Positions 1 through 64,000 of a DNA stretch of 64,000 bases are shown one piece after another; position 1 is the stretch's first letter; the number at the start of each line of letters is the position of its first letter. Under the pieces are notes generated by a model that saw only the letters and a program-made list of their open reading frames with translations, did not search any database and had not been told where the DNA came from. The DNA comes from Eretmocerus hayati. Taxonomy: Eukaryota > Arthropoda > Insecta > Hymenoptera > Aphelinidae. The position numbers and the translations under genes are program-made. The DNA lies in the NCBI GenBank assembly GCA_029851415.1, contig CM056743.1:122976305-123040304 (forward strand), in the 5' to 3' direction.

Positions 1-1880
1 TATTGGTTTTCTTCCTCTTTGTTTTTGAAGATTATCATTGGCAATATACTAATTTGACCACTAGAGGCGCCACCATCGCTTCCCCATGGGTAGAGGGCAC
101 TCTTAAGGGCATGCGGTAGCCGTGCAACGAGGCATGTGTTAAAATTTCGATGAGACAAAGGTTGAGATGAGTTGTCCAGTTATTGTTATTGGCTAATAAG
201 TTATGCTCTAAAATCCGCCGTTAAGTTTGAATAATAAGAGTGTAACGAGAAAATAGGAACAACGACACGCTGGTACATCCTACCCTATAAAATGAGCACA
301 TTGTAACTCACACTTTTATCCCCTCGCGATTTGGATTAAACGGCGCGTCGAGAAGAACCATTCAAGTTAGATTATAACAAGTGTGGCTTCTCTCGTCGTT
401 TATCCTAAATCGAAACAGAATTCGAGTAGGGAACAAAATTCATCTTGCAGGTGAGCTCAAGTCAATCAAAATAATGAGAGAATACTTGATGAGACCTAAC
501 TGTACAGTTTTTCTGAATATAAGAGTAAAAAACCTTCAACTTTTTGAAAAATTTGTCGTTTACAAGGAAAGATGAGAAAACTAAATTGTCATGATCCAGT
601 CCGTATACTGGAAAATGTCGCCACTACAATGATAGACAGAATGTCTCAAAAGTCACTTACACCCCTACGAAACTCTGCAAAGAATGAAAATCACGAGAGG
701 GACCGGAATACGTGTCTCCTCATTTTGAGGAGGACATCTGATATAATAGTAGCCTTGATCTGATGGAGAAAAATTTTTCAAGGTCATTAGAAGATCTATT
801 TGATTGACTTTGAAATCCAAAAGAGCGTAAGACGAGGGCTTCTGACGGAAGATGTTTGGGACAAAGTTTGATTGTAATTATAGAGAAAGAAGAGATCGCA
901 GCGTTGCTATGACCTTGGAACACACGATCAAGTTCATTTGGAGATCTATCGGATTTTCAAAATACCTATCTTCGATCCTTTACTTTTGATTTCGGCCACT
1001 GGGAGTATGTAAAAATCATGAAACTTTTGTCTGAAGTATTCTCCGGATAACAAAGTGAACGACAACCTCCCTACTCTCAATTAGTACAATCTTTTTGTAA
1101 AGAAGTTCCACGACTTGCCACGCGCTTGCGGGGTTCGAGGTCAAAAGTTTGAGGTTTTATACGAAAATCAAGTTGACCTCTAAACGGCCTCGAAAGTGAC
1201 GTCCAAGGTCATCGCCAAGACCACTATGTCTTTTTTGCTATGACACAATGATTTTTCATTCCAAAAATTATCAGCCCAGAACGTTTCCTCTTGGAACTAC
1301 GAAGTTCATCGTCCAACTTGACGGGTGTTTACTCCCCTTTGTCTTGCAAGGTTTGAGTCGGATAAAAAATCGTGTTGGTACCACGACTTTTGGCCCTTGG
1401 GATAGTCTGCCAACTTATCACGATTTGCTTTAAAAACATCGAGGACAAATTATCTCAATAAGGAGGACAGCATGATTTATATCAACACCGACACCTCTAC
1501 ATATGTCCCTGTAACCTTGCTCTGCTCTACACTTTTAGCGAGTGCAATGACTAAATTTTTCGGAAGATGCAAGAAATATTCTATAGAATATATCTCATTC
1601 ACGTTTGATTACCATACTACGCTTAGTTTGGACTACGAAAAACTCTTGTTAATTGAGCAAGGTTGATTTCTTACCCATTCTTGAATTTGGTTTAGATGAT
1701 ATGTGTAAGAAAGTCTTCAGATCATGCTACTATTTAAATAGATAACGATGAGTCTATAAGATAATAGGTAACGATTTATAATAGATAACAATGAGTCTAA
1801 CGATGAGAGTTGTGAATCTTAGCATGGTCCAGCCTTTCACAGTTTCAAAAGTTGAAAAGGGTAAAAAATCGCAGGAATAG
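1..1880. other. Intergenic, no gene recognised
   Basis: The open frames here are under 70 codons and overlap in several frames without family motifs. The sequence is AT-rich. A degenerate direct repeat of the words gataacgatgagtctaa and gataacaatgagtctaac lies near 1739-1805. I see no exon, RNA gene or transposon end. Confidence 0.5.
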
Positions 1881-1882
1881 TA

Positions 1883-3076
1883 CACAGTAAAAAATTTTGT
1901 GCCGAAAACACCGCGCGCGCGGTAGAATGGCGCCTTAATTTCGGAGAGGGTCGGATTGTTACCACCTCTACAAAAGAGGTAGCTTCATCGACCGGAATCG
2001 TACTTCCACTCGCGGTGTGGTCCAAAGACAGCTCGGCATGGTGATTTCACAGATTCGTCCACCACGCCAAATACTCATTCGAAATCGTACCAGCCACGAC
2101 GTAAATTCACCGCGCGGGAGTGTGGTTTGACAGGGCGCGATGGTACTGATACCCCATCTGTCTAAGAAATTTGTAGTGAGCTGCAAATTTGATCTGACAC
2201 AAGGTCCCGAGTAGAAATGTATTCAGGCGCGCCTGCATAACAACTTCGGGCCTCAACAGGCGTACCTCAGTCAGTCGTTGGGCGAGCGCTAGGTGGAAAT
2301 AAGTCATGACACGATGAGCCGCTCAGGGCCAAGCTTACCACGCTAAGTGTTGCATTAACAAGCTTCCGCCTTGCTGCCGAGGATTAGACGCGGCAACCGA
2401 TCGAGATTCAAATACAAAAACTCCCGTAAATTTCTTTCTATTGCTTGACTCTATCTGGATTCTGACAATGACATCAATGAGACACTACTGAAAAACTTTC
2501 TCGCTTCGAGTTTTGATACGAATCAAAATTGGGAAACTCTCTCGCAAGTCGAAAATTATGTTTGCCATGAAGGAATCTATGAAACGTTCAAAAAACGTTG
2601 TGATTTTTCCAAATGTTTTGTCACCCTTTTTCATCACAAATCCTTTACTGCATGGAAGCAATGATATTCAAGGATGCGTATAAATATTCCCAAATCCATC
2701 TATCGATTTATTCAGTAGTGACAGCGATTTGCAAATATTTTGTATTGGCCGTGCGCTTGATCAGGTAGCGCGGCTTGTGTCGGATCAACTAACAGGACGC
2801 TGTGGTAAATTCACCAGTCGGCTCAGTACATTTACTGCGCGCATGGTATTTGAGAACTTGGAGACGAGGCAAATCATCGGCAAATGTACCATCTCGCACT
2901 GTAAATGTACGTCTTCCATAGTGGGGTAATAATCCGACCCGCTGCAGTAGAAGTAACTTGATAAGCTCGCACGGTATTTCTACCGAGCGAGAGTGAATAT
3001 CCCACTACGGAATACGTATTTCAGAGGGAGAAATTACCAGCCGGGTGGTACTTTCGACAAGAAAATTTTTACTGTG
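1883..3076. mobile_element. TA-flanked non-autonomous DNA transposon, TIR CACAGTAAAAA
   Basis: The ends form an imperfect inverted repeat: the left starts CACAGTAAAAAATTTTGTG and the right end read in reverse starts CACAGTAAAAATTTTCTTG. Both sides are bordered by TA (1881-1882 and 3077-3078), the duplication typical of Tc1/mariner-type and some other cut-and-paste families. The interior is CpG-rich in its first half and carries no transposase-like frame, so this is a non-autonomous copy. Superfamily assignment from a 2-bp duplication is weak. Confidence 0.55.
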
Positions 3077-3092
3077 TAGGGTTTCTCGTAAC

Positions 3093-3298
3093 CAGGGTTT
3101 GACACGAAACTGATTTTTGAATTTCGGTTCATTTCGGTTCGGGAGGTCAAACTTCTGTGATAATTTTGGAGATGTGACCGATAATTATGTCGCTGTGCAT
3201 CCAAGATGAATGGAGACCAATCCCAAAGTTATCACAGAAGTTTGACCCCCCGATCCGAAATGAACCGAAATTCAAAATCATTTTCGTATCAAACCCTG
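3093..3298. mobile_element. hAT-type MITE (206 bp)
   Basis: The element starts CAGGGTTTGA and ends with the matching inverted sequence TCAAACCCTG. It is flanked by a perfect 8-bp direct repeat CTCGTAAC (3085-3092 and 3299-3306). CAGGG ends with an 8-bp duplication define the hAT superfamily. The arms are long, about 80 bp (ATTTCGGTTCATTTCGG versus its complement), so the element folds into a hairpin. No coding capacity. Confidence 0.85.
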
Positions 3299-3306
3299 CT
3301 CGTAAC

Positions 3307-4480
3307 ATTCGCGACCAACCACACATAAACTGAAGTTCAGAGAATCTTCAATTAGATGGAAGTTCGCCATCACCATTTGAATAGAAAGGCCACATTGACA
3401 TGATAAATCATCACAAAAGAACATATATAGTGTCCACGAAGCGAAAGAAGTAACTATGTATATGAGAGAGAGAGAATAACAGAAAGCAGGAGAACGGCTG
3501 AGGGAGAAAAGGAAGTTCAGACAATCAGACGTCAGAGCCCACGAGCTAAAGCACCCAAAAGCCCCGGTAATGTTGTTGACATACTTAATAGCCACATGTT
3601 TGATTTGACTACTGTTGTTCCGCTGTTTGCAATATATAGTCGTTAGTTATAATAGCGTAACACGAGCATTTGGGTGACTAACCACGCGAGCCACATTATT
3701 CCCTCTGCTAACTTGATTAACAAACAGGTGTCAAATTTCATAGGACAATAATGTGCCTCATTGCTTTCGAAGGAGAATCGAATGTGATGGCTGGAGAAAA
3801 TACTGATCATGAGATTCTTCAAAAACAGGTAAGAACGCCGTTGATACAGATTAATATACCGTTTTGGATAATTCAATATGGAACTGTCAGAATCAGTGTA
3901 GTTTCGATTTGATGCAAGATACGACCACGCGGTGGGTGGCATTAAAAAAAACTATGATAATATATCTTAACTTTTTTTATTTGAGGTTATTCACGTTCCC
4001 TATTAGGGGAAAATAAGTGAAAAGCAGACAACATTCCACTTCGCAAAAACTAATTCTTTTGAAAATCTCAAAAGTTCGTAATTCGAGACACAATTTTGTC
4101 TCATTCCAAAAATGTATAGTTCCGAACTTTGTTATTGGGTCCTGTACCGATTTTGACACTCTTTATTGATGATATCAGCCTCCTGAGTTAAAAGATTAGT
4201 TTGTGCGCACGCGCAGGAATTTAGACTGCTCAAAATGTGATACACCAAGCTACTCGAATCGCGATTGAGGAGGTGGGTGGAAAAAGAGTGTAATTGTAAA
4301 ACGGTCATTTTGAGAGGATCAATACAAACCCAATAAAAATCGCTAGAGACGTGATTGGACGAGTTGACCTGACCTATTTCGAAGAAGATAGCATTCTCGA
4401 AGAAGGCCAACCCGAGCCGGGCATGAAACTTGATGAGCTTTATACGACTTGACGCGATAATACGCAGTTTCCGCGTCCCG
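3307..4480. other. Intergenic, no gene recognised
   Basis: AT-rich sequence with a short (GA)n run near 3465-3478. Small minus-strand frames (105, 99 and 92 codons) have no recognisable motifs, no codon-use contrast with their surroundings and no splice-linked partner. The word TGCGCACGCGCAGGAATTT at about 4204 recurs near 6327 inside the palindromic element, so part of this stretch is related repeat. Confidence 0.45.
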
Positions 4481-5269
4481 CGGGATAAAACAGCATATGC
4501 TATTCTTCAACTATTCTTTTTAATAACTCCTGTGAAAACAGAATATTTTTAAACGCTTTGAACTTTTTTTGACAGTCGATTGAGATTGGAAATGATTCGG
4601 AGCGGATTCGGAGCCGAGCAGATTGTCAGCAATCCAGAAGGGTTCGTTCGTCGTTTAGTTAGGGTCCCTAAACAATTTATTACTGTATATAGTGACTGTA
4701 AGTCTGCAGTGTTGTGTCCGTGTGCCATTCACTCACACTCAACTTCACAATATGTCACAAATAAAATGAAATTATGACAATTAAGAGCTGTGAATATGAG
4801 GCTCAGGCACTTCCCTGGGATAGGTAGCTGCTAAACCAGATATCAAAGGCAACGCCGAGTTCTCCATGTGTTTATCCATTCATCTGATGAGTATTCACCA
4901 AGTTCAAATAAGGATGATCCAACTGAAATAGAAGAATTCTGTTCTTGGTAAAGAGATCCCACTTTATTTTCAGGTTTCTGGTGTATGGGGATACAGTGGA
5001 AATGATGAAGTTGTACAGCTGGTATTGATACCACTGGTCTTAATCAATACTCGAAAACATGTACATTGCAGACCATGTTATGACGTTGTACCACCCCTTA
5101 TCCATATCTTCCCATTCAGTCCCAAGACCCAGTGAAGCATTCGAATTCCCAAGTACAGCGAGGGGGAATGAGGAGTTTATGTGGGCTAATTGGATATTCA
5201 GACAGGTATTTCTCATTTCATAGTTTTTAATATTTTAACGTCATGATGCATGTTGTACAATAGTATAGT

Positions 5270-5398
5270 ACGCACCTGCGTCCGCGAGGGGCCGAAAGTG
5301 ACACATTGCGGCCCGGGTGAGTTGCCGTACGAGCCGTCAGGCGAGGGCGGCGCGGCATACCCGCGGCCGCAATGGGTTGCTTTTGTCCCGAGGTGCGT
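5270..5398. repeat. CpG-rich hairpin MITE-like element
   Basis: Starts ACGCACCT and ends AGGTGCGT, with further inverted pairing between CATTGCGGCC and GGCCGCAATG. The stretch is much more GC-rich than its flanks. TAGT lies just outside or near both ends, but the duplication is not exact, so no superfamily is assigned. Confidence 0.4.
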
Positions 5399-5405
5399 TT
5401 AGTTC

Positions 5406-5637
5406 TTTTCAGTACACTTTCATCGAAATTCTATGGTTTCCGACACGATTTCGGGGCAAAATCCCGCACCGCCGCACAGGTTAGAAAACATCGGAGCATG
5501 CATTGTAGCAGGCCGAGGGCGCAGCCCGAGGTCTGATGGGCATGCTCAGTCGTTTTCTGCCCTGGGCGGCAATGCGGGATTTTCTGACCCGGCATCGGGG
5601 CGGAAACCACAGGCTTACGATGCAAGTGTACTGAAAA
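5406..5637. repeat. Foldback repeat, TIR TTTTCAGTACACTT
   Basis: TTTTCAGTACACTT at the left is complemented by AAGTGTACTGAAAA at the right. Inner segments (TTCGGGGCAAAATCCCGCA versus TGCGGGATTTTCTGACCCG) also pair. The interior GAGGGCGCAGCCC is itself a small hairpin. The frames in this stretch are by-products of the palindrome. Confidence 0.45.
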
Positions 5638-5797
5638 TATAATTGTGAGTTGGTCAGTTGAGAAAAAATCCTTATCCGCTTCTAAGAGATTACCCTACGT
5701 CGACACAAGATGGAACATTCTTTATAAAGTCAATCTTAAAATTTCAGGAATTTCAGCTGTAGTAAGATTCATAACTGGGATAGGAAGGTTCTGTATA

Positions 5798-7273
5798 TGA
5801 GTAGTTCCGCGCGAAACAGACCTACGAAAAAGGGTCATGTCTTAAATTTTTTTCTTGACTTTCTTGATCGATTCTATGGTACAAAATATGAACTTTTCAC
5901 TACCTATGGGGCCCCAAAAAAATTTTCCAGGTACCTTCAACGTACATTACTTTGTTCTTTCGAATTATTTTCAACAAAAAGTTAGGGTATTTCTTTCAAT
6001 AAAATGAATTTTTCTGTTATTCGTTCAAAGATACAGAAATGCGGTTTGCGGCTTTCGAAAGGTCTCAAAAAAACCTATCGAAATCGGTCTTGTGAAGTTG
6101 ATTTTGATGTCTTGGGTGATTTTATCAGGCAAAAGAGTGAAATACATGGAAGATTAAATTTCTCGAAAATCCAATTTTTTCAAATTCTGAAAAGTTGATA
6201 TTTTATGTAAAATTTTGTGTTCTTTCAGAGGAAAAAGTCCCGAATTCCTTTTTTGCGTTCCACTACCTTTTTTTGTCAATCATCATAAATCCATTTTCCA
6301 GGCTCTTGGAAATTGTCTGTTTTCTGCGCACGCGCAGGAATTTGGAACCTTAAAACCAATTCCATTGGAAAGCCAAGAAAATTTCCTTCGAAATGACCAC
6401 TGGCCGAAGTCGATTTCATGCGTTTGAACCGAATCTACAACATATAAAAGATGATCCTCCAGCTCGAGTGCGACACATCGATGGACGCCATCGAACGGGG
6501 GCAGGCGTAAAAAAGTTCTTTTATCTAAAATTAATAATTTTGATGAAGTCATTGAAGATTATCCTGCTGTCTCCAGTACCTTCGACCCACCTCTGAGGAA
6601 CTATCAAGATTCAGTGGTCTTCTGGACGTTGCAACTCTGGCTCAAATGCATGGAATTGACTTCGGCAGGTAGTCATTCTCAAGGAAATTTTCTTGGCTTT
6701 CCAATGGAATTGGTTTCAAGGATCCAAGTTTCTGCGCATGCGCAGAAAACATACGATTTCCAAAAGCCTCGAAAATGGATTTGTGATAATTGGCAAAGAT
6801 AGGCGTTAGATCGCAAAAAAGGAATTCGGATATATCTTTTTCTGTAAGAACACAAAATTTTATATAAAATATCAACTTTTCAGAATTTTAAAAAATTGGG
6901 ATTTCGACAAATTTAATCTTCTATGTATTTCACTCTTTTGCCCGATAAAATCATCCAAGACATCAAAATCAACTTCACAAGACCGATTTCGATAGGTTTT
7001 TCAAAGACCTTTCGAATGCCGTAGATCGCATCTTTGTATCTTTGAACAAATTCGAGAAAAATTCATTTTATTGAAAAAAATACCCTAATTTTTTTGTTGA
7101 AAATAATTCAAAAGGATAAAGTTATGTACGTTGAAGGTACCTGGAAAATTTTTTTGGGGCCCCATAGGTAGTGAAAAGTTCATATTTTGTACCATAGAAT
7201 CGAATGAAAAAATCAAGAAAAAAAATTTAAGACATGACCCTTTTTCGTAGGTCTGTTCGCGCGGAACTACTCA
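5798..7273. mobile_element. 1.48-kb palindromic TA-flanked transposon (TIR TGAGTAGTTCCG)
   Basis: Starts TGAGTAGTTCCGCGCG and ends CGCGCGGAACTACTCA, with TA on each side (5796-5797 and 7274-7275). The two arms are inverted copies for about 0.6 kb each (for example GGTACCTTCAACGTACAT at about 5932 against ATGTACGTTGAAGGTACC at about 7123). Only about 0.2 kb (6430-6640) is unpaired. Arms contain TGCGCATGCGCA (6728-6739), a perfect NRF-1-like palindrome, or its TGCGCACGCGCA variant. No transposase frame. A second member of the TIR family lies at 28200-29151. Confidence 0.6.
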
Positions 7274-8434
7274 TACAGCAATCACGTGACATCGATTTGA
7301 ATGGGCGTCCGTATCGTTTCCAATTTCAATTGACTCTCAAAAAAAATTCATAGCGTTTGAAAATATTCTGTTTTTCAGAAATTATTCTTTTTACATCGAC
7401 TATCGACTGCATAAGCTAGAACATTTTAATTTGACACATGCGTGTTCCCTATTGACTTTGTCCAGTAGTTATTTCGCAGGAACTTCACTTGTCTATCAGT
7501 GATATCAGTTTCATGAGCCTAAATCCTGCAAATGCCTAAAAACTTAGCTTTCATTCGAGGAAGCTAAAAACATCCATAAAACGTCATCGACGTGTCACTC
7601 GGACCAGCTCTCAAAATTCGTTAAGCTCTCATTGTTCCAGCATACGACAACAGGTTCTGTGACTTTACAGACATGTTTATTCCCTATCCTATTCCGCATT
7701 TAATCGAAAGTCGTTGGTCGAAGATCAGCTGATCGTCGTCGGTGTGAACTCTCGCGAGTTCGCAAGAGTGTGTAACGTGTGTGAAATCGCATTGGTGTGA
7801 GTGTCCCCGCGCTGATTGGTGCCTTGATACAGATTTAGTTTGGTAAAACTGTATATGTGTAGCCCGATTTTGGATGTTTACACTGTACATCGGCCACGCA
7901 GGCGCCAGCAGAAGACACAATTTAGACGTCTCCACGATTCATCCATATGGCTCTCTCAATCAAAGGGGAGGGGATTCCCGGAGAGTGCGCGCGCGGGGGA
8001 ATCCTGCTGTTTCTGTTCGAGCGATGTGGCGCGAAAACTCAAATGGAACAAAACATGATCCGGAGCACGTACGAGTGGGCAAAATCCCATCGCGCGCGCG
8101 GTTGTCTTCGGTCCATATTCCATGGAAATAAATCACCGAATCGAAGTCTGTTCGTCCTCAAAAGTCGTTTACCGTAGAATCAGGAACGGAATCGCAGGCA
8201 ACAATAACGAAATCGCGGGTAACAATAACAAATCGAAAATAGCAAATACAATCCATCCATGGCTCTCTCAATCAAAGGGGAGAGGATTCCCGGAGAGATC
8301 GCGCGCGGGGGAATCCTGCGGTTCCTGTTCGAGCGATGTGGCGCGAAAACTCGTTCATCGTAGATTCAGGAAAGGAATCGCAGGCAACAATAGCGAAATC
8401 GCGGGTAACAATAACAAATCAAAACTAACAAATC

Positions 8435-8450
8435 CGCGCGCTTGCGCGCG
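8435..8450. repeat. CGCGCGCTTGCGCGCG motif, copy 1
   Basis: A 16-bp near-palindrome following module C. The same 16-mer is at 11158-11173, 11626-11641 and 22771-22786, and its inverse core at 41895-41908. Confidence 0.7.
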
Positions 8451-8797
8451 TCTTAAGTTCCTAGTCCCTATCCTATTCCGTATTTAATCGAAAGTCGACG
8501 GTCGAAGATCAGCTGATCGTCGTCGGTGTGGAATCTCGCGAGTTCGCAAGAATGTGTAACGTGCGTGAGGTCGCGTTGGTGTGCGTGTCCCCGCTCTCAT
8601 TGGCGCCGCGATACAGGTTCAGTTTGGTAGAACTGTATATGTGTAGCCCAATTTTGCATGTTTACACTGTACATCGGCCACGCAGGTGCCAGCAGAAGAA
8701 ACTCACGTCTCCACGCGATCCATCCATGAGCTAAGCCATATCGAAGGGGAGGGGATTCCCGGGATCTTATTGTGAAAGAGTCCGGCGCACGTACGTA

Positions 8798-10078
8798 CCT
8801 ACCTACCTACCTACGCGCGCCCGCGGCGGTTCTTAATTTTTTTTGGTCATGGCGATTGAATATAAGAATCATTTCGTAACTTCACAAATTGCTCTTTGTT
8901 TCAAGATAAATGCTCAATTCCAATACCTTAATTTTTTTTTATTTCTATGATTTTTATTTATAAACCGATCAAATAAGGATCTTGTCACGGTGCTTGTCGG
9001 CTACTGACACTCTTGAATCTACACTGCCACGTGCGGTGTTGCTTTGAGCAAGCACAAGTTGGCACCAACTTTGTCAGGTATAGAAGTTCTAAAAAGTACT
9101 TTAGATATAAAAAAAAAACACCTTATTCCGGAATCGCGTTCCAAAAAAACTCCTTGTTCCTGTATTTTTTATAATTAATCGATATTGCATTCAACGCTGT
9201 GTGGGTTCCCCGTAGCTCGTACCGACACGCAAGTAGACTTTAAAAATTCCAATTCTCCTAATAAAAACTCCTTCTTCACAGTTTTGGCATCCGATAATTT
9301 TTTATTTTGCAATTCATATAATAATTCATCACACCTGAAGTCCAGGTCACCAGCTGTACTACGTTGCGTGGTCCTTGTAGTGATCTGGCCTTCAGGTGTG
9401 ATGAATTATTATATGAATTGCAAAATAAAAAATTATCGGATGCTGGAAAACTGTGAAGAAGGAGTTTTTATTAGGAGACCTGGAAATTTTGAGGTCTACT
9501 TGCGTGTTGGTACGAACTACGGCGGGAAACCACACAGCGTTGAATGCAATGCACATAGTCATCGATTAATTGTAAAAAAATACAGGAATAAGGAGTTTTT
9601 TTGGAACGTGATCTCGGAATAAACTGTTTTTTTTGGATCTAAATCACTTCTTAGAATTTCTATACCTGACAAAGTTGGTGCCAACTTGTACTCACTCTTG
9701 CTTTGCGAGGGGACGTGTTTTACATGCGAGTAGTGTAGAAACATCTGTTTCCAGGCGTCCTCGCTTGGCGAGAAAGCTTGAAAACAAATGTTTCTACGCT
9801 ACTAGCATGTAAAACACATTACGTATCTCGTGTGGAAAACTTCGCGGGTAATGGGCCTATGCGGCGAGCGTGTGGATTCCGTGTGGCGGAATTTTATTTA
9901 ATACCTACTGACTACGAGAACAAAGTAAAAAGTGATCTATTCCAAAAGAGCATTTATTATTCAATTAAAAGCAATTTGTTAAAAACGAATTTGTTTGCAT
10001 TGTTAATTACCATGGCAAAAATAAAGATGAGAACCGCCGCGAGCGCGCGTAGGTAGGTAGGTAAGTAGGTGCGTGAGC
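8798..10078. repeat. Nested inverted repeat with CTAC/GTAG tetramer ends
   Basis: TACCTACCTACCTACC followed by a GCGCG-rich stretch and CGGCGGTTCTTA at the left is mirrored at the right by GAACCGCCGCGAGCGCGCG followed by TAGGTAGGTAGGTAAGTAGG. The repeats enclose about 1.2 kb including the hairpin at 9053-9690. Confidence 0.5.
9053..9690. repeat. 640-bp foldback hairpin
   Basis: Two inverted arms meet near 9365-9385. ACAAGTTGGCACCAACTTTG at the left is mirrored by CAAAGTTGGTGCCAACTTGT at the right, and the inner arms (TAATAATTCATCACACCTGA) are also mirrored. The 145-codon frame running through the right arm is a product of the palindrome and has no recognisable family features. A further small hairpin (GTGTTTTACATGCGAGTAG and its inverse) follows at about 9716-9822. 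Confidence 0.6.
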
Positions 10079-10283
10079 CGGACCATGGCGTGAAGATAAC
10101 AAGGTGTGGGACCCCGAGCGGTTAAAACGCATCGGCCACCGCGCAGACATGGTGGCCCACCAATGCCATCCATATTGGATTTCATGTTGAATAGTTTGCA
10201 TGTGTGAGTAACCGTGGACAAGCTGTCGTGCCGTTTTGCTCAGATTTGCATGTGGCTCCACAAGTCCCACATCTTACATCTTA

Positions 10284-10457
10284 GAAATGTTATATTTTTG
10301 TGTTGAGAATCAATGCAAAAATATAACAGAGCCAGTCTGCGATGGAGAGAAAAAGTCAATCTACCGATTTCCTCGAGCTAAAAATCCTCTGTACAGATGC
10401 ATAAGGACGTGTGAAGCATATGTGAGAATTCTAAACTCCAATAGCGTCATGAAATAG
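10284..10457 (+). pseudogene. Possible THAP-type zinc-finger relic
   Basis: A short frame reads Cys-x4-Cys followed, about 18 residues later, by IYRFPRAKNPLYRC. This resembles the start of a THAP zinc finger (C-x2-4-C then F-H-R-F-P and a conserved Trp), found in P-element transposases and derived proteins. The Trp position is Cys here, and no distal Cys-x2-His pair is present before the stop. It sits inside the inserted element at 8763-10701, so it could be a fragment of that element's transposase. Chance resemblance is quite possible. Confidence 0.25.
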
Positions 10458-11670
10458 TGACATTCTTAGAGAAATCCAAATTAGTGATAAATTCGTTGAT
10501 CTGAACATTCTCCACGCTCGTCCGTATGAATGATTGAAACCGTATAGTCGTGAAACCGGAGGCAAAACACCGTGCTACGTTCATTCAAAGGTCCCGCGAC
10601 AAAATCTCATCATGGCGTCGGTCGGTGGGCTAGCGAAAACGTGCGCGGTCACACACCTTGTTATCTTTACGCCATGAGCCGGACACTTTCACAATAAGGA
10701 CCCCGGAGAGTGCGCGCGCGGGTGAATCCTGCTGTTTCTGTTTGAGCGGTGTGGCGCGAAAACTCAAATGTAACACAACATGATCCGGAGAACGTACGAG
10801 CGGGCAAAGTACCATTGCGCCCGCGGTTGTCTCCGGTCCGTATTTCATGAGAATAAATCACCGAATCAAGGTCTGTTCATTCTCAAAAGTCGTTCATAAT
10901 AGAATCAGTAACGGAATCGCAGGCAACAATAACGAAATCGCGGGTAACAATAACAAATCGAAAATAACATACGACCCATCCATGGCTCTCTCGATCAAAG
11001 GGGAGGGGATTCCCGCAGAGTGCGCGCGCGGGGGGATCCTGCTTTTTCTGTCCGAGCGGTGTGGCGCGAAAACTCGTTCATCCTAGATTCAGGAAAGGAA
11101 TCGCAGGCAACAATGACGAAATCGCGGGTAACAATAACAAGTCAAAAGTGACAAATCCGCGCGCTTGCGCGCGTCTCAAGTCCCTAGTCCCTATCCTATT
11201 CCGCATTTAATCGAAAGTCGTTGGTCGAAGATCAGCTGATCGTCGTCGGTGTGAAATCTCGCGAGTTCGCAAGAGTGTGTAACGTGTGTGAAATCGCATT
11301 GGTGTGCATGTCCCCGCTCTGATTGGCTCCGCGATACAGGTTCAGTTTGGTAGAACTGTATATGTGTAGCCCAATTTTGCATGTTTACACTGTACATCAG
11401 TCACGCAGGTGCCAGCAGAAGACACGTCTCCACGATCCATCCATGAGCTAAGCTAAGCCATATCAAAGGGGAGGGGATTCCCGGAGAGTGCGCGCGCGGG
11501 GGGATCCTGCTTTTTCTGTCCGAGCGGTGTGGCGCGAAAACTCGTTCATCCTAGATTCAGGAAAGGAATCGCAGGCAACAATGACGAAATCGCGGGTAAC
11601 AATAACAAATCAAAAGTGACGAATCCGCGCGCTTGCGCGCGTCTAAAGTTCCTAGTCCCCTATCCTATCA

Positions 11671-12057
11671 CAAATTGCGATTGTGCGATTGATCGATAAA
11701 TTTCTCGAAAGCATCGAATTCGGAGTGCAGCTACGTTCACGTTGGTGAGATCTAATGTCCATATCTTTAGAGTCGAGAGCTATCGACCACTGCTAAGATG
11801 CCACATTCGACCATCTTGGATTGTCTCTTGTGTGGGCATGGAGACTATGAAAAGGTTACTTTACCCTCCATGTGTGTCGGTATCACAGCTCGCGACCACG
11901 CGGACGTACACCAAACAAGTATGTCTGGTTGCCTGTTTTCAGGATCACTCGATAATGGTTCAAATTAGCAGTTGACGGACGATTTTATTATTTTAAGCAG
12001 TCTTATTACGAGCTGCCCCCCCCCCCTCATTATTTGTGATAGATATATGGGCTATTC
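11671..12057. other. Intergenic flank of the Polinton-like element
   Basis: No gene recognised. A run of 12 C residues lies at about 12015-12026, just outside the element. Confidence 0.5.
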
Positions 12058-12063
12058 CGCAAA
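12058..12063. repeat. Left target-site duplication CGCAAA
   Basis: Six bases CGCAAA immediately precede the AGTAGTGGAG terminus. They are repeated exactly at 22263-22268 after the mirrored terminus. A 6-bp duplication is characteristic of Polinton/Maverick integration. Confidence 0.85.
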
Positions 12064-12075
12064 AGTAGTGGAGCT

Positions 12076-12156
12076 ATGCCAGTCCTGGCGCATGCCAGTT
12101 CTGGCGCAACGGTTCTAGCGCAATGGGAAATAGCATGTATGCCAGTTCTGGCGCAC
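12076..12156. repeat. Terminal short repeats (left)
   Basis: Reiterations of GCCAGTTCTGGCGCA and variants, each near-palindromic (CCAGTTCTGG), lie just inside the terminus. Such subterminal motifs are often transposase or replication-protein binding sites; here that is inference. Mirrored at 22170-22250. Confidence 0.6.
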
Positions 12157-12167
12157 TGTTGTAGAAT

Positions 12168-12486
12168 TAACCCATAACCCATATCTGTGTAGAATTTCAT
12201 AACCCATAACCCATATCTGTGTAGAATTTCATAACCCATGACCCATATACGTGTAGATTTTTACAACCCATATCAGTGTAGATTTCCATAACCCATGTTT
12301 GTGTAGATTTTATAACCCATAACCCATATTTGTGTATATTTTACAACCCATAACCCATATTTGTGGAGATTTTCACAACCCATATCTGTGATAAAATTCC
12401 CCAACCCATCTTTGTGAAGTTTCTCATAACCCATATCTGTGATGGAATTTTCCTAACCCATATCCGAATGGACTACCACATAACCC
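12168..12486. repeat. AACCCATA minisatellite (left)
   Basis: About ten degenerate units built around ATAACCCATATCTGTGTAGA, spaced 20-40 bp. The core ATATGGGTTATG (other strand) also heads every 117-bp unit further in, so the two arrays share an ancestral word. Mirrored at 21840-22158. Confidence 0.7.
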
Positions 12487-12562
12487 ATGTCGGTAAGGCA
12501 GGTTGCCACCTTGCCTACTGTAGGTAAGGGGTACACTTGAGCCGATAAGGTAGTGATCTGCA

Positions 12563-12605
12563 TTACCATCAGATGGTAAGACACTGCTTTACCATCAGAT
12601 GGTAA
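12563..12605. repeat. Paired 17-bp palindromes (left)
   Basis: TTACCATCAGATGGTAA appears twice, 26 bp apart start to start. Each copy is a perfect inverted repeat around one central base. Mirror of 21721-21763. Confidence 0.7.
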
Positions 12606-12657
12606 CCGATCACAACATGTGCAGGACAAACAGCCTGTACGTCAAATGTTTTTTGAT

Positions 12658-12673
12658 GGCCCTGAAAAGGGCC
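12658..12673 (-). ncRNA. Histone-type mRNA 3' stem-loop after gene A (left copy)
   Basis: Read on the minus strand this is GGCCCTTTTCAGGGCC, identical to the right copy at 21653-21668 (discussed there). It begins 20 nt after the stop codon of the left gene A. Confidence 0.65.
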
Positions 12674-12693
12674 GATTGTACTCCCCGCTCCGC

Positions 12694-12906
12694 CTAGCAA
12701 TCTGGAACATCATTCCTCCTTGCAGGCCTTGATGTTGGCACCGGCTCAGGCCTAGTCGGGATCCTAAACCATGGTTCTCGAGGAGGTGGTGGTGGAGGTG
12801 ACTGGAACAACCTGACCTCGATGACCACCACCGGTTCCCGACGTCTCGGTTCTATGTCGATGATAGGCATCGATGGCAACTCGGTGCGGAGCTCTTGTTG
12901 ATCCAT
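12694..12906 (-). CDS. Gene A (left copy): 70-aa proline-rich protein
   Basis: Mirror copy of the gene at 21420-21632, differing at residue 22 (Arg here, Leu in the right copy). The start was chosen because TATA and initiator lie 52 and 20 bp upstream. The longer frame simply reads through the promoter. The protein is small and polar with the stretch SPPPPPPREPW at about residues 36-46, and has no membrane segment or recognised domain. Its message would end with the histone-type stem-loop at 12658-12673. Confidence 0.6.
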   Translation of the reverse strand: MDQQELRTELPSMPIIDIEPRRREPVVVIEVRLFQSPPPPPPREPWFRIPTRPEPVPTSRPARRNDVPDC

Positions 12907-12924
12907 TGTGAGCAAGCGATTGAA

Positions 12925-12996
12925 TGACACCCTGACGCTCGGTAGCCTTGCTTTATAGTCGAGCCCCCTCCATCGAGCCACCGCAACGCATGCGCA
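12925..12996 (-). promoter_or_regulatory. Promoter of gene A, left copy
   Basis: Mirror of 21330-21401. On the minus strand it reads TGCGCATGCG, then TATAAA 39 bp later, then the initiator TCATTC with its A about 32 bp from the start of the TATA box. Confidence 0.65.
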
Positions 12997-13024
12997 CTTT
13001 CTTTTGGGGCCCAGGGCCGCCTGT

Positions 13025-13513
13025 TCACTGGGTTGTCCAGTCATCCGAAAAGGAAATCCAGCAATCTAATTCCACGATTTCGATACCTAGCTCCCCCATC
13101 CGTGCATGATCATCTTTACCTATTCCGCACTCTTTCATCTTATCTACGCAGTCTTTCAACTTGCGTAAGAACGGTGTCTCCCATCGAACTAATCTCTGCA
13201 TGTACAGATTGACATCTGTGATGATGATCTCTGCATCTCTCTTGTAGTAGTACCCGGTGTCGAAATTATAGAAGAAATGATCATCAATCCATAAATTGCC
13301 ATCCACTGTGTTGAACTCGAGTTTCGCCGATTCTACACATCTCTCGCACGACTCCTCTTCATCGAAGAAATTAACGCTGACTGCTACCTCACCAGGCAAG
13401 AGCCTCCAATCTTCGGATACTGGATACCCTTTGCAGGACTGCAAGGTCTCCTTTCTTTCTGTACACCCATCTTCACCCAGAAAATGGATGCAGATATTGA
13501 ACGAGAAGCCCAT
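13025..13513 (-). CDS. Gene B (left copy): 162-aa protein of unknown family
   Basis: Mirror copy of the right-arm gene at 20813-21301, with Asp at residue 78 where the right copy has Asn. The longer 190-codon frame begins inside the promoter, and its extra N-terminus (MRRRRLDLWWGR) is translated TATA-region DNA. The ATG used here lies about 11 bp after the initiator. See the right copy for sequence features. Confidence 0.65.
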   Translation of the reverse strand: MGFSFNICIHFLGEDGCTERKETLQSCKGYPVSEDWRLLPGEVAVSVNFFDEEESCERCVESAKLEFNTVDGNLWIDDHFFYNFDTGYYYKRDAEIIITDVNLYMQRLVRWETPFLRKLKDCVDKMKECGIGKDDHARMGELGIEIVELDCWISFSDDWTTQ

Positions 13514-13523
13514 GACGACAGAA

Positions 13524-13606
13524 TGATCCGTCTGCGTGTCCGACCGAGCTTTATATGCCAATCGCCCCCACCACAAGTCGAGCCGCCGACGCCGCACGCA
13601 TGCGCA
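13524..13606 (-). promoter_or_regulatory. Promoter of gene B, left copy
   Basis: Mirror of 20720-20802: TGCGCATGCG box, TATAAA 51 bp later, and TCATTC initiator 31 bp after the TATA box. Confidence 0.65.
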
Positions 13607-13647
13607 TATCTTAATTACTTTAGCTCTGAGTGATTACTCATTCCTCT

Positions 13648-14136
13648 TCAATGGAATACTTTCGAGTAATCCGTGAACGAGATCCAGTCTTCCTTCACAA
13701 CTTCGATGCCTAGCACTTTCATGCATGAATGATCATCCTTCCCTATTCCATACTCTCTAATCTTCTCCACACAATCTCTCAACCTGCGCAAAAATGGTGT
13801 TTCATATCGATCTACTTTCTTGAAGTATAGATCAACATCTGGGATAATGAGTTTTGAATGTTCTTTGTAGTAGTAGCCTGTGTCGAAATTATAGAAGAAT
13901 TGAGTTTCAACCCATAAATTGCCATCTTTTGTACTGAACACAAATGTAGGTGATTCAATGCATTTCTCGCAATACCGCCCCTCATAGAAGAAGTGAACGC
14001 TGACTGTTGCTTCACCCGGTAAGATCTTCCAATCTTGAGATTCGAGACGCCCTTTGTAAGAGTACATGGTATCTTTCCTCATTGTGCGCCCATCTCGATC
14101 CAGAAAGTGAACGCAGATGTAGTATGAGCAACCCAT
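13648..14136 (-). CDS. Gene C (left copy): 162-aa paralogue of gene B
   Basis: Mirror copy of 20190-20678 with the same predicted protein; one silent difference lies in the coding region. The frame is open far upstream through the 117-bp repeats (432 codons), but the promoter elements place the mRNA start after the first in-frame upstream ATG, so the short form is preferred. See the right copy. Confidence 0.65.
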   Translation of the reverse strand: MGCSYYICVHFLDRDGRTMRKDTMYSYKGRLESQDWKILPGEATVSVHFFYEGRYCEKCIESPTFVFSTKDGNLWVETQFFYNFDTGYYYKEHSKLIIPDVDLYFKKVDRYETPFLRRLRDCVEKIREYGIGKDDHSCMKVLGIEVVKEDWISFTDYSKVFH

Positions 14137-14146
14137 GATGTCGGAT

Positions 14147-14229
14147 TGATCCATTTGTTTATTCAACCGGGCTTTATATGCCAGTCGCCCCCACCACAAG
14201 TCGAGCCGCCGACGCCGCACGCATGCGCA
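14147..14229 (-). promoter_or_regulatory. Promoter of gene C, left copy
   Basis: Mirror of 20097-20179: TGCGCATGCG, TATAAA 51 bp later, TCAAT initiator 31 bp after the TATA box. Confidence 0.65.
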
Positions 14230-14295
14230 TATCTCGAATTCTTGAGTGTGTGCTAGTGTAAGCCAGAATGGCTCAATGTCTGTGATCCATAACCC

Positions 14296-15177
14296 ATATT
14301 TCAAGGTCTTTTGGCCGTATCTCAGCGGATAATGCCCCGAGAGGCTCCGCGATGAGTGCATTGAGTTCCTCGTGGACCCCTCTTTCATTTCCCACTCTGT
14401 GCTCCATAACCCATATCTCAAGGTCTTTTGGCCGTATCTCAGCGGATAATGCCCCGAGAGGCTCCGCGATGAGTGCATTGAGTTGCTCGTGGACCCCTCT
14501 TTCATTTCCCATTCATTGCTCCATAACCCATATTTCAAGGTCTTTTGGCCGTATCTCAGTGAATAATGCCCCGGGAAGTCCCGCGATGAGTGTATTGAGT
14601 TCCTCGTGGACCCCTCTTCCATTTCCCATCCTGTGCTCCGTAGCCCATATTTCAAGGTCTTTTGGCCGTATCTCAGTGAATAATGCCCCGGGAGGCCCCA
14701 CGATGAGTGCATTGAGTTCCTCGTGGACCCCTCTTTCATTTCCCATTCTAAGCTCCATAACCCATATTTCAGGGTCTTTTGGCCGTATCTCACTGGATAA
14801 TGCCCCGAGAGGCTCCGCGACAAGTGCATTGGGTTGCTCGTGGACCCCCCTTCTATTTCCCATACCGTGCTCAATAACCCATATTTCGAGGTCATGTGGG
14901 CATATCTCGGTAGATAATGCCCAGAGAGGCTCCGCGATGAGTGCATTGAAACCCTCGTAGACCCCCTTCAATTTTCCATACTGTGCTCCATAACCCATAT
15001 TCCAAGGTCTTCTGGCTGTATCTTGGTAGACAATACTCAGAGAGGCCCCGCGACAAGTGCATATAACCCATATTTCAAAGTCTATAGGCCATATGCTGAG
15101 AGAGGCCCCCCCGGGATGAGCGCATTGTGTTCCTCGTGAACCCCGCTTACAATTTTTCATGCTGTGCTCCATAACCC
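14296..15177. repeat. 117-bp tandem array (left)
   Basis: Mirror of 19149-20030. Six units of 116-117 bp plus two shorter degenerate ones. Each carries CCATAACCCATATTTCAAGG and GGACCCCTCTTTCATTTCCC. A unit of 117 bp is exactly 39 codons, which keeps frames open on both strands and produces the long but artefactual ORFs across this stretch. Confidence 0.75.
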
Positions 15178-15656
15178 AACTCTCTCCATAACTCATAAAC
15201 CTCCGAAAGAAGGGTTGCTCCATAACCCAACTTGCTCCATAACCCATGTGTCTTCAAAAGAATGTTTTACTCCATAACCCAACTTGCTCTATAACCCACG
15301 TGTCTCCAAAAATGCAGGTTTTCCGGTAATGCAGGTTTCCTCCCTACCAACAGTCGGCAAAGTAGAGTCTCTTCCTCATCATCAAGAGTTGAGCGGAGGT
15401 GATGCAGGTATCATGACAACTACTCTCCCCAGGCCCCGATCTGCGGGACTCAAGGTCCGTAACTCAACGAATAAAACTAACTCACACGATTGAGCGTCAG
15501 CTATCGAATTCACGTCTAGTAGGCAGCCGTCCAGCGGCCAGATGCCAGCAGCCAGCAGCCAGGTGCAGGTGTCAAGTGGGGCAACTCATCCCGGTGCTCG
15601 CATCCTGATGCATGCGCTCCCCTCTAGCGGCCGGTTCTGATCATTCCCACGACGTG

Positions 15657-15941
15657 CCGGTACTCAGCTATACCGTACGGTATTCGACCGGTACTCGGCT
15701 ATACCGCGCGGTATTCGATTGGTATTCGATCGGTATTCGGCTATACCGCGCGTTATTCGATCGGTATTCGGCTATACCGCGCGGTATTCCGTCGGTATTC
15801 GGCTATACCGTGCGGTATTTGATCGGTATTCGGCTATACCGCGCGTTATTCGATCAGTATCCGGCTATACCGCGCGGTATTCCGTCGGTATTCGGCTATA
15901 CCGCGCGGTATTCGATCGGCATCCGGCTATACCGCGCGGTA
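15657..15941. repeat. 31-bp palindromic tandem array (left, about 9 units)
   Basis: Units of 31 bp contain ATACCGCGCGGTAT, a perfect 14-bp palindrome, linked by TCGATCGGTATTCGGCT-type spacers. The array sits at the inner end of the arm. The right arm has two more units. Confidence 0.75.
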
Positions 15942-16064
15942 CTCTATCGCTATTCTCTCCCTCAAATCATCCCGCAACTCGGGTCGAGAGTTAGAGTCCT
16001 TGGACTAAGTTTACCTCATCAACCGAGAGACGCTTGTCTAAGGGTTCATGTAAACATGAGTCGC

Positions 16065-17246
16065 TCAGCTCCCTATTTCTGGCTCCAGTTTGGACCAGTA
16101 GTATCTCCCATTATAATGACGCCTCCTGATACCTTGCATATATTGTATGGTCCGTGGGAGAGTCTCGTATGACGGAAGTCCTAATCGTCTGAATGATTGA
16201 CGTGCGAATGTGAGCAATAAATCTCTGTTCCTGGACCTCGAAGTTTGCTGACTCTTTCCCGAATAACCTTTGACTAGGCAAGGGACCCACGCTCCGGCCT
16301 TTGGGGCTCGGAAATCCATGTATGGAGAAGTTCCCCTATCGTATATTTCGTCTGTGGCGTCACCTGTCGCAGACCCTCTGGAGTAACAATGGGGTTGCCA
16401 ATGATCGCGAGTTAGCCATTGCTCACTGGACTCATTTTGTTTGGACTCCCAGTTATCAATGCATGGATTATCTGAGTCAGACTGTGAATCGTCCCTCGAA
16501 CTGAAAGGGTAGGATACTCGGGTACTTCCGGAATCATTCTGTGAACATGATATACTCTCTAGGTCTTCGTGCATACTGCTAGGGTCCGAAATATCAAAGC
16601 TAGGGTATGATTCCGCATTACCCTGTGAACTGGTGAGACCCGGATTGTCAGAACTTCTATCGAACATTGAATGACTCTCATTGCGACCCTCCTTAGGAGT
16701 AACACTGTCGACAGCTCCCTCTCTATTCGATGACTCGTGAGGAGACGATTCCACCGAACTCTTGGAATTCTCAACGATTACCGACTGGTTCTGATCACGA
16801 CTCTCTGGAGGCGCAACATTGCCAAGAGCTCCACTATTCTCTGCATTCTCATACGTAGACGGTTGTGTTCGTAAAATGAACTCTCCGGCATGGTTGTGAT
16901 CGCCAACGCTGACCAGATTCGTTCCCCGAGTCACTGCTGTACTTCGACATTTGGTCTTATAGTATGCATGGCATTTCCATCGAACTGTACCGTCTCGATG
17001 GACTTTCTCTCGGTTAAAATGACTCCCATTCACTACAAGTTGATCCTTGCCAAGACGATTCTTGATGAATTTCATCGATTCATCGATCTCTTCTGCCTGT
17101 GGAGGCTCCTCATTTCCACCCGGTACTCGGACCTGATTCGATTTGCTCAAGTCCCCTCGATATGAGGGCTCCTCGCGTAGAAGCTGCAGTTTCTTCTTCA
17201 CCGCCATAGCAGCTCTCTCGAGAGCTTCCTCGAAGTTCTCACCCAT
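16065..17246 (-). CDS. FLYWCH-type zinc-finger protein (393 aa)
   Basis: Seen: residues 1-55 are charged and helical in composition. Residues 58-121 fit a FLYWCH finger, with Phe60, Phe77, Trp90, Cys92, Cys100, His117 and His119 in the expected C-x7-C-x16-H-x-H spacing. Residues 125-290 are Ser/Asn/Glu-rich and probably disordered. The basic C-terminus (about 325-390) contains RRRHYNGRYYW. Known: FLYWCH fingers bind DNA and occur in transposase-like and insect transcription factors such as mod(mdg4). Inferred: a DNA-binding regulator or terminus-binding protein of the element. The ATG at 17246 follows a TATA box and initiator at 17266-17306. The gene lies 85 bp downstream of the DUF8207-like gene on the same strand, in the single-copy centre. 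The C-terminus shows no recognisable domain. Confidence 0.75.
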   Translation of the reverse strand: MGENFEEALERAAMAVKKKLQLLREEPSYRGDLSKSNQVRVPGGNEEPPQAEEIDESMKFIKNRLGKDQLVVNGSHFNREKVHRDGTVRWKCHAYYKTKCRSTAVTRGTNLVSVGDHNHAGEFILRTQPSTYENAENSGALGNVAPPESRDQNQSVIVENSKSSVESSPHESSNREGAVDSVTPKEGRNESHSMFDRSSDNPGLTSSQGNAESYPSFDISDPSSMHEDLESISCSQNDSGSTRVSYPFSSRDDSQSDSDNPCIDNWESKQNESSEQWLTRDHWQPHCYSRGSATGDATDEIYDRGTSPYMDFRAPKAGAWVPCLVKGYSGKSQQTSRSRNRDLLLTFARQSFRRLGLPSYETLPRTIQYMQGIRRRHYNGRYYWSKLEPEIGS

Positions 17247-17265
17247 GTCGTCAGCTTAACTGCTC

Positions 17266-17306
17266 AATGAGTAATGTTCCTCTGGTCATTCTTATCTGTA
17301 TTTATA
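17266..17306 (-). promoter_or_regulatory. Promoter of the FLYWCH gene
   Basis: On the minus strand TATAAATA starts at 17306, and TCATTG, an initiator-like motif, follows about 38 bp later at 17265-17270. The predicted leader is about 20 nt. It lies in the 85-bp gap after the DUF8207-like stop codon, so the FLYWCH gene appears to have its own promoter. Confidence 0.5.
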
Positions 17307-17331
17307 CTAAATCTTGCTCAAGAATACTAAT

Positions 17332-18279
17332 TCAAGAGTAAGTTGTACTTATGTAGCCCGCCAGATACAAAGATTCTAAGATAGCTCTTATCTCATCATC
17401 GTTATTTCGATTACCAGCTGACTTTTCATCAATTAGACCCCGAAGTCTGTCGACTATCTTATTCGGATCATCCCAATATATAGTGATCAACCCACTCGCC
17501 AGTGATCCGCCTCGTTTATCCACGTCAAATAGTGGCGCGATTATGTTCTGGAATTTTCGGCTCTTGCTCTTGCGCAGTTCTCCATCGTGCACGAATCTTT
17601 TACGGTGAACATGCGAGACATCCAAGATTTTGCGATAGTTTCTCATATCTTCCTCAGATATCACATTTTGATCTGGGGATCTTTTGAAGATCAATTCAAG
17701 CAAACCAGTTGTGGTTGGGAACCGGTGGTTATCTACTGTGATATAGTCATTGGTTAGCTGTACTCGAGATTTACCGATTCCCAAGGAATTCCCATTCCGT
17801 CTGACTCCATATATCCTATCAAGATTACGATCATCCCTACGCAGGGTAGATAAGTAGTATTCGGGCTCGCTAAGTTCATCATCAGCCGTCTCGAATGAAG
17901 CAACCGAAGAATTTTGACTCTCGATATCCTCTGGAACGCTCCGATTCATTAAAGTCTCGTCGCCTATATACGAGGCCTTGACCGAATCGTCCAGTTGTCC
18001 GAATTCTTTCTGGAGATCCCGGTGGTTTTCTTGATGGGCTATGATTTTTTCGAGTGGATCAGTAATGGGCTTGAATGTATCACTCATGTTTTTCTCAAAC
18101 TCAGCTTGTTGGCGCTGCATCGCCACATATTTTCGTTTGAGAGCTCGTTTGGCTTTCATGAGCTTGACGAGTTCATCTCTTTGATTGATATAGTCCTCCA
18201 TGTCCGCGGTTTGACGTGCTCTGATTGACTGGAGTACCTCCCTAGGAATCATCCCTTTTATATCAGAGTTCCTGACCAT
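17332..18279 (-). CDS. DUF8207-like protein (315 aa), Polinton-associated family
   Basis: Seen: an N-terminal helical region (residues 10-95: IPREVLQSIR, KRALKRKYVAM, TFKPITDPLEKII), an acidic linker (105-145), YGVRR at 157-161, then TTGLLELIFKRSPD (190-203), NYRKILDVSHVHRK (214-227) and IYWDDPNKIVDRLRGLI (267-283). Known, from memory: this combination (IPR..., GVR, TTGL.ELIFK..PD, NY..IL, WDDPNELVDRL, AGN...NEI..I) marks an uncharacterised arthropod family I believe is DUF8207, abundant in insect genomes in mobile contexts. Start: the first ATG after the 31-bp array; the longer 460-codon frame reads through the repeats. A second ATG ten codons later matches where relatives usually begin. Function is unknown. 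Confidence 0.75.
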   Translation of the reverse strand: MVRNSDIKGMIPREVLQSIRARQTADMEDYINQRDELVKLMKAKRALKRKYVAMQRQQAEFEKNMSDTFKPITDPLEKIIAHQENHRDLQKEFGQLDDSVKASYIGDETLMNRSVPEDIESQNSSVASFETADDELSEPEYYLSTLRRDDRNLDRIYGVRRNGNSLGIGKSRVQLTNDYITVDNHRFPTTTGLLELIFKRSPDQNVISEEDMRNYRKILDVSHVHRKRFVHDGELRKSKSRKFQNIIAPLFDVDKRGGSLASGLITIYWDDPNKIVDRLRGLIDEKSAGNRNNDDEIRAILESLYLAGYISTTYS

Positions 18280-18322
18280 TCGTGATGACTCAAACCAGGA
18301 TACCGATCGAGTACTAATCGAA

Positions 18323-18669
18323 TACCGCGCGGTATAGCCGGATGCCGATCGAATACCGCGCGGTATAGCCGAATACCGACGGAATACCGCGCGGTATAGC
18401 CGAATACCGATCAAATACCGCACGGTATAGCCGAATACCGACGGAATACCGCGCGGTATAGCCGGATACCGATCGAATAACGCGCGGTATAGCCGAATAC
18501 CGATCAAATACCGCACGGTATAGCCGAATACCGACGGAATACCGCGCGGTATAGCCGAATACCGATCGAATAACGCGCGGTATAGCCGAATACCGATCGA
18601 ATACCAATCGAATACCGCGCGGTATAGCCGAGTACCGGTCGAATACCGTACGGTATAGCTGAGTACCGG
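18323..18669. repeat. 31-bp palindromic tandem array (right, about 11 units)
   Basis: Same array as 15657-15941 with two extra units, accounting exactly for the 62-bp difference in arm length. Each unit carries the 14-bp palindrome ATACCGCGCGGTAT or a one-base variant. It lies directly upstream of the DUF8207-like start codon at 18279, so it could serve as regulatory or replication-protein sites for the centre genes. The long frames with YRAVFDRYSAIPR repeats are translated repeat. Confidence 0.75.
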
Positions 18670-19148
18670 CACGTCGTGGGAATGATCAGAACCGGCCGCT
18701 AGAGGGGAGCGCATGCATCAGGATGCGAGCACCGGGATGAGTTGCCCCACTTGACACCTGCACCTGGCTGCTGGCTGCTGGCATCTGGCCGCTGGACGGC
18801 TGCCTACTAGACGTGAATTCGATAGCTGACGCTCAATCGTGTGAGTTAGTTTTATTCGTTGAGTTACGGACCTTGAGTCCCGCAGATCGGGGCCTGGGGA
18901 GAGTAGTTGTCATGATACCTGCATCACCTCCGCTCAACTCTTGATGATGAGGGAGAGACTCTACTTTGCCGACTGTTGGTAGGGAGGAAACCTGCATTAC
19001 CGGAAAACCTGCATTTTTGGAGACACGTGGGTTATAGAGCAAGTTGGGTTATGGAGTAAAACATTCTTTTGAAGACACATGGGTTATGGAGCAAGTTGGG
19101 TTATGGAGCAACCCTTCTTTCGGAGGTTTATGAGTTATGGAGAGAGTT

Positions 19149-20030
19149 GGGTTATGGAGCACAGCATGAAAAATTGTAAGCGGGGTTCACGAGGAACACA
19201 ATGCGCTCATCCCGGGGGGGCCTCTCTCAGCATATGGCCTATAGACTTTGAAATATGGGTTATATGCACTTGTCGCGGGGCCTCTCTGAGTATTGTCTAC
19301 CAAGATACAGCCAGAAGACCTTGGAATATGGGTTATGGAGCACAGTATGGAAAATTGAAGGGGGTCTACGAGGGTTTCAATGCACTCATCGCGGAGCCTC
19401 TCTGGGCATTATCTACCGAGATATGCCCACATGACCTCGAAATATGGGTTATTGAGCACGGTATGGGAAATAGAAGGGGGGTCCACGAGCAACCCAATGC
19501 ACTTGTCGCGGAGCCTCTCGGGGCATTATCCAGTGAGATACGGCCAAAAGACCCTGAAATATGGGTTATGGAGCTTAGAATGGGAAATGAAAGAGGGGTC
19601 CACGAGGAACTCAATGCACTCATCGTGGGGCCTCCCGGGGCATTATTCACTGAGATACGGCCAAAAGACCTTGAAATATGGGCTACGGAGCACAGGATGG
19701 GAAATGGAAGAGGGGTCCACGAGGAACTCAATACACTCATCGCGGGACTTCCCGGGGCATTATTCACTGAGATACGGCCAAAAGACCTTGAAATATGGGT
19801 TATGGAGCAATGAATGGGAAATGAAAGAGGGGTCCACGAGCAACTCAATGCACTCATCGCGGAGCCTCTCGGGGCATTATCCGCTGAGATACGGCCAAAA
19901 GACCTTGAGATATGGGTTATGGAGCACAGAGTGGGAAATGAAAGAGGGGTCCACGAGGAACTCAATGCACTCATCGCGGAGCCTCTCGGGGCATTATCCG
20001 CTGAGATACGGCCAAAAGACCTTGAAATAT
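19149..20030. repeat. 117-bp tandem array (right)
   Basis: Units start at GGGTTATGGAGCA: 19149, 19256, 19330, 19446, 19563, 19680, 19797, 19914, ending at 20030. The last six are 116-117 bp. Because the unit is 39 codons long, translations repeat every 39 residues in several frames on both strands, which argues against coding. The array ends in the gene C promoter region. Confidence 0.75.
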
Positions 20031-20096
20031 GGGTTATGGATCACAGACATTGAGCCATTCTGGCTTACACTAGCACACACTCAAGAATTCGAGATA

Positions 20097-20179
20097 TGCG
20101 CATGCGTGCGGCGTCGGCGGCTCGACTTGTGGTGGGGGCGACTGGCATATAAAGCCCGGTTGAATAAACAAATGGATCA
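20097..20179 (+). promoter_or_regulatory. Promoter of gene C (right copy)
   Basis: TGCGCATGCG at 20097-20106 (11 of 12 bases of the NRF-1 site YGCGCAYGCGCR), TATAAA at 20148-20153, and TCAAT initiator with its A at 20179, 31 bp from the TATA start. The 57 bp from the box through the TATA differ from the gene B promoter at only one position. Confidence 0.7.
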
Positions 20180-20189
20180 ATCCGACATC

Positions 20190-20678
20190 ATGGGTTGCTC
20201 ATACTACATCTGCGTTCACTTTCTGGATCGAGATGGGCGCACAATGAGGAAAGATACCATGTACTCTTACAAAGGGCGTCTCGAATCTCAAGATTGGAAG
20301 ATCTTACCGGGTGAAGCGACAGTCAGCGTTCACTTCTTCTATGAGGGGCGGTATTGCGAGAAATGCATTGAATCACCTACATTTGTGTTCAGTACAAAAG
20401 ATGGCAATTTATGGGTTGAAACTCAATTCTTCTATAATTTCGACACAGGCTACTACTACAAAGAACATTCAAAACTCATTATCCCAGATGTTGATCTATA
20501 CTTCAAGAAAGTAGATCGATATGAAACACCATTTTTGCGCAGGTTGAGAGATTGTGTGGAGAAGATTAGAGAGTATGGAATAGGGAAGGATGATCATTCA
20601 TGCATGAAAGTGCTAGGCATCGAAGTTGTGAAGGAAGACTGGATCTCGTTCACGGATTACTCGAAAGTATTCCATTGA
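20190..20678 (+). CDS. Gene C: 162-aa paralogue of gene B, unknown family
   Basis: I do not recognise this protein. It aligns with gene B without gaps for about 149 residues. Shared motifs are ICVHFL near the N-terminus, WKILPGE (36-42), a CEKC pair (56-59), DGNLW (71-75), FYNFDTGYYYK (81-91), YETPFLRRL (111-119), GIGKDDH (130-136) and WISF (151-154). There is no signal peptide or membrane segment. The start at 20190 lies 11 nt after the predicted mRNA start; an in-frame ATG at 20172 would be upstream of it. The CxxC pair may bind metal with other Cys or His residues, which is inference. Gene B follows 134 bp downstream with its own promoter. Confidence 0.7.
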   Translation: MGCSYYICVHFLDRDGRTMRKDTMYSYKGRLESQDWKILPGEATVSVHFFYEGRYCEKCIESPTFVFSTKDGNLWVETQFFYNFDTGYYYKEHSKLIIPDVDLYFKKVDRYETPFLRRLRDCVEKIREYGIGKDDHSCMKVLGIEVVKEDWISFTDYSKVFH

Positions 20679-20719
20679 AGAGGAATGAGTAATCACTCAG
20701 AGCTAAAGTAATTAAGATA

Positions 20720-20802
20720 TGCGCATGCGTGCGGCGTCGGCGGCTCGACTTGTGGTGGGGGCGATTGGCATATAAAGCTCGGTCGGACACGCAGACGGAT
20801 CA
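20720..20802 (+). promoter_or_regulatory. Promoter of gene B (right copy)
   Basis: TGCGCATGCG at 20720-20729, TATAAA at 20771-20776, TCATTC initiator at 20800-20805 with its A at 20802 (31 bp from the TATA start). Predicted leader about 11 nt. Confidence 0.7.
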
Positions 20803-20812
20803 TTCTGTCGTC

Positions 20813-21301
20813 ATGGGCTTCTCGTTCAATATCTGCATCCATTTTCTGGGTGAAGATGGGTGTACAGAAAGAAAGGAGACCTTGCAGTCCTGCAAAGGGT
20901 ATCCAGTATCCGAAGATTGGAGGCTCTTGCCTGGTGAGGTAGCAGTCAGCGTTAATTTCTTCGATGAAGAGGAGTCGTGCGAGAGATGTGTAGAATCGGC
21001 GAAACTCGAGTTCAACACAGTGGATGGCAATTTATGGATTGATAATCATTTCTTCTATAATTTCGACACCGGGTACTACTACAAGAGAGATGCAGAGATC
21101 ATCATCACAGATGTCAATCTGTACATGCAGAGATTAGTTCGATGGGAGACACCGTTCTTACGCAAGTTGAAAGACTGCGTAGATAAGATGAAAGAGTGCG
21201 GAATAGGTAAAGATGATCATGCACGGATGGGGGAGCTAGGTATCGAAATCGTGGAATTAGATTGCTGGATTTCCTTTTCGGATGACTGGACAACCCAGTG
21301 A
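20813..21301 (+). CDS. Gene B: 162-aa protein, unknown family
   Basis: Paralogue of gene C with roughly half of residues identical. Conserved features: ICIHFL, WRLLPGE (36-42), CERC (56-59), DGNLW (71-75), FYNFDTGYYYK (81-91), WETPFLRKL (111-119), GIGKDDH (130-136) and WISF (152-155). The identical length and gap-free alignment support the chosen start. The protein is acidic, probably globular and intracellular. Residue 78 is Asn here and Asp in the left copy. Maintenance of two frames in both arms implies selection or recent spread. I cannot name a function; capsid-associated, anti-defence or regulatory roles are all open. Confidence 0.7.
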   Translation: MGFSFNICIHFLGEDGCTERKETLQSCKGYPVSEDWRLLPGEVAVSVNFFDEEESCERCVESAKLEFNTVDGNLWIDNHFFYNFDTGYYYKRDAEIIITDVNLYMQRLVRWETPFLRKLKDCVDKMKECGIGKDDHARMGELGIEIVELDCWISFSDDWTTQ

Positions 21302-21329
21302 ACAGGCGGCCCTGGGCCCCAAAAGAAAG

Positions 21330-21401
21330 TGCGCATGCGTTGCGGTGGCTCGATGGAGGGGGCTCGACTATAAAGCAAGGCTACCGAGCGTCAGGGTGTC
21401 A
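21330..21401 (+). promoter_or_regulatory. Promoter of gene A (right copy)
   Basis: TGCGCATGCG at 21330-21339, TATAAA at 21369-21374, TCATTC initiator from 21399 with its A at 21401. Box-to-TATA spacing is 39 bp, against 51 bp in genes B and C. Confidence 0.65.
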
Positions 21402-21419
21402 TTCAATCGCTTGCTCACA

Positions 21420-21632
21420 ATGGATCAACAAGAGCTCCGCACCGAGTTGCCATCGATGCCTATCATCGACATAGAACCGAGACTTCGGGAACCGGTGGTG
21501 GTCATCGAGGTCAGGTTGTTCCAGTCACCTCCACCACCACCTCCTCGAGAACCATGGTTTAGGATCCCGACTAGGCCTGAGCCGGTGCCAACATCAAGGC
21601 CTGCAAGGAGGAATGATGTTCCAGATTGCTAG
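21420..21632 (+). CDS. Gene A: 70-aa proline-rich protein with histone-type mRNA end
   Basis: Starts MDQQELRTEL, contains a hydrophobic strand VVVIEVRLF (about 26-34), then SPPPPPPREPW and a Pro/Arg-rich tail ending NDVPDC. No known domain. The start follows a TATA box and TCATTC initiator at conserved spacing; the 116-codon upstream extension is promoter DNA. The protein is nearly identical in both arms. Twenty nt after the stop is a 16-nt sequence identical to a canonical histone 3' stem-loop, suggesting a non-polyadenylated, S-phase-linked message. Basic residues and small size would suit a DNA- or SH3-binding protein, but this is speculation. Confidence 0.6.
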   Translation: MDQQELRTELPSMPIIDIEPRLREPVVVIEVRLFQSPPPPPPREPWFRIPTRPEPVPTSRPARRNDVPDC

Positions 21633-21652
21633 GCGGAGCGGGGAGTACAATC

Positions 21653-21668
21653 GGCCCTTTTCAGGGCC
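21653..21668 (+). ncRNA. Histone-type mRNA 3' stem-loop after gene A
   Basis: GGCCCTTTTCAGGGCC has a 6-bp stem and 4-nt loop and fits the SLBP-binding consensus of replication-dependent histone mRNAs (GG-YYY-U-UUHC-A-RRR-CC). It is followed by ATCA and an A-rich CAAAAAAC, similar to the ACCA cleavage site and purine-rich downstream element. It is correctly oriented and 20 nt past the stop of gene A, and is duplicated in the other arm. No histone gene is present in the window. Confidence 0.7.
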
Positions 21669-21720
21669 ATCAAAAAACATTTGACGTACAGGCTGTTTGT
21701 CCTGCACATGTTGTGATCGG

Positions 21721-21763
21721 TTACCATCTGATGGTAAAGCAGTGTCTTACCATCTGATGGTAA
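21721..21763. repeat. Paired 17-bp palindromes (right)
   Basis: TTACCATCTGATGGTAA at 21721-21737 and again at 21747-21763. Two identical dyad-symmetric sites 26 bp apart look like a paired protein-binding site or replication signal. Confidence 0.7.
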
Positions 21764-21839
21764 TGCAGATCACTACCTTATCGGCTCAAGTGTACCCCTT
21801 ACCTACAGTAGGCAAGGTGGCAACCTGCCTTACCGACAT

Positions 21840-22158
21840 GGGTTATGTGGTAGTCCATTCGGATATGGGTTAGGAAAATTCCATCACAGATATGGGTTAT
21901 GAGAAACTTCACAAAGATGGGTTGGGGAATTTTATCACAGATATGGGTTGTGAAAATCTCCACAAATATGGGTTATGGGTTGTAAAATATACACAAATAT
22001 GGGTTATGGGTTATAAAATCTACACAAACATGGGTTATGGAAATCTACACTGATATGGGTTGTAAAAATCTACACGTATATGGGTCATGGGTTATGAAAT
22101 TCTACACAGATATGGGTTATGGGTTATGAAATTCTACACAGATATGGGTTATGGGTTA
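21840..22158. repeat. ATATGGGTTATG minisatellite (right)
   Basis: Mirror of 12168-12486. Repeats of ATATGGGTTATGGGTTATGA with TCTACACA-type spacers. GGGTTA resembles the shifted vertebrate-type telomere hexamer, but the unit is longer and irregular. Confidence 0.7.
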
Positions 22159-22169
22159 ATTCTACAACA

Positions 22170-22250
22170 GTGCGCCAGAACTGGCATACATGCTATTTCC
22201 CATTGCGCTAGAACCGTTGCGCCAGAACTGGCATGCGCCAGGACTGGCAT
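22170..22250. repeat. Terminal short repeats (right)
   Basis: Mirror of 12076-12156: TGCGCCAGAACTGGCAT and variants immediately inside the right terminus. Confidence 0.6.
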
Positions 22251-22262
22251 AGCTCCACTACT

Positions 22263-22268
22263 CGCAAA
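22263..22268. repeat. Right target-site duplication CGCAAA
   Basis: Perfect copy of 12058-12063, immediately after the CTCCACTACT terminus. Confidence 0.85.
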
Positions 22269-24639
22269 AACTAATGTTTTCAGCTGACACTCTCGGACGA
22301 TGTAAGATAAGTTGTATCCAAAAATTGATTCATCAGCTCCTATCAAAAATAAAAGCTATAGAAAGGAATCTAAATGTAGAGTTGATGAAGTCTGTTGGAG
22401 TTGACTATCGAATGTAAGGGTTTTTCAATCCAATGAAAAATCCATACCTTCCAATGCCCATCATGTAGAAATGAAAGATGAAACTCATCTGTGTAGATTT
22501 GGTAGAAGTATGTAGTAGTTCAGATGAGCTTTGATTCAATATCATGACATGCTAATTCCTGAGAGTTATAATAATTGCAAATCATTCGCCATGTATTCGA
22601 GGATTGAGAATCTCATCTGTGTTCTGGGAAAAACTAAAATTCCATATAAATTAATCCTAAAATCGAAAAATTGGCAGTGGTATTTGTATAGAGGAAGGTG
22701 ATTGCGGATCTGTGTAACTCCTAAAAATACTCTTTTGTTCAGAAAAAAAACCGATAAACCGAAAGGGATCCGCGCGCTTGCGCGCGGTGAATACCTAGTA
22801 ATGATCTAGAATTGTGGTTTTTCTTTTTGAGAGAGACGAATACATCGGTGAACTCAGCCGTGACACGCATTGGACAGTCTGTCACTCCATTTCGATACGA
22901 AATCATTACTCCTGTTCTTAGGCTCATACACTTTTTAGTGCATTCCAGAGGGACTCCACGATAGACTCATTATGTTACTCGCGTAGAAACGAAAGATTTG
23001 ACTTATTGCAGATCTATGTATGTACATCAACCAAGGAATCGCATTCAACCGGAAAAAATGAGTGTTTCTCAGGGTATGTTCACTCCGTTCTCGGTAGTTT
23101 ACACTTGCTGTAACCAATGGCTGTTGAGAATTTGACATGGAGGAAATCGTCCCGAAATGTTCCATAAATCTTTTAAAAAGCTCATAAACATTCCGGATTC
23201 ATATAAAATTGAATAGGATCGCACTTAAATTTGTATCTTGTATGTCAATGAATGATGGAATCTGGTAGGGCTTAGACGGGTGATTAATATTTGGTGTGTT
23301 CTTGCCACCTTTCGATAGAGCACAAGCCTCCATCATTACGACAGTGCAAATCTAATCATGGACTGTAAAAGTTGCGATTCTTTAACGCCCATTCAAATAT
23401 TCTGAGCGACCCTCCGGGCGTTCGACCCCTGACGCTCGGTCAATCAATGAAAGTTTAGAGATGAATTTTTCAATGATTCCCAAAATGTGGCGCAAGAATT
23501 TGTTTTATATCTATAAGTCACTTAGACATTCCTTTCCGATGATCCACATGGGACATTATATTTTCGGAGCTTTCAATGAAGGTGTATAGAGAATTTCAGA
23601 CATGTATGCACAGCGTTTATCTAGATTTTCACTTTTATAGCTGGCTAAAAGCCAAAAGTTTCTGGGACTCCTCTCGTATTATGCCATCAGACTAAGATAT
23701 TTGAAGTCTTCCCGAAGGAACCAGATTATTTCGAACATTCTAAAATATATAGTTTTGTAGTAACGAGATACAATACTGTGTAACCTCATGCAAGTGACAT
23801 GATTAGAAGAGTATGATCTTGACAGCATTGGGATTTTCTAGATGGGCGCTATCAAAACAGGAAAATTTTCACGCGAATTAAATCAAAATCTTAAATATCG
23901 ACTCAGCAGTTTCATTTCGTAGCCTTTTTTCATACCCCATTGAAATGCATTTAAATTGGCTCTTCGAGATACACAATGTTTCCTTGATTACGAAGACTAG
24001 GTATAAAGAGCTTCCGAGAACGTATAAATAGTAATATTTTTTTTATCTTTTCCACAATTAAATTGAGTTCAAGGCTTGATGAGAAAGGGCATGTCATCAA
24101 AAGGCACTACTGCTCTGAATTATTACGCGATACTGTGGAGCGGGTTCTTCAGAGATGAGCTCGAATGAATTAATTAATTTCGACAAATGCCAGTCTTTGG
24201 TATTTTGCACTCAATGTTAGCTGCAGTAATTGTGGTACAGGATATATCACGGTGTTGTTGAATATCTGAGTTGAAATTTTTTATTGTATCCGTCAAATGT
24301 ACCGCAATGCAGATTTTGGAGCAAGATTGCGGAATTCTCTTTCTAACTATGGTTGTCATTCATTCTCCAGCCTTTATGCACTATTTTCCAACAAGTAAGT
24401 TTATTTATAGTGATAAAAGTATTCAGCTGAAGAAACCACTTTGTGATGATTCCTGCAAAAATTTGCTCAATAGCACGATATGTTGAGAAAATAGAAAGGA
24501 TCTTCTCAATATTATTCTCATTGAAGGTCATGGTTATTGACAATATCCTTGGAAAAATAGCGGAAATGAATTTTTCAGCATTGAAGAATATACCTTATCA
24601 TTTCTTATAATGAGAGCAATATGAATGTAAATTCACACA
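22269..24639. other. Intergenic, no gene recognised
   Basis: AT-rich and mostly unique in appearance. It contains the CGCGCGCTTGCGCGCG word at 22771-22786. Frames of 61-76 codons show no motifs or splice-linked partners. Confidence 0.45.
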
Positions 24640-24886
24640 CAACCACTTCCAAAATGGCAGATGAATAGTACATTTCGATACAAGGGCGTACAACATTTTA
24701 TTCGCGTCCGAGTGATGGGTTTCCGGTCCGAGCCATAGGCGAGGGTCGGAATCATCACGAGGATGCGAATAATAGGTTTTACGCCCGTGTATCTAACTAT
24801 ACTTTTCGATAAACTGTGAGTAAAAGTCGACAAACTGTGCGCAAAGTGCACTTTTACGCACAGTGTATCAAAAAATTGTATTTGAG
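24640..24886. repeat. Dispersed repeat (copy 1), ACAAGGGCGT type
   Basis: GTACATTTCGATACAAGGGC through AGTGCACTTTTACGCACAG matches 51417-51588 almost base for base, except that this copy carries about 30 bp more after GATGGGTTTC. A related, more diverged piece lies at about 25790-25930. No coding potential. Confidence 0.65.
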
Positions 24887-25239
24887 AACTTAGTTCAAGA
24901 AATGTACGATAATAACGATGGTTCATCCGAATTCGTGAACCTCGGGTTTGCTCATTCGGATTTTTTGGAGTTTTTTCTGATGAATTGGGGCTTATCAAGA
25001 TGTTGCTATCGATTAAAATGTGACTGTCGCCTAAAGAATTTTCGCTAAACTGGCTTTCACAGGAATCTGTATTTTTTCAATTAGAACAAGATCGGACACG
25101 GCTCTCGGGAAAAGTGAATGGGCTTAATTAACAAAACTGTCACCAAAAATTGAGTACGTGGTGATTCAGTCGTACGCCGAAAGACCATGATCTCGTTGGA
25201 ATTGAAATGGAGCAATCCCCCTTTTTGATATGCGAGCTT

Positions 25240-25700
25240 GATTTGTATTTGTACATGTTCATCAAATGGAGCTTTTTTGAGCACTTCTATAACTTGTCGA
25301 GATAATGGCTCCCAGAGCCCGTAACTCAAACCCAATTTGATATTTTTCAATGTACTTAAACTCATGCCGAAGCTTGTCCCAAGACCTTCAAAATGGGCAC
25401 AGTGAGCTTGATTTCAACAAACTATTAGAGTTGAGAAATCTCGTTTTGAAACGATACCCTAGATTTCCTTTTCTAACGATTTGAGGTTTTTCGGAATTCT
25501 AAGTCTTGAGATAGCTTGGATCTCATCTTTTGTTGAAATCAAACTCAATTCATCAAAATACGTAGGCCCCGGAGTGAGTTAGAGTACGTTGAAAAATATT
25601 GAGATGCGTTTGAGTTTACGGGTTTTGGGAGCCGTTATTGTCTCGACAAGAAGAGTGTTCAATAAACGCTCCACCTGATGATGAACATGTAAACATTTAA
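25240..25700. repeat. Diverged foldback element
   Basis: GTTCATCAAATGGAGC at about 25256 is mirrored by GCTCCACCTGATGATGAAC at about 25670, and GATAATGGCTCCCAGAGCCC by GGGTTTTGGGAGCCGTTATT. The pairing continues inward with mismatches. Ends and duplication were not resolved. Confidence 0.45.
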
Positions 25701-25789
25701 TTGAGTAGATGGATGTATGAGTTGAACGGACTTTATCATGGCCAATATTTGGACATGTAATAAGTAAGAGTCAAATAGTACACTAAGCA

Positions 25790-26125
25790 ACAAGGGCGCA
25801 AAGAAATTTTACGCATGAGTTCCCGAAATGAGTGCGTAAAAGTGAACTTTGTGCACAGCTGTAACTTTTGCGTAATGCGCAAAGTATTTTGCGCTGTGCG
25901 TAAAAAGTTCACTTTTACGCACGAAAATTCCGGGCGAAAAATTGGGGGTAAAATCGAACGAGGGCGTAAAATTGCGCCCGAGTTGCTTACGATTTTTTTT
26001 ATATATCTGTGCGGAAAGTTGGTGATCGGTCCATACCACCGAAGTTAGCGGAAGGCGCAAAGGGGGGAGGAACGGGGTCTAGGGGCGAAAGCCCCTGGTG
26101 GGGGTGCAGGATTCTGAACACCCAC
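25790..26125. repeat. Repeat related to 24640 family plus G-rich hairpin block
   Basis: GCGTAAAAGTGAACTTTGTG-type words recur here in both orientations. They are followed by a G-rich block with GGGGCGAAAGCCCC, a perfect short hairpin. A similar G-rich block with GGGGGCGAAGCCCCC lies at 50805-50880, and both sit next to TTGCTTACGAT sequences, so they are copies of one repeat family. Confidence 0.5.
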
Positions 26126-27248
26126 AACTGAGCACACCCAGGAGATCAAATGAGTGACTGATCGGTAGTGAATTATCGGAAGTCACGTGACGTGATCAAA
26201 ATTACTAGATCTAAGACGGAGAAAACACCAACTTGGTGAAGTGTAATAAAAGCGTATGATGAAAATACGGATCATGCTCGCATTTCGAAGGAATGGATAG
26301 CTCCATTTCAATTCGAAGGGGATGTTGATCCTTGGGCGTGAGACTGAATTACCATGTTTTCAGTTTTGGTGACATTTTTGTTAAATCTATCCTTCCTCGA
26401 GAACCGTGCGCAGTACACGTGCTTGCAACCCGGATGATAATCATAACTTCAGTAATCATCAGAATGTATGCAAATGCTAACACGTGAGCTGTCAGAAAGG
26501 CTGCTGATTTTTCGGATGCTGTCAATCCAACAAGAGAAAAAAATTCTGGCATGCAGATCGAATTTGAGTCAATAGAAACACTGTTCATCAATAAATTGCC
26601 GTAATTCTTTATTTCAATACTATTTCATGAACACAATTCAGTTGTTAGAGATGATTAATTGCCAAGATCTTAGCTATCAGCTAAGTGGTAGCGATGACTT
26701 GCGTGATGAAACCATCAGATGTCACACTCGAGCCTGAAGCCATTAGCAGGTATTATTTCAGCTCTGATCTAGACGAAATGCGTATAAGACTGAAACTCGG
26801 GAGTCGGATTTGAGGGTGGAGCACGAGTGCGCTATTCGAGGTTTGATTTCATTTTTAACGCACCCTCTGCGCGACTGTATCAGACAGTGTTGCTTCTGAC
26901 ATCAAACTATCTTTGTTTGTGAGAACTTGACAGCACAATTGCTCACTCTTTTATTAGGGTCGCGATTGCTCGCACTCTCAATCATCGCAAGGTGCTTATC
27001 AAATCTCGACCGCTTGATAGCACGTCTCGTCAAGATGATTTTCTTTGAAATCTCCACTATCCCAGTGAAATGTTGTGTATCACAATAGCTCGTGCGTGAA
27101 ACTATGAAAATTCCCTTATGTCTATTTTCAAAGATCTCGAGGAAAATCGAAATGCTAAAATTGACTGAATTCCAAGACAAGTATGCGATACGATGAATTT
27201 GAATCAACGTGTGCACTTTGACGACGAGAGTTGGGAAAGTATTGATTA
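26126..27248. other. Intergenic, no gene recognised
   Basis: No supported exon or transposon end. A minus-strand frame at 26349-26591 has a hydrophobic stretch (FLTAHVLAFAYILMI), but no plausible start context, splice sites or family match that I can defend. Confidence 0.4.
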
Positions 27249-27256
27249 CTTCTAAT

Positions 27257-30149
27257 CAGGGCGTTCCGAGAAACGATTCTAAATCCCGCTTTTGTTACGT
27301 TTTACACGAGAGAAACGAAACGAATATGACAACTAATAACGTTATTCGATAACGAAACGATATTATGAAACTTTCGTTTCGTTTCGGTTTTCTGTGAGTC
27401 TGACGAGTTTGGTTTGGTTCCGTTTCGTTTCTACTGTAACGAAACAAAACTCGCCTCAATTTTGTTTCGGTAGAGAATAACGAAAGTGTAACGAAACTAA
27501 AAGAATTTCGTTTCATTTCGTGCTACGTTTAAGGATCAATGTGAGAATTTCGTTTCGGTTCAATTCATTTCGTTAAAGAAGAAACGAAACGTAATGGAAA
27601 TCCAATAACGTTATTAGATAACGGAACGATATTATGAAACTTTCGTTCCGTTTCGTTTCGTTTCTTCTGTAACGAAACGAAACTCGCCTCAATTTCGTTT
27701 CGGTAGAGAATAACGAAAGTGTAACGAAACTGAAAGAGTTTCGTTTCGTTTCAGGCTTGGTTTCCGGAACTATGTAAGAATTTCGTTTCGGTTCATTTCG
27801 TTTTGTCACAGAAAAAACAAAACATAAATGACACCCAGTTTTTATCAGAGAACGAAACGATATCATGAAACTTTCGTTTCGTTTCGGTTTTCTGCGAGTT
27901 TGAGGCATTTGGATTCGTTTCGTTTCGTTTCTTTTGTAATGAAACGAAACTCGCCTCAATCTCGTTTCGATAGAGAATAACGAAAGTGTAACGGAACTAA
28001 TATAGTTTCGTTTCGTTTCGTGCTACTTTTAAGGATCAATGTGAGAATTTTGAGAGAGTAGTCTCGTTCCATGAGAGGAGAAATGAAACAAAATGGACGT
28101 ATGATTTCGTTATCTTATATCCAAACGAAATTATGACAGTTTTATATTGTTTCGGTTTCCAATGAGTTCGAGACGTTTGACCTTGTTTCATCTCGTGTAT
28201 GAGTAGTTCCGTGGAAACTTTGATATTTGAGGGTCGAAAATGTGCCAACCCCATATCTCACTCTCGAGGGTTCTAAGATGGATTCTCCGACTCTTTGGGA
28301 CATATAAAGCATAAATTGAATCGCGCACGAACGGAAAAATTTCCACTCATGAGCACCATAAGTATAACAAAGATAACGCGATAGTGGGCACGGAACCTGA
28401 CATTTTGAGGTACGGCACGGAATCTGACATTGGGCACTAAAATTGACCTTACGGCCAAACGGTTCTAGCTACGGTCTTGAGGTTTTGGGGTTTCCACTTG
28501 ACCATCAGATACTTTGAAAAAAACTGACTAGCACCTCCGTAGTCTCGCGTTTAAGGGTCACACTAGTATAGGCACGGAACTGATCAAAAAAATTTAGCAA
28601 ATACAGATTTTTGCGGGAAAGAGCTCCGCAAATTATGAAAATCAATTTTTTTCGAAATTCTGAGGCATGGCAAAATTGCGCCTGACAATTTCCTTTCAGA
28701 ATAAATTGGTTCGCGGACGCCTGAGATGGGGCTAATATAATTTTATCGAGAGGAAGTGAGGGAGTAAAATTTCAAGTAAAATTGCGCCACAAGATGTACG
28801 TGCTCGTCATACACAAAAAAGTGGTGTTTGGACTCTTATAGCAGTGCTATTTGGTGCTTGACAGCATTATGTTTGATACGGTTGCCCTCCCGAATGCCGA
28901 GTGAGCCTCACCGCGGTGCTTCATACTCACAAAGGTCAGAATAATGGAAAACCACAGGGCACAGGACTGACATTTTGACCTCTTGCATGATAATAACTTT
29001 TTCGGATAGCCCTGGATCGAAAAACAAACGATTGCGCCAAAAAGGCGCCGGAAAATACATCGAAAATGGTCTTTCAGGTTCTTTTGTCGAGTGTTTTTAG
29101 GGTTCGTACAAGCAGGCGCACATTATTCCAAAATTCCCACGGAACTACTAATATATATTAAGACAGAGGAATCTTTCAACATGAGACCGACGGTCATGTC
29201 GCAGAGGGTAGAGAGTTCAAGAGCTATCAGTACTCATCTTGGAAGATGAGAAAGGCCATTCTCTCGAAGAGACGCGAATTTGTTGCCTGTCATGGACGAG
29301 CAATTTCAAAGTTGAGACAATCAAGCAGGGATTTAGTGGAACCGACTCGAGAGAGGGAAATGTAAACACAATTGATAACGTTGGCTATTGGATTGTTGAG
29401 TCCTGTGAGTTCAATGAGCCCTCCTCCCTCACACCAGTCGTAATAATACCAACGTTACATGGTGACTCGTAGTATTGATACGCAGTGTAATTCAGTTACT
29501 TGACAAATATAGAGAAGACCTATCACGAAAATATTGCATCCACCCGGTCCTTCGAGGGTATATCCTACAATTGGTTTTTTGGTGCCCAGGGATTACAGTG
29601 TTTTTTGCAACTTTGAATACATCCATGCAGTGATACGACTAGCTATTGATAGAAGAATATTGATCTTCTGAAGGCGGATCCGCGTCTTTCGGCCCGTAAA
29701 ATTCTCAACTGAGGAATTTCAGCTTGATTCAAGCATGTTCATGGTTTTATTCCTACATAGATACGTTGACCTGCGATATGCATAGATACCATCGATTTTC
29801 GATTTGCAATCGCTTGTCTATCATGTTACCGGAAATCTTAGTTCAACTATGTTCAAGGAAATCATTGCAGCTCCGATTTGCGCTGTCGTACGTAACTCAG
29901 AACGGGATGATTCGGGAGTCATCCGAAAAAAGATAAGGACGAGTATTCTTGCCCTGGCGTGGAATGAACCCAAAGTATAAAACCAACCGGGGCTCTTTTG
30001 GTTTCGTTACACTTTCGTTTTTCTCTACCGGAATGAAATTGAAGTGAGTTTTGTTCCGTTATTCAATAACGAATCGAAACGAAACAAAACGCTCTGGGAT
30101 TGTTGAGAAACGAAACGAAATGTTTCATTTCGTTTCTCGGAAAGCCCTG
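27257..30149. mobile_element. hAT-type non-autonomous element (2.9 kb) built of TTTCGTTTCG repeats
   Basis: Ends are inverted: CAGGGCGTTCCGAGAAACG at the left and CGTTTCTCGGAAAGCCCTG at the right. Both sides carry the perfect 8-bp repeat CTTCTAAT (27249-27256 and 30150-30157). CAGGG termini and 8-bp duplications are diagnostic of hAT. Much of the interior (27300-28030 and 30000-30130) is degenerate GAAACGAAACG/TTTCGTTTCG sequence in tandem blocks of about 260-280 bp, so the long frames rich in RNETK are repeat translations. A TA-flanked element is nested inside at 28200-29151. Confidence 0.8.
28200..29151. mobile_element. Nested TA-flanked element, TIR TGAGTAGTTCCG
   Basis: Starts TGAGTAGTTCCGTGG and ends CCACGGAACTACTAA with TA on each side (28198-28199 and 29152-29153). 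The terminal 12 bases match the palindromic element at 5798-7273, so both belong to one family, although their interiors differ. No transposase. It lies inside the hAT-type element and therefore inserted later. Confidence 0.6.
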
Positions 30150-30157
30150 CTTCTAAT

Positions 30158-31079
30158 CCGAGTTTTTAATATACAATGATTTTGATTCTCGGGGACTGAT
30201 TTCTCTCTGATTTAACTAAATCTTCAATAGGATTAAACTACGCCTTTCTCAGTCTGTTCAATAATTCTTCTGAATGGACGATCGGGCATCAAAATGATTG
30301 TTAATTTTGAAAAGATTCAATAATTGTGCGTATATGGAAGACAAACGAAAAAATTGTTCAAGCATAATTATAATAATGTTAATTTTGAAAAGATTCAATA
30401 ATTGTGCGTATATGGAATACAAACGAAAAAATTGTTCAAGCATAATTATAATAATGTATTACAACCATCAACCAGGTATACGTTAAACAGATGGGGTAAC
30501 TTTGCACACTCGAGGTACAAGTTTTAGATTTATGAAACCAGTAAAGTGGATGTGCAAAGGTTCTCATGTTGATTTGCTTGATAGTGGCATGCGTGGACAA
30601 AATTTTGCACCGGCATGGGAGTCCCTATTAGCTGTGTATGAGTTTACAACAAACTTCTTGGGTCGCACGATTTTGGAGTGATGAGAGGTTACTCCAAACA
30701 ATTGGCCTCGTTCGAATACTTCCACGGCGAATCCAAGTTAATGGAGCTAGATTTTGTCTATCCATATCGAAATCTTGAAGAATCCATCCTTACACTGGCG
30801 TATCTTCACCCTGACTCAATTTCGTTGTATAAAAATAAAAACGAAAAAGTGCGTGTTTTTTGTCCTAAACGGGGTAACTTTGAACACTTAAATGGGAAAA
30901 TGCATGTTTTTTCGACGAATGGAACTTTAGACAATTCAAAATACCATAATCACCCGGAAACCGCGGTAACTTTAAATCATTCAAACTAATTCTTGTATCT
31001 CGATGATTCTCGGCTGTCAGATTTGGTTTGAGATTATTTGATCCTCAAAACGCTCTACTTGACTCTCTTCATTATTATA
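30158..31079. repeat. Intergenic with a 78-bp tandem duplication
   Basis: TTAATTTTGAAAAGATTCAA begins at 30301 and again at 30379. The full 78-bp unit (26 codons) is duplicated with one visible difference, ending near 30456. The rest, including two GGGGTAACTTTG words (30494 and 30870) whose inverse appears at 33282 and 33488, may be the left side of an older element surrounding 31080-33019. No gene recognised. Confidence 0.5.
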
Positions 31080-33019
31080 CACTGAGAAAATTATTTGGCC
31101 ATTCTGAAAAAAATATATTCAGATTGAATACACGCGCATGTATATTATCCTTAACTGTTATTTTTCTAGAATGGATAAACGTATTTTATCAGAATGGATA
31201 AATATTTTTGCATTCTGAGCGTACATTTGATCAAAATAAAAAGATGCTTATACACGGGCCATTAATGTGAACGATACTGTGGATGTCATTGAAGAAATAT
31301 TATTCAAGTTTGATAAATATTAGTTTGAGCCAGGTAGATATTCAATAAGAATCAAAAATCAGTTTCAAGTCTGGAATAATAATTTCCAAAAAATAGCAGA
31401 AGTATAGCACAATTGCGGCTTATCTGGTTTGGATAAATATTTATTCAGACACGCTTCTTTGTCAGTAATTGTTAATTTCATTTCTTATTAATCTATATCA
31501 CTTACACTTGTATCATAATACTGTAAAGGATCTTATATCTTAACTATTTGCTAATATACTTATCACTTCACTAATAATTATCGCTTCGCACTCATATTCG
31601 CTATGTTCCATGAGATGCTTTGGAGCCTTATATATCAACCGAGGCCCTTCTTAGCCGCTTGCGAGGAATCAATCAACGTGTTGTTACCCGATTGAGAAAT
31701 GAAGATATACGTTCAGTTGACATCATAGACTAAAGACTCACATCTTCCGTTTAGGAGGATATCAAATTCATCGATTTACACGAGAAATTCCTATTATAAG
31801 CCAATAATTCAGTTTAAAAAAGCTGATTTTGGGGCGATTAATATTCCAAGCGCCATCTATGAGCGGAAATCGATCGTAATCACATTTGAACTTTCCAAAT
31901 AAATATCTCATCAAAATCGTCCATTAGCTTATTCGCAGTCATCAAACAATTCTTTGAAATTAACAATTCTCAATAAATTGATCCACCAAAGTGGCGCATT
32001 CTAAAAATCATACTCATTGCCTCATCTCTCAAGTTTAATGGATATTATCTCAATGTCGGTACCTCAGCTTTTGATTCTAATATATTCTTTGTATACGCGA
32101 TATCAAACCATTATTCAAGCACAGAGTTACAAAGATCCTGGACTTAGCAACGCCAAGGTTTTCAAATCAAGGGATATGATGGATGGAAATGATTGTTCCG
32201 AATAAGCTTGATCATCAGGCTCGATTATCAGTTCTCATCGGCTATGCCCAAACGGACAAATATTTATTCATATTGAATATAGTTTGTTCATTCGGACCAA
32301 GCTTGATTTGATTGAACTGAAAGATTCGAAACGAGGAACTATCCTGTACCAGAATGTAAACTCACCTCAACAGTCTTGGCAAACAATTGTTGGAGCTGAT
32401 TAAATATTTGTTCAATCCGAGATCATTCCTAACCTTCGAAATTATATTCCTTGAAAAACTTGATTTGATTATTCTGAACAAATACGTCACTCAAAATAAG
32501 TGATACTTATCTGTTTTCAATGAATATTTGTTGAAATTGACGACGATCGTGTCTTCACAATTAAAATATCTGTTTAATGAGAACGTTAACTTATTCATTC
32601 AAATTGAACAGACCATTCGTGACTTGAAATAAATATTCATTCAAACCCGTGGGTGCAATTGTGTTTTATGAGGTCCTGGCTAATTGAACACATATAAATT
32701 CGAGTTTATAAAATAAATTATCATTAAGTCGCACATTATTACTCAATTATATATATTTGTTTTGAATAAACTCGATTATTTGGTTCTATTATCAGCTTTC
32801 ACTGAATGTACAACTTATGAATAAATATGTATTCGAATCGAATACAATTTATTCATTGTGGACTAATTGATGAGTGAATAGATCACAAAATCATCAGTGA
32901 ATACATATTTATCTGAAAAAAGAATCTTGTATTCACTGAGAACAAATATTTTTTCAATCTACACAAGGCATTTACGATTAAATATATTTATTCAATTCTG
33001 GCAAATAATTTTCTCAGTG
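31080..33019. mobile_element. CACTG-ended non-autonomous DNA transposon
   Basis: CACTGAGAAAATTATTTG at the left is exactly complemented by CAAATAATTTTCTCAGTG at the right. TA lies on both sides (31078-31079 and 33020-33021). The interior is very AT-rich and full of AATAAATATTTATTCA-like words in both orientations. CACTG ends suggest CACTA/EnSpm or a related superfamily, but the 2-bp flank also allows others. No transposase frame. Confidence 0.6.
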
Positions 33020-33021
33020 TA

Positions 33022-34090
33022 CATTAAGAACTGAACCTTTTTCGATTTGATGAGAACTCTGAATAAGTGAATGCTTCAACTCAAATACAGATTGTATGAA
33101 CAATTCAGATGATTTTTGAGAACTACTCTTGAGCCTTCGTTTGAACCTCAGAAAACTTAAAATGAGTCTGGAATATTTTTTCCGAGTGCAAACATATTAG
33201 CAGATCGAGATTCCGTGTTATAGAGATTAACAAAGAGCACTACCATATTTGCTGTCAAGGGTCTCAAAGTGAACTATTCTAGTGTTCAAAGTTACCCCCA
33301 CATGAGATTCTAACACTGAACACTTCTCAGATGCTCATAACTTCTGTCTAGGAAATTCAATCGGATTCTATGGCAGCGCAATAGAAAGATAAAATCATAA
33401 GCTTTCAATTGACCTCGGATACAATGCCCTTCTGATGTAAGAAGCATAAGGTACAAGGAAATTACGAGCAAATTTTTCAAAAAGTATTCAAAGTTACCCC
33501 GGTAAACGGTATTAAATTTAATTCGAATTAGTGCATACAACATGTCGCACGGGATATCCGAGTTTCATGATATAGAAGTGCGCGTTTCGCTATATCGAAA
33601 CACTTGGAGTGCTCAAATAATCGATGTTCTGGGTAAGTATCAACTCAAGTGTTACCAGAAGCTTTGATTCAAGTGCAGAAGAACACGATTCGGAGAAATC
33701 TCTCAAGAATAACACGGGGGCTTTGACCCCCCCCCCCCCCCCAAGGAGAGCTCTATAGCTGCACCTCTTTCGAACAGCGTCTATCATTGAATACGTTAGA
33801 AATTCAAACATTCGACTAAGTTGGGGTGTGGAGTAATTACCAAGAACAACATTCGTGCACCCCACGCTCGCTTGGTAATCCACCGGGGATCTCGATGCTT
33901 AACTGTTTATTTTTGCATCCTGAATAGCTCTTTCGACAGCTAATGGGCCCTCGACTGCTTGATACTCTTACTTTCAAAGTGACATCACATGGCACTCAAA
34001 TTGGGCGTATCGTCATATTTACATGGGATGACTCGTGATGTTGAATGAAATTTCGTATGCTGTAGTGATATTGCGGTATCTTATTGCGTA
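33022..34090. other. Intergenic, poly-C tract, no gene recognised
   Basis: A run of about 17 C residues sits near 33728-33742. GTTACCCC words near 33294 and 33488 are the inverse of those at about 30495 and 30870. No exon found. Confidence 0.45.
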
Positions 34091-34390
34091 TTTCATCCTG
34101 ACGTTAAACAATCTGCGCAAGGCGAAAAAATTTTTGGTAATTTTTTTCCAATTTGACGATACCTGTCTCGATTTGCTCAAATTTGCCAAATCTCATATAG
34201 TTCTTTCCTTCTCTTTCAGAACATGATTCAAGATAGTAGCAGTTGACAACTGTATCACTGTGACATAACACCGCGTAAGTCGTCCTGACGTTGAACAATT
34301 GGCGGAAGATGAAAGAAAATGTTGGGAGTTTCTCCCCAATTGCACAATACTCATTTTAATTTGCTTGAATTAGCCAAATTTTTTTCAGGG
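34091..34390. repeat. Diverged tandem duplication (period about 186 bp)
   Basis: CCTGACGTTAAACAATCTGC at 34098 and CCTGACGTTGAACAATTGGC at 34284 begin two parallel segments. Both continue through Ttt-rich sequence to TTTGCTCAAATTTGCCAAAT and TTTGCTTGAATTAGCCAAAT. Old tandem duplication, not coding. Confidence 0.5.
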
Positions 34391-35233
34391 TGTCAAAAAA
34401 AATGTAAAACTCCAATTGTGGGATTGCTGTGCTCTCATTTTGGAGTTGCCCGATTAGCTGGAAATATTGAAATTACGTGTATACTTGGCAGGAAACTCGA
34501 TTTTGTAAGATTTGTATTACACGCTTGTGAAGTTTGAATTATACCTTCGCACGTACTACACATCCAAATATTTTTTCGATTTAAACGAGAAAAAGAGTGT
34601 TGAGATCTTAAACTTTAAAACCTTATTGTCATTTATTAGTTGTTGATAACAGAAAAAGTGAATGAAACTCCTCGTCGCGGATAAAAAACAACGTGATCCA
34701 CCTGACACTATTCTGCATGGAATCAACCACGCATCAACCATCATGAATTTTATTGATAACATGTTGTTTTTCAACATTAAACTGTGCTAGTGAGTCTGGG
34801 GTGGAGAATATATTGTAAAAAGTATCTTAAAGAAGACTTTTGCGGGAAGGAGTCATAAAATTCAAAGATGCTTTGAAATCTAGAACGAGATTCGAGTTTC
34901 ATGGTCTGAAATGATTACCCAGTGCAGATATGCATCCGCGCCGTTAAGACAGGCCGTGATTGTGCAAAGACAAGATCACGATATCAATGTCGCCCCAAGG
35001 CACTGGTCATGACAGCTCGCAATTATACGCCAGTCCAACCCCACATTTCGGAAGCCCCTTGACTCGCACATCATTATTGTCCTCTGCTCGAAGCGTCAGC
35101 TGTCAAGTTACGCGCCTTGTGCGGTCCATCAGATTATCATTGGCTTCTTCATTATGTACATCAATTCTAACACCATTGTGTATCACTCAAAACTTACTAT
35201 ACGAAAATCAATGCTATACAATTGTTCTTCAAC
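34391..35233. other. Intergenic, no gene recognised
   Basis: No recognisable domain in the short frames. The sequence looks unique. Confidence 0.4.
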
Positions 35234-35352
35234 TTTATCAATCTTGAAGGACAGGGGAGAATTGAATCAATTACCAAACTTCATAAAATAAAGTTTATTG
35301 CGGTATTTCGCCCACAAAATTCTACCATAAAACCTTCAAGATCGATGAAGTC
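35234..35352 (-). mobile_element. Penelope-like element fragment (partial)
   Basis: Bordered by ATCTTGAAGGACAGGGG and CCTTCAAGATCGATG in inverted orientation. The interior matches the 47.3-kb copy: on the minus strand TTTTGTGGGCGAAATACCGC corresponds to the second half of the hammerhead-like core there. The CTGATGA half is missing, so any ribozyme is broken. Confidence 0.45.
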
Positions 35353-35594
35353 GCAGAAGAATTTTATTGCAAGAAGTATAAGGACGACTTTTGTACACCA
35401 CTATCATTTGCATTGAGATCAACGCTGGCGCGGTTTTCGTTTTTTCAAATCATCCCTCAGAATTTTTCGTTTGATGTGAATTCATCACAAGTAGATTTGA
35501 TTTAATTCAATTGCTCATAAACGTATGGGCCATGGATGGCTCGATGTGGTTGGGTTGGTGGGTGAGTGGGTAGGCGATTGGGCAAATTGATGAT

Positions 35595-35935
35595 TTTAGT
35601 CAGTTCTGGAACGGTCTGGTGGCATGGCCTGGAACGTTGTGAAACGGTCTCTCACGGTCTGGTATGATCTGGGACATTCTAGCACAGTCCTCTCACGGCT
35701 CGGAATCGTCTGAAACGGTATGGGACGGTCTGGAACATTCAGGTACGGTTTGATATTGCCTGTAATGGTCTGGGAGTTCTAGAACGGCCATGATGATCTG
35801 AAAAGTCTCACGACTTAGGGCGTTCTGGGACAGTCTGGAAGGATCTAGGACGTTCTGGAATGGTCTGGAATGGTCTGTTACGGTGTAGAATGGTCTGGAA
35901 TGGTCTAGTGTAGGCTGGTCTAGGCTGGATTCGTG
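35595..35935. repeat. Degenerate TCTGGAACGG minisatellite
   Basis: About 30 imperfect copies of a 10-12-bp unit (TCTGGAACGG, TCTGGGACGG, TCTAGAACGG and similar). No coding sense. Confidence 0.65.
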
Positions 35936-36027
35936 GTCGTGTGGGTTATTGGTGGGTGCGCAGGAGATTTTGTAAGTGCAAAGGTTTATAGTTGGGTGGG
36001 TGGATGGACAAGTTGATAATAATATGG

Positions 36028-36196
36028 TCCCTAGAAAGAGTTCGAGACACGGTAGTTTTGGTCCGCCATGTTTTGCCCAAATGCCGTGTATTTATACGAT
36101 ACATATATTTGCGACTCCGCCGATATAGGTATAGTAAATAACACGGCGTTTGGGCGAAGTATGGCGGACCATATCTCGACCCCCTCCTAGGGACCC
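36028..36196. repeat. 170-bp hairpin MITE-like element
   Basis: GTCCCTAG at the left and CTAGGGAC at the right end a foldback whose inner arms (GGTCCGCCATGTTTTGCCCA versus TGGGCGAAGTATGGCGGACC; ATGCCGTGT versus ACACGGCGT) pair well. No clear flanking duplication. Confidence 0.55.
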
Positions 36197-36738
36197 TAGT
36201 CGATGAGTGAATGGCTAGATGGACTAGTGTCTGGTTATAATTGTTATAGCGGCACCAGCTCAACAAAATGTCATCTTCACGAATTTCATAAGGAACCTCT
36301 CTTCAAAACCAATTGACCATCAACCATCATTTCACTACTATCATTGTTGAGTTACAAAAGCATATCAGGAGCCTTTGATTCATCAAGAACGTTTACAAGC
36401 CTAACAAGCGGTAGTGAGAGAGGCAATATCGCGAATATCTAATTATGGTACAGTCTGGATGTCATCGACTTGCCTTCATCTTATTATGTTTAGCCGTTTA
36501 GATAAACATCGTTGCATCGAAAAGGTGATGACTATGATCGTCATCTCATACATCTTCTTCCCTGAACTATACATGAATAATATTTTTGGAAGAATTTGAA
36601 AACCAGACGTGAGGGTGAACTCCGCCAGATATACGTTGATCAGATTCATAGAACTCATATCTCATATCCAAATATTGGTGGAATTTACGTTTAGAAAGTT
36701 GGTGGTTGCAAATTACGAAGTATTGTGTCATTATTATA

Positions 36739-37588
36739 CAGTCTTTTTTTGTTAACACGAACTCATCCGGCCACGGGTTTCGTTCGTGTTAACGAAATGT
36801 TCGTGTTATCGAGAAATTCATTTCATTTTTTGACACGAATTAGTTCGTGTAAACAAATTAACACGAATTAGTTCGTGTAAACAAATCAGCACGAATTATT
36901 TCGTGTTGAAAAATTAACCCAAATCAGTTCGTGTTATTGAGGAAATATTGATCAATCCACATGTTAACTGTGATTCGACGAGCATTTGTTCATAATAATA
37001 TTATTCATCATGAGAATCGAAAGAGTCAGTCAACGAGAATATAATCACTCAGTTTCAAGTAAAATCTAAGAATGCACGTACAAATGATGTTACAATTAGG
37101 ACTTCTTTGCAAAGTTTTTGAAAAAATCGTCCAGAGTCAGTTGATGAGATTGCGCGAGATTCTTTATATGATATTCAAACGATATCTTTTCTAAATCATC
37201 AAGGAATTTAATGGAAATATTCCTCGAAGTGACTGCATGAATATACAGAGCTTGCGAAGATGATACAACTGCAGATCTAGTAGGTGGATCGATATCTTTT
37301 TCACATTCCTCGTCACTTCCAGAATCAATAGCTGACTGCTTACGCTTACTCATCGTGACGGACTGACTGAGCTGACTCTGCAGGCTTCGCTTCTGTTTAC
37401 TACTTCAAGTTCGAACGGGAAAATTTGACTTTACGGGGCCGGAAAATCGTTCGAGATTCGTGTAAAAAAAATTCGTGTTAACTCTGAAATCGCCCATAAG
37501 AGCCCATACAGTTTTTGCGGGGCAAGAATTTTGGTCGGGTTAACGAAAAATTCGAATTAAAGTAGTTCGTGTTCCAACTTTTTTAGTG
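36739..37588. mobile_element. pogo/Tigger-like deletion derivative
   Basis: Left end CAGTCTTTTTTTGTTAACAC is preceded by TA. The right end is its imperfect inverse (GTGTTCCAACTTTTTTAGTG). The subterminal sequence repeats AACACGAA in both orientations, as in many pogo/Tigger elements. The only ORF is the 85-aa fragment at 37096-37353. The right-hand duplication is not exact, so the end is approximate. Confidence 0.5.
37096..37353 (-). pseudogene. 85-aa ORF, internally deleted pogo/Tigger-type transposase
   Basis: The N-terminus MSKRKQ resembles the start of CENP-B/Tigger proteins, and the C-terminus LTLDDFFKNFAKKS resembles the typical end of Tigger transposases (a DFF motif after a helical LEDLE-type region). 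An acidic SGSDEECEKDIDPP segment lies between. The HTH and DDE catalytic regions are absent, so the frame looks like an in-frame internal deletion joining the two ends. It cannot be a transposase, but might be a short protein able to dimerise. Assignment rests on short motifs only. Confidence 0.4.
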
Positions 37589-37820
37589 ATACTGATGAGT
37601 CTTGATGCGATACAAGCTACAGTATCTTCTGATTCTATTGCATAAAATTCCTCTCACGAGTTACTTCGTGGTGGCTAATGACAATGCTATCACACACATA
37701 GGACCCTGAATCAAATAGTGGTTATGAGGCGGTAAAATTGAATAGGGATCCCACTTACTATAGTAAACTTGCAGAATTACTACACCGCTCGCTTACTCTT
37801 GCCACACCTCAGGGTTTTTG

Positions 37821-38929
37821 CAGGGAGCCGCTCACTAGGGAGTAGGAGATGCCAATGTCGGCTAATACGGCTACTGCCGAGGCTAATGTGCGCTACCGCA
37901 ACAGAGCCACCACCGAGCGCAAGTAGATAAAAGTAGTCAAAAATAACCTCGATGAGATGCGAAAGAGAAGAATTCGTGGGCCACGTTGCGTTGTACTGCA
38001 CACTACTTCACAGCCGCTGTAGGCTACTTCTAGCTACTGTAGAGCTCGTATTGCAGACCTGTGAAGCCACCAACTTCATTTGAATAGTAGCAGGAATTAG
38101 CCAAGAGTGGCATATACAGTACGAAAAAGCATCACGATCGTGCGCCGGCTACCCAGAGCCGGCTCATATTGGCTACTCCCGATCACTCGTATATTTTCGG
38201 TCATTGTCTTCAATTTATGAAGAAAACCCCGAAGTCGCCGATATTAGCCGTTTCTAATGTGTTGAAACGTGGCGAAGTTCACCCATTTCATGCCAGCGTC
38301 GATATATTTTCAATAGAGACTACTTCACGCTACTGTTGGCTACTGCACCCTCACGGAACGGACTGCATTAAACTGGATTCGGCGCATGCACATAGCTCAT
38401 GAACATTCGGGAGCATCCACGAAGTAGTGCAAGTAGCCCCGAAACGATGCTTTGTGTACAATGAACTGACTAAGCTCTTGATAAATTCCTGATTTCGGAC
38501 TCGAATGGTAGGTGGTACATCTAGTTTGAGATATCACCAATATCATTGACCGAAAATGTACAAATGGTCGGAAGTAGCCAATATCATCTTGCTCTGGATA
38601 GCCAGCACACGACACCGATGCTTACTCGTGCTGTATGGGCCACTCTTGGCTACTTCCTGTTACTATTGAAATGAAGTTGGTGGCTTCACAGGTCTGCAAT
38701 ACGAGCTCTACAGTAGCTAGAAGTAGCCTACAGCGACTGTAAAGTAGTGTGCAGTACAACGCAACGTGGCCCACGAATTCTACTCTTTCGCATCTCATCG
38801 AGGCTATTTTTGACTACTTTTATCTACTTGCACCCGGTGGTGGCTCTGTTGGGGTAGCGCACATTAGCGTCGTCAGTAGCCGTATTAGCCGACATTGGCA
38901 TCGGCTACTCCCTAGTGAGCGCCCCCCTG
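37821..38929. mobile_element. hAT-type foldback element (1.1 kb)
   Basis: Starts CAGGGAGCCGCTCACTAGGG and ends CCCTAGTGAGCGCCCCCCTG. Flanked by GGTTTTTG (37813-37820) and GGTCTTTG (38930-38937), an 8-bp duplication with one mismatch. Arms of about 300 bp are inverted copies around a centre at 38375. They generate the twin frames starting MQYNATWPTNS, which are non-coding mirror images. Confidence 0.75.
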
Positions 38930-38937
38930 GGTCTTTG

Positions 38938-39604
38938 GGAAGAGTTCAAACAGTCGAATCCTGAAACTTCTCAATAAGTAGTTTGAGAAGATATAAATGA
39001 TCCTTCAGATTATGCCATATGAATTTACTTGCAAAATCACAATTACGATTAATTGCAAATTGAATATGCCTCCGTGTATGATAACATGACCGAATCCATC
39101 AAACACACACCATGAATGGAGTAAGCGTCATGTCTTTTAATTTAGCGAATGAGAACTTTCAAGGCCATGGTCCATGTTTGAGTCGTCTTGCAATTATCAT
39201 CCAATTTGACATAGTGTTGCTGTTGCAAACATTTCCCTAACCCGTTCGTACAACTCTAGGACATGTGTGAACATTACATTTCGACACGCACATACTGTCG
39301 GCATGCATGCAAATGATCGCCCACTTACAGGTAAATTCTTGATCGTGCATGAGTCATCTCAAGGTGCAACCATTGCGTCCGGATTCATCGCCATTCAGGA
39401 AGGTCAGATAACCATTTTTTCTTTCATTTCATTCACTACTCTTTTTATCATCCCGTTCACAACTTTGCACCGCACATATTCACCATTCATCTGGAATCGT
39501 GCTCTATACCATATTTGATTTCATTCTTTTTTTCATTCTCTCTATTTACACCATCTCATCACACTCTTCACGTACGCCAATGATCACCTACTTCGGTACT
39601 CCAC
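38938..39604. other. Intergenic, no gene recognised
   Basis: Unique-looking, with pyrimidine-rich TTTCATTC runs from about 39415 to 39560. No exon supported. Confidence 0.4.
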
Positions 39605-39866
39605 GATTGGTCAAATGAAAATAAATTTGCCCCAGTTTTAGTGAACGCGATTTCCTCGGCGATTTCTTAGCCGCGAAAACACGAAAAACGGGGAAATCAC
39701 TTCAAATTTTCTGTAAAACGCAGAAATGTTTCGGAATTGACAAAAACCACTTATTTTCTCATATTTAAACATAACAAACGTAAAAAAAATATGCAGGAAG
39801 GTCCACGAGTGCCCATTTCTGATATCGGCATATGGGGGGGGGGGGCAAATTGGGTGCACTTACCTT
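39605..39866. mobile_element. Truncated copy of the 54489 family
   Basis: Inverted relative to 54489-54720. It ends TGGGTGCACTTACCT followed by TA, matching that element's terminus with small changes, and includes a run of about ten G residues at 39836-39845. The other end is missing. Confidence 0.5.
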
Positions 39867-40618
39867 ACTGTTTTGGATCATCCAAAATTACCAACCGGCT
39901 CTTGGAATAATAGCCAATGTCTGAAAGAATTACCCCGGTTTCTAGTTGTGGGGCGGTCAAAACAAAATCGAAGTTGCGCGCTATCTTTCCTATACAAAAT
40001 TTTTCCTCCCTTGGGACCGCGCCTGTCTACACCTCTCTCATCCCATTCCTTCTCCCACCATACACTTCATAATTCATCATCTGTTCCATTTTCCAGTCCA
40101 TTTCATCCTCCATTCTTTTTGAGACATTCCATCAATTTTGTCTCGTCAGTCATATCCCATCCGTAGACAGGTAAAAAAAGATCCAAACTTCCATCGTTGA
40201 AGTACAATCCGCATTTCCCGACTTGCGATACCTATGTTTGGTGAGCAAGTGTCGAAATTAGAGCGAATCCAAAGATGACTCGAAGGGAAGGTTCAACAGG
40301 CAGACTTACAAAACCACTCATAGATCAAATAGATTTAGCCGAAAATAGAGGGACCCACAATAGGCTAGGGAACATTGCAGAAGCCCATGTTCCTGGTACG
40401 TGACACCACACGAGATTGTAGTGGGCGAGCGCCAATAAGGGAGCTTGGTGCGAAAACAATGATAACACAAAGCAAGGAAGCAACGGACAGACTTGTGACG
40501 GATTGGAATTCCGTTTGAGAAGAACATCATTGCATCTCTCATTCAAGTCCTACAGGAAAATTCAGAAAATACGAATGGTAAGTTATGGGTCGAAAGTGAT
40601 TAACAAAATAAAATATAC
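39867..40618. other. Intergenic, no gene recognised
   Basis: A pyrimidine-rich CCATTCC/TTCATCC stretch at 40030-40150, otherwise nothing recognisable. Confidence 0.4.
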
Positions 40619-40621
40619 TAA

Positions 40622-41043
40622 CCAGGAGAGGTCATCACATCCGGATCACGGATTTGGCTGAAACTTTGGAAATAGCCTTCTTTTAGTGCCAAAAGATGAA
40701 ACCCAAAATTATAGACCCTAACGCTCAAGCGTTTCCGAGCTACAACCACGGACATTAACATTGCAGGTATACGTATATGTATGATTTTTAATATGAGCCT
40801 ATATGGGCAACGCTAATGTCCGTGGTTGTAGCTCGGAAACGCTTGAGCGTTAGGATGAGTCTGAAGTTAGCAGGGAGGTGAGCTTGACCGAAATTGGGCG
40901 GTCTTATCGAGAAACAGAAAGATGTTCATTCTTGGAAAAAGCGTTAGGGTCTATAATTTTGGGGTTCATCTTTTGGCACTAAAAGAAGGCTATTTCCAAA
41001 GTTTCAGCCAAATCCGTGATCCGGATGTGATGACCTCTCCTGG
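40622..41043. mobile_element. Palindromic PIF/Harbinger-like MITE, copy 1
   Basis: Starts CCAGGAGAGGTCATCACATC, ends GATGTGATGACCTCTCCTGG, and is flanked by TAA on both sides (40619-40621 and 41044-41046). Long arms contain AACGCTCAAGCGTTTCCGAG and its inverse. The 3-bp duplication with T-A outer bases points to PIF/Harbinger. Related copies are at 60221-60548 and 61354-61682. Confidence 0.65.
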
Positions 41044-41202
41044 TAAGACGGGAAGGAAAATGCAAACGGATAAGAAAATCCGGTGAAAAAACTGTTTCAG
41101 GTCAACTTAGAAAAAGAGGTAAGGAAATGACACTGTGAGATCAACTAAAACAGGTAAGACATTTGAGAGCAGACAAAAAAACGATGTCTGGTAAGAATAG
41201 GT

Positions 41203-41314
41203 TTATTCGATTACGCCAGCCATGCCTGGCCACGCCGGCGTGGCCGATCGGACCTCTCTTTCTCGCGATGTTAGAAAAAGAGATCCGATGGCGTATTCGA
41301 ATAAACCTAATAAG
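41203..41314. repeat. Hairpin repeat, TAGGTTTATTCG ends
   Basis: TAGGTTTATTCGATTACGCC at the left is mirrored by GGCGTATTCGAATAAACCTA at the right. AGACCTCTCTTTCTC-type inner arms pair too. The flanks share TAAGAA. Probable small MITE. Confidence 0.5.
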
Positions 41315-42815
41315 AAAATGTAGGGGGGGGGGAAAGGTAAGTGAAACATCCAGAGAAGAAATAAAACGGGTAAGTTAATTTATAACAAATAGAGCCGAAC
41401 ACAAGTAAATGAGAGAATTCCGAAGGAAAAAGCGTAAGCAATGACCACGATAACGCAATTTTTGGGACAGGTCAGGTTGGGTTAGTAAGAATCTAGGGAT
41501 ATTCTCTCTAGGAGTGAAATCCGATAAGGTCGAGTAAAAACACATCTTAGGGATTTTCCACCCCGATGGTTCCAGTCAGGCTGGGTTGAATTAGATCTAG
41601 GGAAATTTCCGCAGGGTGGGGTTAGTATCTATGTGAAAATCTAGTGATTCCGGACGCAATAACAGTCGCCACGCGACTTATTTAGTAGTTGATTACCAAT
41701 TATTTAACAGCTTAACTCAAACTTTGTGAGCTCTTTCAGCACAGCTGATACCAATGACTCCCAACACAACTTTTATCTCAATATTTAGCACGATTTTTGA
41801 TCAGGCGTTACTTTTAATCTGTAGTCGACGCCCAAAGCAGCGATCTGAGGGTGTTACATGAGCGTCGCGAATGATGAGGACTAGCACTCGACATGCGCGC
41901 AAGCGCGCTGATAGTTACTCAAAGTTTAGTTTTAAAATAAATGAGGATGATATGCCGTATACATGAATATACAGGCGCTTAATGTCCTATGATCTTTGAT
42001 GAGTTCGGGAGGATCTGAATAATAAAGATTTTTGGTCAAATTGCATGTTTGAAAAGTTTCATGGGTGTATGTGTATGTAACAGATTTTTACTACAGGCCA
42101 TCTTATTCTCGAGAACATGTTTTGGCGAACAATTTTTGGATCCCGATACTTATCTTGGAGCGGTCGTTGGCGCGGATGAATTTTTCCACGTTTGCAATTA
42201 TATTTAGAGTATCTTTGTAAGTGTGCATTTCTTTGTGTTGGGCTCTTATTCTCCAACATACGCATCGCTTCCAGAAATTTACCACTATAAAAAAGCGCTT
42301 CGCAACACCAATTGGTCGGTTGCATTTTGAATCTTTTTCGGCACGCCCTTGACTTGAAATTGATCTCGGCAAAGTTACCACACAATCACGTGAGTCAGAT
42401 TCTAATGAAACTGCAAAATCTTGAGCATAGTTGAGATCTCTTCTGTGTGATACACGTGATGAAAACACAGAATGTGAGAGTAAGGGAGTGTAAAGAGTTT
42501 CCTAAATTCGGTGATCCTTTCATCAGACAGCCTCAAAATGGACTTATTCAACAACTCAATGATGCAACTATCGGCCCAAATAGATTCCTTGATGTTCAAC
42601 TCATCGTGAGTAGTGCAACTAATCTTGCCATAAGTCCGGAAGCGTCGATGATAGAAAAACAATCATATCTCAGGTATTCCGAGAGACTGAGCGAGAAAAA
42701 GGTCGGAGTGTGTTTGTGATAGGTACTTTGACACGAACAATAAACTGAACTACTGTAAAAAAAATTAGTGTCTCGGACTACCTAGCTTCTCGTCAATGGT
42801 TTCTTCAGCGTCAAT
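41315..42815. other. Intergenic, no gene recognised
   Basis: Contains GCGCGCAAGCGCGC (41895-41908), the inverse of the 8435 motif. Overlapping minus-strand frames at 42059-42662 have no detectable family motif and overlap each other. Confidence 0.4.
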
Positions 42816-42817
42816 CA

Positions 42818-42820
<3 letters not shown>

Positions 42821-42848
<28 letters not shown>

Positions 42849-42855
42849 AAGAAAA
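42821..42855. repeat. (GAA)n microsatellite
   Basis: About 11 consecutive GAA/AAG triplets. Confidence 0.9.
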
Positions 42856-44050
42856 TCTCTTCAACCCGAATCAATACGATTTATCCTCACAACCTCCATC
42901 AAATTCTATTCACATCATGATATTAGTTGATATAATAATTTCACGATTCGGATGTAGGCAAAATCACAAAGCTTGCAAGTCCAACGTGGTATCATATTTA
43001 ATCGCATTGCTACATATCAACTCGAGAATACAACCGTAAGGCCTCGACTACTCTTGCAACGATATTCTTTCAGTTTTGCTGGTTATGTTGATGTTTACTA
43101 TTTCGATTTCTGTCATCATTGATGAAAACGACAGACTACTTACGAGATATCGCAAATATTCGATGCGACTGACTTCTCGGTTGTACTGTGGATTAATGTA
43201 AAGGATTGGCTCGCGGAAGCATCCCTATTCCGTCATCGTTATTTGCATCGGAGCAGATCAAAAGGCGTATTTTGGCCCCGACTCAGTATGGCAAGTACTG
43301 TGACAAACTACATATGAGCAGTTGTACATTGGGTAGCGAGACTTAGATAGACAACCCGGCCACCTGTCAGGTTAAAATGTAATCGAGAAAATCAAAGGAG
43401 CGAGTGCGCGCTCGGGCGAGAGATTTCGCGCGAGCATCATCACCCCGCCGCAGGCATGGATGTAGTTAAGCCATCAGGTACTCTTGAGACTATATCCATC
43501 AGGTACTCTTGAGACTATATATACTGGGGTTAATACGGATCCGAGCAGATTTGATCTACATGGGCGGTTGTCACCGATCTCACATTTTAGCTAAGTCAAC
43601 CTACGCAAAAAAGGAAGTTGATCTTTCTATGCATGCAAAACTTTTGATTGTGCGCTCACTGCCTCACATTTGTTATGAACAAATTCCAACATATATAATG
43701 TGGAGAATTTTCCATTACTGATTGGGACAATTTCCCCACAAATCAGACGAGAGTAAATTCTGATAGAATTGTAAGACATTCTTTAAGAATGTACACGATT
43801 CTCTGAGCATTGAATGATCCAAATCTATTGTGGTGAATTTTTCTTCAAATAAGCCAGATATGAGTGACTTCTCGTGGAGTCAACCCTCGTTTCAAGCTTG
43901 AGCTAGCTTCCGCTTAATGCCGAAGTTACAGTTTACTCTCAGGATTTAGTCAAATAATTCGAAACTGGATTTCCTCTTCGATGGAGAAAAAATTATGCCA
44001 CAGCTTTTTTTCATTCAAATATATTATACTGCCGGTCAAAAGTTGATATA
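42856..44050. other. Intergenic, short tandem duplication, no gene recognised
   Basis: CATCAGGTACTCTTGAGACT occurs twice in tandem (about 43472 and 43498). A CpG-rich patch (GCGCGCTCGGGCGAGAG) lies near 43404-43432. No exon supported. Confidence 0.45.
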
Positions 44051-44057
44051 CACACTA

Positions 44058-44617
44058 TAAAAAATTTTTCCGAAAAACTTCAACCAATTGGTTGGATGAA
44101 AAATTCAACCAGTCTGGTTGAAAATTCAACCAATGAGGATTATCACAACCTGTCCGTGCGTTTCCTGCATATCAGATTGCCCACGTGTGAGGGGTAGATA
44201 GTGGATGGTCGTATGGGTGGAAAGGATGGATGGAGTGGTGGACTGATGGATGGTGGATGGGGTCGATGAATGGATCGAGGAATGAATGGTGGGTGGACGG
44301 ATGGATGAATTGATGGAGTGATGGGTAATGAGTGAATAATGAATGGATGCATGATGTATGGATGGTCAATGGATAGTTGATGGGTGGATCGATGGTTGGA
44401 TGGATGGATAAATGGGTGATGGGTCCATTCATCCGTCTTTTCACCTATCCATCCACCAATCACCCATCCAACCATCTATCCATCTATCCATCCATCCGAC
44501 CATCTACCCATCATCCATCTTTTCATCGATCCATCCATCATGGAATAGAATTGATTGGTTGAAAATTAAACCAGCTGGTTAAAATGTTGGTTGAAAATTC
44601 AACCAATTTTTTACAAT
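44058..44617. repeat. Inverted-repeat element filled with (GGAT)n-type microsatellite
   Basis: TTCAACCAATTGGTTGGATG and GGTTGAAAATTCAACCAAT at the left are mirrored by TGGTTGAAAATTAAACCAGC and GTTGGTTGAAAATTCAACCA at the right. Between them, 44180-44540 is degenerate ATGGATGG on one side and CCATCCAT on the other, itself an inverted repeat. The frames rich in HPSIHPS are microsatellite translations. Confidence 0.6.
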
Positions 44618-46537
44618 GGCACCTAAAGATGAAAAAGACAATCTAGAAAAGTCCATTTTCCGGACTTGATAGTCCAATATGAGTTCGATTTGGCTCAGTT
44701 GTAGCTCTTTTCAAGAAGTTCAAGCACTTCCTAGGGTATCTTTCACGCGACACAACAGATTTTTGCTAGGCCAAGTCGCATTCTTGGAAGAATTCACAAA
44801 AACTGGGTCAAGACTGATTTTATGTCTGCAAGTCAGCACTAAAACGATACATCCACCATATGCAACTTAAAGTAAAATGCCTTTCTAAATCTGTTGTAGC
44901 GAATTTCTACTATGATTGATTTGAATTTGATCTCGTGCTTGAAGTGAGATTTGAGTTAATGCTCTATCAATCAATTGGCAATCCAAGTTTGAGTCGCAAT
45001 ATTCACTCTCGGGATTAAAATTAATATCCGTCTTGGCCGAGCACTTCCACTAAAATATATAAGTCATATTGTGATTTTCACTCGTAGCTTGGAGTCAAAA
45101 TTTAACTCCAAAAGAATCTACAGAGGCATGTTCTCACGTGAACTAATGATATACAATATCATATGAAAATTATGAATCCGGTTTAAAATGTCAACAGCTT
45201 TACGGTCTATGAGAGATACTCAGTACTGGAGATACTATAATCATCGCGACAATCCCAGCAACGATTAGTTGTAATTCGAAAAAAAAAATCTCATCTCGAG
45301 ATGATATTTCGATGAATACACAATTCGGGATTCTCTAGTGTATTGGGGGGAGGGGGGACTTATACTTGAGCCGTGGGCTTGGCAAGACTGAAATAACACT
45401 AGGAGAAGAATCACATAGTCGTAGGGATGGGCATGGCAGACGAGGGAAAGAGCAGTTATAAGCGTTCATCTCTCGAATATATAGACTTATATCTCTCGCG
45501 GTATAGAGCAACAATAGTCTGTGTGAGCTAGCTCGCGGGCGCCACGGCGTGCATTACGCAAACTGACAGCTCTTCGCGAGCATTGCGGGGCTCAGTAGGG
45601 TGTTACCAGGGCATATACGCGAGAAGCTCCACCGTACATACACCACAGGATATTCTCGCCCACTTTGATTAAAAGCCTGCCTTCAAAGCCCGCGAGTTTT
45701 ATACCTCTATACCATATATACTATATGAGGTGCGCTCGTCATCCGGGAAGTGAGATTTATTAAACGTGCAGCGTTAGGTTCTCTTTTACAATCGGAAAAG
45801 TGCCCCGACTCTTGTACAGAGGTAATGGTACAAAAGCTCCCGTGAGAAGCCCCTGGTCGCTTTACACTAGGCCAAACGACGTGTTTACCTTGCTGGGTGT
45901 TCTTTGACACAATCTGCGACAGATTTATATTCTATTCAGACCACTTTGAGAATTGACGTGGTAATCTTGAATCAGTATGTGGCTTTTGTCAATATATATT
46001 TGGATTTTTTATTTGAACTTCACAGAATCACGGGTTTTAGGACTCTCAAAATGATTCGATTTTTTGCAATTACTTTCAGTGGTTATTATCTTCATTAGAA
46101 AATACGACTTTCATTCATTCTTGGTCGCAACCAGTTCCATTTCGCAGACTCGAATTCCAGTACTAAAAAAAATGAGCGAATTTATTTTACTATGACAAAA
46201 GGTTTCCCGAGTCATTCAACGTTCCACGCGATAAAAATGGCCAAAAATGATGTAAAAGTAATTAATTTTCACTACTTTGAATCTCAATTAAAAATGGGCG
46301 ATTTGAATGATATATGGTCAATTCCGCGGAAAGTGTTAATTTTGGGGGTCAAATTTTTCCTTTTGGCTCATTTTCGACCCTTTTGATTATTCGATTTCTA
46401 CTCATCCCCTGGTCACTTTGGAGAGAAAATGATGATTATACCAGGTGGGGAATCGTTATGACAAATGATCTTGAGCCCAGCGGTGCCCTTATCATTCATG
46501 CTATTGACGCTAGATCAATATTGCGTTTTATCGAGTA
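44618..46537. other. Intergenic, no gene recognised
   Basis: A CpG-containing patch at 45530-45620 has no ORF of note. There is a G-rich run near 45345-45358. No exon or transposon end recognised. Confidence 0.4.
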
Positions 46538-46908
46538 CCATGGAATGTGACATTTCGACCTTGAAATTCATCTCGCGAGCTCGGATCAACTCGGATCGAC
46601 TTGGCCGAATATATACCCTCTAGTACCATCAAACTAAATAAGAAAAGAGTAGAATTGAGTCATTGGAGTCATTGACACGCTCTAATTCATATGCCATGGA
46701 ATGTGACATATTTTTTTTCCCTTAGAAAAAATGAGCATATAATGGCTCTGCTAGCCGAATCATTTCAAATTAACGGCTACAAAACACCGGGAAATTCTAC
46801 CCTAACCCAAATGGAATGAGATACCACCCGGGAGAAAATCTTTCGATATCACAGAAAAGCTCGGGAGGGTGTTTTAGGGGTGCCATGGAATGTGACATGG
46901 TTTTCCAG
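46538..46908. repeat. Threefold word CCATGGAATGTGACAT
   Basis: The 16-mer occurs at 46538-46553, 46694-46709 and 46893-46908, in the same orientation, while the sequence between copies is not alike. Confidence 0.6.
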
Positions 46909-47284
46909 GACAAGATGTTCGCCTTGGTTACACTACGATAAACTCGAGCGGGGACTTGCATTTGTGCGTGAATTCACTCCTTCAAATATAAGCTCTCGAA
47001 TGGTGTGTCGCGAGAATGCAATATATTTCGTTACATAGCAAGATTATGACCGTGAAGGGGGTGGGGTTGAAAAAACGACAAGCAAGAAACCCTGTTTTTG
47101 AGCATAAATTAATTTCTAGAGCACGAAAAACATCCAATATCGCCACTCAAAACTATCCTCGTAGGTCCTAGAAACTGGTGTTCAATGCACCAAATTTTTT
47201 TATTGGACCTATCTTACACCATTTGAAAATGGCAGCTCAGTACATCAAAGTTAACACTTTGCGCGGAATCGACCATATATTAAA

Positions 47285-47560
47285 GTTGGTGTCTTGTCGA
47301 TCTTGAAGGATGGTGGGGAATTCAATCAATTCCCAAAATTTCGTGATGGAAATTTTATTACGACGTTTCGTCCACAAAATTTCGTGGACCTCATCAGGCT
47401 TAGATTTTGTTATTCTTTAGATCGTCATGGTATTTTTTGAGCGATCTTGTGCTGGAGACCAGACATAACGTCTGGCTTCTGTCAATACAAGTAAACAAAG
47501 TGAGTCCGATCTAATTCCCCACCATCCTTCAAGATCGACAAGACACCAACTCTAATATTT
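47285..47560 (-). mobile_element. Penelope-like element fragment with inverted ends
   Basis: TTGGTGTCTTGTCGATCTTG at the left and CAAGATCGACAAGACACCAA at the right enclose about 200 bp. The minus strand holds a hammerhead-like core (47361-47397). The word CCTTCAAGATCGA is also at the end of the Penelope-type coding remnant at 61915-63144, linking the two. Such terminal repeats (pLTRs) in Penelope-like elements are known to carry hammerhead motifs. Confidence 0.5.
47361..47397 (-). ncRNA. Hammerhead-ribozyme-like core
   Basis: On the minus strand: CTGATGA, one extra G, then GTCCAC-loop-GTGGAC (a perfect 6-bp stem II), then GAAA and CGTCG. CUGAUGA and GAAA on either side of stem II are the invariant hammerhead core. 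Stems I and III are not obvious, as in many Penelope-type minimal hammerheads that act as dimers. The extra G before stem II may impair it. Confidence 0.45.
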
Positions 47561-48298
47561 ATCATCAAGGACGAAAAATCTACAATATCTCTCATTAAAT
47601 GATATTACTGCCGGATGATCGACCTAATGATGCTCCAACCTATTTATCTGTTTAATGTCCCACTAATTTGTGGACCTGGAGGCGTTCCGGATGACCCTTA
47701 TGTACCCACGAGCTCATTGACCTGATATATGACCCCATGGCTCGCCGATATATTTTCCTGCCATACAACCCACTGGTGTGCTGACCTGCTATATGACATA
47801 ACGACCATCTAACTTGATGTATGATTACATACTCATCGGTTTACAAATCTGCCCAAAATCTATACACCCCTGTCGGATTATTGGGCGAGGATACGAATGC
47901 AACTGCTGGAGAATGTAAAGAAATGAAGGCTGTCATTCATGAATTCCATTTTCCCTCAGGTGATTTATTGATCAAAAAATTCAAATCGAGAATAATAGAT
48001 TGTATACAAAGTCCCATGTCATTCACTCCCCCTTTGGCATATCAGAAAGTCATGCCCTGGATCAGTGGGTCGGCGGGTTGGTGGGTCTTTAGGACATACG
48101 TCCCCAATCACCTCTGGGACGTCCCCAAAAACGTCCAAAACCCGTACCAAGTACCGTCTCATTTCATTCTTTGGGACGTCGAATGCTCGTCCCAAAGCAT
48201 ACAAATGGACGTCCCGCGCGAGACGGAGCACAAAAAGGTCCCAGGTGGTAAGAGGCTTTTGGACGGCTCATTTTTGTTCACACATATATATATATATA
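47561..48298. other. Intergenic, no gene recognised
   Basis: Repeated GGGACGTCC/GGACGTCCC words at 48090-48220 recur at 49955-50010, so part is dispersed repeat. The 210-codon frame starting at 47821 crosses this repeat and the transposon TIR, and is not credible as a gene. Confidence 0.45.
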
Positions 48299-49387
48299 TG
48301 TTACGTGCAAAGTCCGAAATTGTGCACTCCGGGGAGTGCACAACGATGGTTTGTGCAAAGCCCGGTGGATCGGACTCTGCACAACTCGCGTTGTGCAAAG
48401 CCCGATATACTGAGTTTTACACAGAGGATCAGTGTGTATTCTGCGATGTATAGAGGTGAGTCGGGAAATTGCTGATAATAATAATTCAAATCATGTTTAC
48501 AGCAGTCAGTCTCGCGAGGCCAATCACATCGACACTTATTTGAGTTACAAAATTATGGATCCAAATAGCGCTGATTCGTTTTGGGATGATTTCAATTCTA
48601 AACTCAACTCAATCATATTGAGGGATAATAAAAGTTTGATTAAGAGTGCAGTGGACTATCAAAATCTTATCGCAAGTGTTCTAGCTGCAAAAAATAAAAA
48701 GAATAAATCGTCGCTTGACTACAGGAGACTGGCACGATACGATGTATTGACTGTTGGCGATACATCACGATTGATCATGCCAATGAAAGCAAGTTACGAA
48801 AGTGACGTAAAATACTACGTGCAAAATTCAGAAATTTTTGATATCCTGATAAGAATCCACGTTGAAACGGGACATGAAGGATTCCACAAGATTAATAACA
48901 CCGTGAAAGCCAAATATGCTAATATAACTAGGGAAGCAATTTTTCACCAAGCGTTATAAGTATTTTATCTTCAAAATATCTCGCTATATTCAATAATTAT
49001 TCTCGTGTGAATTGACGATCGATGATTTTCGCAGAGACTATTGTAATTTTTATCTTGTAAGGAAAAATTGTCTTTCATAGTTTAATTCTCACGACGCGTT
49101 TCTCATATTGAACGTATTCACAATAAATTAGTCTCAGCATTATTCATTTTGATTTTGAGGGCACCGTTGGCATACTATATCGAGTACAATTTGCTCGAGT
49201 ATTAGTGAACATTGGAAGAAGAATCGACTCTTCATGTCGCTCATTGTGTGTTAGAAATTTCCCGACTCACCTCTATACATCGCAGAATACACACTGATCC
49301 TCTGTGTAAAACTCAGCATATCGGGCTTTGCACAAACCACCGTTGTGCACTCCCCGGAGTGCACAATTTCGGACTTTGCACGTAACA
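48299..49387. mobile_element. TIR element carrying a truncated KRBA2/Ginger-like integrase ORF
   Basis: TGTTACGTGCAAAGTCCGAA at the left is exactly complemented by TTCGGACTTTGCACGTAACA at the right. The arms run about 140-170 bp (the left has an internal duplication of the GTTGTGCAAAGCCCG segment). Both ends sit in (AT)n, consistent with insertion into an ATAT-like site, so the exact duplication cannot be read. The ORF at 48555-48959 lies between the arms. Confidence 0.6.
48555..48959 (+). pseudogene. Truncated KRBA2/SCAND3-like integrase-family protein (134 aa)
   Basis: The frame from MDPNSADSFW contains SLDYRRLARYDVLTVGD (about residues 56-72), VKYYVQNSEIFDILIRIHVETGHEGFHK (92-119, with parts of an H2C2-type zinc-binding region: His...GH) and KYANITREAI (125-134 region). 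These match, by memory, the N-terminal half of arthropod KRAB-A-domain-2-like proteins, relatives of Ginger transposases and Gypsy integrases. The frame stops before the Cys-x2-Cys pair and the whole DDE core, so no integrase activity is possible. It is complete within its TIRs. Upstream residues to 48432 are open but lack an ATG. Confidence 0.6.
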
Positions 49388-50389
49388 TATATATATATAT
49401 GTATATATATATTACGTATAATAAGGAAGGAAGTCATACATGTAATGGAATAAAGTTATGAACTTCTTTTCATTGAATCAATATCACGAAACAGAGAAAC
49501 TTGTGCCCAATAATTCACTCACAAAGCAGAACTCAATGATGATCCATCACAAAAAAAAATTAAAGTATGAGAGCTAATTTTTGTGTAGCAAACTTGTAAA
49601 AACGCTCAACCTCGTTGAGGTTAGCTTACTATCGGAGTAAATTTTGAGATCAACTTCTACACAAAACTGATGCATTTATAATTTACTGCACTATGAACGT
49701 CGTACTGAATTTTGATTCGACCAGAATCGATTAAATATATCGCTGATTAGTGAAAAATTGAGAGGTTTCCCGGGAGGAATTGCATCCCGGTCAACCCACG
49801 TGGTGCTACTGCTCCGAAAATGCTACAAAATGACGCTTCCCAAATGGGACTTAGAAAGGCTAGCTTTTGGACTAAAAACAGTTCGATCCCGCGAGGACTT
49901 CGTTAAGGCCACATTTGGAATTCCCGCGCGATCATCTGGGATCAATCTCATCTCGAGAGGGACGTCCCAAAATCCATCCAAAATCCGTCCCAGCGTGGAC
50001 GTCCTGAAAAAGTCGTTCCGGGGCGTCTCGAGTGGTCTCGAGGTCGGTATACGGGTGGTTTGAACCATGCACGTGCAGCGCGCGCACTTCGTAGGTCGAA
50101 CACTTTTCTGAGATCCCGGTGAGATCCTTTGAAAAAATCCCTCAGTACAGTCGTGAATTCTGAAATCAGCAATTCGTAAATTTTGATTTCGAGGCATATT
50201 AGATAGATAAGCATGCGGATAATAGTATATTAAGCAACTAGGGGTCAAACGAAAATTTGCACACGAGTGCGGGGACGAGTGCGCAAACGTTTGCCCCGTG
50301 TTGCTTACGATATTTTATGCTATTGCTGTGAGCAAAGTTGTAACTCACCAAAAAATACGCCCTGATTGAAATGAATTTAACATCATTAA
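49388..50389. other. Intergenic, diverged repeat, no gene recognised
   Basis: The GACGTCC-rich block at 49940-50040 relates to 48090-48220. TTGCTTACGAT at about 50303 relates to 25985. No gene. Confidence 0.4.
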
Positions 50390-50632
50390 CACGTTCGCTG
50401 CGACGTCGTTTTTTTCATGATTTCATTTCGGTCATGTTCTCGACCCCCGCATTTCGGTAGAAACGCTCATATGGGTCTAGACTCTTCTTCATGACATTGT
50501 TCACGTTCCTGACAAAGAAAACCTCCATGATGGATCCTTTTGGAAAATTTTTCCGAGCAAGTCTAAGTCGGGGAAAGATCAAAAGATGAAAAATTGCGGG
50601 TCCCACCGGTGGGACCCGTCGCAGCGAACGTG
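50390..50632. mobile_element. piggyBac-type MITE (243 bp)
   Basis: CACGTTCGCTGCGACG at the left and CGTCGCAGCGAACGTG at the right are perfect inverted ends, flanked by TTAA on both sides (50386-50389 and 50633-50636). TTAA duplication is diagnostic of piggyBac. Non-coding interior, including the hairpin GGGTCCCACCGGTGGGACCC. Confidence 0.85.
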
Positions 50633-50636
50633 TTAA

Positions 50637-51406
50637 GCGGCAGAATGGTTGACGTAGAAATGCAGTCATTCCTGATTCACTAGTCGATATCATGTCAGGT
50701 ACGATCACTACTAATTAAAAGCCATCGACTAAAAGTCATCGACCTTTACCAAAGTGATAATCTGTTACCTATATATGTCAGTACGGTTGTATACTCGGGA
50801 GTGGGGAGGGTGACGCAGGGCGCAGGGGCGGGGTTCAGGGGCGGCAGCCTCGGTGGGGGTGCAGGGGGCGAAGCCCCCGCTAAAATTATTATGAAAAACA
50901 TTTTTGAAAAAACTCTCCATTTCGAGTTTCAGATTCAAAATCTCGTTATGTGATTTTCCAATATTTGGAAGTCTATAAAAATGTATAAAATATCTTTTGC
51001 CCTCCTTTCACAAAGTCCCTCGTTTTCGAGCAATTATTTCGATCTCGGCCTGTGACTGAAGCCAAAAATCAATCGCGGCGAGTTTATGAGGCAGAGGCGA
51101 GCTACAGCCTCATAAACTTGGCGCGGAATACATCCAATCATCGTGTTTTCTGGAAATTTCCATCAATCTTGTACTCACATTCCACAGCCTGGACTGCACG
51201 ATTCCAAGTTTCATCTTCAGTTCAAAGAGATCTAATTTTCCCGCGCGCAAACGATATTTGCGCACTAATTTATGTTGTCACAGTGCGCAAATGACCAATT
51301 TGCACACGGTTGAGTGATTTGCGGCGTGCGCAAAAAAAATTTGCGCACAGTTTTGGCATTTACACACGGGATTCGCCATTTGCACACCGCACACAAGCGT
51401 CTAAAT
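50637..51406. other. Intergenic with G-rich repeat block
   Basis: 50800-50885 is a G-rich block with GGGGGCGAAGCCCCC, the sister of 26045-26125. Around 51250-51390, TTTGCGCAC words repeat in both orientations. No gene. Confidence 0.45.
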
Positions 51407-51590
51407 GATAGCATAACAGTACATTTCGATACAAGGGCGTAAAACGTTTTATTCGCGTCCGAGTGATGGGTTTCATCACGAGGATGCGAAAAATATGTTT
51501 TACGGCCGTGTATCTAACTATACTTTTCGATAAACTGTGAGTAAAAGTCGACAAACTGTGCGCCAAGTGCACTTTTACGCACAGACGATC
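51407..51590. repeat. Dispersed repeat (copy 2), ACAAGGGCGT type
   Basis: Nearly identical to 24660-24870, lacking the segment after GATGGGTTTC. Confidence 0.65.
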
Positions 51591-54488
51591 AAAAAAATCA
51601 TTTTCATCCCATATTTTGATACTATATTATATTTGCTTTCTTTTGCCACCATAACCAGCATAATCTTTTTTTGTAAACACAAAAGCTTTTGCCATATTTT
51701 TCAGAATTTTGAGTCATTGTAACCATCCGCGGGCAACACGCGCGTTTTAGAGTTCTAGTGATATACATATAATTGACACGATATGAATTTCTACGACCAG
51801 AAGCTATCTTGAGCTTCTCAGAGCTGTCCCGCAAGGTCTCGTCAAATTAAGCTGTGTGAGTCTCTTTTCTAACACTAATAAGCCATCCAGCGAGTGTAAG
51901 AATCGAGGTCATGATCACCAAAGCGTCGATAACAGAGTTGTATAAATCAAATTCGAGAACTAGACTTTAGATCCGTTTCATTGCGTAACGATGTACTCCC
52001 ACACTTTAGGCAATGAATAAAGGTTTCAATCAGCCTCGTCTCATCTTAAAACATTTTAGCCACGTGAATGTTACATATATTGAAAATCTGAGTATAGAGT
52101 CAGGTCTTTATTTTAAAATCATTTAAATCACCACACAACCCTGCTAAGGACCAGGAAGAAGTCCCAGTACCTGTAATCAATCATATCAAGAAAGTGATAG
52201 TCTGGATGATAGCATGAACAATGCCATAAATGATTCCCGCAAGCATAATAAAACTCACAATTGAGTCCAAGTGACCAAACGGAAGCATTGTACTTATACT
52301 CCGTATGACATGCATATTTGCATCAAAACGGAAGTTAGCCCGAATTCATGTGGGGCGAGGCTTGGCTAATCGAGAGTCTGTGTCGGATGATGATAATAGA
52401 TAGGTAGCCGCTTTGGAGTTGCAATAAGCCGAGGCGTGAATCTGGCCCTCCATATCGTTCCCTTTATACGAGGCACGAGTTAACATATTGGGGGAAGGGT
52501 AACGAGGCATGGATAGGTAGGTAGGGGGTGAACAGCCTGGCAGAGAGGAGAACTTTCTCCAAGTTGGACAAGCCGAGATCCGATTGGCTAGAGTTATCCG
52601 AGAGGCGTGACGTTCCATGCCTGTTTCCCCTCTGCTGCTGTCCTCTCCCTACCTTCTACGCAAACATCCCTGCAGGATCTCGCTTTATAGCTCAAATAGT
52701 CTACAATCCCAGCTCCTCCGAAAACACCATTCGAAAGATGGTCCCTCAAAATCATCAAGGGTGACGCAGTCCATCAGCTAGATCGTTTGATGATTAAACA
52801 TAACCTGTATAACGATTTTACTGTAACCTCGCCCAGTTCACACGTGTACGATTACCCTCTTCTGACCGGTGTACACATACGTGGACATATGGGCATTTCT
52901 CTGGAACTTTACACCTGCTGGAATACAGCTATGGATGATGGTATAAGAGAACAATCAAAACCCAATCGAAGTGAAAATATCATCATCCAAGACTCAAAAT
53001 GAGATATCTTTGGCCTCTGCATGTTCAGAAGAAGTTGATTCATTCTAGGACAATCAAAGAGAGAAAATGTGGGGAAAATCCTGTGGAAATACTTGGTACT
53101 CTCGTACAGTCTTACGGATACTCTGGTGATGCCGCGCAACTTTTCGAGTTGATTCCAACTGTATTTAGTGGATAAAATATTGAAGAAAGGTGGCCCACGA
53201 GCGCGATAGTGTGCTACCAATTTAAGACGAGTGAAAAAATGATGAAAATTTAGACAGATAAGATGATGAAAGTGTAGTCGATTGTGTCAATTCGCGAAGA
53301 CAAACCTATTTGTGTTCTACTCAACGCATACTGAATTACTAAAGATTGTGCTACCTCTACCCATATCCATTTGGGATTTTCGACAGGGAGAAGATGCGTT
53401 CTTTCCTATATATCCACATGATAGATGAGTTATATAACAAAGAAAATAAATACAATATTCCTACACCATTTTTCGTTTTCATTTGTTTCAAATACATACG
53501 GTATTATTGAATACCAATTTCTCAAAATTTTGAAATTTACCAAAAAGTATTCCCTAAGAAATCTTTGGGCACCTGATTGCCTCGTATTCCCATAGCACAG
53601 TGAAGAGAGAGCGTTAGCAAGTGACGATATTGCTAGTTAGTACAATACAATAAGACAATAGGTTATATCCTACTGAAATCCGTTCATCCTCGTGGATATT
53701 TTTAAACTTTCATGACTTTTCACCTGCTTCTAAAATAGTATCGGAAAATGCGTTTGTTCATCATTAATGGTAGCCTGAGTCACATGGTTGCCAAACATCA
53801 CTTTACTCCGCGCTACTACCTCCTCTTTATCACTTGCTATTCTATTTTGGTGACAGTACATTACATGTGTATCCATAAGAAGAGTCAAAATATTGCAGAA
53901 ATATGTCATTTTACCATTTTTGTTTTCGAGCTTCGAAAGTATTCGAGTCAGAATGTATATTCACCATTTTCACGGTGCTCTTGAACCAATTTTTATTGAA
54001 AGGTCTTTGATACTCCAAGATTCTTGTGGAATCTTTCTCAGCATCATTTCTGGATCATTTTCCAACAAGAATAACAATATTTTGTCGAGCTGTTTTTTTT
54101 TTACAGTCAATCTTTGTAATTTTTGATGAACCGAGCATTTATCGTTCCGTAGCCTCGAATCCCGAATGTTTGCCGTATTATATAATCTAGCTCACTCACT
54201 CCTCTTATGAAATGACTAATGCCTATTAACTTTTTGTCACTTCCCGAAATATTAATCACACTTGAAAGCTTGCCTTTTTTGCTTGGAGTGGTAAAGTTGC
54301 CTGAAGAGTATTAGACTTTGAGCGTTCTGAAGCTGGTCTTTGGAGAACGAAAACTTGGGTTGAACTTAACGAAATTGACAATCTGCGCGGTGTATCCTTG
54401 GGTTATTGGCCAAACAAAAGTCTCCTCAGATCGAAAGTATGGACTTGTAGTAACTCTGACTCCAAGCAACTTGTAATAACTTTTATTA
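51591..54488. other. Intergenic, no gene recognised
   Basis: Nearly 3 kb of unique-looking sequence. A GC-richer patch at 52480-52700 has a GATTGGCT (inverted CCAAT-type) word at 52582 and no coding sense. An upstream exon or lncRNA cannot be excluded. Confidence 0.35.
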
Positions 54489-55445
54489 AGGTAAGTGTAC
54501 CCAACTTGTCTCTGTACCCAACATACCTCCATATGCCGATCTTGGGGATGGGCACTCCTTGGCCTCCCGGCAATTTTTTTTAGGTTTGTTATGTTGAAAT
54601 ATGAGAAAGTAAGTAGTTTGCGTCGACCCCGAATCATTCCTGTGTTCTCCAGAAAATCTAAAGCGATTTATCTATTTTTCGTGATTACTTAGCTAAGAAA
54701 GCACCGAAGGAATTGCGTTCAGTAAAATCGGCGCCAAATTCTTTGAGTTCAACCATTTTGAACATACCTTAGCGCATTCGATTCCTCGTTTCAAGACCTT
54801 CGGCATCCATTTTTCAAAATTGCAAAATTCGAATATGGAGCTGTTTTATGAGCAAAACACGGAGACGATTTGTAAACAAGGATGCCAACATCGGAGTGTA
54901 CCTAACATGCCCCCATATGTTTATCTCGAAAGGGCGTGCAGAACGACTTTTTTTTACCAATCAGAACGTGTTTATCACGTCAGAATAGGTCAGAAATAGT
55001 GTTTCGGACCACCGAAAAGCTCCAAATGTGCGTGCATGGCGATGAAAACACTTTATCGCCGATTTCCATAATTTATTTCGGAAGAATTGCGACAGTTCGA
55101 CTCCAATTGATCCAAATCGGACGTAGTTTAGTGCATTTTAAAGGTCTTGAAACAAGCTTCAAAATGAGTTTGAGCACGTGGAAAATCGTTGAAATAAATC
55201 AAAGTTATTAAGAAAAAAGCTTAATGGGGGCAAGTTGGGTACACACTTTTGTAAACTCTCAAAAATCACCTTTTGGGAGAATTCAAACAGTTTCGCTCCA
55301 GTTGGTTCAAATTGTATGGACCTTAACTTATTTTGAAAGTCTTAAGACAAGCTTTAAAATGAGCTAAAGTACGTTGGAAAATATGGAGATGGGCCAAAGT
55401 TATTAAGAAAATGGCTTAATGGGGGCAAGTTGGGTACACTTACCT
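54489..55445. mobile_element. TA-flanked element, TIR AGGTAAGTGTACCCAACTTG
   Basis: AGGTAAGTGTACCCAACTTG at the left is exactly complemented by CAAGTTGGGTACACTTACCT at the right, with TA outside each end (54487-54488 and 55446-55447). The interior has two partial direct repeats of GGGGGCAAGTTGGGTACAC (55224 and 55421). No transposase. A truncated relative is at 39605-39866. Confidence 0.65.
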
Positions 55446-55447
55446 TA

Positions 55448-55932
55448 TCTCAAACATCTCGTTAAAGAGAGTACCTGACCCTGTAAGATTGATAAGAATC
55501 TTGCGCACACTTCTCTCCTGAAAGAAAACATCTTGAATTACAACCAAGCCCATCGGTCTAAAACTGATCCCAAAATAATGAACCTACCCCAAAACATTTT
55601 CATTACAATCTCTATTTGAATTGAATTCTACTACATGTATTGCTCATGAGGAACACCCAGGGGCTGAGGAGAAAGGATTTTGCTGAAGCTCTGGAAATAG
55701 TCCCCTTTTACCGCCACAAGATGAGACCCAAAGCCGCGCTTGCAAATGCCCAACTGTTTTCGAGCTGCAGCTTATAACATCAGCATTACAAGTATATCCA
55801 TGTATATGGGGCAGAACACGTCAACTGTCCCGGGTTCTTTTTTGGAGGGTAGAACATGTAGTTTTGATCCATCTGTTAATGCCGTAGAACCCACGTATAA
55901 AAAAAGTCAATGACTTGTTTTTCGGCGGCTTA
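55448..55932. other. Intergenic with a broken Harbinger-like half element
   Basis: 55655-55830 matches one arm of the 40622/60221 family (TTTTGCTGAAGCTCTGGAAA, then AGATGAGACCCAAAGCCGCG) without its partner arm. No gene. Confidence 0.45.
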
Positions 55933-56272
55933 GCAATCAAGTTTTGAAATGGCAATAACTCAAAATTACCCCTGTTTCAGGTATTTTGATATCCCCAATC
56001 GAAAGATCAGGAAATTTTACATTGAAATAGCTCTCGAAAAAATAGGGGTTTTTCGAAAAATATTTTTACTAGGAGTAAGCAACGATGAGAGTACGAGTGC
56101 TCATTCACGTGCTATTCACCTTTTGCGGGCTTTCTGGGCCGTTCAATTTGACGCAGGCCCTATTTTTTCGAGAGCTATTTCAATGTGGAATTCCCTGATC
56201 TTTAGGTTGGAAATGTCGAAAAACCTAGAAAAGGGGTAATTTTGAGTTATTGCCATTTCAAAGCTTGATTGC
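55933..56272. repeat. 340-bp foldback, TA-flanked
   Basis: GCAATCAAGTTTTGAAATGG at the left is mirrored by CCATTTCAAAGCTTGATTGC at the right. Arms continue through CAATAACTCAAAATTACCCC and its inverse. TA borders both ends. Confidence 0.55.
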
Positions 56273-56928
56273 TAATTTTTGAGGTTTAGCTGGAAGCAGC
56301 TTTTTTCAATGGTGTGATCGACACAATTTTACTCCACTATAATCTTCAATTGAATTACAACCTTTGCCATCGGTATTTAATGGGGTTGGATGACTTACTT
56401 AAGAATATATCAGAACGCCCAGAGATATTCCTGGACGAATTACACATGTCTCGTACATTTATAGTATCCAAGATGATCCATAAATTACCAGTTCCTGATC
56501 CAGTCGGATCTCTTTGATTCAGATGCTGATTACTCCTGGCTTTCTTCACGAACAGATGATATTTGCTACGATAAGATAAAAATGAGCGCACATATAAATT
56601 CACCTAAAATTTGTGATACCATTCTTGAGCTAGAGGCCTCCTATCTCGTAAGAGTGGGTGATAACTTTTTTGAACGATAACTCTTTTTCAGTTGCTATTC
56701 GCTACGCCGTGTTTATTCAGCTTTCGTGCTCTAAAGTCTTTTGCCATCATTCAGTTATGCTCGAGTCCTCTGTTACAGTCTGTGGAAAAGTTTCGAACAG
56801 TGTCGATCGAAGCATATTGTTGTGATCGTACGTGCAAGATACACGTTTAAAATAACGCGGTATCGAAATATCAACTTTGAGACCACGTTGACGAAAAACG
56901 TTTCTGGCATTATTCAAGATTGTGAAAA
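56273..56928. other. Upstream region of the dehydrogenase gene
   Basis: No coding exon recognised. It presumably includes the promoter and 5' leader. No convincing TATA box at a defined distance from the ATG could be chosen. Confidence 0.4.
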
Positions 56929-59105
56929 ATGTATGTGACAGATAAAGTAGTTATAGTGACGGGTGGATTGAAGGGTATTGGTTTTGCTATTACCCAGCAG
57001 CTTCTGAGAAATGGAGCAAAGGTGAGATTATTGTGCAAAATGTAATCTCTATAACGTGAAAAAATGCTGAGTGAAATGATATAATTCATTTTAGTATGTG
57101 GCAATTTTTGACCTATTCGATGCTAAAGATGCTATAGTGAATCGAGTGATGGAAAGCCTCAAGCGAGAATTTCATCCTGGAAATTTTGGATATTATCAGT
57201 GCAACGTGGCTAATGCAACAGAATTCACAGGTAACAATGTATGAGGATCATCTTCGTTATCAAGAAACATAAATCAGCAGAATTTATCCATCTTAAACAC
57301 CTGAATGATTTTTTCAGCGTCTTACGAGAAAGTTGAAGCCTTGAAAAAATATGTTGACATTCTAATAAACAATGCGGGGATTTGTAACGAGAACAAATTA
57401 GATGAAATGATTGCTGTCAACTTCGTAAGTAACTTGTTTTTCAGCATGACCCCTTAAAAATGACATCTCTGAAACAAAACGGTGTTTTCAAACAAATCGG
57501 GTTTTCTATAGTCATTATCAATATCGAAATTGACAGTCTCCATTGAACGGCTTTATTCTGAGAAACGCTGTTACGTAAGATGAATTTTACGAGTATTTGA
57601 TTTTCGAAATGATTTTTTAATTGTATTACCTTTGAAGGGTAATTAGAAAATTTTTTCTATCAATGCGTTCGACTTTGACCTTCCATTTGTGATGCATCTA
57701 TAGATATGTAATAATTACTGAGCACAAAATTGGACCTCACTCATCAGGGCTCTCGTGATTATTAGAATTTGTGAGCGTCACTTTTCTTCATCATAAGCGA
57801 ATCAAATGATTTTCTCTTTGTTGAGGGTATGCCAAGTAGTCTTTGGGAATGATTTCCAAAGATGCTTGAAATAATGTTCCTGATTTTTATCAAACCCGTT
57901 TTCTCTATCTTCAGCATTCTTCATACTGTTTCATAATGGTTTTCCCATAGTATAACACTGTGCCAATCGTTTCAGCTGAATTTGATCTTAGATACATAAC
58001 TGTCATCAACTAATCATTTAGAGCTACGATTCTATTGATGCACCAAAACAAAGAGTGGTCGTAAAAAATTAGTTGAATAACAAATGAGCGAATCGGAAAG
58101 ATCCATGATTTGTTGAATTACATTCCAGAGAAGATTAGATTCTGAGCTAATACATGTAAAACCTAAATTTTTTCATGATCAGATGATTTCAAGAAACCTT
58201 CCAAAAGTTTCCACGTCATCTCGCATTTATTCCAAGACTAACTGAAACCAGACCAGAAACTAATCATTCCTACTACGGAATTACAGATGTTCAATTCTAA
58301 TGATAATCCATCTTATATCCATTTTAATTATGTGAGAGATATCAAATGCATCCACCGATTCTATAGATAATCGCAAAGTTTTGTTGTAGACGGCAGTCGT
58401 GCACGGAACAATGATGGCAGTTAGTCGAATGGACATAAACAGATCTGGAAAAGGAGGAACGATAATAAATGTTGGTTGCATCTTTGGTTTAATTAACGAA
58501 CCTGCTCATCCATTATATAATGCAACCAAACACGCAGTAGTATCTTACGTCCGATCTTTGAAGGTATGACAGAATACAAAAAATTTACCTTTCCTTTGAT
58601 CTTTGAGATTTCTTGCGACACTACATTATGGCTATTTCTGTAAAAACCTTTTGATAATCCTGTATCATATTTTCCCATGTCAAGTTGAATCTTTCATTCA
58701 CGATATGTAGCCATTTTCTCTTACTCGTGTAGGAAAATAACAGTGAATTTGGGGTGCGAATACTCTGTATGTGTCCTGGTATGACTGAAACAGAGTTCGC
58801 CAGTGCCGATAATTTTGATGAAATCTTACCAAATTTTGTCAATCAAGATGCTATACAAAAACACATGATGACATTTAACATATACATGCAGAAGTGAGTG
58901 AGCTTATAGTCAATATAATGTAGTGAGTATATCAATCAGTAACTTTTTTATTTCAATTTTTTGTTAAAGGCCTGAAAGTGTTGCTGTTGGTATCATAGAA
59001 ATGCTAGAAAAGGCAAAAGAGGGTGAGGTATGGGTTGCCCAGAAAGACCATCCTCCATTTCCAGTCGAAGATTTTGGAAATGTCGAGAATCTCATCACAG
59101 CGTAA
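56929..59105 (+). CDS. Short-chain dehydrogenase/reductase, 15-PGDH-like (268 aa, six exons)
   Basis: Exons: 56929-57021, 57095-57230, 57318-57424, 58390-58563, 58733-58893, 58970-59105. All introns are GT-AG and the frame stays open throughout. The product is a classical NAD(P)(H)-dependent oxidoreductase. It has the cofactor loop TGGLKGIG (residues 11-18), Asp37 after the second strand (favouring NAD), NNAG (94-97), Asn111, and the YxxxK pair Tyr155/Lys159. The whole fits 15-hydroxyprostaglandin dehydrogenase-like insect enzymes (human form 266 aa), which oxidise hydroxyls on lipids or alcohols in the cytosol; the true substrate is unknown. Oddity: the catalytic Ser position, 13 residues before Tyr155, is Cys142 (NVGCIFG). 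No signal peptide. Intron 3 is long (965 bp). The start gives the usual short N-terminus before the first strand. Confidence 0.9.
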
Positions 59106-59316
59106 TTAGGTTAATGTATCATAGGTATTAGATGCGCAAGATGTGTTTTTTGTACATTTTGATAATACTGCAGAAAGATTATATATGAGAGATTTTATTG
59201 AGTCAATGTGTGACGCTACAACACTCAGAAGTATTAGAAAATGGAATCGTTTGTGTTTATTCTTGGTTCTGAGGAAAATATCAAAATTCTCACTTGATTT
59301 ATGTCCTAGCACTAAG

Positions 59317-59322
59317 AATAAA
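59317..59322 (+). terminator. Putative polyadenylation signal of the dehydrogenase gene
   Basis: AATAAA about 210 nt after the TAA stop; the first good hexamer downstream. Confidence 0.5.
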
Positions 59323-60217
59323 TGAATGATATTTTGGTATGAAACATAGGGACTTCGAAGATGGTTTTCCGTTCAGCTTTGATCCTCCGAATTCTCAAAA
59401 ATGGACACTTGCAATATGAATTTGTCAGATTGTTGTACACCTTGATTTTGTGTCTTAACCATCCCGTGAAAGTGTAACCAGCTCAATGGAGTATTCTACC
59501 AATAGTTAAAAAAATCGTCATTTAAATTTTTTTTTTTTTTCATAATACTATCCTCATTAGCCTCAATTAAATTGTAGAAATTATTAATTGAGTTAGTCAA
59601 TGCGGAAGTTTGATGAAGAATAAAAGAAAAAAAAACGAAATAGTCTCACTTCCTCGGCAGGGGAAAGAACGTAAATTGCAAATGGTTTTTCTACTGTTGG
59701 ATTTATTCGGTATCTAAAAACGATTACATATAAGCAAGACATGCGGTCCTACTAATAAGTTCTGCTTCTATTGCTCGATTATATCTGTCAAAATTTTAAT
59801 CTAAGAAACAAATTAAACGTTGCTGATGAAAGGCGGATAAATCTTTGTTCGTGAAGAGTGAAATATATCTGCGGGGATTTAACAATCGTAGTGAAAAATT
59901 TTGCAGTAGAGATTCTCCCGAAGAAAAGTTACTGAAGTATTGAAATAAATGAGTGATGATGGGCTTGGGAATTCCGTTACTCAAGCAATCAATAAATTTT
60001 GATGATATTTTCAAAACATTGAAAAATATTGGCTCTGAGACTTATCTTCATCCAGAGGTGTCCACGGATGAGAAAAGATGATTTCAATGCTTATTTTAAC
60101 CTGAATCCGAATTTTGATGGTGGAATGTCTCAAAATGATGCAAAAAAAAGTTATCAACGATTTTTCATAAACAAATGAAAAAGTTGATAGATCGACGGAA
60201 GTTTTTTTCAGGTTTTC
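59323..60217. other. Intergenic, no gene recognised
   Basis: AT-rich with poly-T and poly-A runs near 59525-59540 and 59620-59640. Nothing coding recognised. Confidence 0.45.
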
Positions 60218-60220
60218 TGA

Positions 60221-60548
60221 CAAGGAGAGGCCAGGGAGTGCGGGTCACGGATTCGGATGAAACTTTGGGAATAGTCTCCTTTTAGCACCAAAAGATGATA
60301 CCCAAAGCCGCAGAGTCTAACGCTCAAGCGTTTCCGAGCTGCGAACTAGAACCCATGCATTGCAGTATATCTATATATACCATTTTCCACATATATAGAT
60401 ATACTGTAATGCATGGGTTGTAGCCTGTAGCTCGAAAACGCTTAAGCGTTAGACTCTGCGACTTTGGGTATCATCTTTTGGTGCTAAAAGGAGACTATTC
60501 CCGGAGTTTTATCCAGATCCCTGACCCGCACTCCCTGGCCTCTCCTGG
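60221..60548. mobile_element. Palindromic PIF/Harbinger-like MITE, copy 2
   Basis: Starts CAAGGAGAGGCCAGGGAGTG and ends CACTCCCTGGCCTCTCCTGG. Flanked by TGA on both sides (60218-60220 and 60549-60551). Arms share AACGCTCAAGCGTTTCCGAG with copy 1. Confidence 0.65.
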
Positions 60549-60551
60549 TGA

Positions 60552-61350
60552 GTGTTTCTTCGTCGGAAAGGTCTCTCGACATTTTTCATGGAAACCCTTG
60601 GTGTCCCCGGAAAAAAATCCATCAAATCTCGAAAAGTCGAATTTTACAATTCTGCAGGACCTATAGTGTAGAGGTAGAATGTCATTTTTTGATCCACGAA
60701 GTTCAAAATCTTCCTCCATGTTCAGTAAAACTAGCAGGGAAGCCGGACAACGTAACCCGTCTGTGTTATTCGTCGTACATTTTCCCATGTTTTTGATGCC
60801 ATCAGTGAATACACAGGAGCAGCTCCAAAGTTGTTATGGGAGGTTTTCGTTGGCTAGTGGACAACCCCGGACCAAAAAAGGTAGTTTCGAAGTGCATTAA
60901 TCCGTTGAATTCGAATTTTGATGGTAGAATGTGGCAAAATGTTGCAAAAAAAGTTATTAACAATTTTTAGAAACAAATGAAGGATTTGATGAATCGATGG
61001 GAGCAATTTTTTCCTGATTTCTTCAAGTAATTTTACATCTAAAAGATATCCTGAAATACCATGAAGACCCTTAGTTGTCCCGAAAAAAGTTCATCAAGTT
61101 TCAAAAAGTCGAAAATTTCAATTCGTGAAAACCTGTAGCGTAGAGGCGAATTGGAGTTTTCCGATCCACCAGCGCTCAAGATCATCCTCTATGTATCCCT
61201 TTCCAGTAGAACTTGTGAGGAATCCAAAAAAAACGTAACTTGCCTGTGTCACTCAACAGCCTCTTTCCCATATTTTTGATCCCATCAACACGAGCACTTG
61301 GCGAGATCAAATTGTTCCTCACCTGCTGCTACGTCTTGTATTATCAACAC
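60552..61350. repeat. Intergenic, diverged duplicated segments, no gene
   Basis: Two passages look like diverged duplicates of each other: TTTCATGGAAACCCTTGGTG (60586) to about 60800, and AATACCATGAAGACCCTTAG (61055) to about 61280. Both continue with CCCGGAAAAAAATCCATCAA- or CCCGAAAAAAGTTCATCAAG-type text. A further pairing with 59990-60230 is visible. No coding function recognised. Confidence 0.45.
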
Positions 61351-61353
61351 TAA

Positions 61354-61682
61354 CAAGGGGAGGACCTGACCTTTGGATCACCAATCCTTTGCAAAATTTT
61401 CTTACAGTTTTGTGTCACCTAGAATCTGAAGAATCCAGAGTAACTCCGTCAAATGGGCTTTCTGTCCAGAGTTACAAGCAAAAATGTTAGCGTTGCCAGT
61501 ATATCTATATATATCACTTTTTAACATGGGCCTATATGGGCAATGTTAATGTCATGGGCTGTAACTTTAAACAGGAGGCCCATTTGACGGAGTTACTCTG
61601 GATTCTTCATATTCTAGGTAATACAAAACTGTAAAAAAATTTTGGACAAGATTGGTGATCCAAAGGTCTGGTCCTCCCCTTG
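61354..61682. mobile_element. Palindromic PIF/Harbinger-like MITE, copy 3
   Basis: Starts CAAGGGGAGGACCTGACCTT and ends AAGGTCTGGTCCTCCCCTTG, flanked by TAA (61351-61353 and 61683-61685). Arms pair over almost the whole length (AGTAACTCCGTCAAATGGGC and its inverse). Confidence 0.7.
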
Positions 61683-61914
61683 TAAGTTGCTGAGCTCTTC
61701 CCCTTTATTTGCTAGCACTCGGGAAATTTTGGAAAATTCAAAGAATTTCATGGAAATTCGGAAAATACTGATTTGATTACTGTGTTTTCAATATCTAGTT
61801 CTATTCTGATTCAAGGTGTTGACACGCGACTTCGTTTGTTCCACTAAGATGTTTTTTTTATATCATGAATAATTTTGTAGATTTTTCGTCCTTGATGTTT
61901 AATATATGAGTTGA

Positions 61915-63144
61915 TTATTTGGTCTCATCGATCTTGAAGGACGGTTTTTTTTTCCACGTTCGTGGCATGGGATACAAATTTTGTTCTGGCCGGCATATAA
62001 GATTTGATTGCAACGTATTTTTTCTGTTGTTCATAAGATCTTTTGAACGATGTAATCTGGTTCTTATACATTTATCAGTGAAATCTTCAGGATAATCGTT
62101 ATCTGAAAGGAGTTGTTTTATAAGCGACAAATTAGAGGAATGAAATTTTTTTATGTGAAAGTGATGTGGCTCTGTCGACTAGATTGAACACCATGTTCCT
62201 CTTTTGGTTCATAGTATGATTGGATTTGAAATTCAAAATCCTGCCCGATGACGTTGGCTTTTGATACTAATTGGTGATGATTTTTTCATCCTCTCGGATC
62301 AGAGATATGTCAAGGAAATTGATGGTGTTGTTGTTTTCGATCTCATGTGTAAACTGTAGATGCTCACTGCAACTGTTGAAAACATTGAGGACTACATCTA
62401 CATGTTCTTTCTTCACACACATTAGAGTGTCATCGACATATCTATGATAAAATAGAGGTGTGCAATCGTGTTCATTTTTCAATTTGCGCAAGCATGAAGT
62501 TTCCAAGTCATCCATAACAATTTCTGCGAAAAGTGGAGAGATGGGTGATCCCATCGGACTATCAAAGATTTGTTGATAAATTTGATTATTAAATTGAAAA
62601 AATGTGTTGTCAAAAAAGAACTCAGTACATTTACGAATTTCATCAAACGGTATGTTAGACTTATTATGTATATCTGAAAATCTGCGGTCAAGCGCTTCTA
62701 GCACTAACCAACATAAGATGTTTGTAAACACAGAGCTAACGTCGAGAGAAAGGTGTATATTATCTTGTGGGATCGTTAAAGTCTCCAACCGTTTTTCCAA
62801 TTCGAAGCTATTGTCAATTCGTGATGCAGGTGGTTTGATACATTTTTTCAGCTCTTTATATAAAACGGAAGCAAGAAAATGAGTAGAGCTATTGACTGTA
62901 GAAATAATTGGTCTAAGTGGAACATTTTCTTTATGCATTTTTGGTAAACCATAACAACGAGATAAGTTGGTGTCCGTCTGTGTGAGAGCATTGTTGTGAT
63001 ATTTTCTAGACAAGTAGTTCAAATCGTTCCAACTTCCTAGTATTTTATGTACTTTTGCCTGTAAATTTTTGAGTGGATTATTTTTGATCGGAACGTATAC
63101 TTTTTTATCACTCAACGAAGTTGAGTGTTTTTTTTTATACTTCC
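61915..63144 (-). pseudogene. Penelope-like retroelement reverse transcriptase, truncated and broken
   Basis: A 282-codon stretch (62267-63115) carries reverse-transcriptase motifs: LPKMHK (57-62), PLRPIIS, DVSSVFTNI (motif A, 125-133), SPMGSPISP (motif B, 186-194) and YVDD (motif C, 226-229), then INFLDISL. This order and wording are those of Penelope-like elements. After it come an in-frame TAG at 62264-62266, where relatives have Trp, then about 44 more codons (YQKPTSSGRILNF...), a stop and a frame change, and a C-terminal piece with DNDYPEDFTDKCIRTRL (61915-62130). The N-terminal part upstream of 63145 and any GIY-YIG endonuclease are missing. No ATG starts the fragment. It is a dead 5'- and 3'-truncated copy. 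Confidence 0.8.
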
Positions 63145-64000
63145 CTTGTCACAACTTTGGGTAGGGCTTACTCGACTTCTTGGGAAACCCCTGGAAAATT
63201 CGAGTCCACTGTCATTGCCTTTTTCAGATTTTCTACACGCTAAAAACAAATTGGCTACATTAGCAAAATTTTTCGGTCACCTAACGTTTTGTTGATGCTG
63301 TATTCGGACAGCATTAGTTGGCCTGCTGTCCAGGGGTCTGATTGTGACGAGCGCTCCTTACGCTCCGTCCGTATCGTTCGTATCTCTTATTCCAATTCTT
63401 GTTATGTGATTGGCTATTTCTCCCAGCTGTAGCCAATCACAGGAGGGGTATTACACACAACTTACAGTTCCCACGTACGTACATACGCACGTTTCCTACG
63501 CGGCCAAGGGGTAAAAATAAACAAACATAACCTTAGAATTCGTCTGCTCAAAACAATCCGGTCAGCTTTTGCTCAAAAACTTCATCAAATTTAGTAGAAA
63601 TTCCGGTTTATGATTTTCACATTGATTGTGAAAATTTTGTATATGAAATTTTATTTGTAATAATGTTGCACGAGGTTGCATCGCAAAGAGCAGAGATGAG
63701 AGGAAAATGCTGCTTGTGAAGCAATTTTTCGTGATGATTCATGTTTTCCAGGATGCTGCAGGCCGGTGTATTTCTCTGATTCACATCAGGGATTAGATAA
63801 ATAATCCCATGCGTAGATGTTGAGCTCCAAGGTAGTTTTTTCAATTAATGTTTGATGTATTCAAGCTCAAATTGAATGCAGTTTCTGAAAGTTTTAGCTA
63901 GTTAGGGGAAATCAGTACATTTGAATTTTCAATCGACGATCAATTTATTTGTGGACTGTTGATGAACACCACCACATGAGAATCATTTCATTTGATGCTC
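63145..64000. other. Intergenic, no gene recognised
   Basis: It contains the CCAAT hairpin at 63405-63441 and an ACGTACGTACATACG run near 63475. The 75-codon frame at 63617-63844 on the minus strand has no recognisable family. Confidence 0.4.
63405..63441. promoter_or_regulatory. Inverted pair of CCAAT boxes forming a 12-bp hairpin
   Basis: TGTGATTGGCTA and TAGCCAATCACA are perfect inverse copies separated by 13 bases. Each contains a CCAAT/ATTGG core of the NF-Y type. It could be a promoter element or the end of a small inverted-repeat transposon. Confidence 0.4.

What the first reader, a model, noticed from the sequence alone, without database searches (positions are those of the whole stretch)
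12058..22268. 10.2-kb Polinton-like palindrome with 3.9-kb TIRs and an unfamiliar gene set
Seen: AG...CT ends, a perfect 6-bp duplication CGCAAA, and arms that make up about three quarters of the element. Known: these ends and duplication size define Polinton/Maverick elements, whose TIRs are normally a few hundred bp to about 1-2 kb and which encode PolB, integrase and capsid proteins. Here none of those is recognisable; instead there are duplicated small genes plus a DUF8207-like and a FLYWCH gene. Inference: a satellite-like or virophage-like dependent lineage of Polintons, possibly undescribed.
Basis: partly seen in the sequence, partly recalled or inferred. Interest (0 to 1): 0.92.

Follow-up and report, generated by a model that had tools for sequence, protein, structure and literature searches.

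The report
Satellite Polinton family in a wasp
In a parasitic wasp's genome, a 10-kb mirror-image mobile element uses the same ends as full-sized virus-like Polintons living there, but lacks their polymerase, integrase and capsid genes and instead keeps its own gene pair and a conserved palindromic repeat, so it looks like a member of a family of dependent satellites of an animal integrating virus.

Summary
Confirmed and extended. The host is the wasp Eretmocerus hayati. The element is 12064-22262 (10,199 bp), flanked by CGCAAA, with 3,892-bp arms (13 mismatches) and AGTAGT...ACTACT ends, the commonest vertebrate Maverick end motif. Paralogous copies of the target repeat show the empty site. 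Of 12 other elements with both ends read, 11 have perfect 6-bp duplications and one has 5 of 6. Two 18-kb relatives with the same ends carry capsid, ATPase, integrase and PolB sequences. The window copy has none of these; it shares their left end (genes C-A-B), mirrored to both sides, and a distant DUF8207 gene. Two short classes (29 and 45 DUF8207 copies listed) pair DUF8207 with a FLYWCH gene (29/29, 40/45; third class 0/51), have no capsid hit nearby (0/29, 0/45; third class 33/51; capped lists), and carry a 31-bp palindromic repeat 26/31 identical between classes and absent from the two full-size elements read. Best reading: an old, diversified satellite lineage of Polintons, mobilised in trans. 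Dependence, packaging and FLYWCH-repeat binding are inferred, not shown.

The parts
12058..12063 (.). left target site duplication CGCAAA
   Evidence: single copy in 3 of 3 paralogous empty sites
22263..22268 (.). right target site duplication CGCAAA
12064..15955 (+). left terminal inverted repeat, begins AGTAGTGGAG
18371..22262 (-). right terminal inverted repeat, ends CTCCACTACT
12064..14278 (+). left-end module shared with full-size elements E11 and E12 (long blocks 94% and 91% identical); homology to both stops at 14278
12694..12906 (-). gene C, 70 aa, proline-rich; TATAAA 51 nt upstream
13025..13513 (-). gene A, 162 aa; no database relative, many copies in this genome; TATAAA 42 nt upstream
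13648..14136 (-). gene B, 162 aa, paralogue of A (57% aa; dN 0.25, dS 0.90); TATAAA 42 nt upstream
20190..20678 (+). gene B, right-arm copy
   Evidence: mirror coordinates
20813..21301 (+). gene A, right-arm copy (one residue differs)
21420..21632 (+). gene C, right-arm copy
   Evidence: mirror coordinates
14279..15062 (.). 117-bp tandem array, 6.7 copies
19264..20047 (.). 117-bp tandem array, right-arm copy
15721..15955 (.). 31-bp palindromic repeat (iteron-like) array, 7.6 copies, core ACCGCGCGGT
18317..18605 (.). 31-bp palindromic repeat array, 9.3 copies, beginning 38 bp upstream of the DUF8207 start
16065..17246 (-). FLYWCH zinc-finger gene, 393 aa; found with the short classes only; TATAAA 60 nt upstream
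17332..18279 (-). DUF8207 (PF26634) gene, 315 aa, long N-terminal helix; distant homologue (35-39%) of the gene between ATPase and integrase in full-size relative E11

Best explanation
It is one copy of a family of satellite Polintons: non-autonomous elements with their own conserved genes that live off full-size Polintons in the same wasp genome. Shown: shared ends, 6-bp duplications, a shared left-end gene module, absence of the core genes from the window copy, a DUF8207-FLYWCH gene pair and 31-bp repeat found with the short classes, and DNA shared at 99% between short and full-size elements. Inferred: a helper's integrase inserts the satellite through the common AGTAGT ends, and a helper's protein-primed PolB copies it. 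The long arms most likely arose when a helper-type left end replaced the right end during end-to-end copying, as in mirror-image deletion genomes of linear viruses (recalled). The FLYWCH protein probably binds the 31-bp palindromes beside the centre and controls expression or copying of the satellite, while DUF8207 supplies a satellite version of a helper protein, perhaps for particle assembly.
For: Ends and duplications: 11 of 12 other elements with both ends read have perfect 6-bp duplications, all different, all with AGTAGTGGA ends. E11 (18,539 bp) and E12 (18,104 bp; sizes) share the ends; E11 has double jelly-roll capsid (E 2e-115), PLA2-like, A32-type ATPase and rve hits and PolB pieces; E12 has capsid (3e-107) and PolB hits and matches all 13 E11 protein pieces. 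DUF8207 hits in three identity classes: capsid hit within 12 kb in 0/29, 0/45, 33/51; FLYWCH within 4 kb in 29/29, 40/45, 0/51. Module homology to both full-size elements ends at 14278. Both arms of E3 and of E4 hold PolB and integrase-end sequence of E11; the block is about 1.1 kb, measured at 99.1% (E3 left) and 99.3-99.4% (E4 both arms); E6 holds the second half of the capsid gene at 99%. 31-bp unit: 26/31 identical between the two short classes (best of 5,000 shuffles 19); 0 core palindromes in 38.7 kb of E11/E12 pieces; 1,111 genomic matches against 0 for the reversed pattern. Constraint: A versus B dN/dS 0.27 and 0.41 by two methods on 150 codons; DUF8207 between one copy of each class dN 0.21, dS 2.08.
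Against: No movement, transcription, replication or packaging was observed. The window's own helper is not identified; PolB of E11 is in several frames. In E12 the ATPase hit and one PolB piece are under the Pfam cut-off, as are the chromo domain and two PolB pieces of E11. dS between classes is saturated and the second method failed; only one copy of each class was compared. Genes A, B, C are not universal: E5 has 46 residues of A, E3 and E4 lack B; in the capped gene A list an outward pair flanks DUF8207 in only 12/29 and 15/45, and in 3/51 of the third class. Satellite DUF8207 is 34-46% identical to the third class, so it is no recent deletion product of E11 or E12. 5 of 45 second-class hits lack FLYWCH nearby and 20 of 113 FLYWCH rows lack DUF8207 within 5 kb. 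FLYWCH-repeat binding rests on co-occurrence alone.
Confidence: 0.85

Rival explanations
1. Plain deletion derivative: ordinary broken Polintons whose ends still work, with DUF8207 and FLYWCH as passengers of no benefit to the element.
For: Copies vary in arms and size (7.2-14.0 kb); E3, E4 and E6 carry fragments of full-size elements; C3:81.38M (L024) holds 3.1 kb of full-size sequence in a rearranged form.
Against: DUF8207 has FLYWCH within 4 kb in 69 of 74 hits of two classes whose synonymous sites are saturated, with dN below dS in both genes for the one pair compared; the 31-bp repeat is 26/31 identical. No FLYWCH hit lies within 4 kb of the 51 third-class DUF8207 hits.
Confidence: 0.1
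2. Foldback-, Galileo- or MULE-type transposon unrelated to Polintons that happens to have long, internally repetitive arms and a FLYWCH domain.
For: Long arms built of tandem repeats; FLYWCH occurs in some transposases (recalled).
Against: Duplications are 6 bp, the ends match the Maverick motif, and about 2 kb of the arms are 91-94% identical to capsid-bearing elements.
Confidence: 0.01
3. Host-domesticated element: the centre genes serve the wasp (as in bracovirus-like systems) and the spread is a by-product.
For: A DUF8207 protein is filed under Cotesia sesamiae Mombasa bracovirus, and two E. hayati gene models join a FLYWCH-gene stretch to other sequence.
Against: Dispersed copies with different target sites and arms mostly 94.2-100% alike in the longest blocks measured look like a mobile parasite. 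The bracovirus link probably reflects the Maverick into which a bracovirus segment is inserted in that wasp (PMC3573978 passage).
Confidence: 0.04

Closest known systems
Polinton/Maverick elements (Eupolintoviridae, formerly adintoviruses)
   Same: AGTAGT...ACTACT ends, 6-bp duplications, terminal inverted repeats; left-end genes and a DUF8207 gene shared with full-size Polintons of the same genome.
   Different: No PolB, integrase, capsid or ATPase in the window copy; 10.2 kb against 12.7-24.6 kb, and arms of 3.9 kb against 46-1,447 bp, in intact vertebrate Mavericks (PMC8097293, passages); FLYWCH gene and 31-bp array.
Virophages and satellite viruses
   Same: Small element probably dependent on a larger virus's machinery, with genes of its own.
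   Different: Virophages use giant viruses (PMC9952930, abstract start in a search listing; PMC4028283, passage) and have their own major capsid protein (PMC4409740, abstract start in a listing); here no capsid gene was found and the presumed helper is a Polinton.
Mirror-image or defective-interfering genomes of linear DNA viruses (recalled)
   Same: One genome end replaced by an inverted copy of the other, with loss of core genes.
   Different: This one is an integrated, old, gene-bearing lineage, not a transient by-product.
Non-autonomous DNA transposons and MITEs (recalled)
   Same: Depend on the ends for mobilisation in trans.
   Different: Keeps at least two protein genes with dN below dS and a conserved repeat array.

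Membership tests
Polinton/Maverick | 6-bp target site duplication | tested here: met
   Window, plus 11 of 12 other elements perfect and one 5/6
Polinton/Maverick | AG...CT, commonly (AGT)2...(ACT)2, ends | tested here: met
   AGTAGT...ACTACT; motif from PMC8097293 passages
Polinton/Maverick | terminal inverted repeats (46-1,447 bp in intact vertebrate Mavericks) | tested here: inconclusive
   Present but 3,892 bp; E11 and E12 show 0.66-0.89 kb
Polinton/Maverick | protein-primed PolB | tested here: not met
   PolB pieces present in E11 and E12
Polinton/Maverick | rve integrase | tested here: not met
   present in E11 and by protein match in E12
Polinton/Maverick | double jelly-roll major capsid protein and packaging ATPase | tested here: not met
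   present in E11 and E12
Polinton/Maverick | maturation protease | not tested
   no protease family was recognised in E11 either, so no query was at hand
Polinton/Maverick, as a non-autonomous relative | DNA shared with full-size members of the same genome | tested here: met
   left module at 91-94%
Virophage | own major capsid protein | tested here: not met
Virophage or satellite virus | replication or packaging by a helper | not testable with these tools
   needs an experiment
Foldback/Galileo/MULE | duplications of about 7-11 bp (recalled) | tested here: not met
   6 bp

The most novel reading that the evidence does not exclude
An animal integrating-virus group has its own long-lived satellite lineage: elements that hold no intact capsid or replication gene but encode a dedicated DNA-binding protein (FLYWCH) acting on a satellite-only iteron array, so that helper-made enzymes and particles serve the satellite first. 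That would be a virophage- or P4-like hyperparasite of Polintons inside an insect genome, possibly limiting the helpers.
Probability: 0.35. Interest if true: 0.92.

Novelty: new variant of a known kind. Interest (0 to 1): 0.82.

Why it matters
Polintons are regarded as virus-like, but their particles have not been observed (PMC8097293, abstract start in a search listing), and satellites of theirs were not seen described in the searches made here. A satellite lineage that has kept its own genes through a split deep enough to saturate synonymous sites, in a genome where short and full-size elements share 99%-identical DNA, would imply that Polintons have been replicating in this wasp lineage long enough, and recently enough, to be parasitised. 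It makes the question whether Polintons replicate and form particles testable by looking for linear extrachromosomal or packaged satellite DNA. It also gives a handle on DUF8207, a domain of unknown function that one search finds in named proteins of nine ant genera.

Tried and rejected
Viral contigs: DUF8207 alone and as a 20-sequence alignment gave no relative. Gene A: no database relative and a useless model, mean pLDDT 35.6. DUF8207 model: mean pLDDT 79.6 but pTM 0.43; no PDB match below E 1; one viral match, E 1e-14, itself a DUF8207 protein; PDB sequences nothing below E 0.05. PHROGs: best E 0.018. Assembly artefact: rejected by the unique centre, the duplications and the empty sites. 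Foldback or MULE element: rejected by duplication size and shared module. Genes A and B as non-coding: rejected by dN/dS, shared TATA boxes and retention in full-size elements; gene C rests on the TATA box and its retention alone. Long ORFs through the 117-bp and 31-bp arrays: set aside as frames through tandem repeats, on judgement. Three places got no duplication because an end was missing from the pieces or not found: L031/L032, L035/L036 and L024; they are left out of the 12.
Full report
WHERE IT IS. The window is G000:C3:122976305-123040304 of a 692,130,109-base assembly. Its C1 contig is 204,958,428 bases, the length of the contig that carries two Eretmocerus hayati proteins matching parts of the window's FLYWCH protein (36% and 41% of it) at 99% and 91%. 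The published E. [quoted passage not shown] The host is therefore E. hayati, a wasp parasitoid of whiteflies.

THE OBSERVATION. The joined flanks match 40 other places (40 scored of 116 candidates) straight across the junction at 89-97% identity; three fetched copies of three have exactly one CGCAAA there. The element thus inserted into a dispersed repeat and duplicated 6 bp. Four mismatches in the outer 3.79 kb of the arms suggest a young insertion, if the arms were identical on insertion.

ANATOMY. Each arm carries three small genes read outward: C, A and B. A and B are diverged paralogues (57% aa) under constraint (dN/dS 0.27 by NG86, 0.41 by YN00, 150 codons). All three have TATAAA 42-51 nt before the start and a GCGCATGCG motif 89-92 nt before it; FLYWCH has TATAAA at 60 nt, DUF8207 has none within 200 nt (the motif's likeness to an NRF-1 site is recalled). 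Further in lie a 117-bp array and, next to the centre, an array of 31-bp units with a palindromic ACCGCGCGGT core. The centre holds DUF8207 and, 85 bp downstream on the same strand, FLYWCH. The DUF8207 model has mean pLDDT 79.6, pTM 0.43, an 81-residue N-terminal helix and a mixed C-terminal domain.

FAMILY. The first 601 bases give 59 matches in the genome. Both ends were read for ten further elements: E2-E8 and E10 (short, 7.2-14.0 kb) and E11, E12 (18.5 and 18.1 kb; sizes). Nine have perfect 6-bp duplications and E12 has 5 of 6. Of four loci of a second short class of which pieces from both sides were fetched, two gave both ends (8.0 and 8.5 kb) and both have perfect duplications; the left end of the other two was not found.

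HELPERS. E11 gives hits to the double jelly-roll capsid protein, a PLA2-like domain, an A32-type ATPase and rve integrase, a sub-threshold chromo domain, and PolB in three pieces, one of them over the Pfam cut-off; E12 gives capsid and PolB, with ATPase under the cut-off, and matches all 13 E11 protein pieces. DUF8207 lies between ATPase and integrase in E11, the place of the gene called Cc in an insect Maverick map (PMC3573978, figure legend; equating Cc with DUF8207 is my inference). The terminal repeats of E11 and E12 are 0.66-0.89 kb, and A-type genes sit at the left end only. Homology between the window arm and both of them ends at the same base, 14278, where the 117-bp array starts. The satellite thus has a helper-type left end on both sides. 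Other loci where capsid and gene A hits occur in mirror orientation (C1:10.92M, C3:121.79M, C3:129.31M; hit lists only, DNA not read) suggest that mirror duplication recurs in this genome.

TWO DISJOINT CLASSES. DUF8207 hits fall in three identity classes: 88-100% (29), 56-70% (45), 34-46% (51) of 125 rows kept from 131 (126 of 868 candidates scored). These are gene copies, not elements: E6 holds two centre units and E10 an extra partial DUF8207. A capsid hit lies within 12 kb in 0, 0 and 33; FLYWCH lies within 4 kb in 29, 40 and 0. As a second test, E11 protein pieces were searched in the fetched pieces. Window, E2, E5, E7, E8 and E10: DUF8207 only. Against a clean picture: E3 and E4 hold fragments of integrase (92 aa), PolB (106 aa) and one more E11 ORF in their arms, and E6 holds the second half of the capsid gene (213 of 418 aa). 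The shared 1.1-kb DNA block is 99.1% identical to E11 in E3 and 99.3-99.4% in E4, and the E6 block 99.7%, so short and full-size elements have shared DNA recently.

AGE AND CONSTRAINT. The two short classes share gene order and architecture in the one second-class locus read through its centre but differ by 35% in DUF8207 and about 57-62% in FLYWCH. Synonymous sites are saturated (dN 0.21, dS 2.08 for DUF8207; 0.62, 1.72 for FLYWCH; one copy of each; YN00 failed). Yet the 31-bp unit is 26/31 identical, against a best of 19 in 5,000 shuffles. A 30-letter pattern of the unit occurs 1,111 times in the genome and the reversed control 0 times; the 100 places listed fall in six loci, each within 5 kb of a first- or second-class DUF8207 hit (one search compared by eye). 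The core CCGCGCGG occurs 10-75 times in ten satellite stretches, 0 times in the four E11/E12 pieces, and once in the window's left flank. A 31-bp period is about three helical turns, which would place sites on one face of the DNA (general knowledge).

MECHANISM. Shown: common ends, duplication size, shared module, absent core genes, retained own genes with dN below dS, shared DNA. Inferred: integration and protein-primed copying by helper enzymes; origin of the long arms by copying of one end onto the other; control of the satellite by FLYWCH through the palindromes; a packaging or copying role for DUF8207. Confidence in the satellite reading is 0.85; in FLYWCH-repeat binding about 0.4.

LITERATURE. 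No paper in the held library contains DUF8207. Six phrases for non-autonomous or defective Polintons gave three papers, each for Polinton-derived only, seen as listings. FLYWCH with Polinton or Maverick: 136 papers hold two of the three words; none of the 12 listed holds FLYWCH. A broader search listed eight papers whose titles do not treat Polinton satellites. Vertebrate Mavericks are 12.7-24.6 kb with 46-1,447-bp TIRs (PMC8097293, passages). Repbase-type libraries could not be searched, so consensus entries without a paper may exist.

Noticed in passing
G000 C1:10924173-10940133, C3:121793263-121808574, C3:129307267-129320623: Loci where capsid (PF21738) and gene A hits occur in mirror orientation on both sides: apparent terminal-repeat expansion in full-size-class elements; hit lists only.
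   Followed up: partly
L024 (G000:C3:81376200-81386100): Rearranged element: 3.1 kb matching E11 at 99% beside two left-end modules in the same orientation.
   Followed up: partly
P0063, P0064: E. hayati gene models join a stretch of the FLYWCH protein to unrelated sequence, in P0064 to a trypsin domain; chimeric annotation or exon capture.
   Followed up: no
G000, whole genome: Heavy Polinton load: 909 capsid and 944 PolB first-look candidates; many listed PolB hits lie in frames open over 1,300-1,558 residues.
   Followed up: no
62267-63148: Reverse transcriptase fragment (RVT_1, E 2.8e-10), Penelope-like by recalled motifs.
   Followed up: no
48414-48959: ORF resembling the start of KRBA2-like integrases (recalled; no Pfam hit).
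   Followed up: no
9051-9692, 5796-7275, 37821-38929, 60217-60552: Several smaller imperfect palindromes and inverted repeats, perhaps MITE-like.
   Followed up: no
BFVD R9XLH4: A DUF8207 protein is filed under Cotesia sesamiae Mombasa bracovirus; in that wasp a bracovirus segment is inserted in a Maverick.
   Followed up: partly
L031:2-2532: Tyrosine recombinase-like and reverse transcriptase-like ORFs beside a satellite of the second class, DIRS-like (recalled; not scanned).
   Followed up: no
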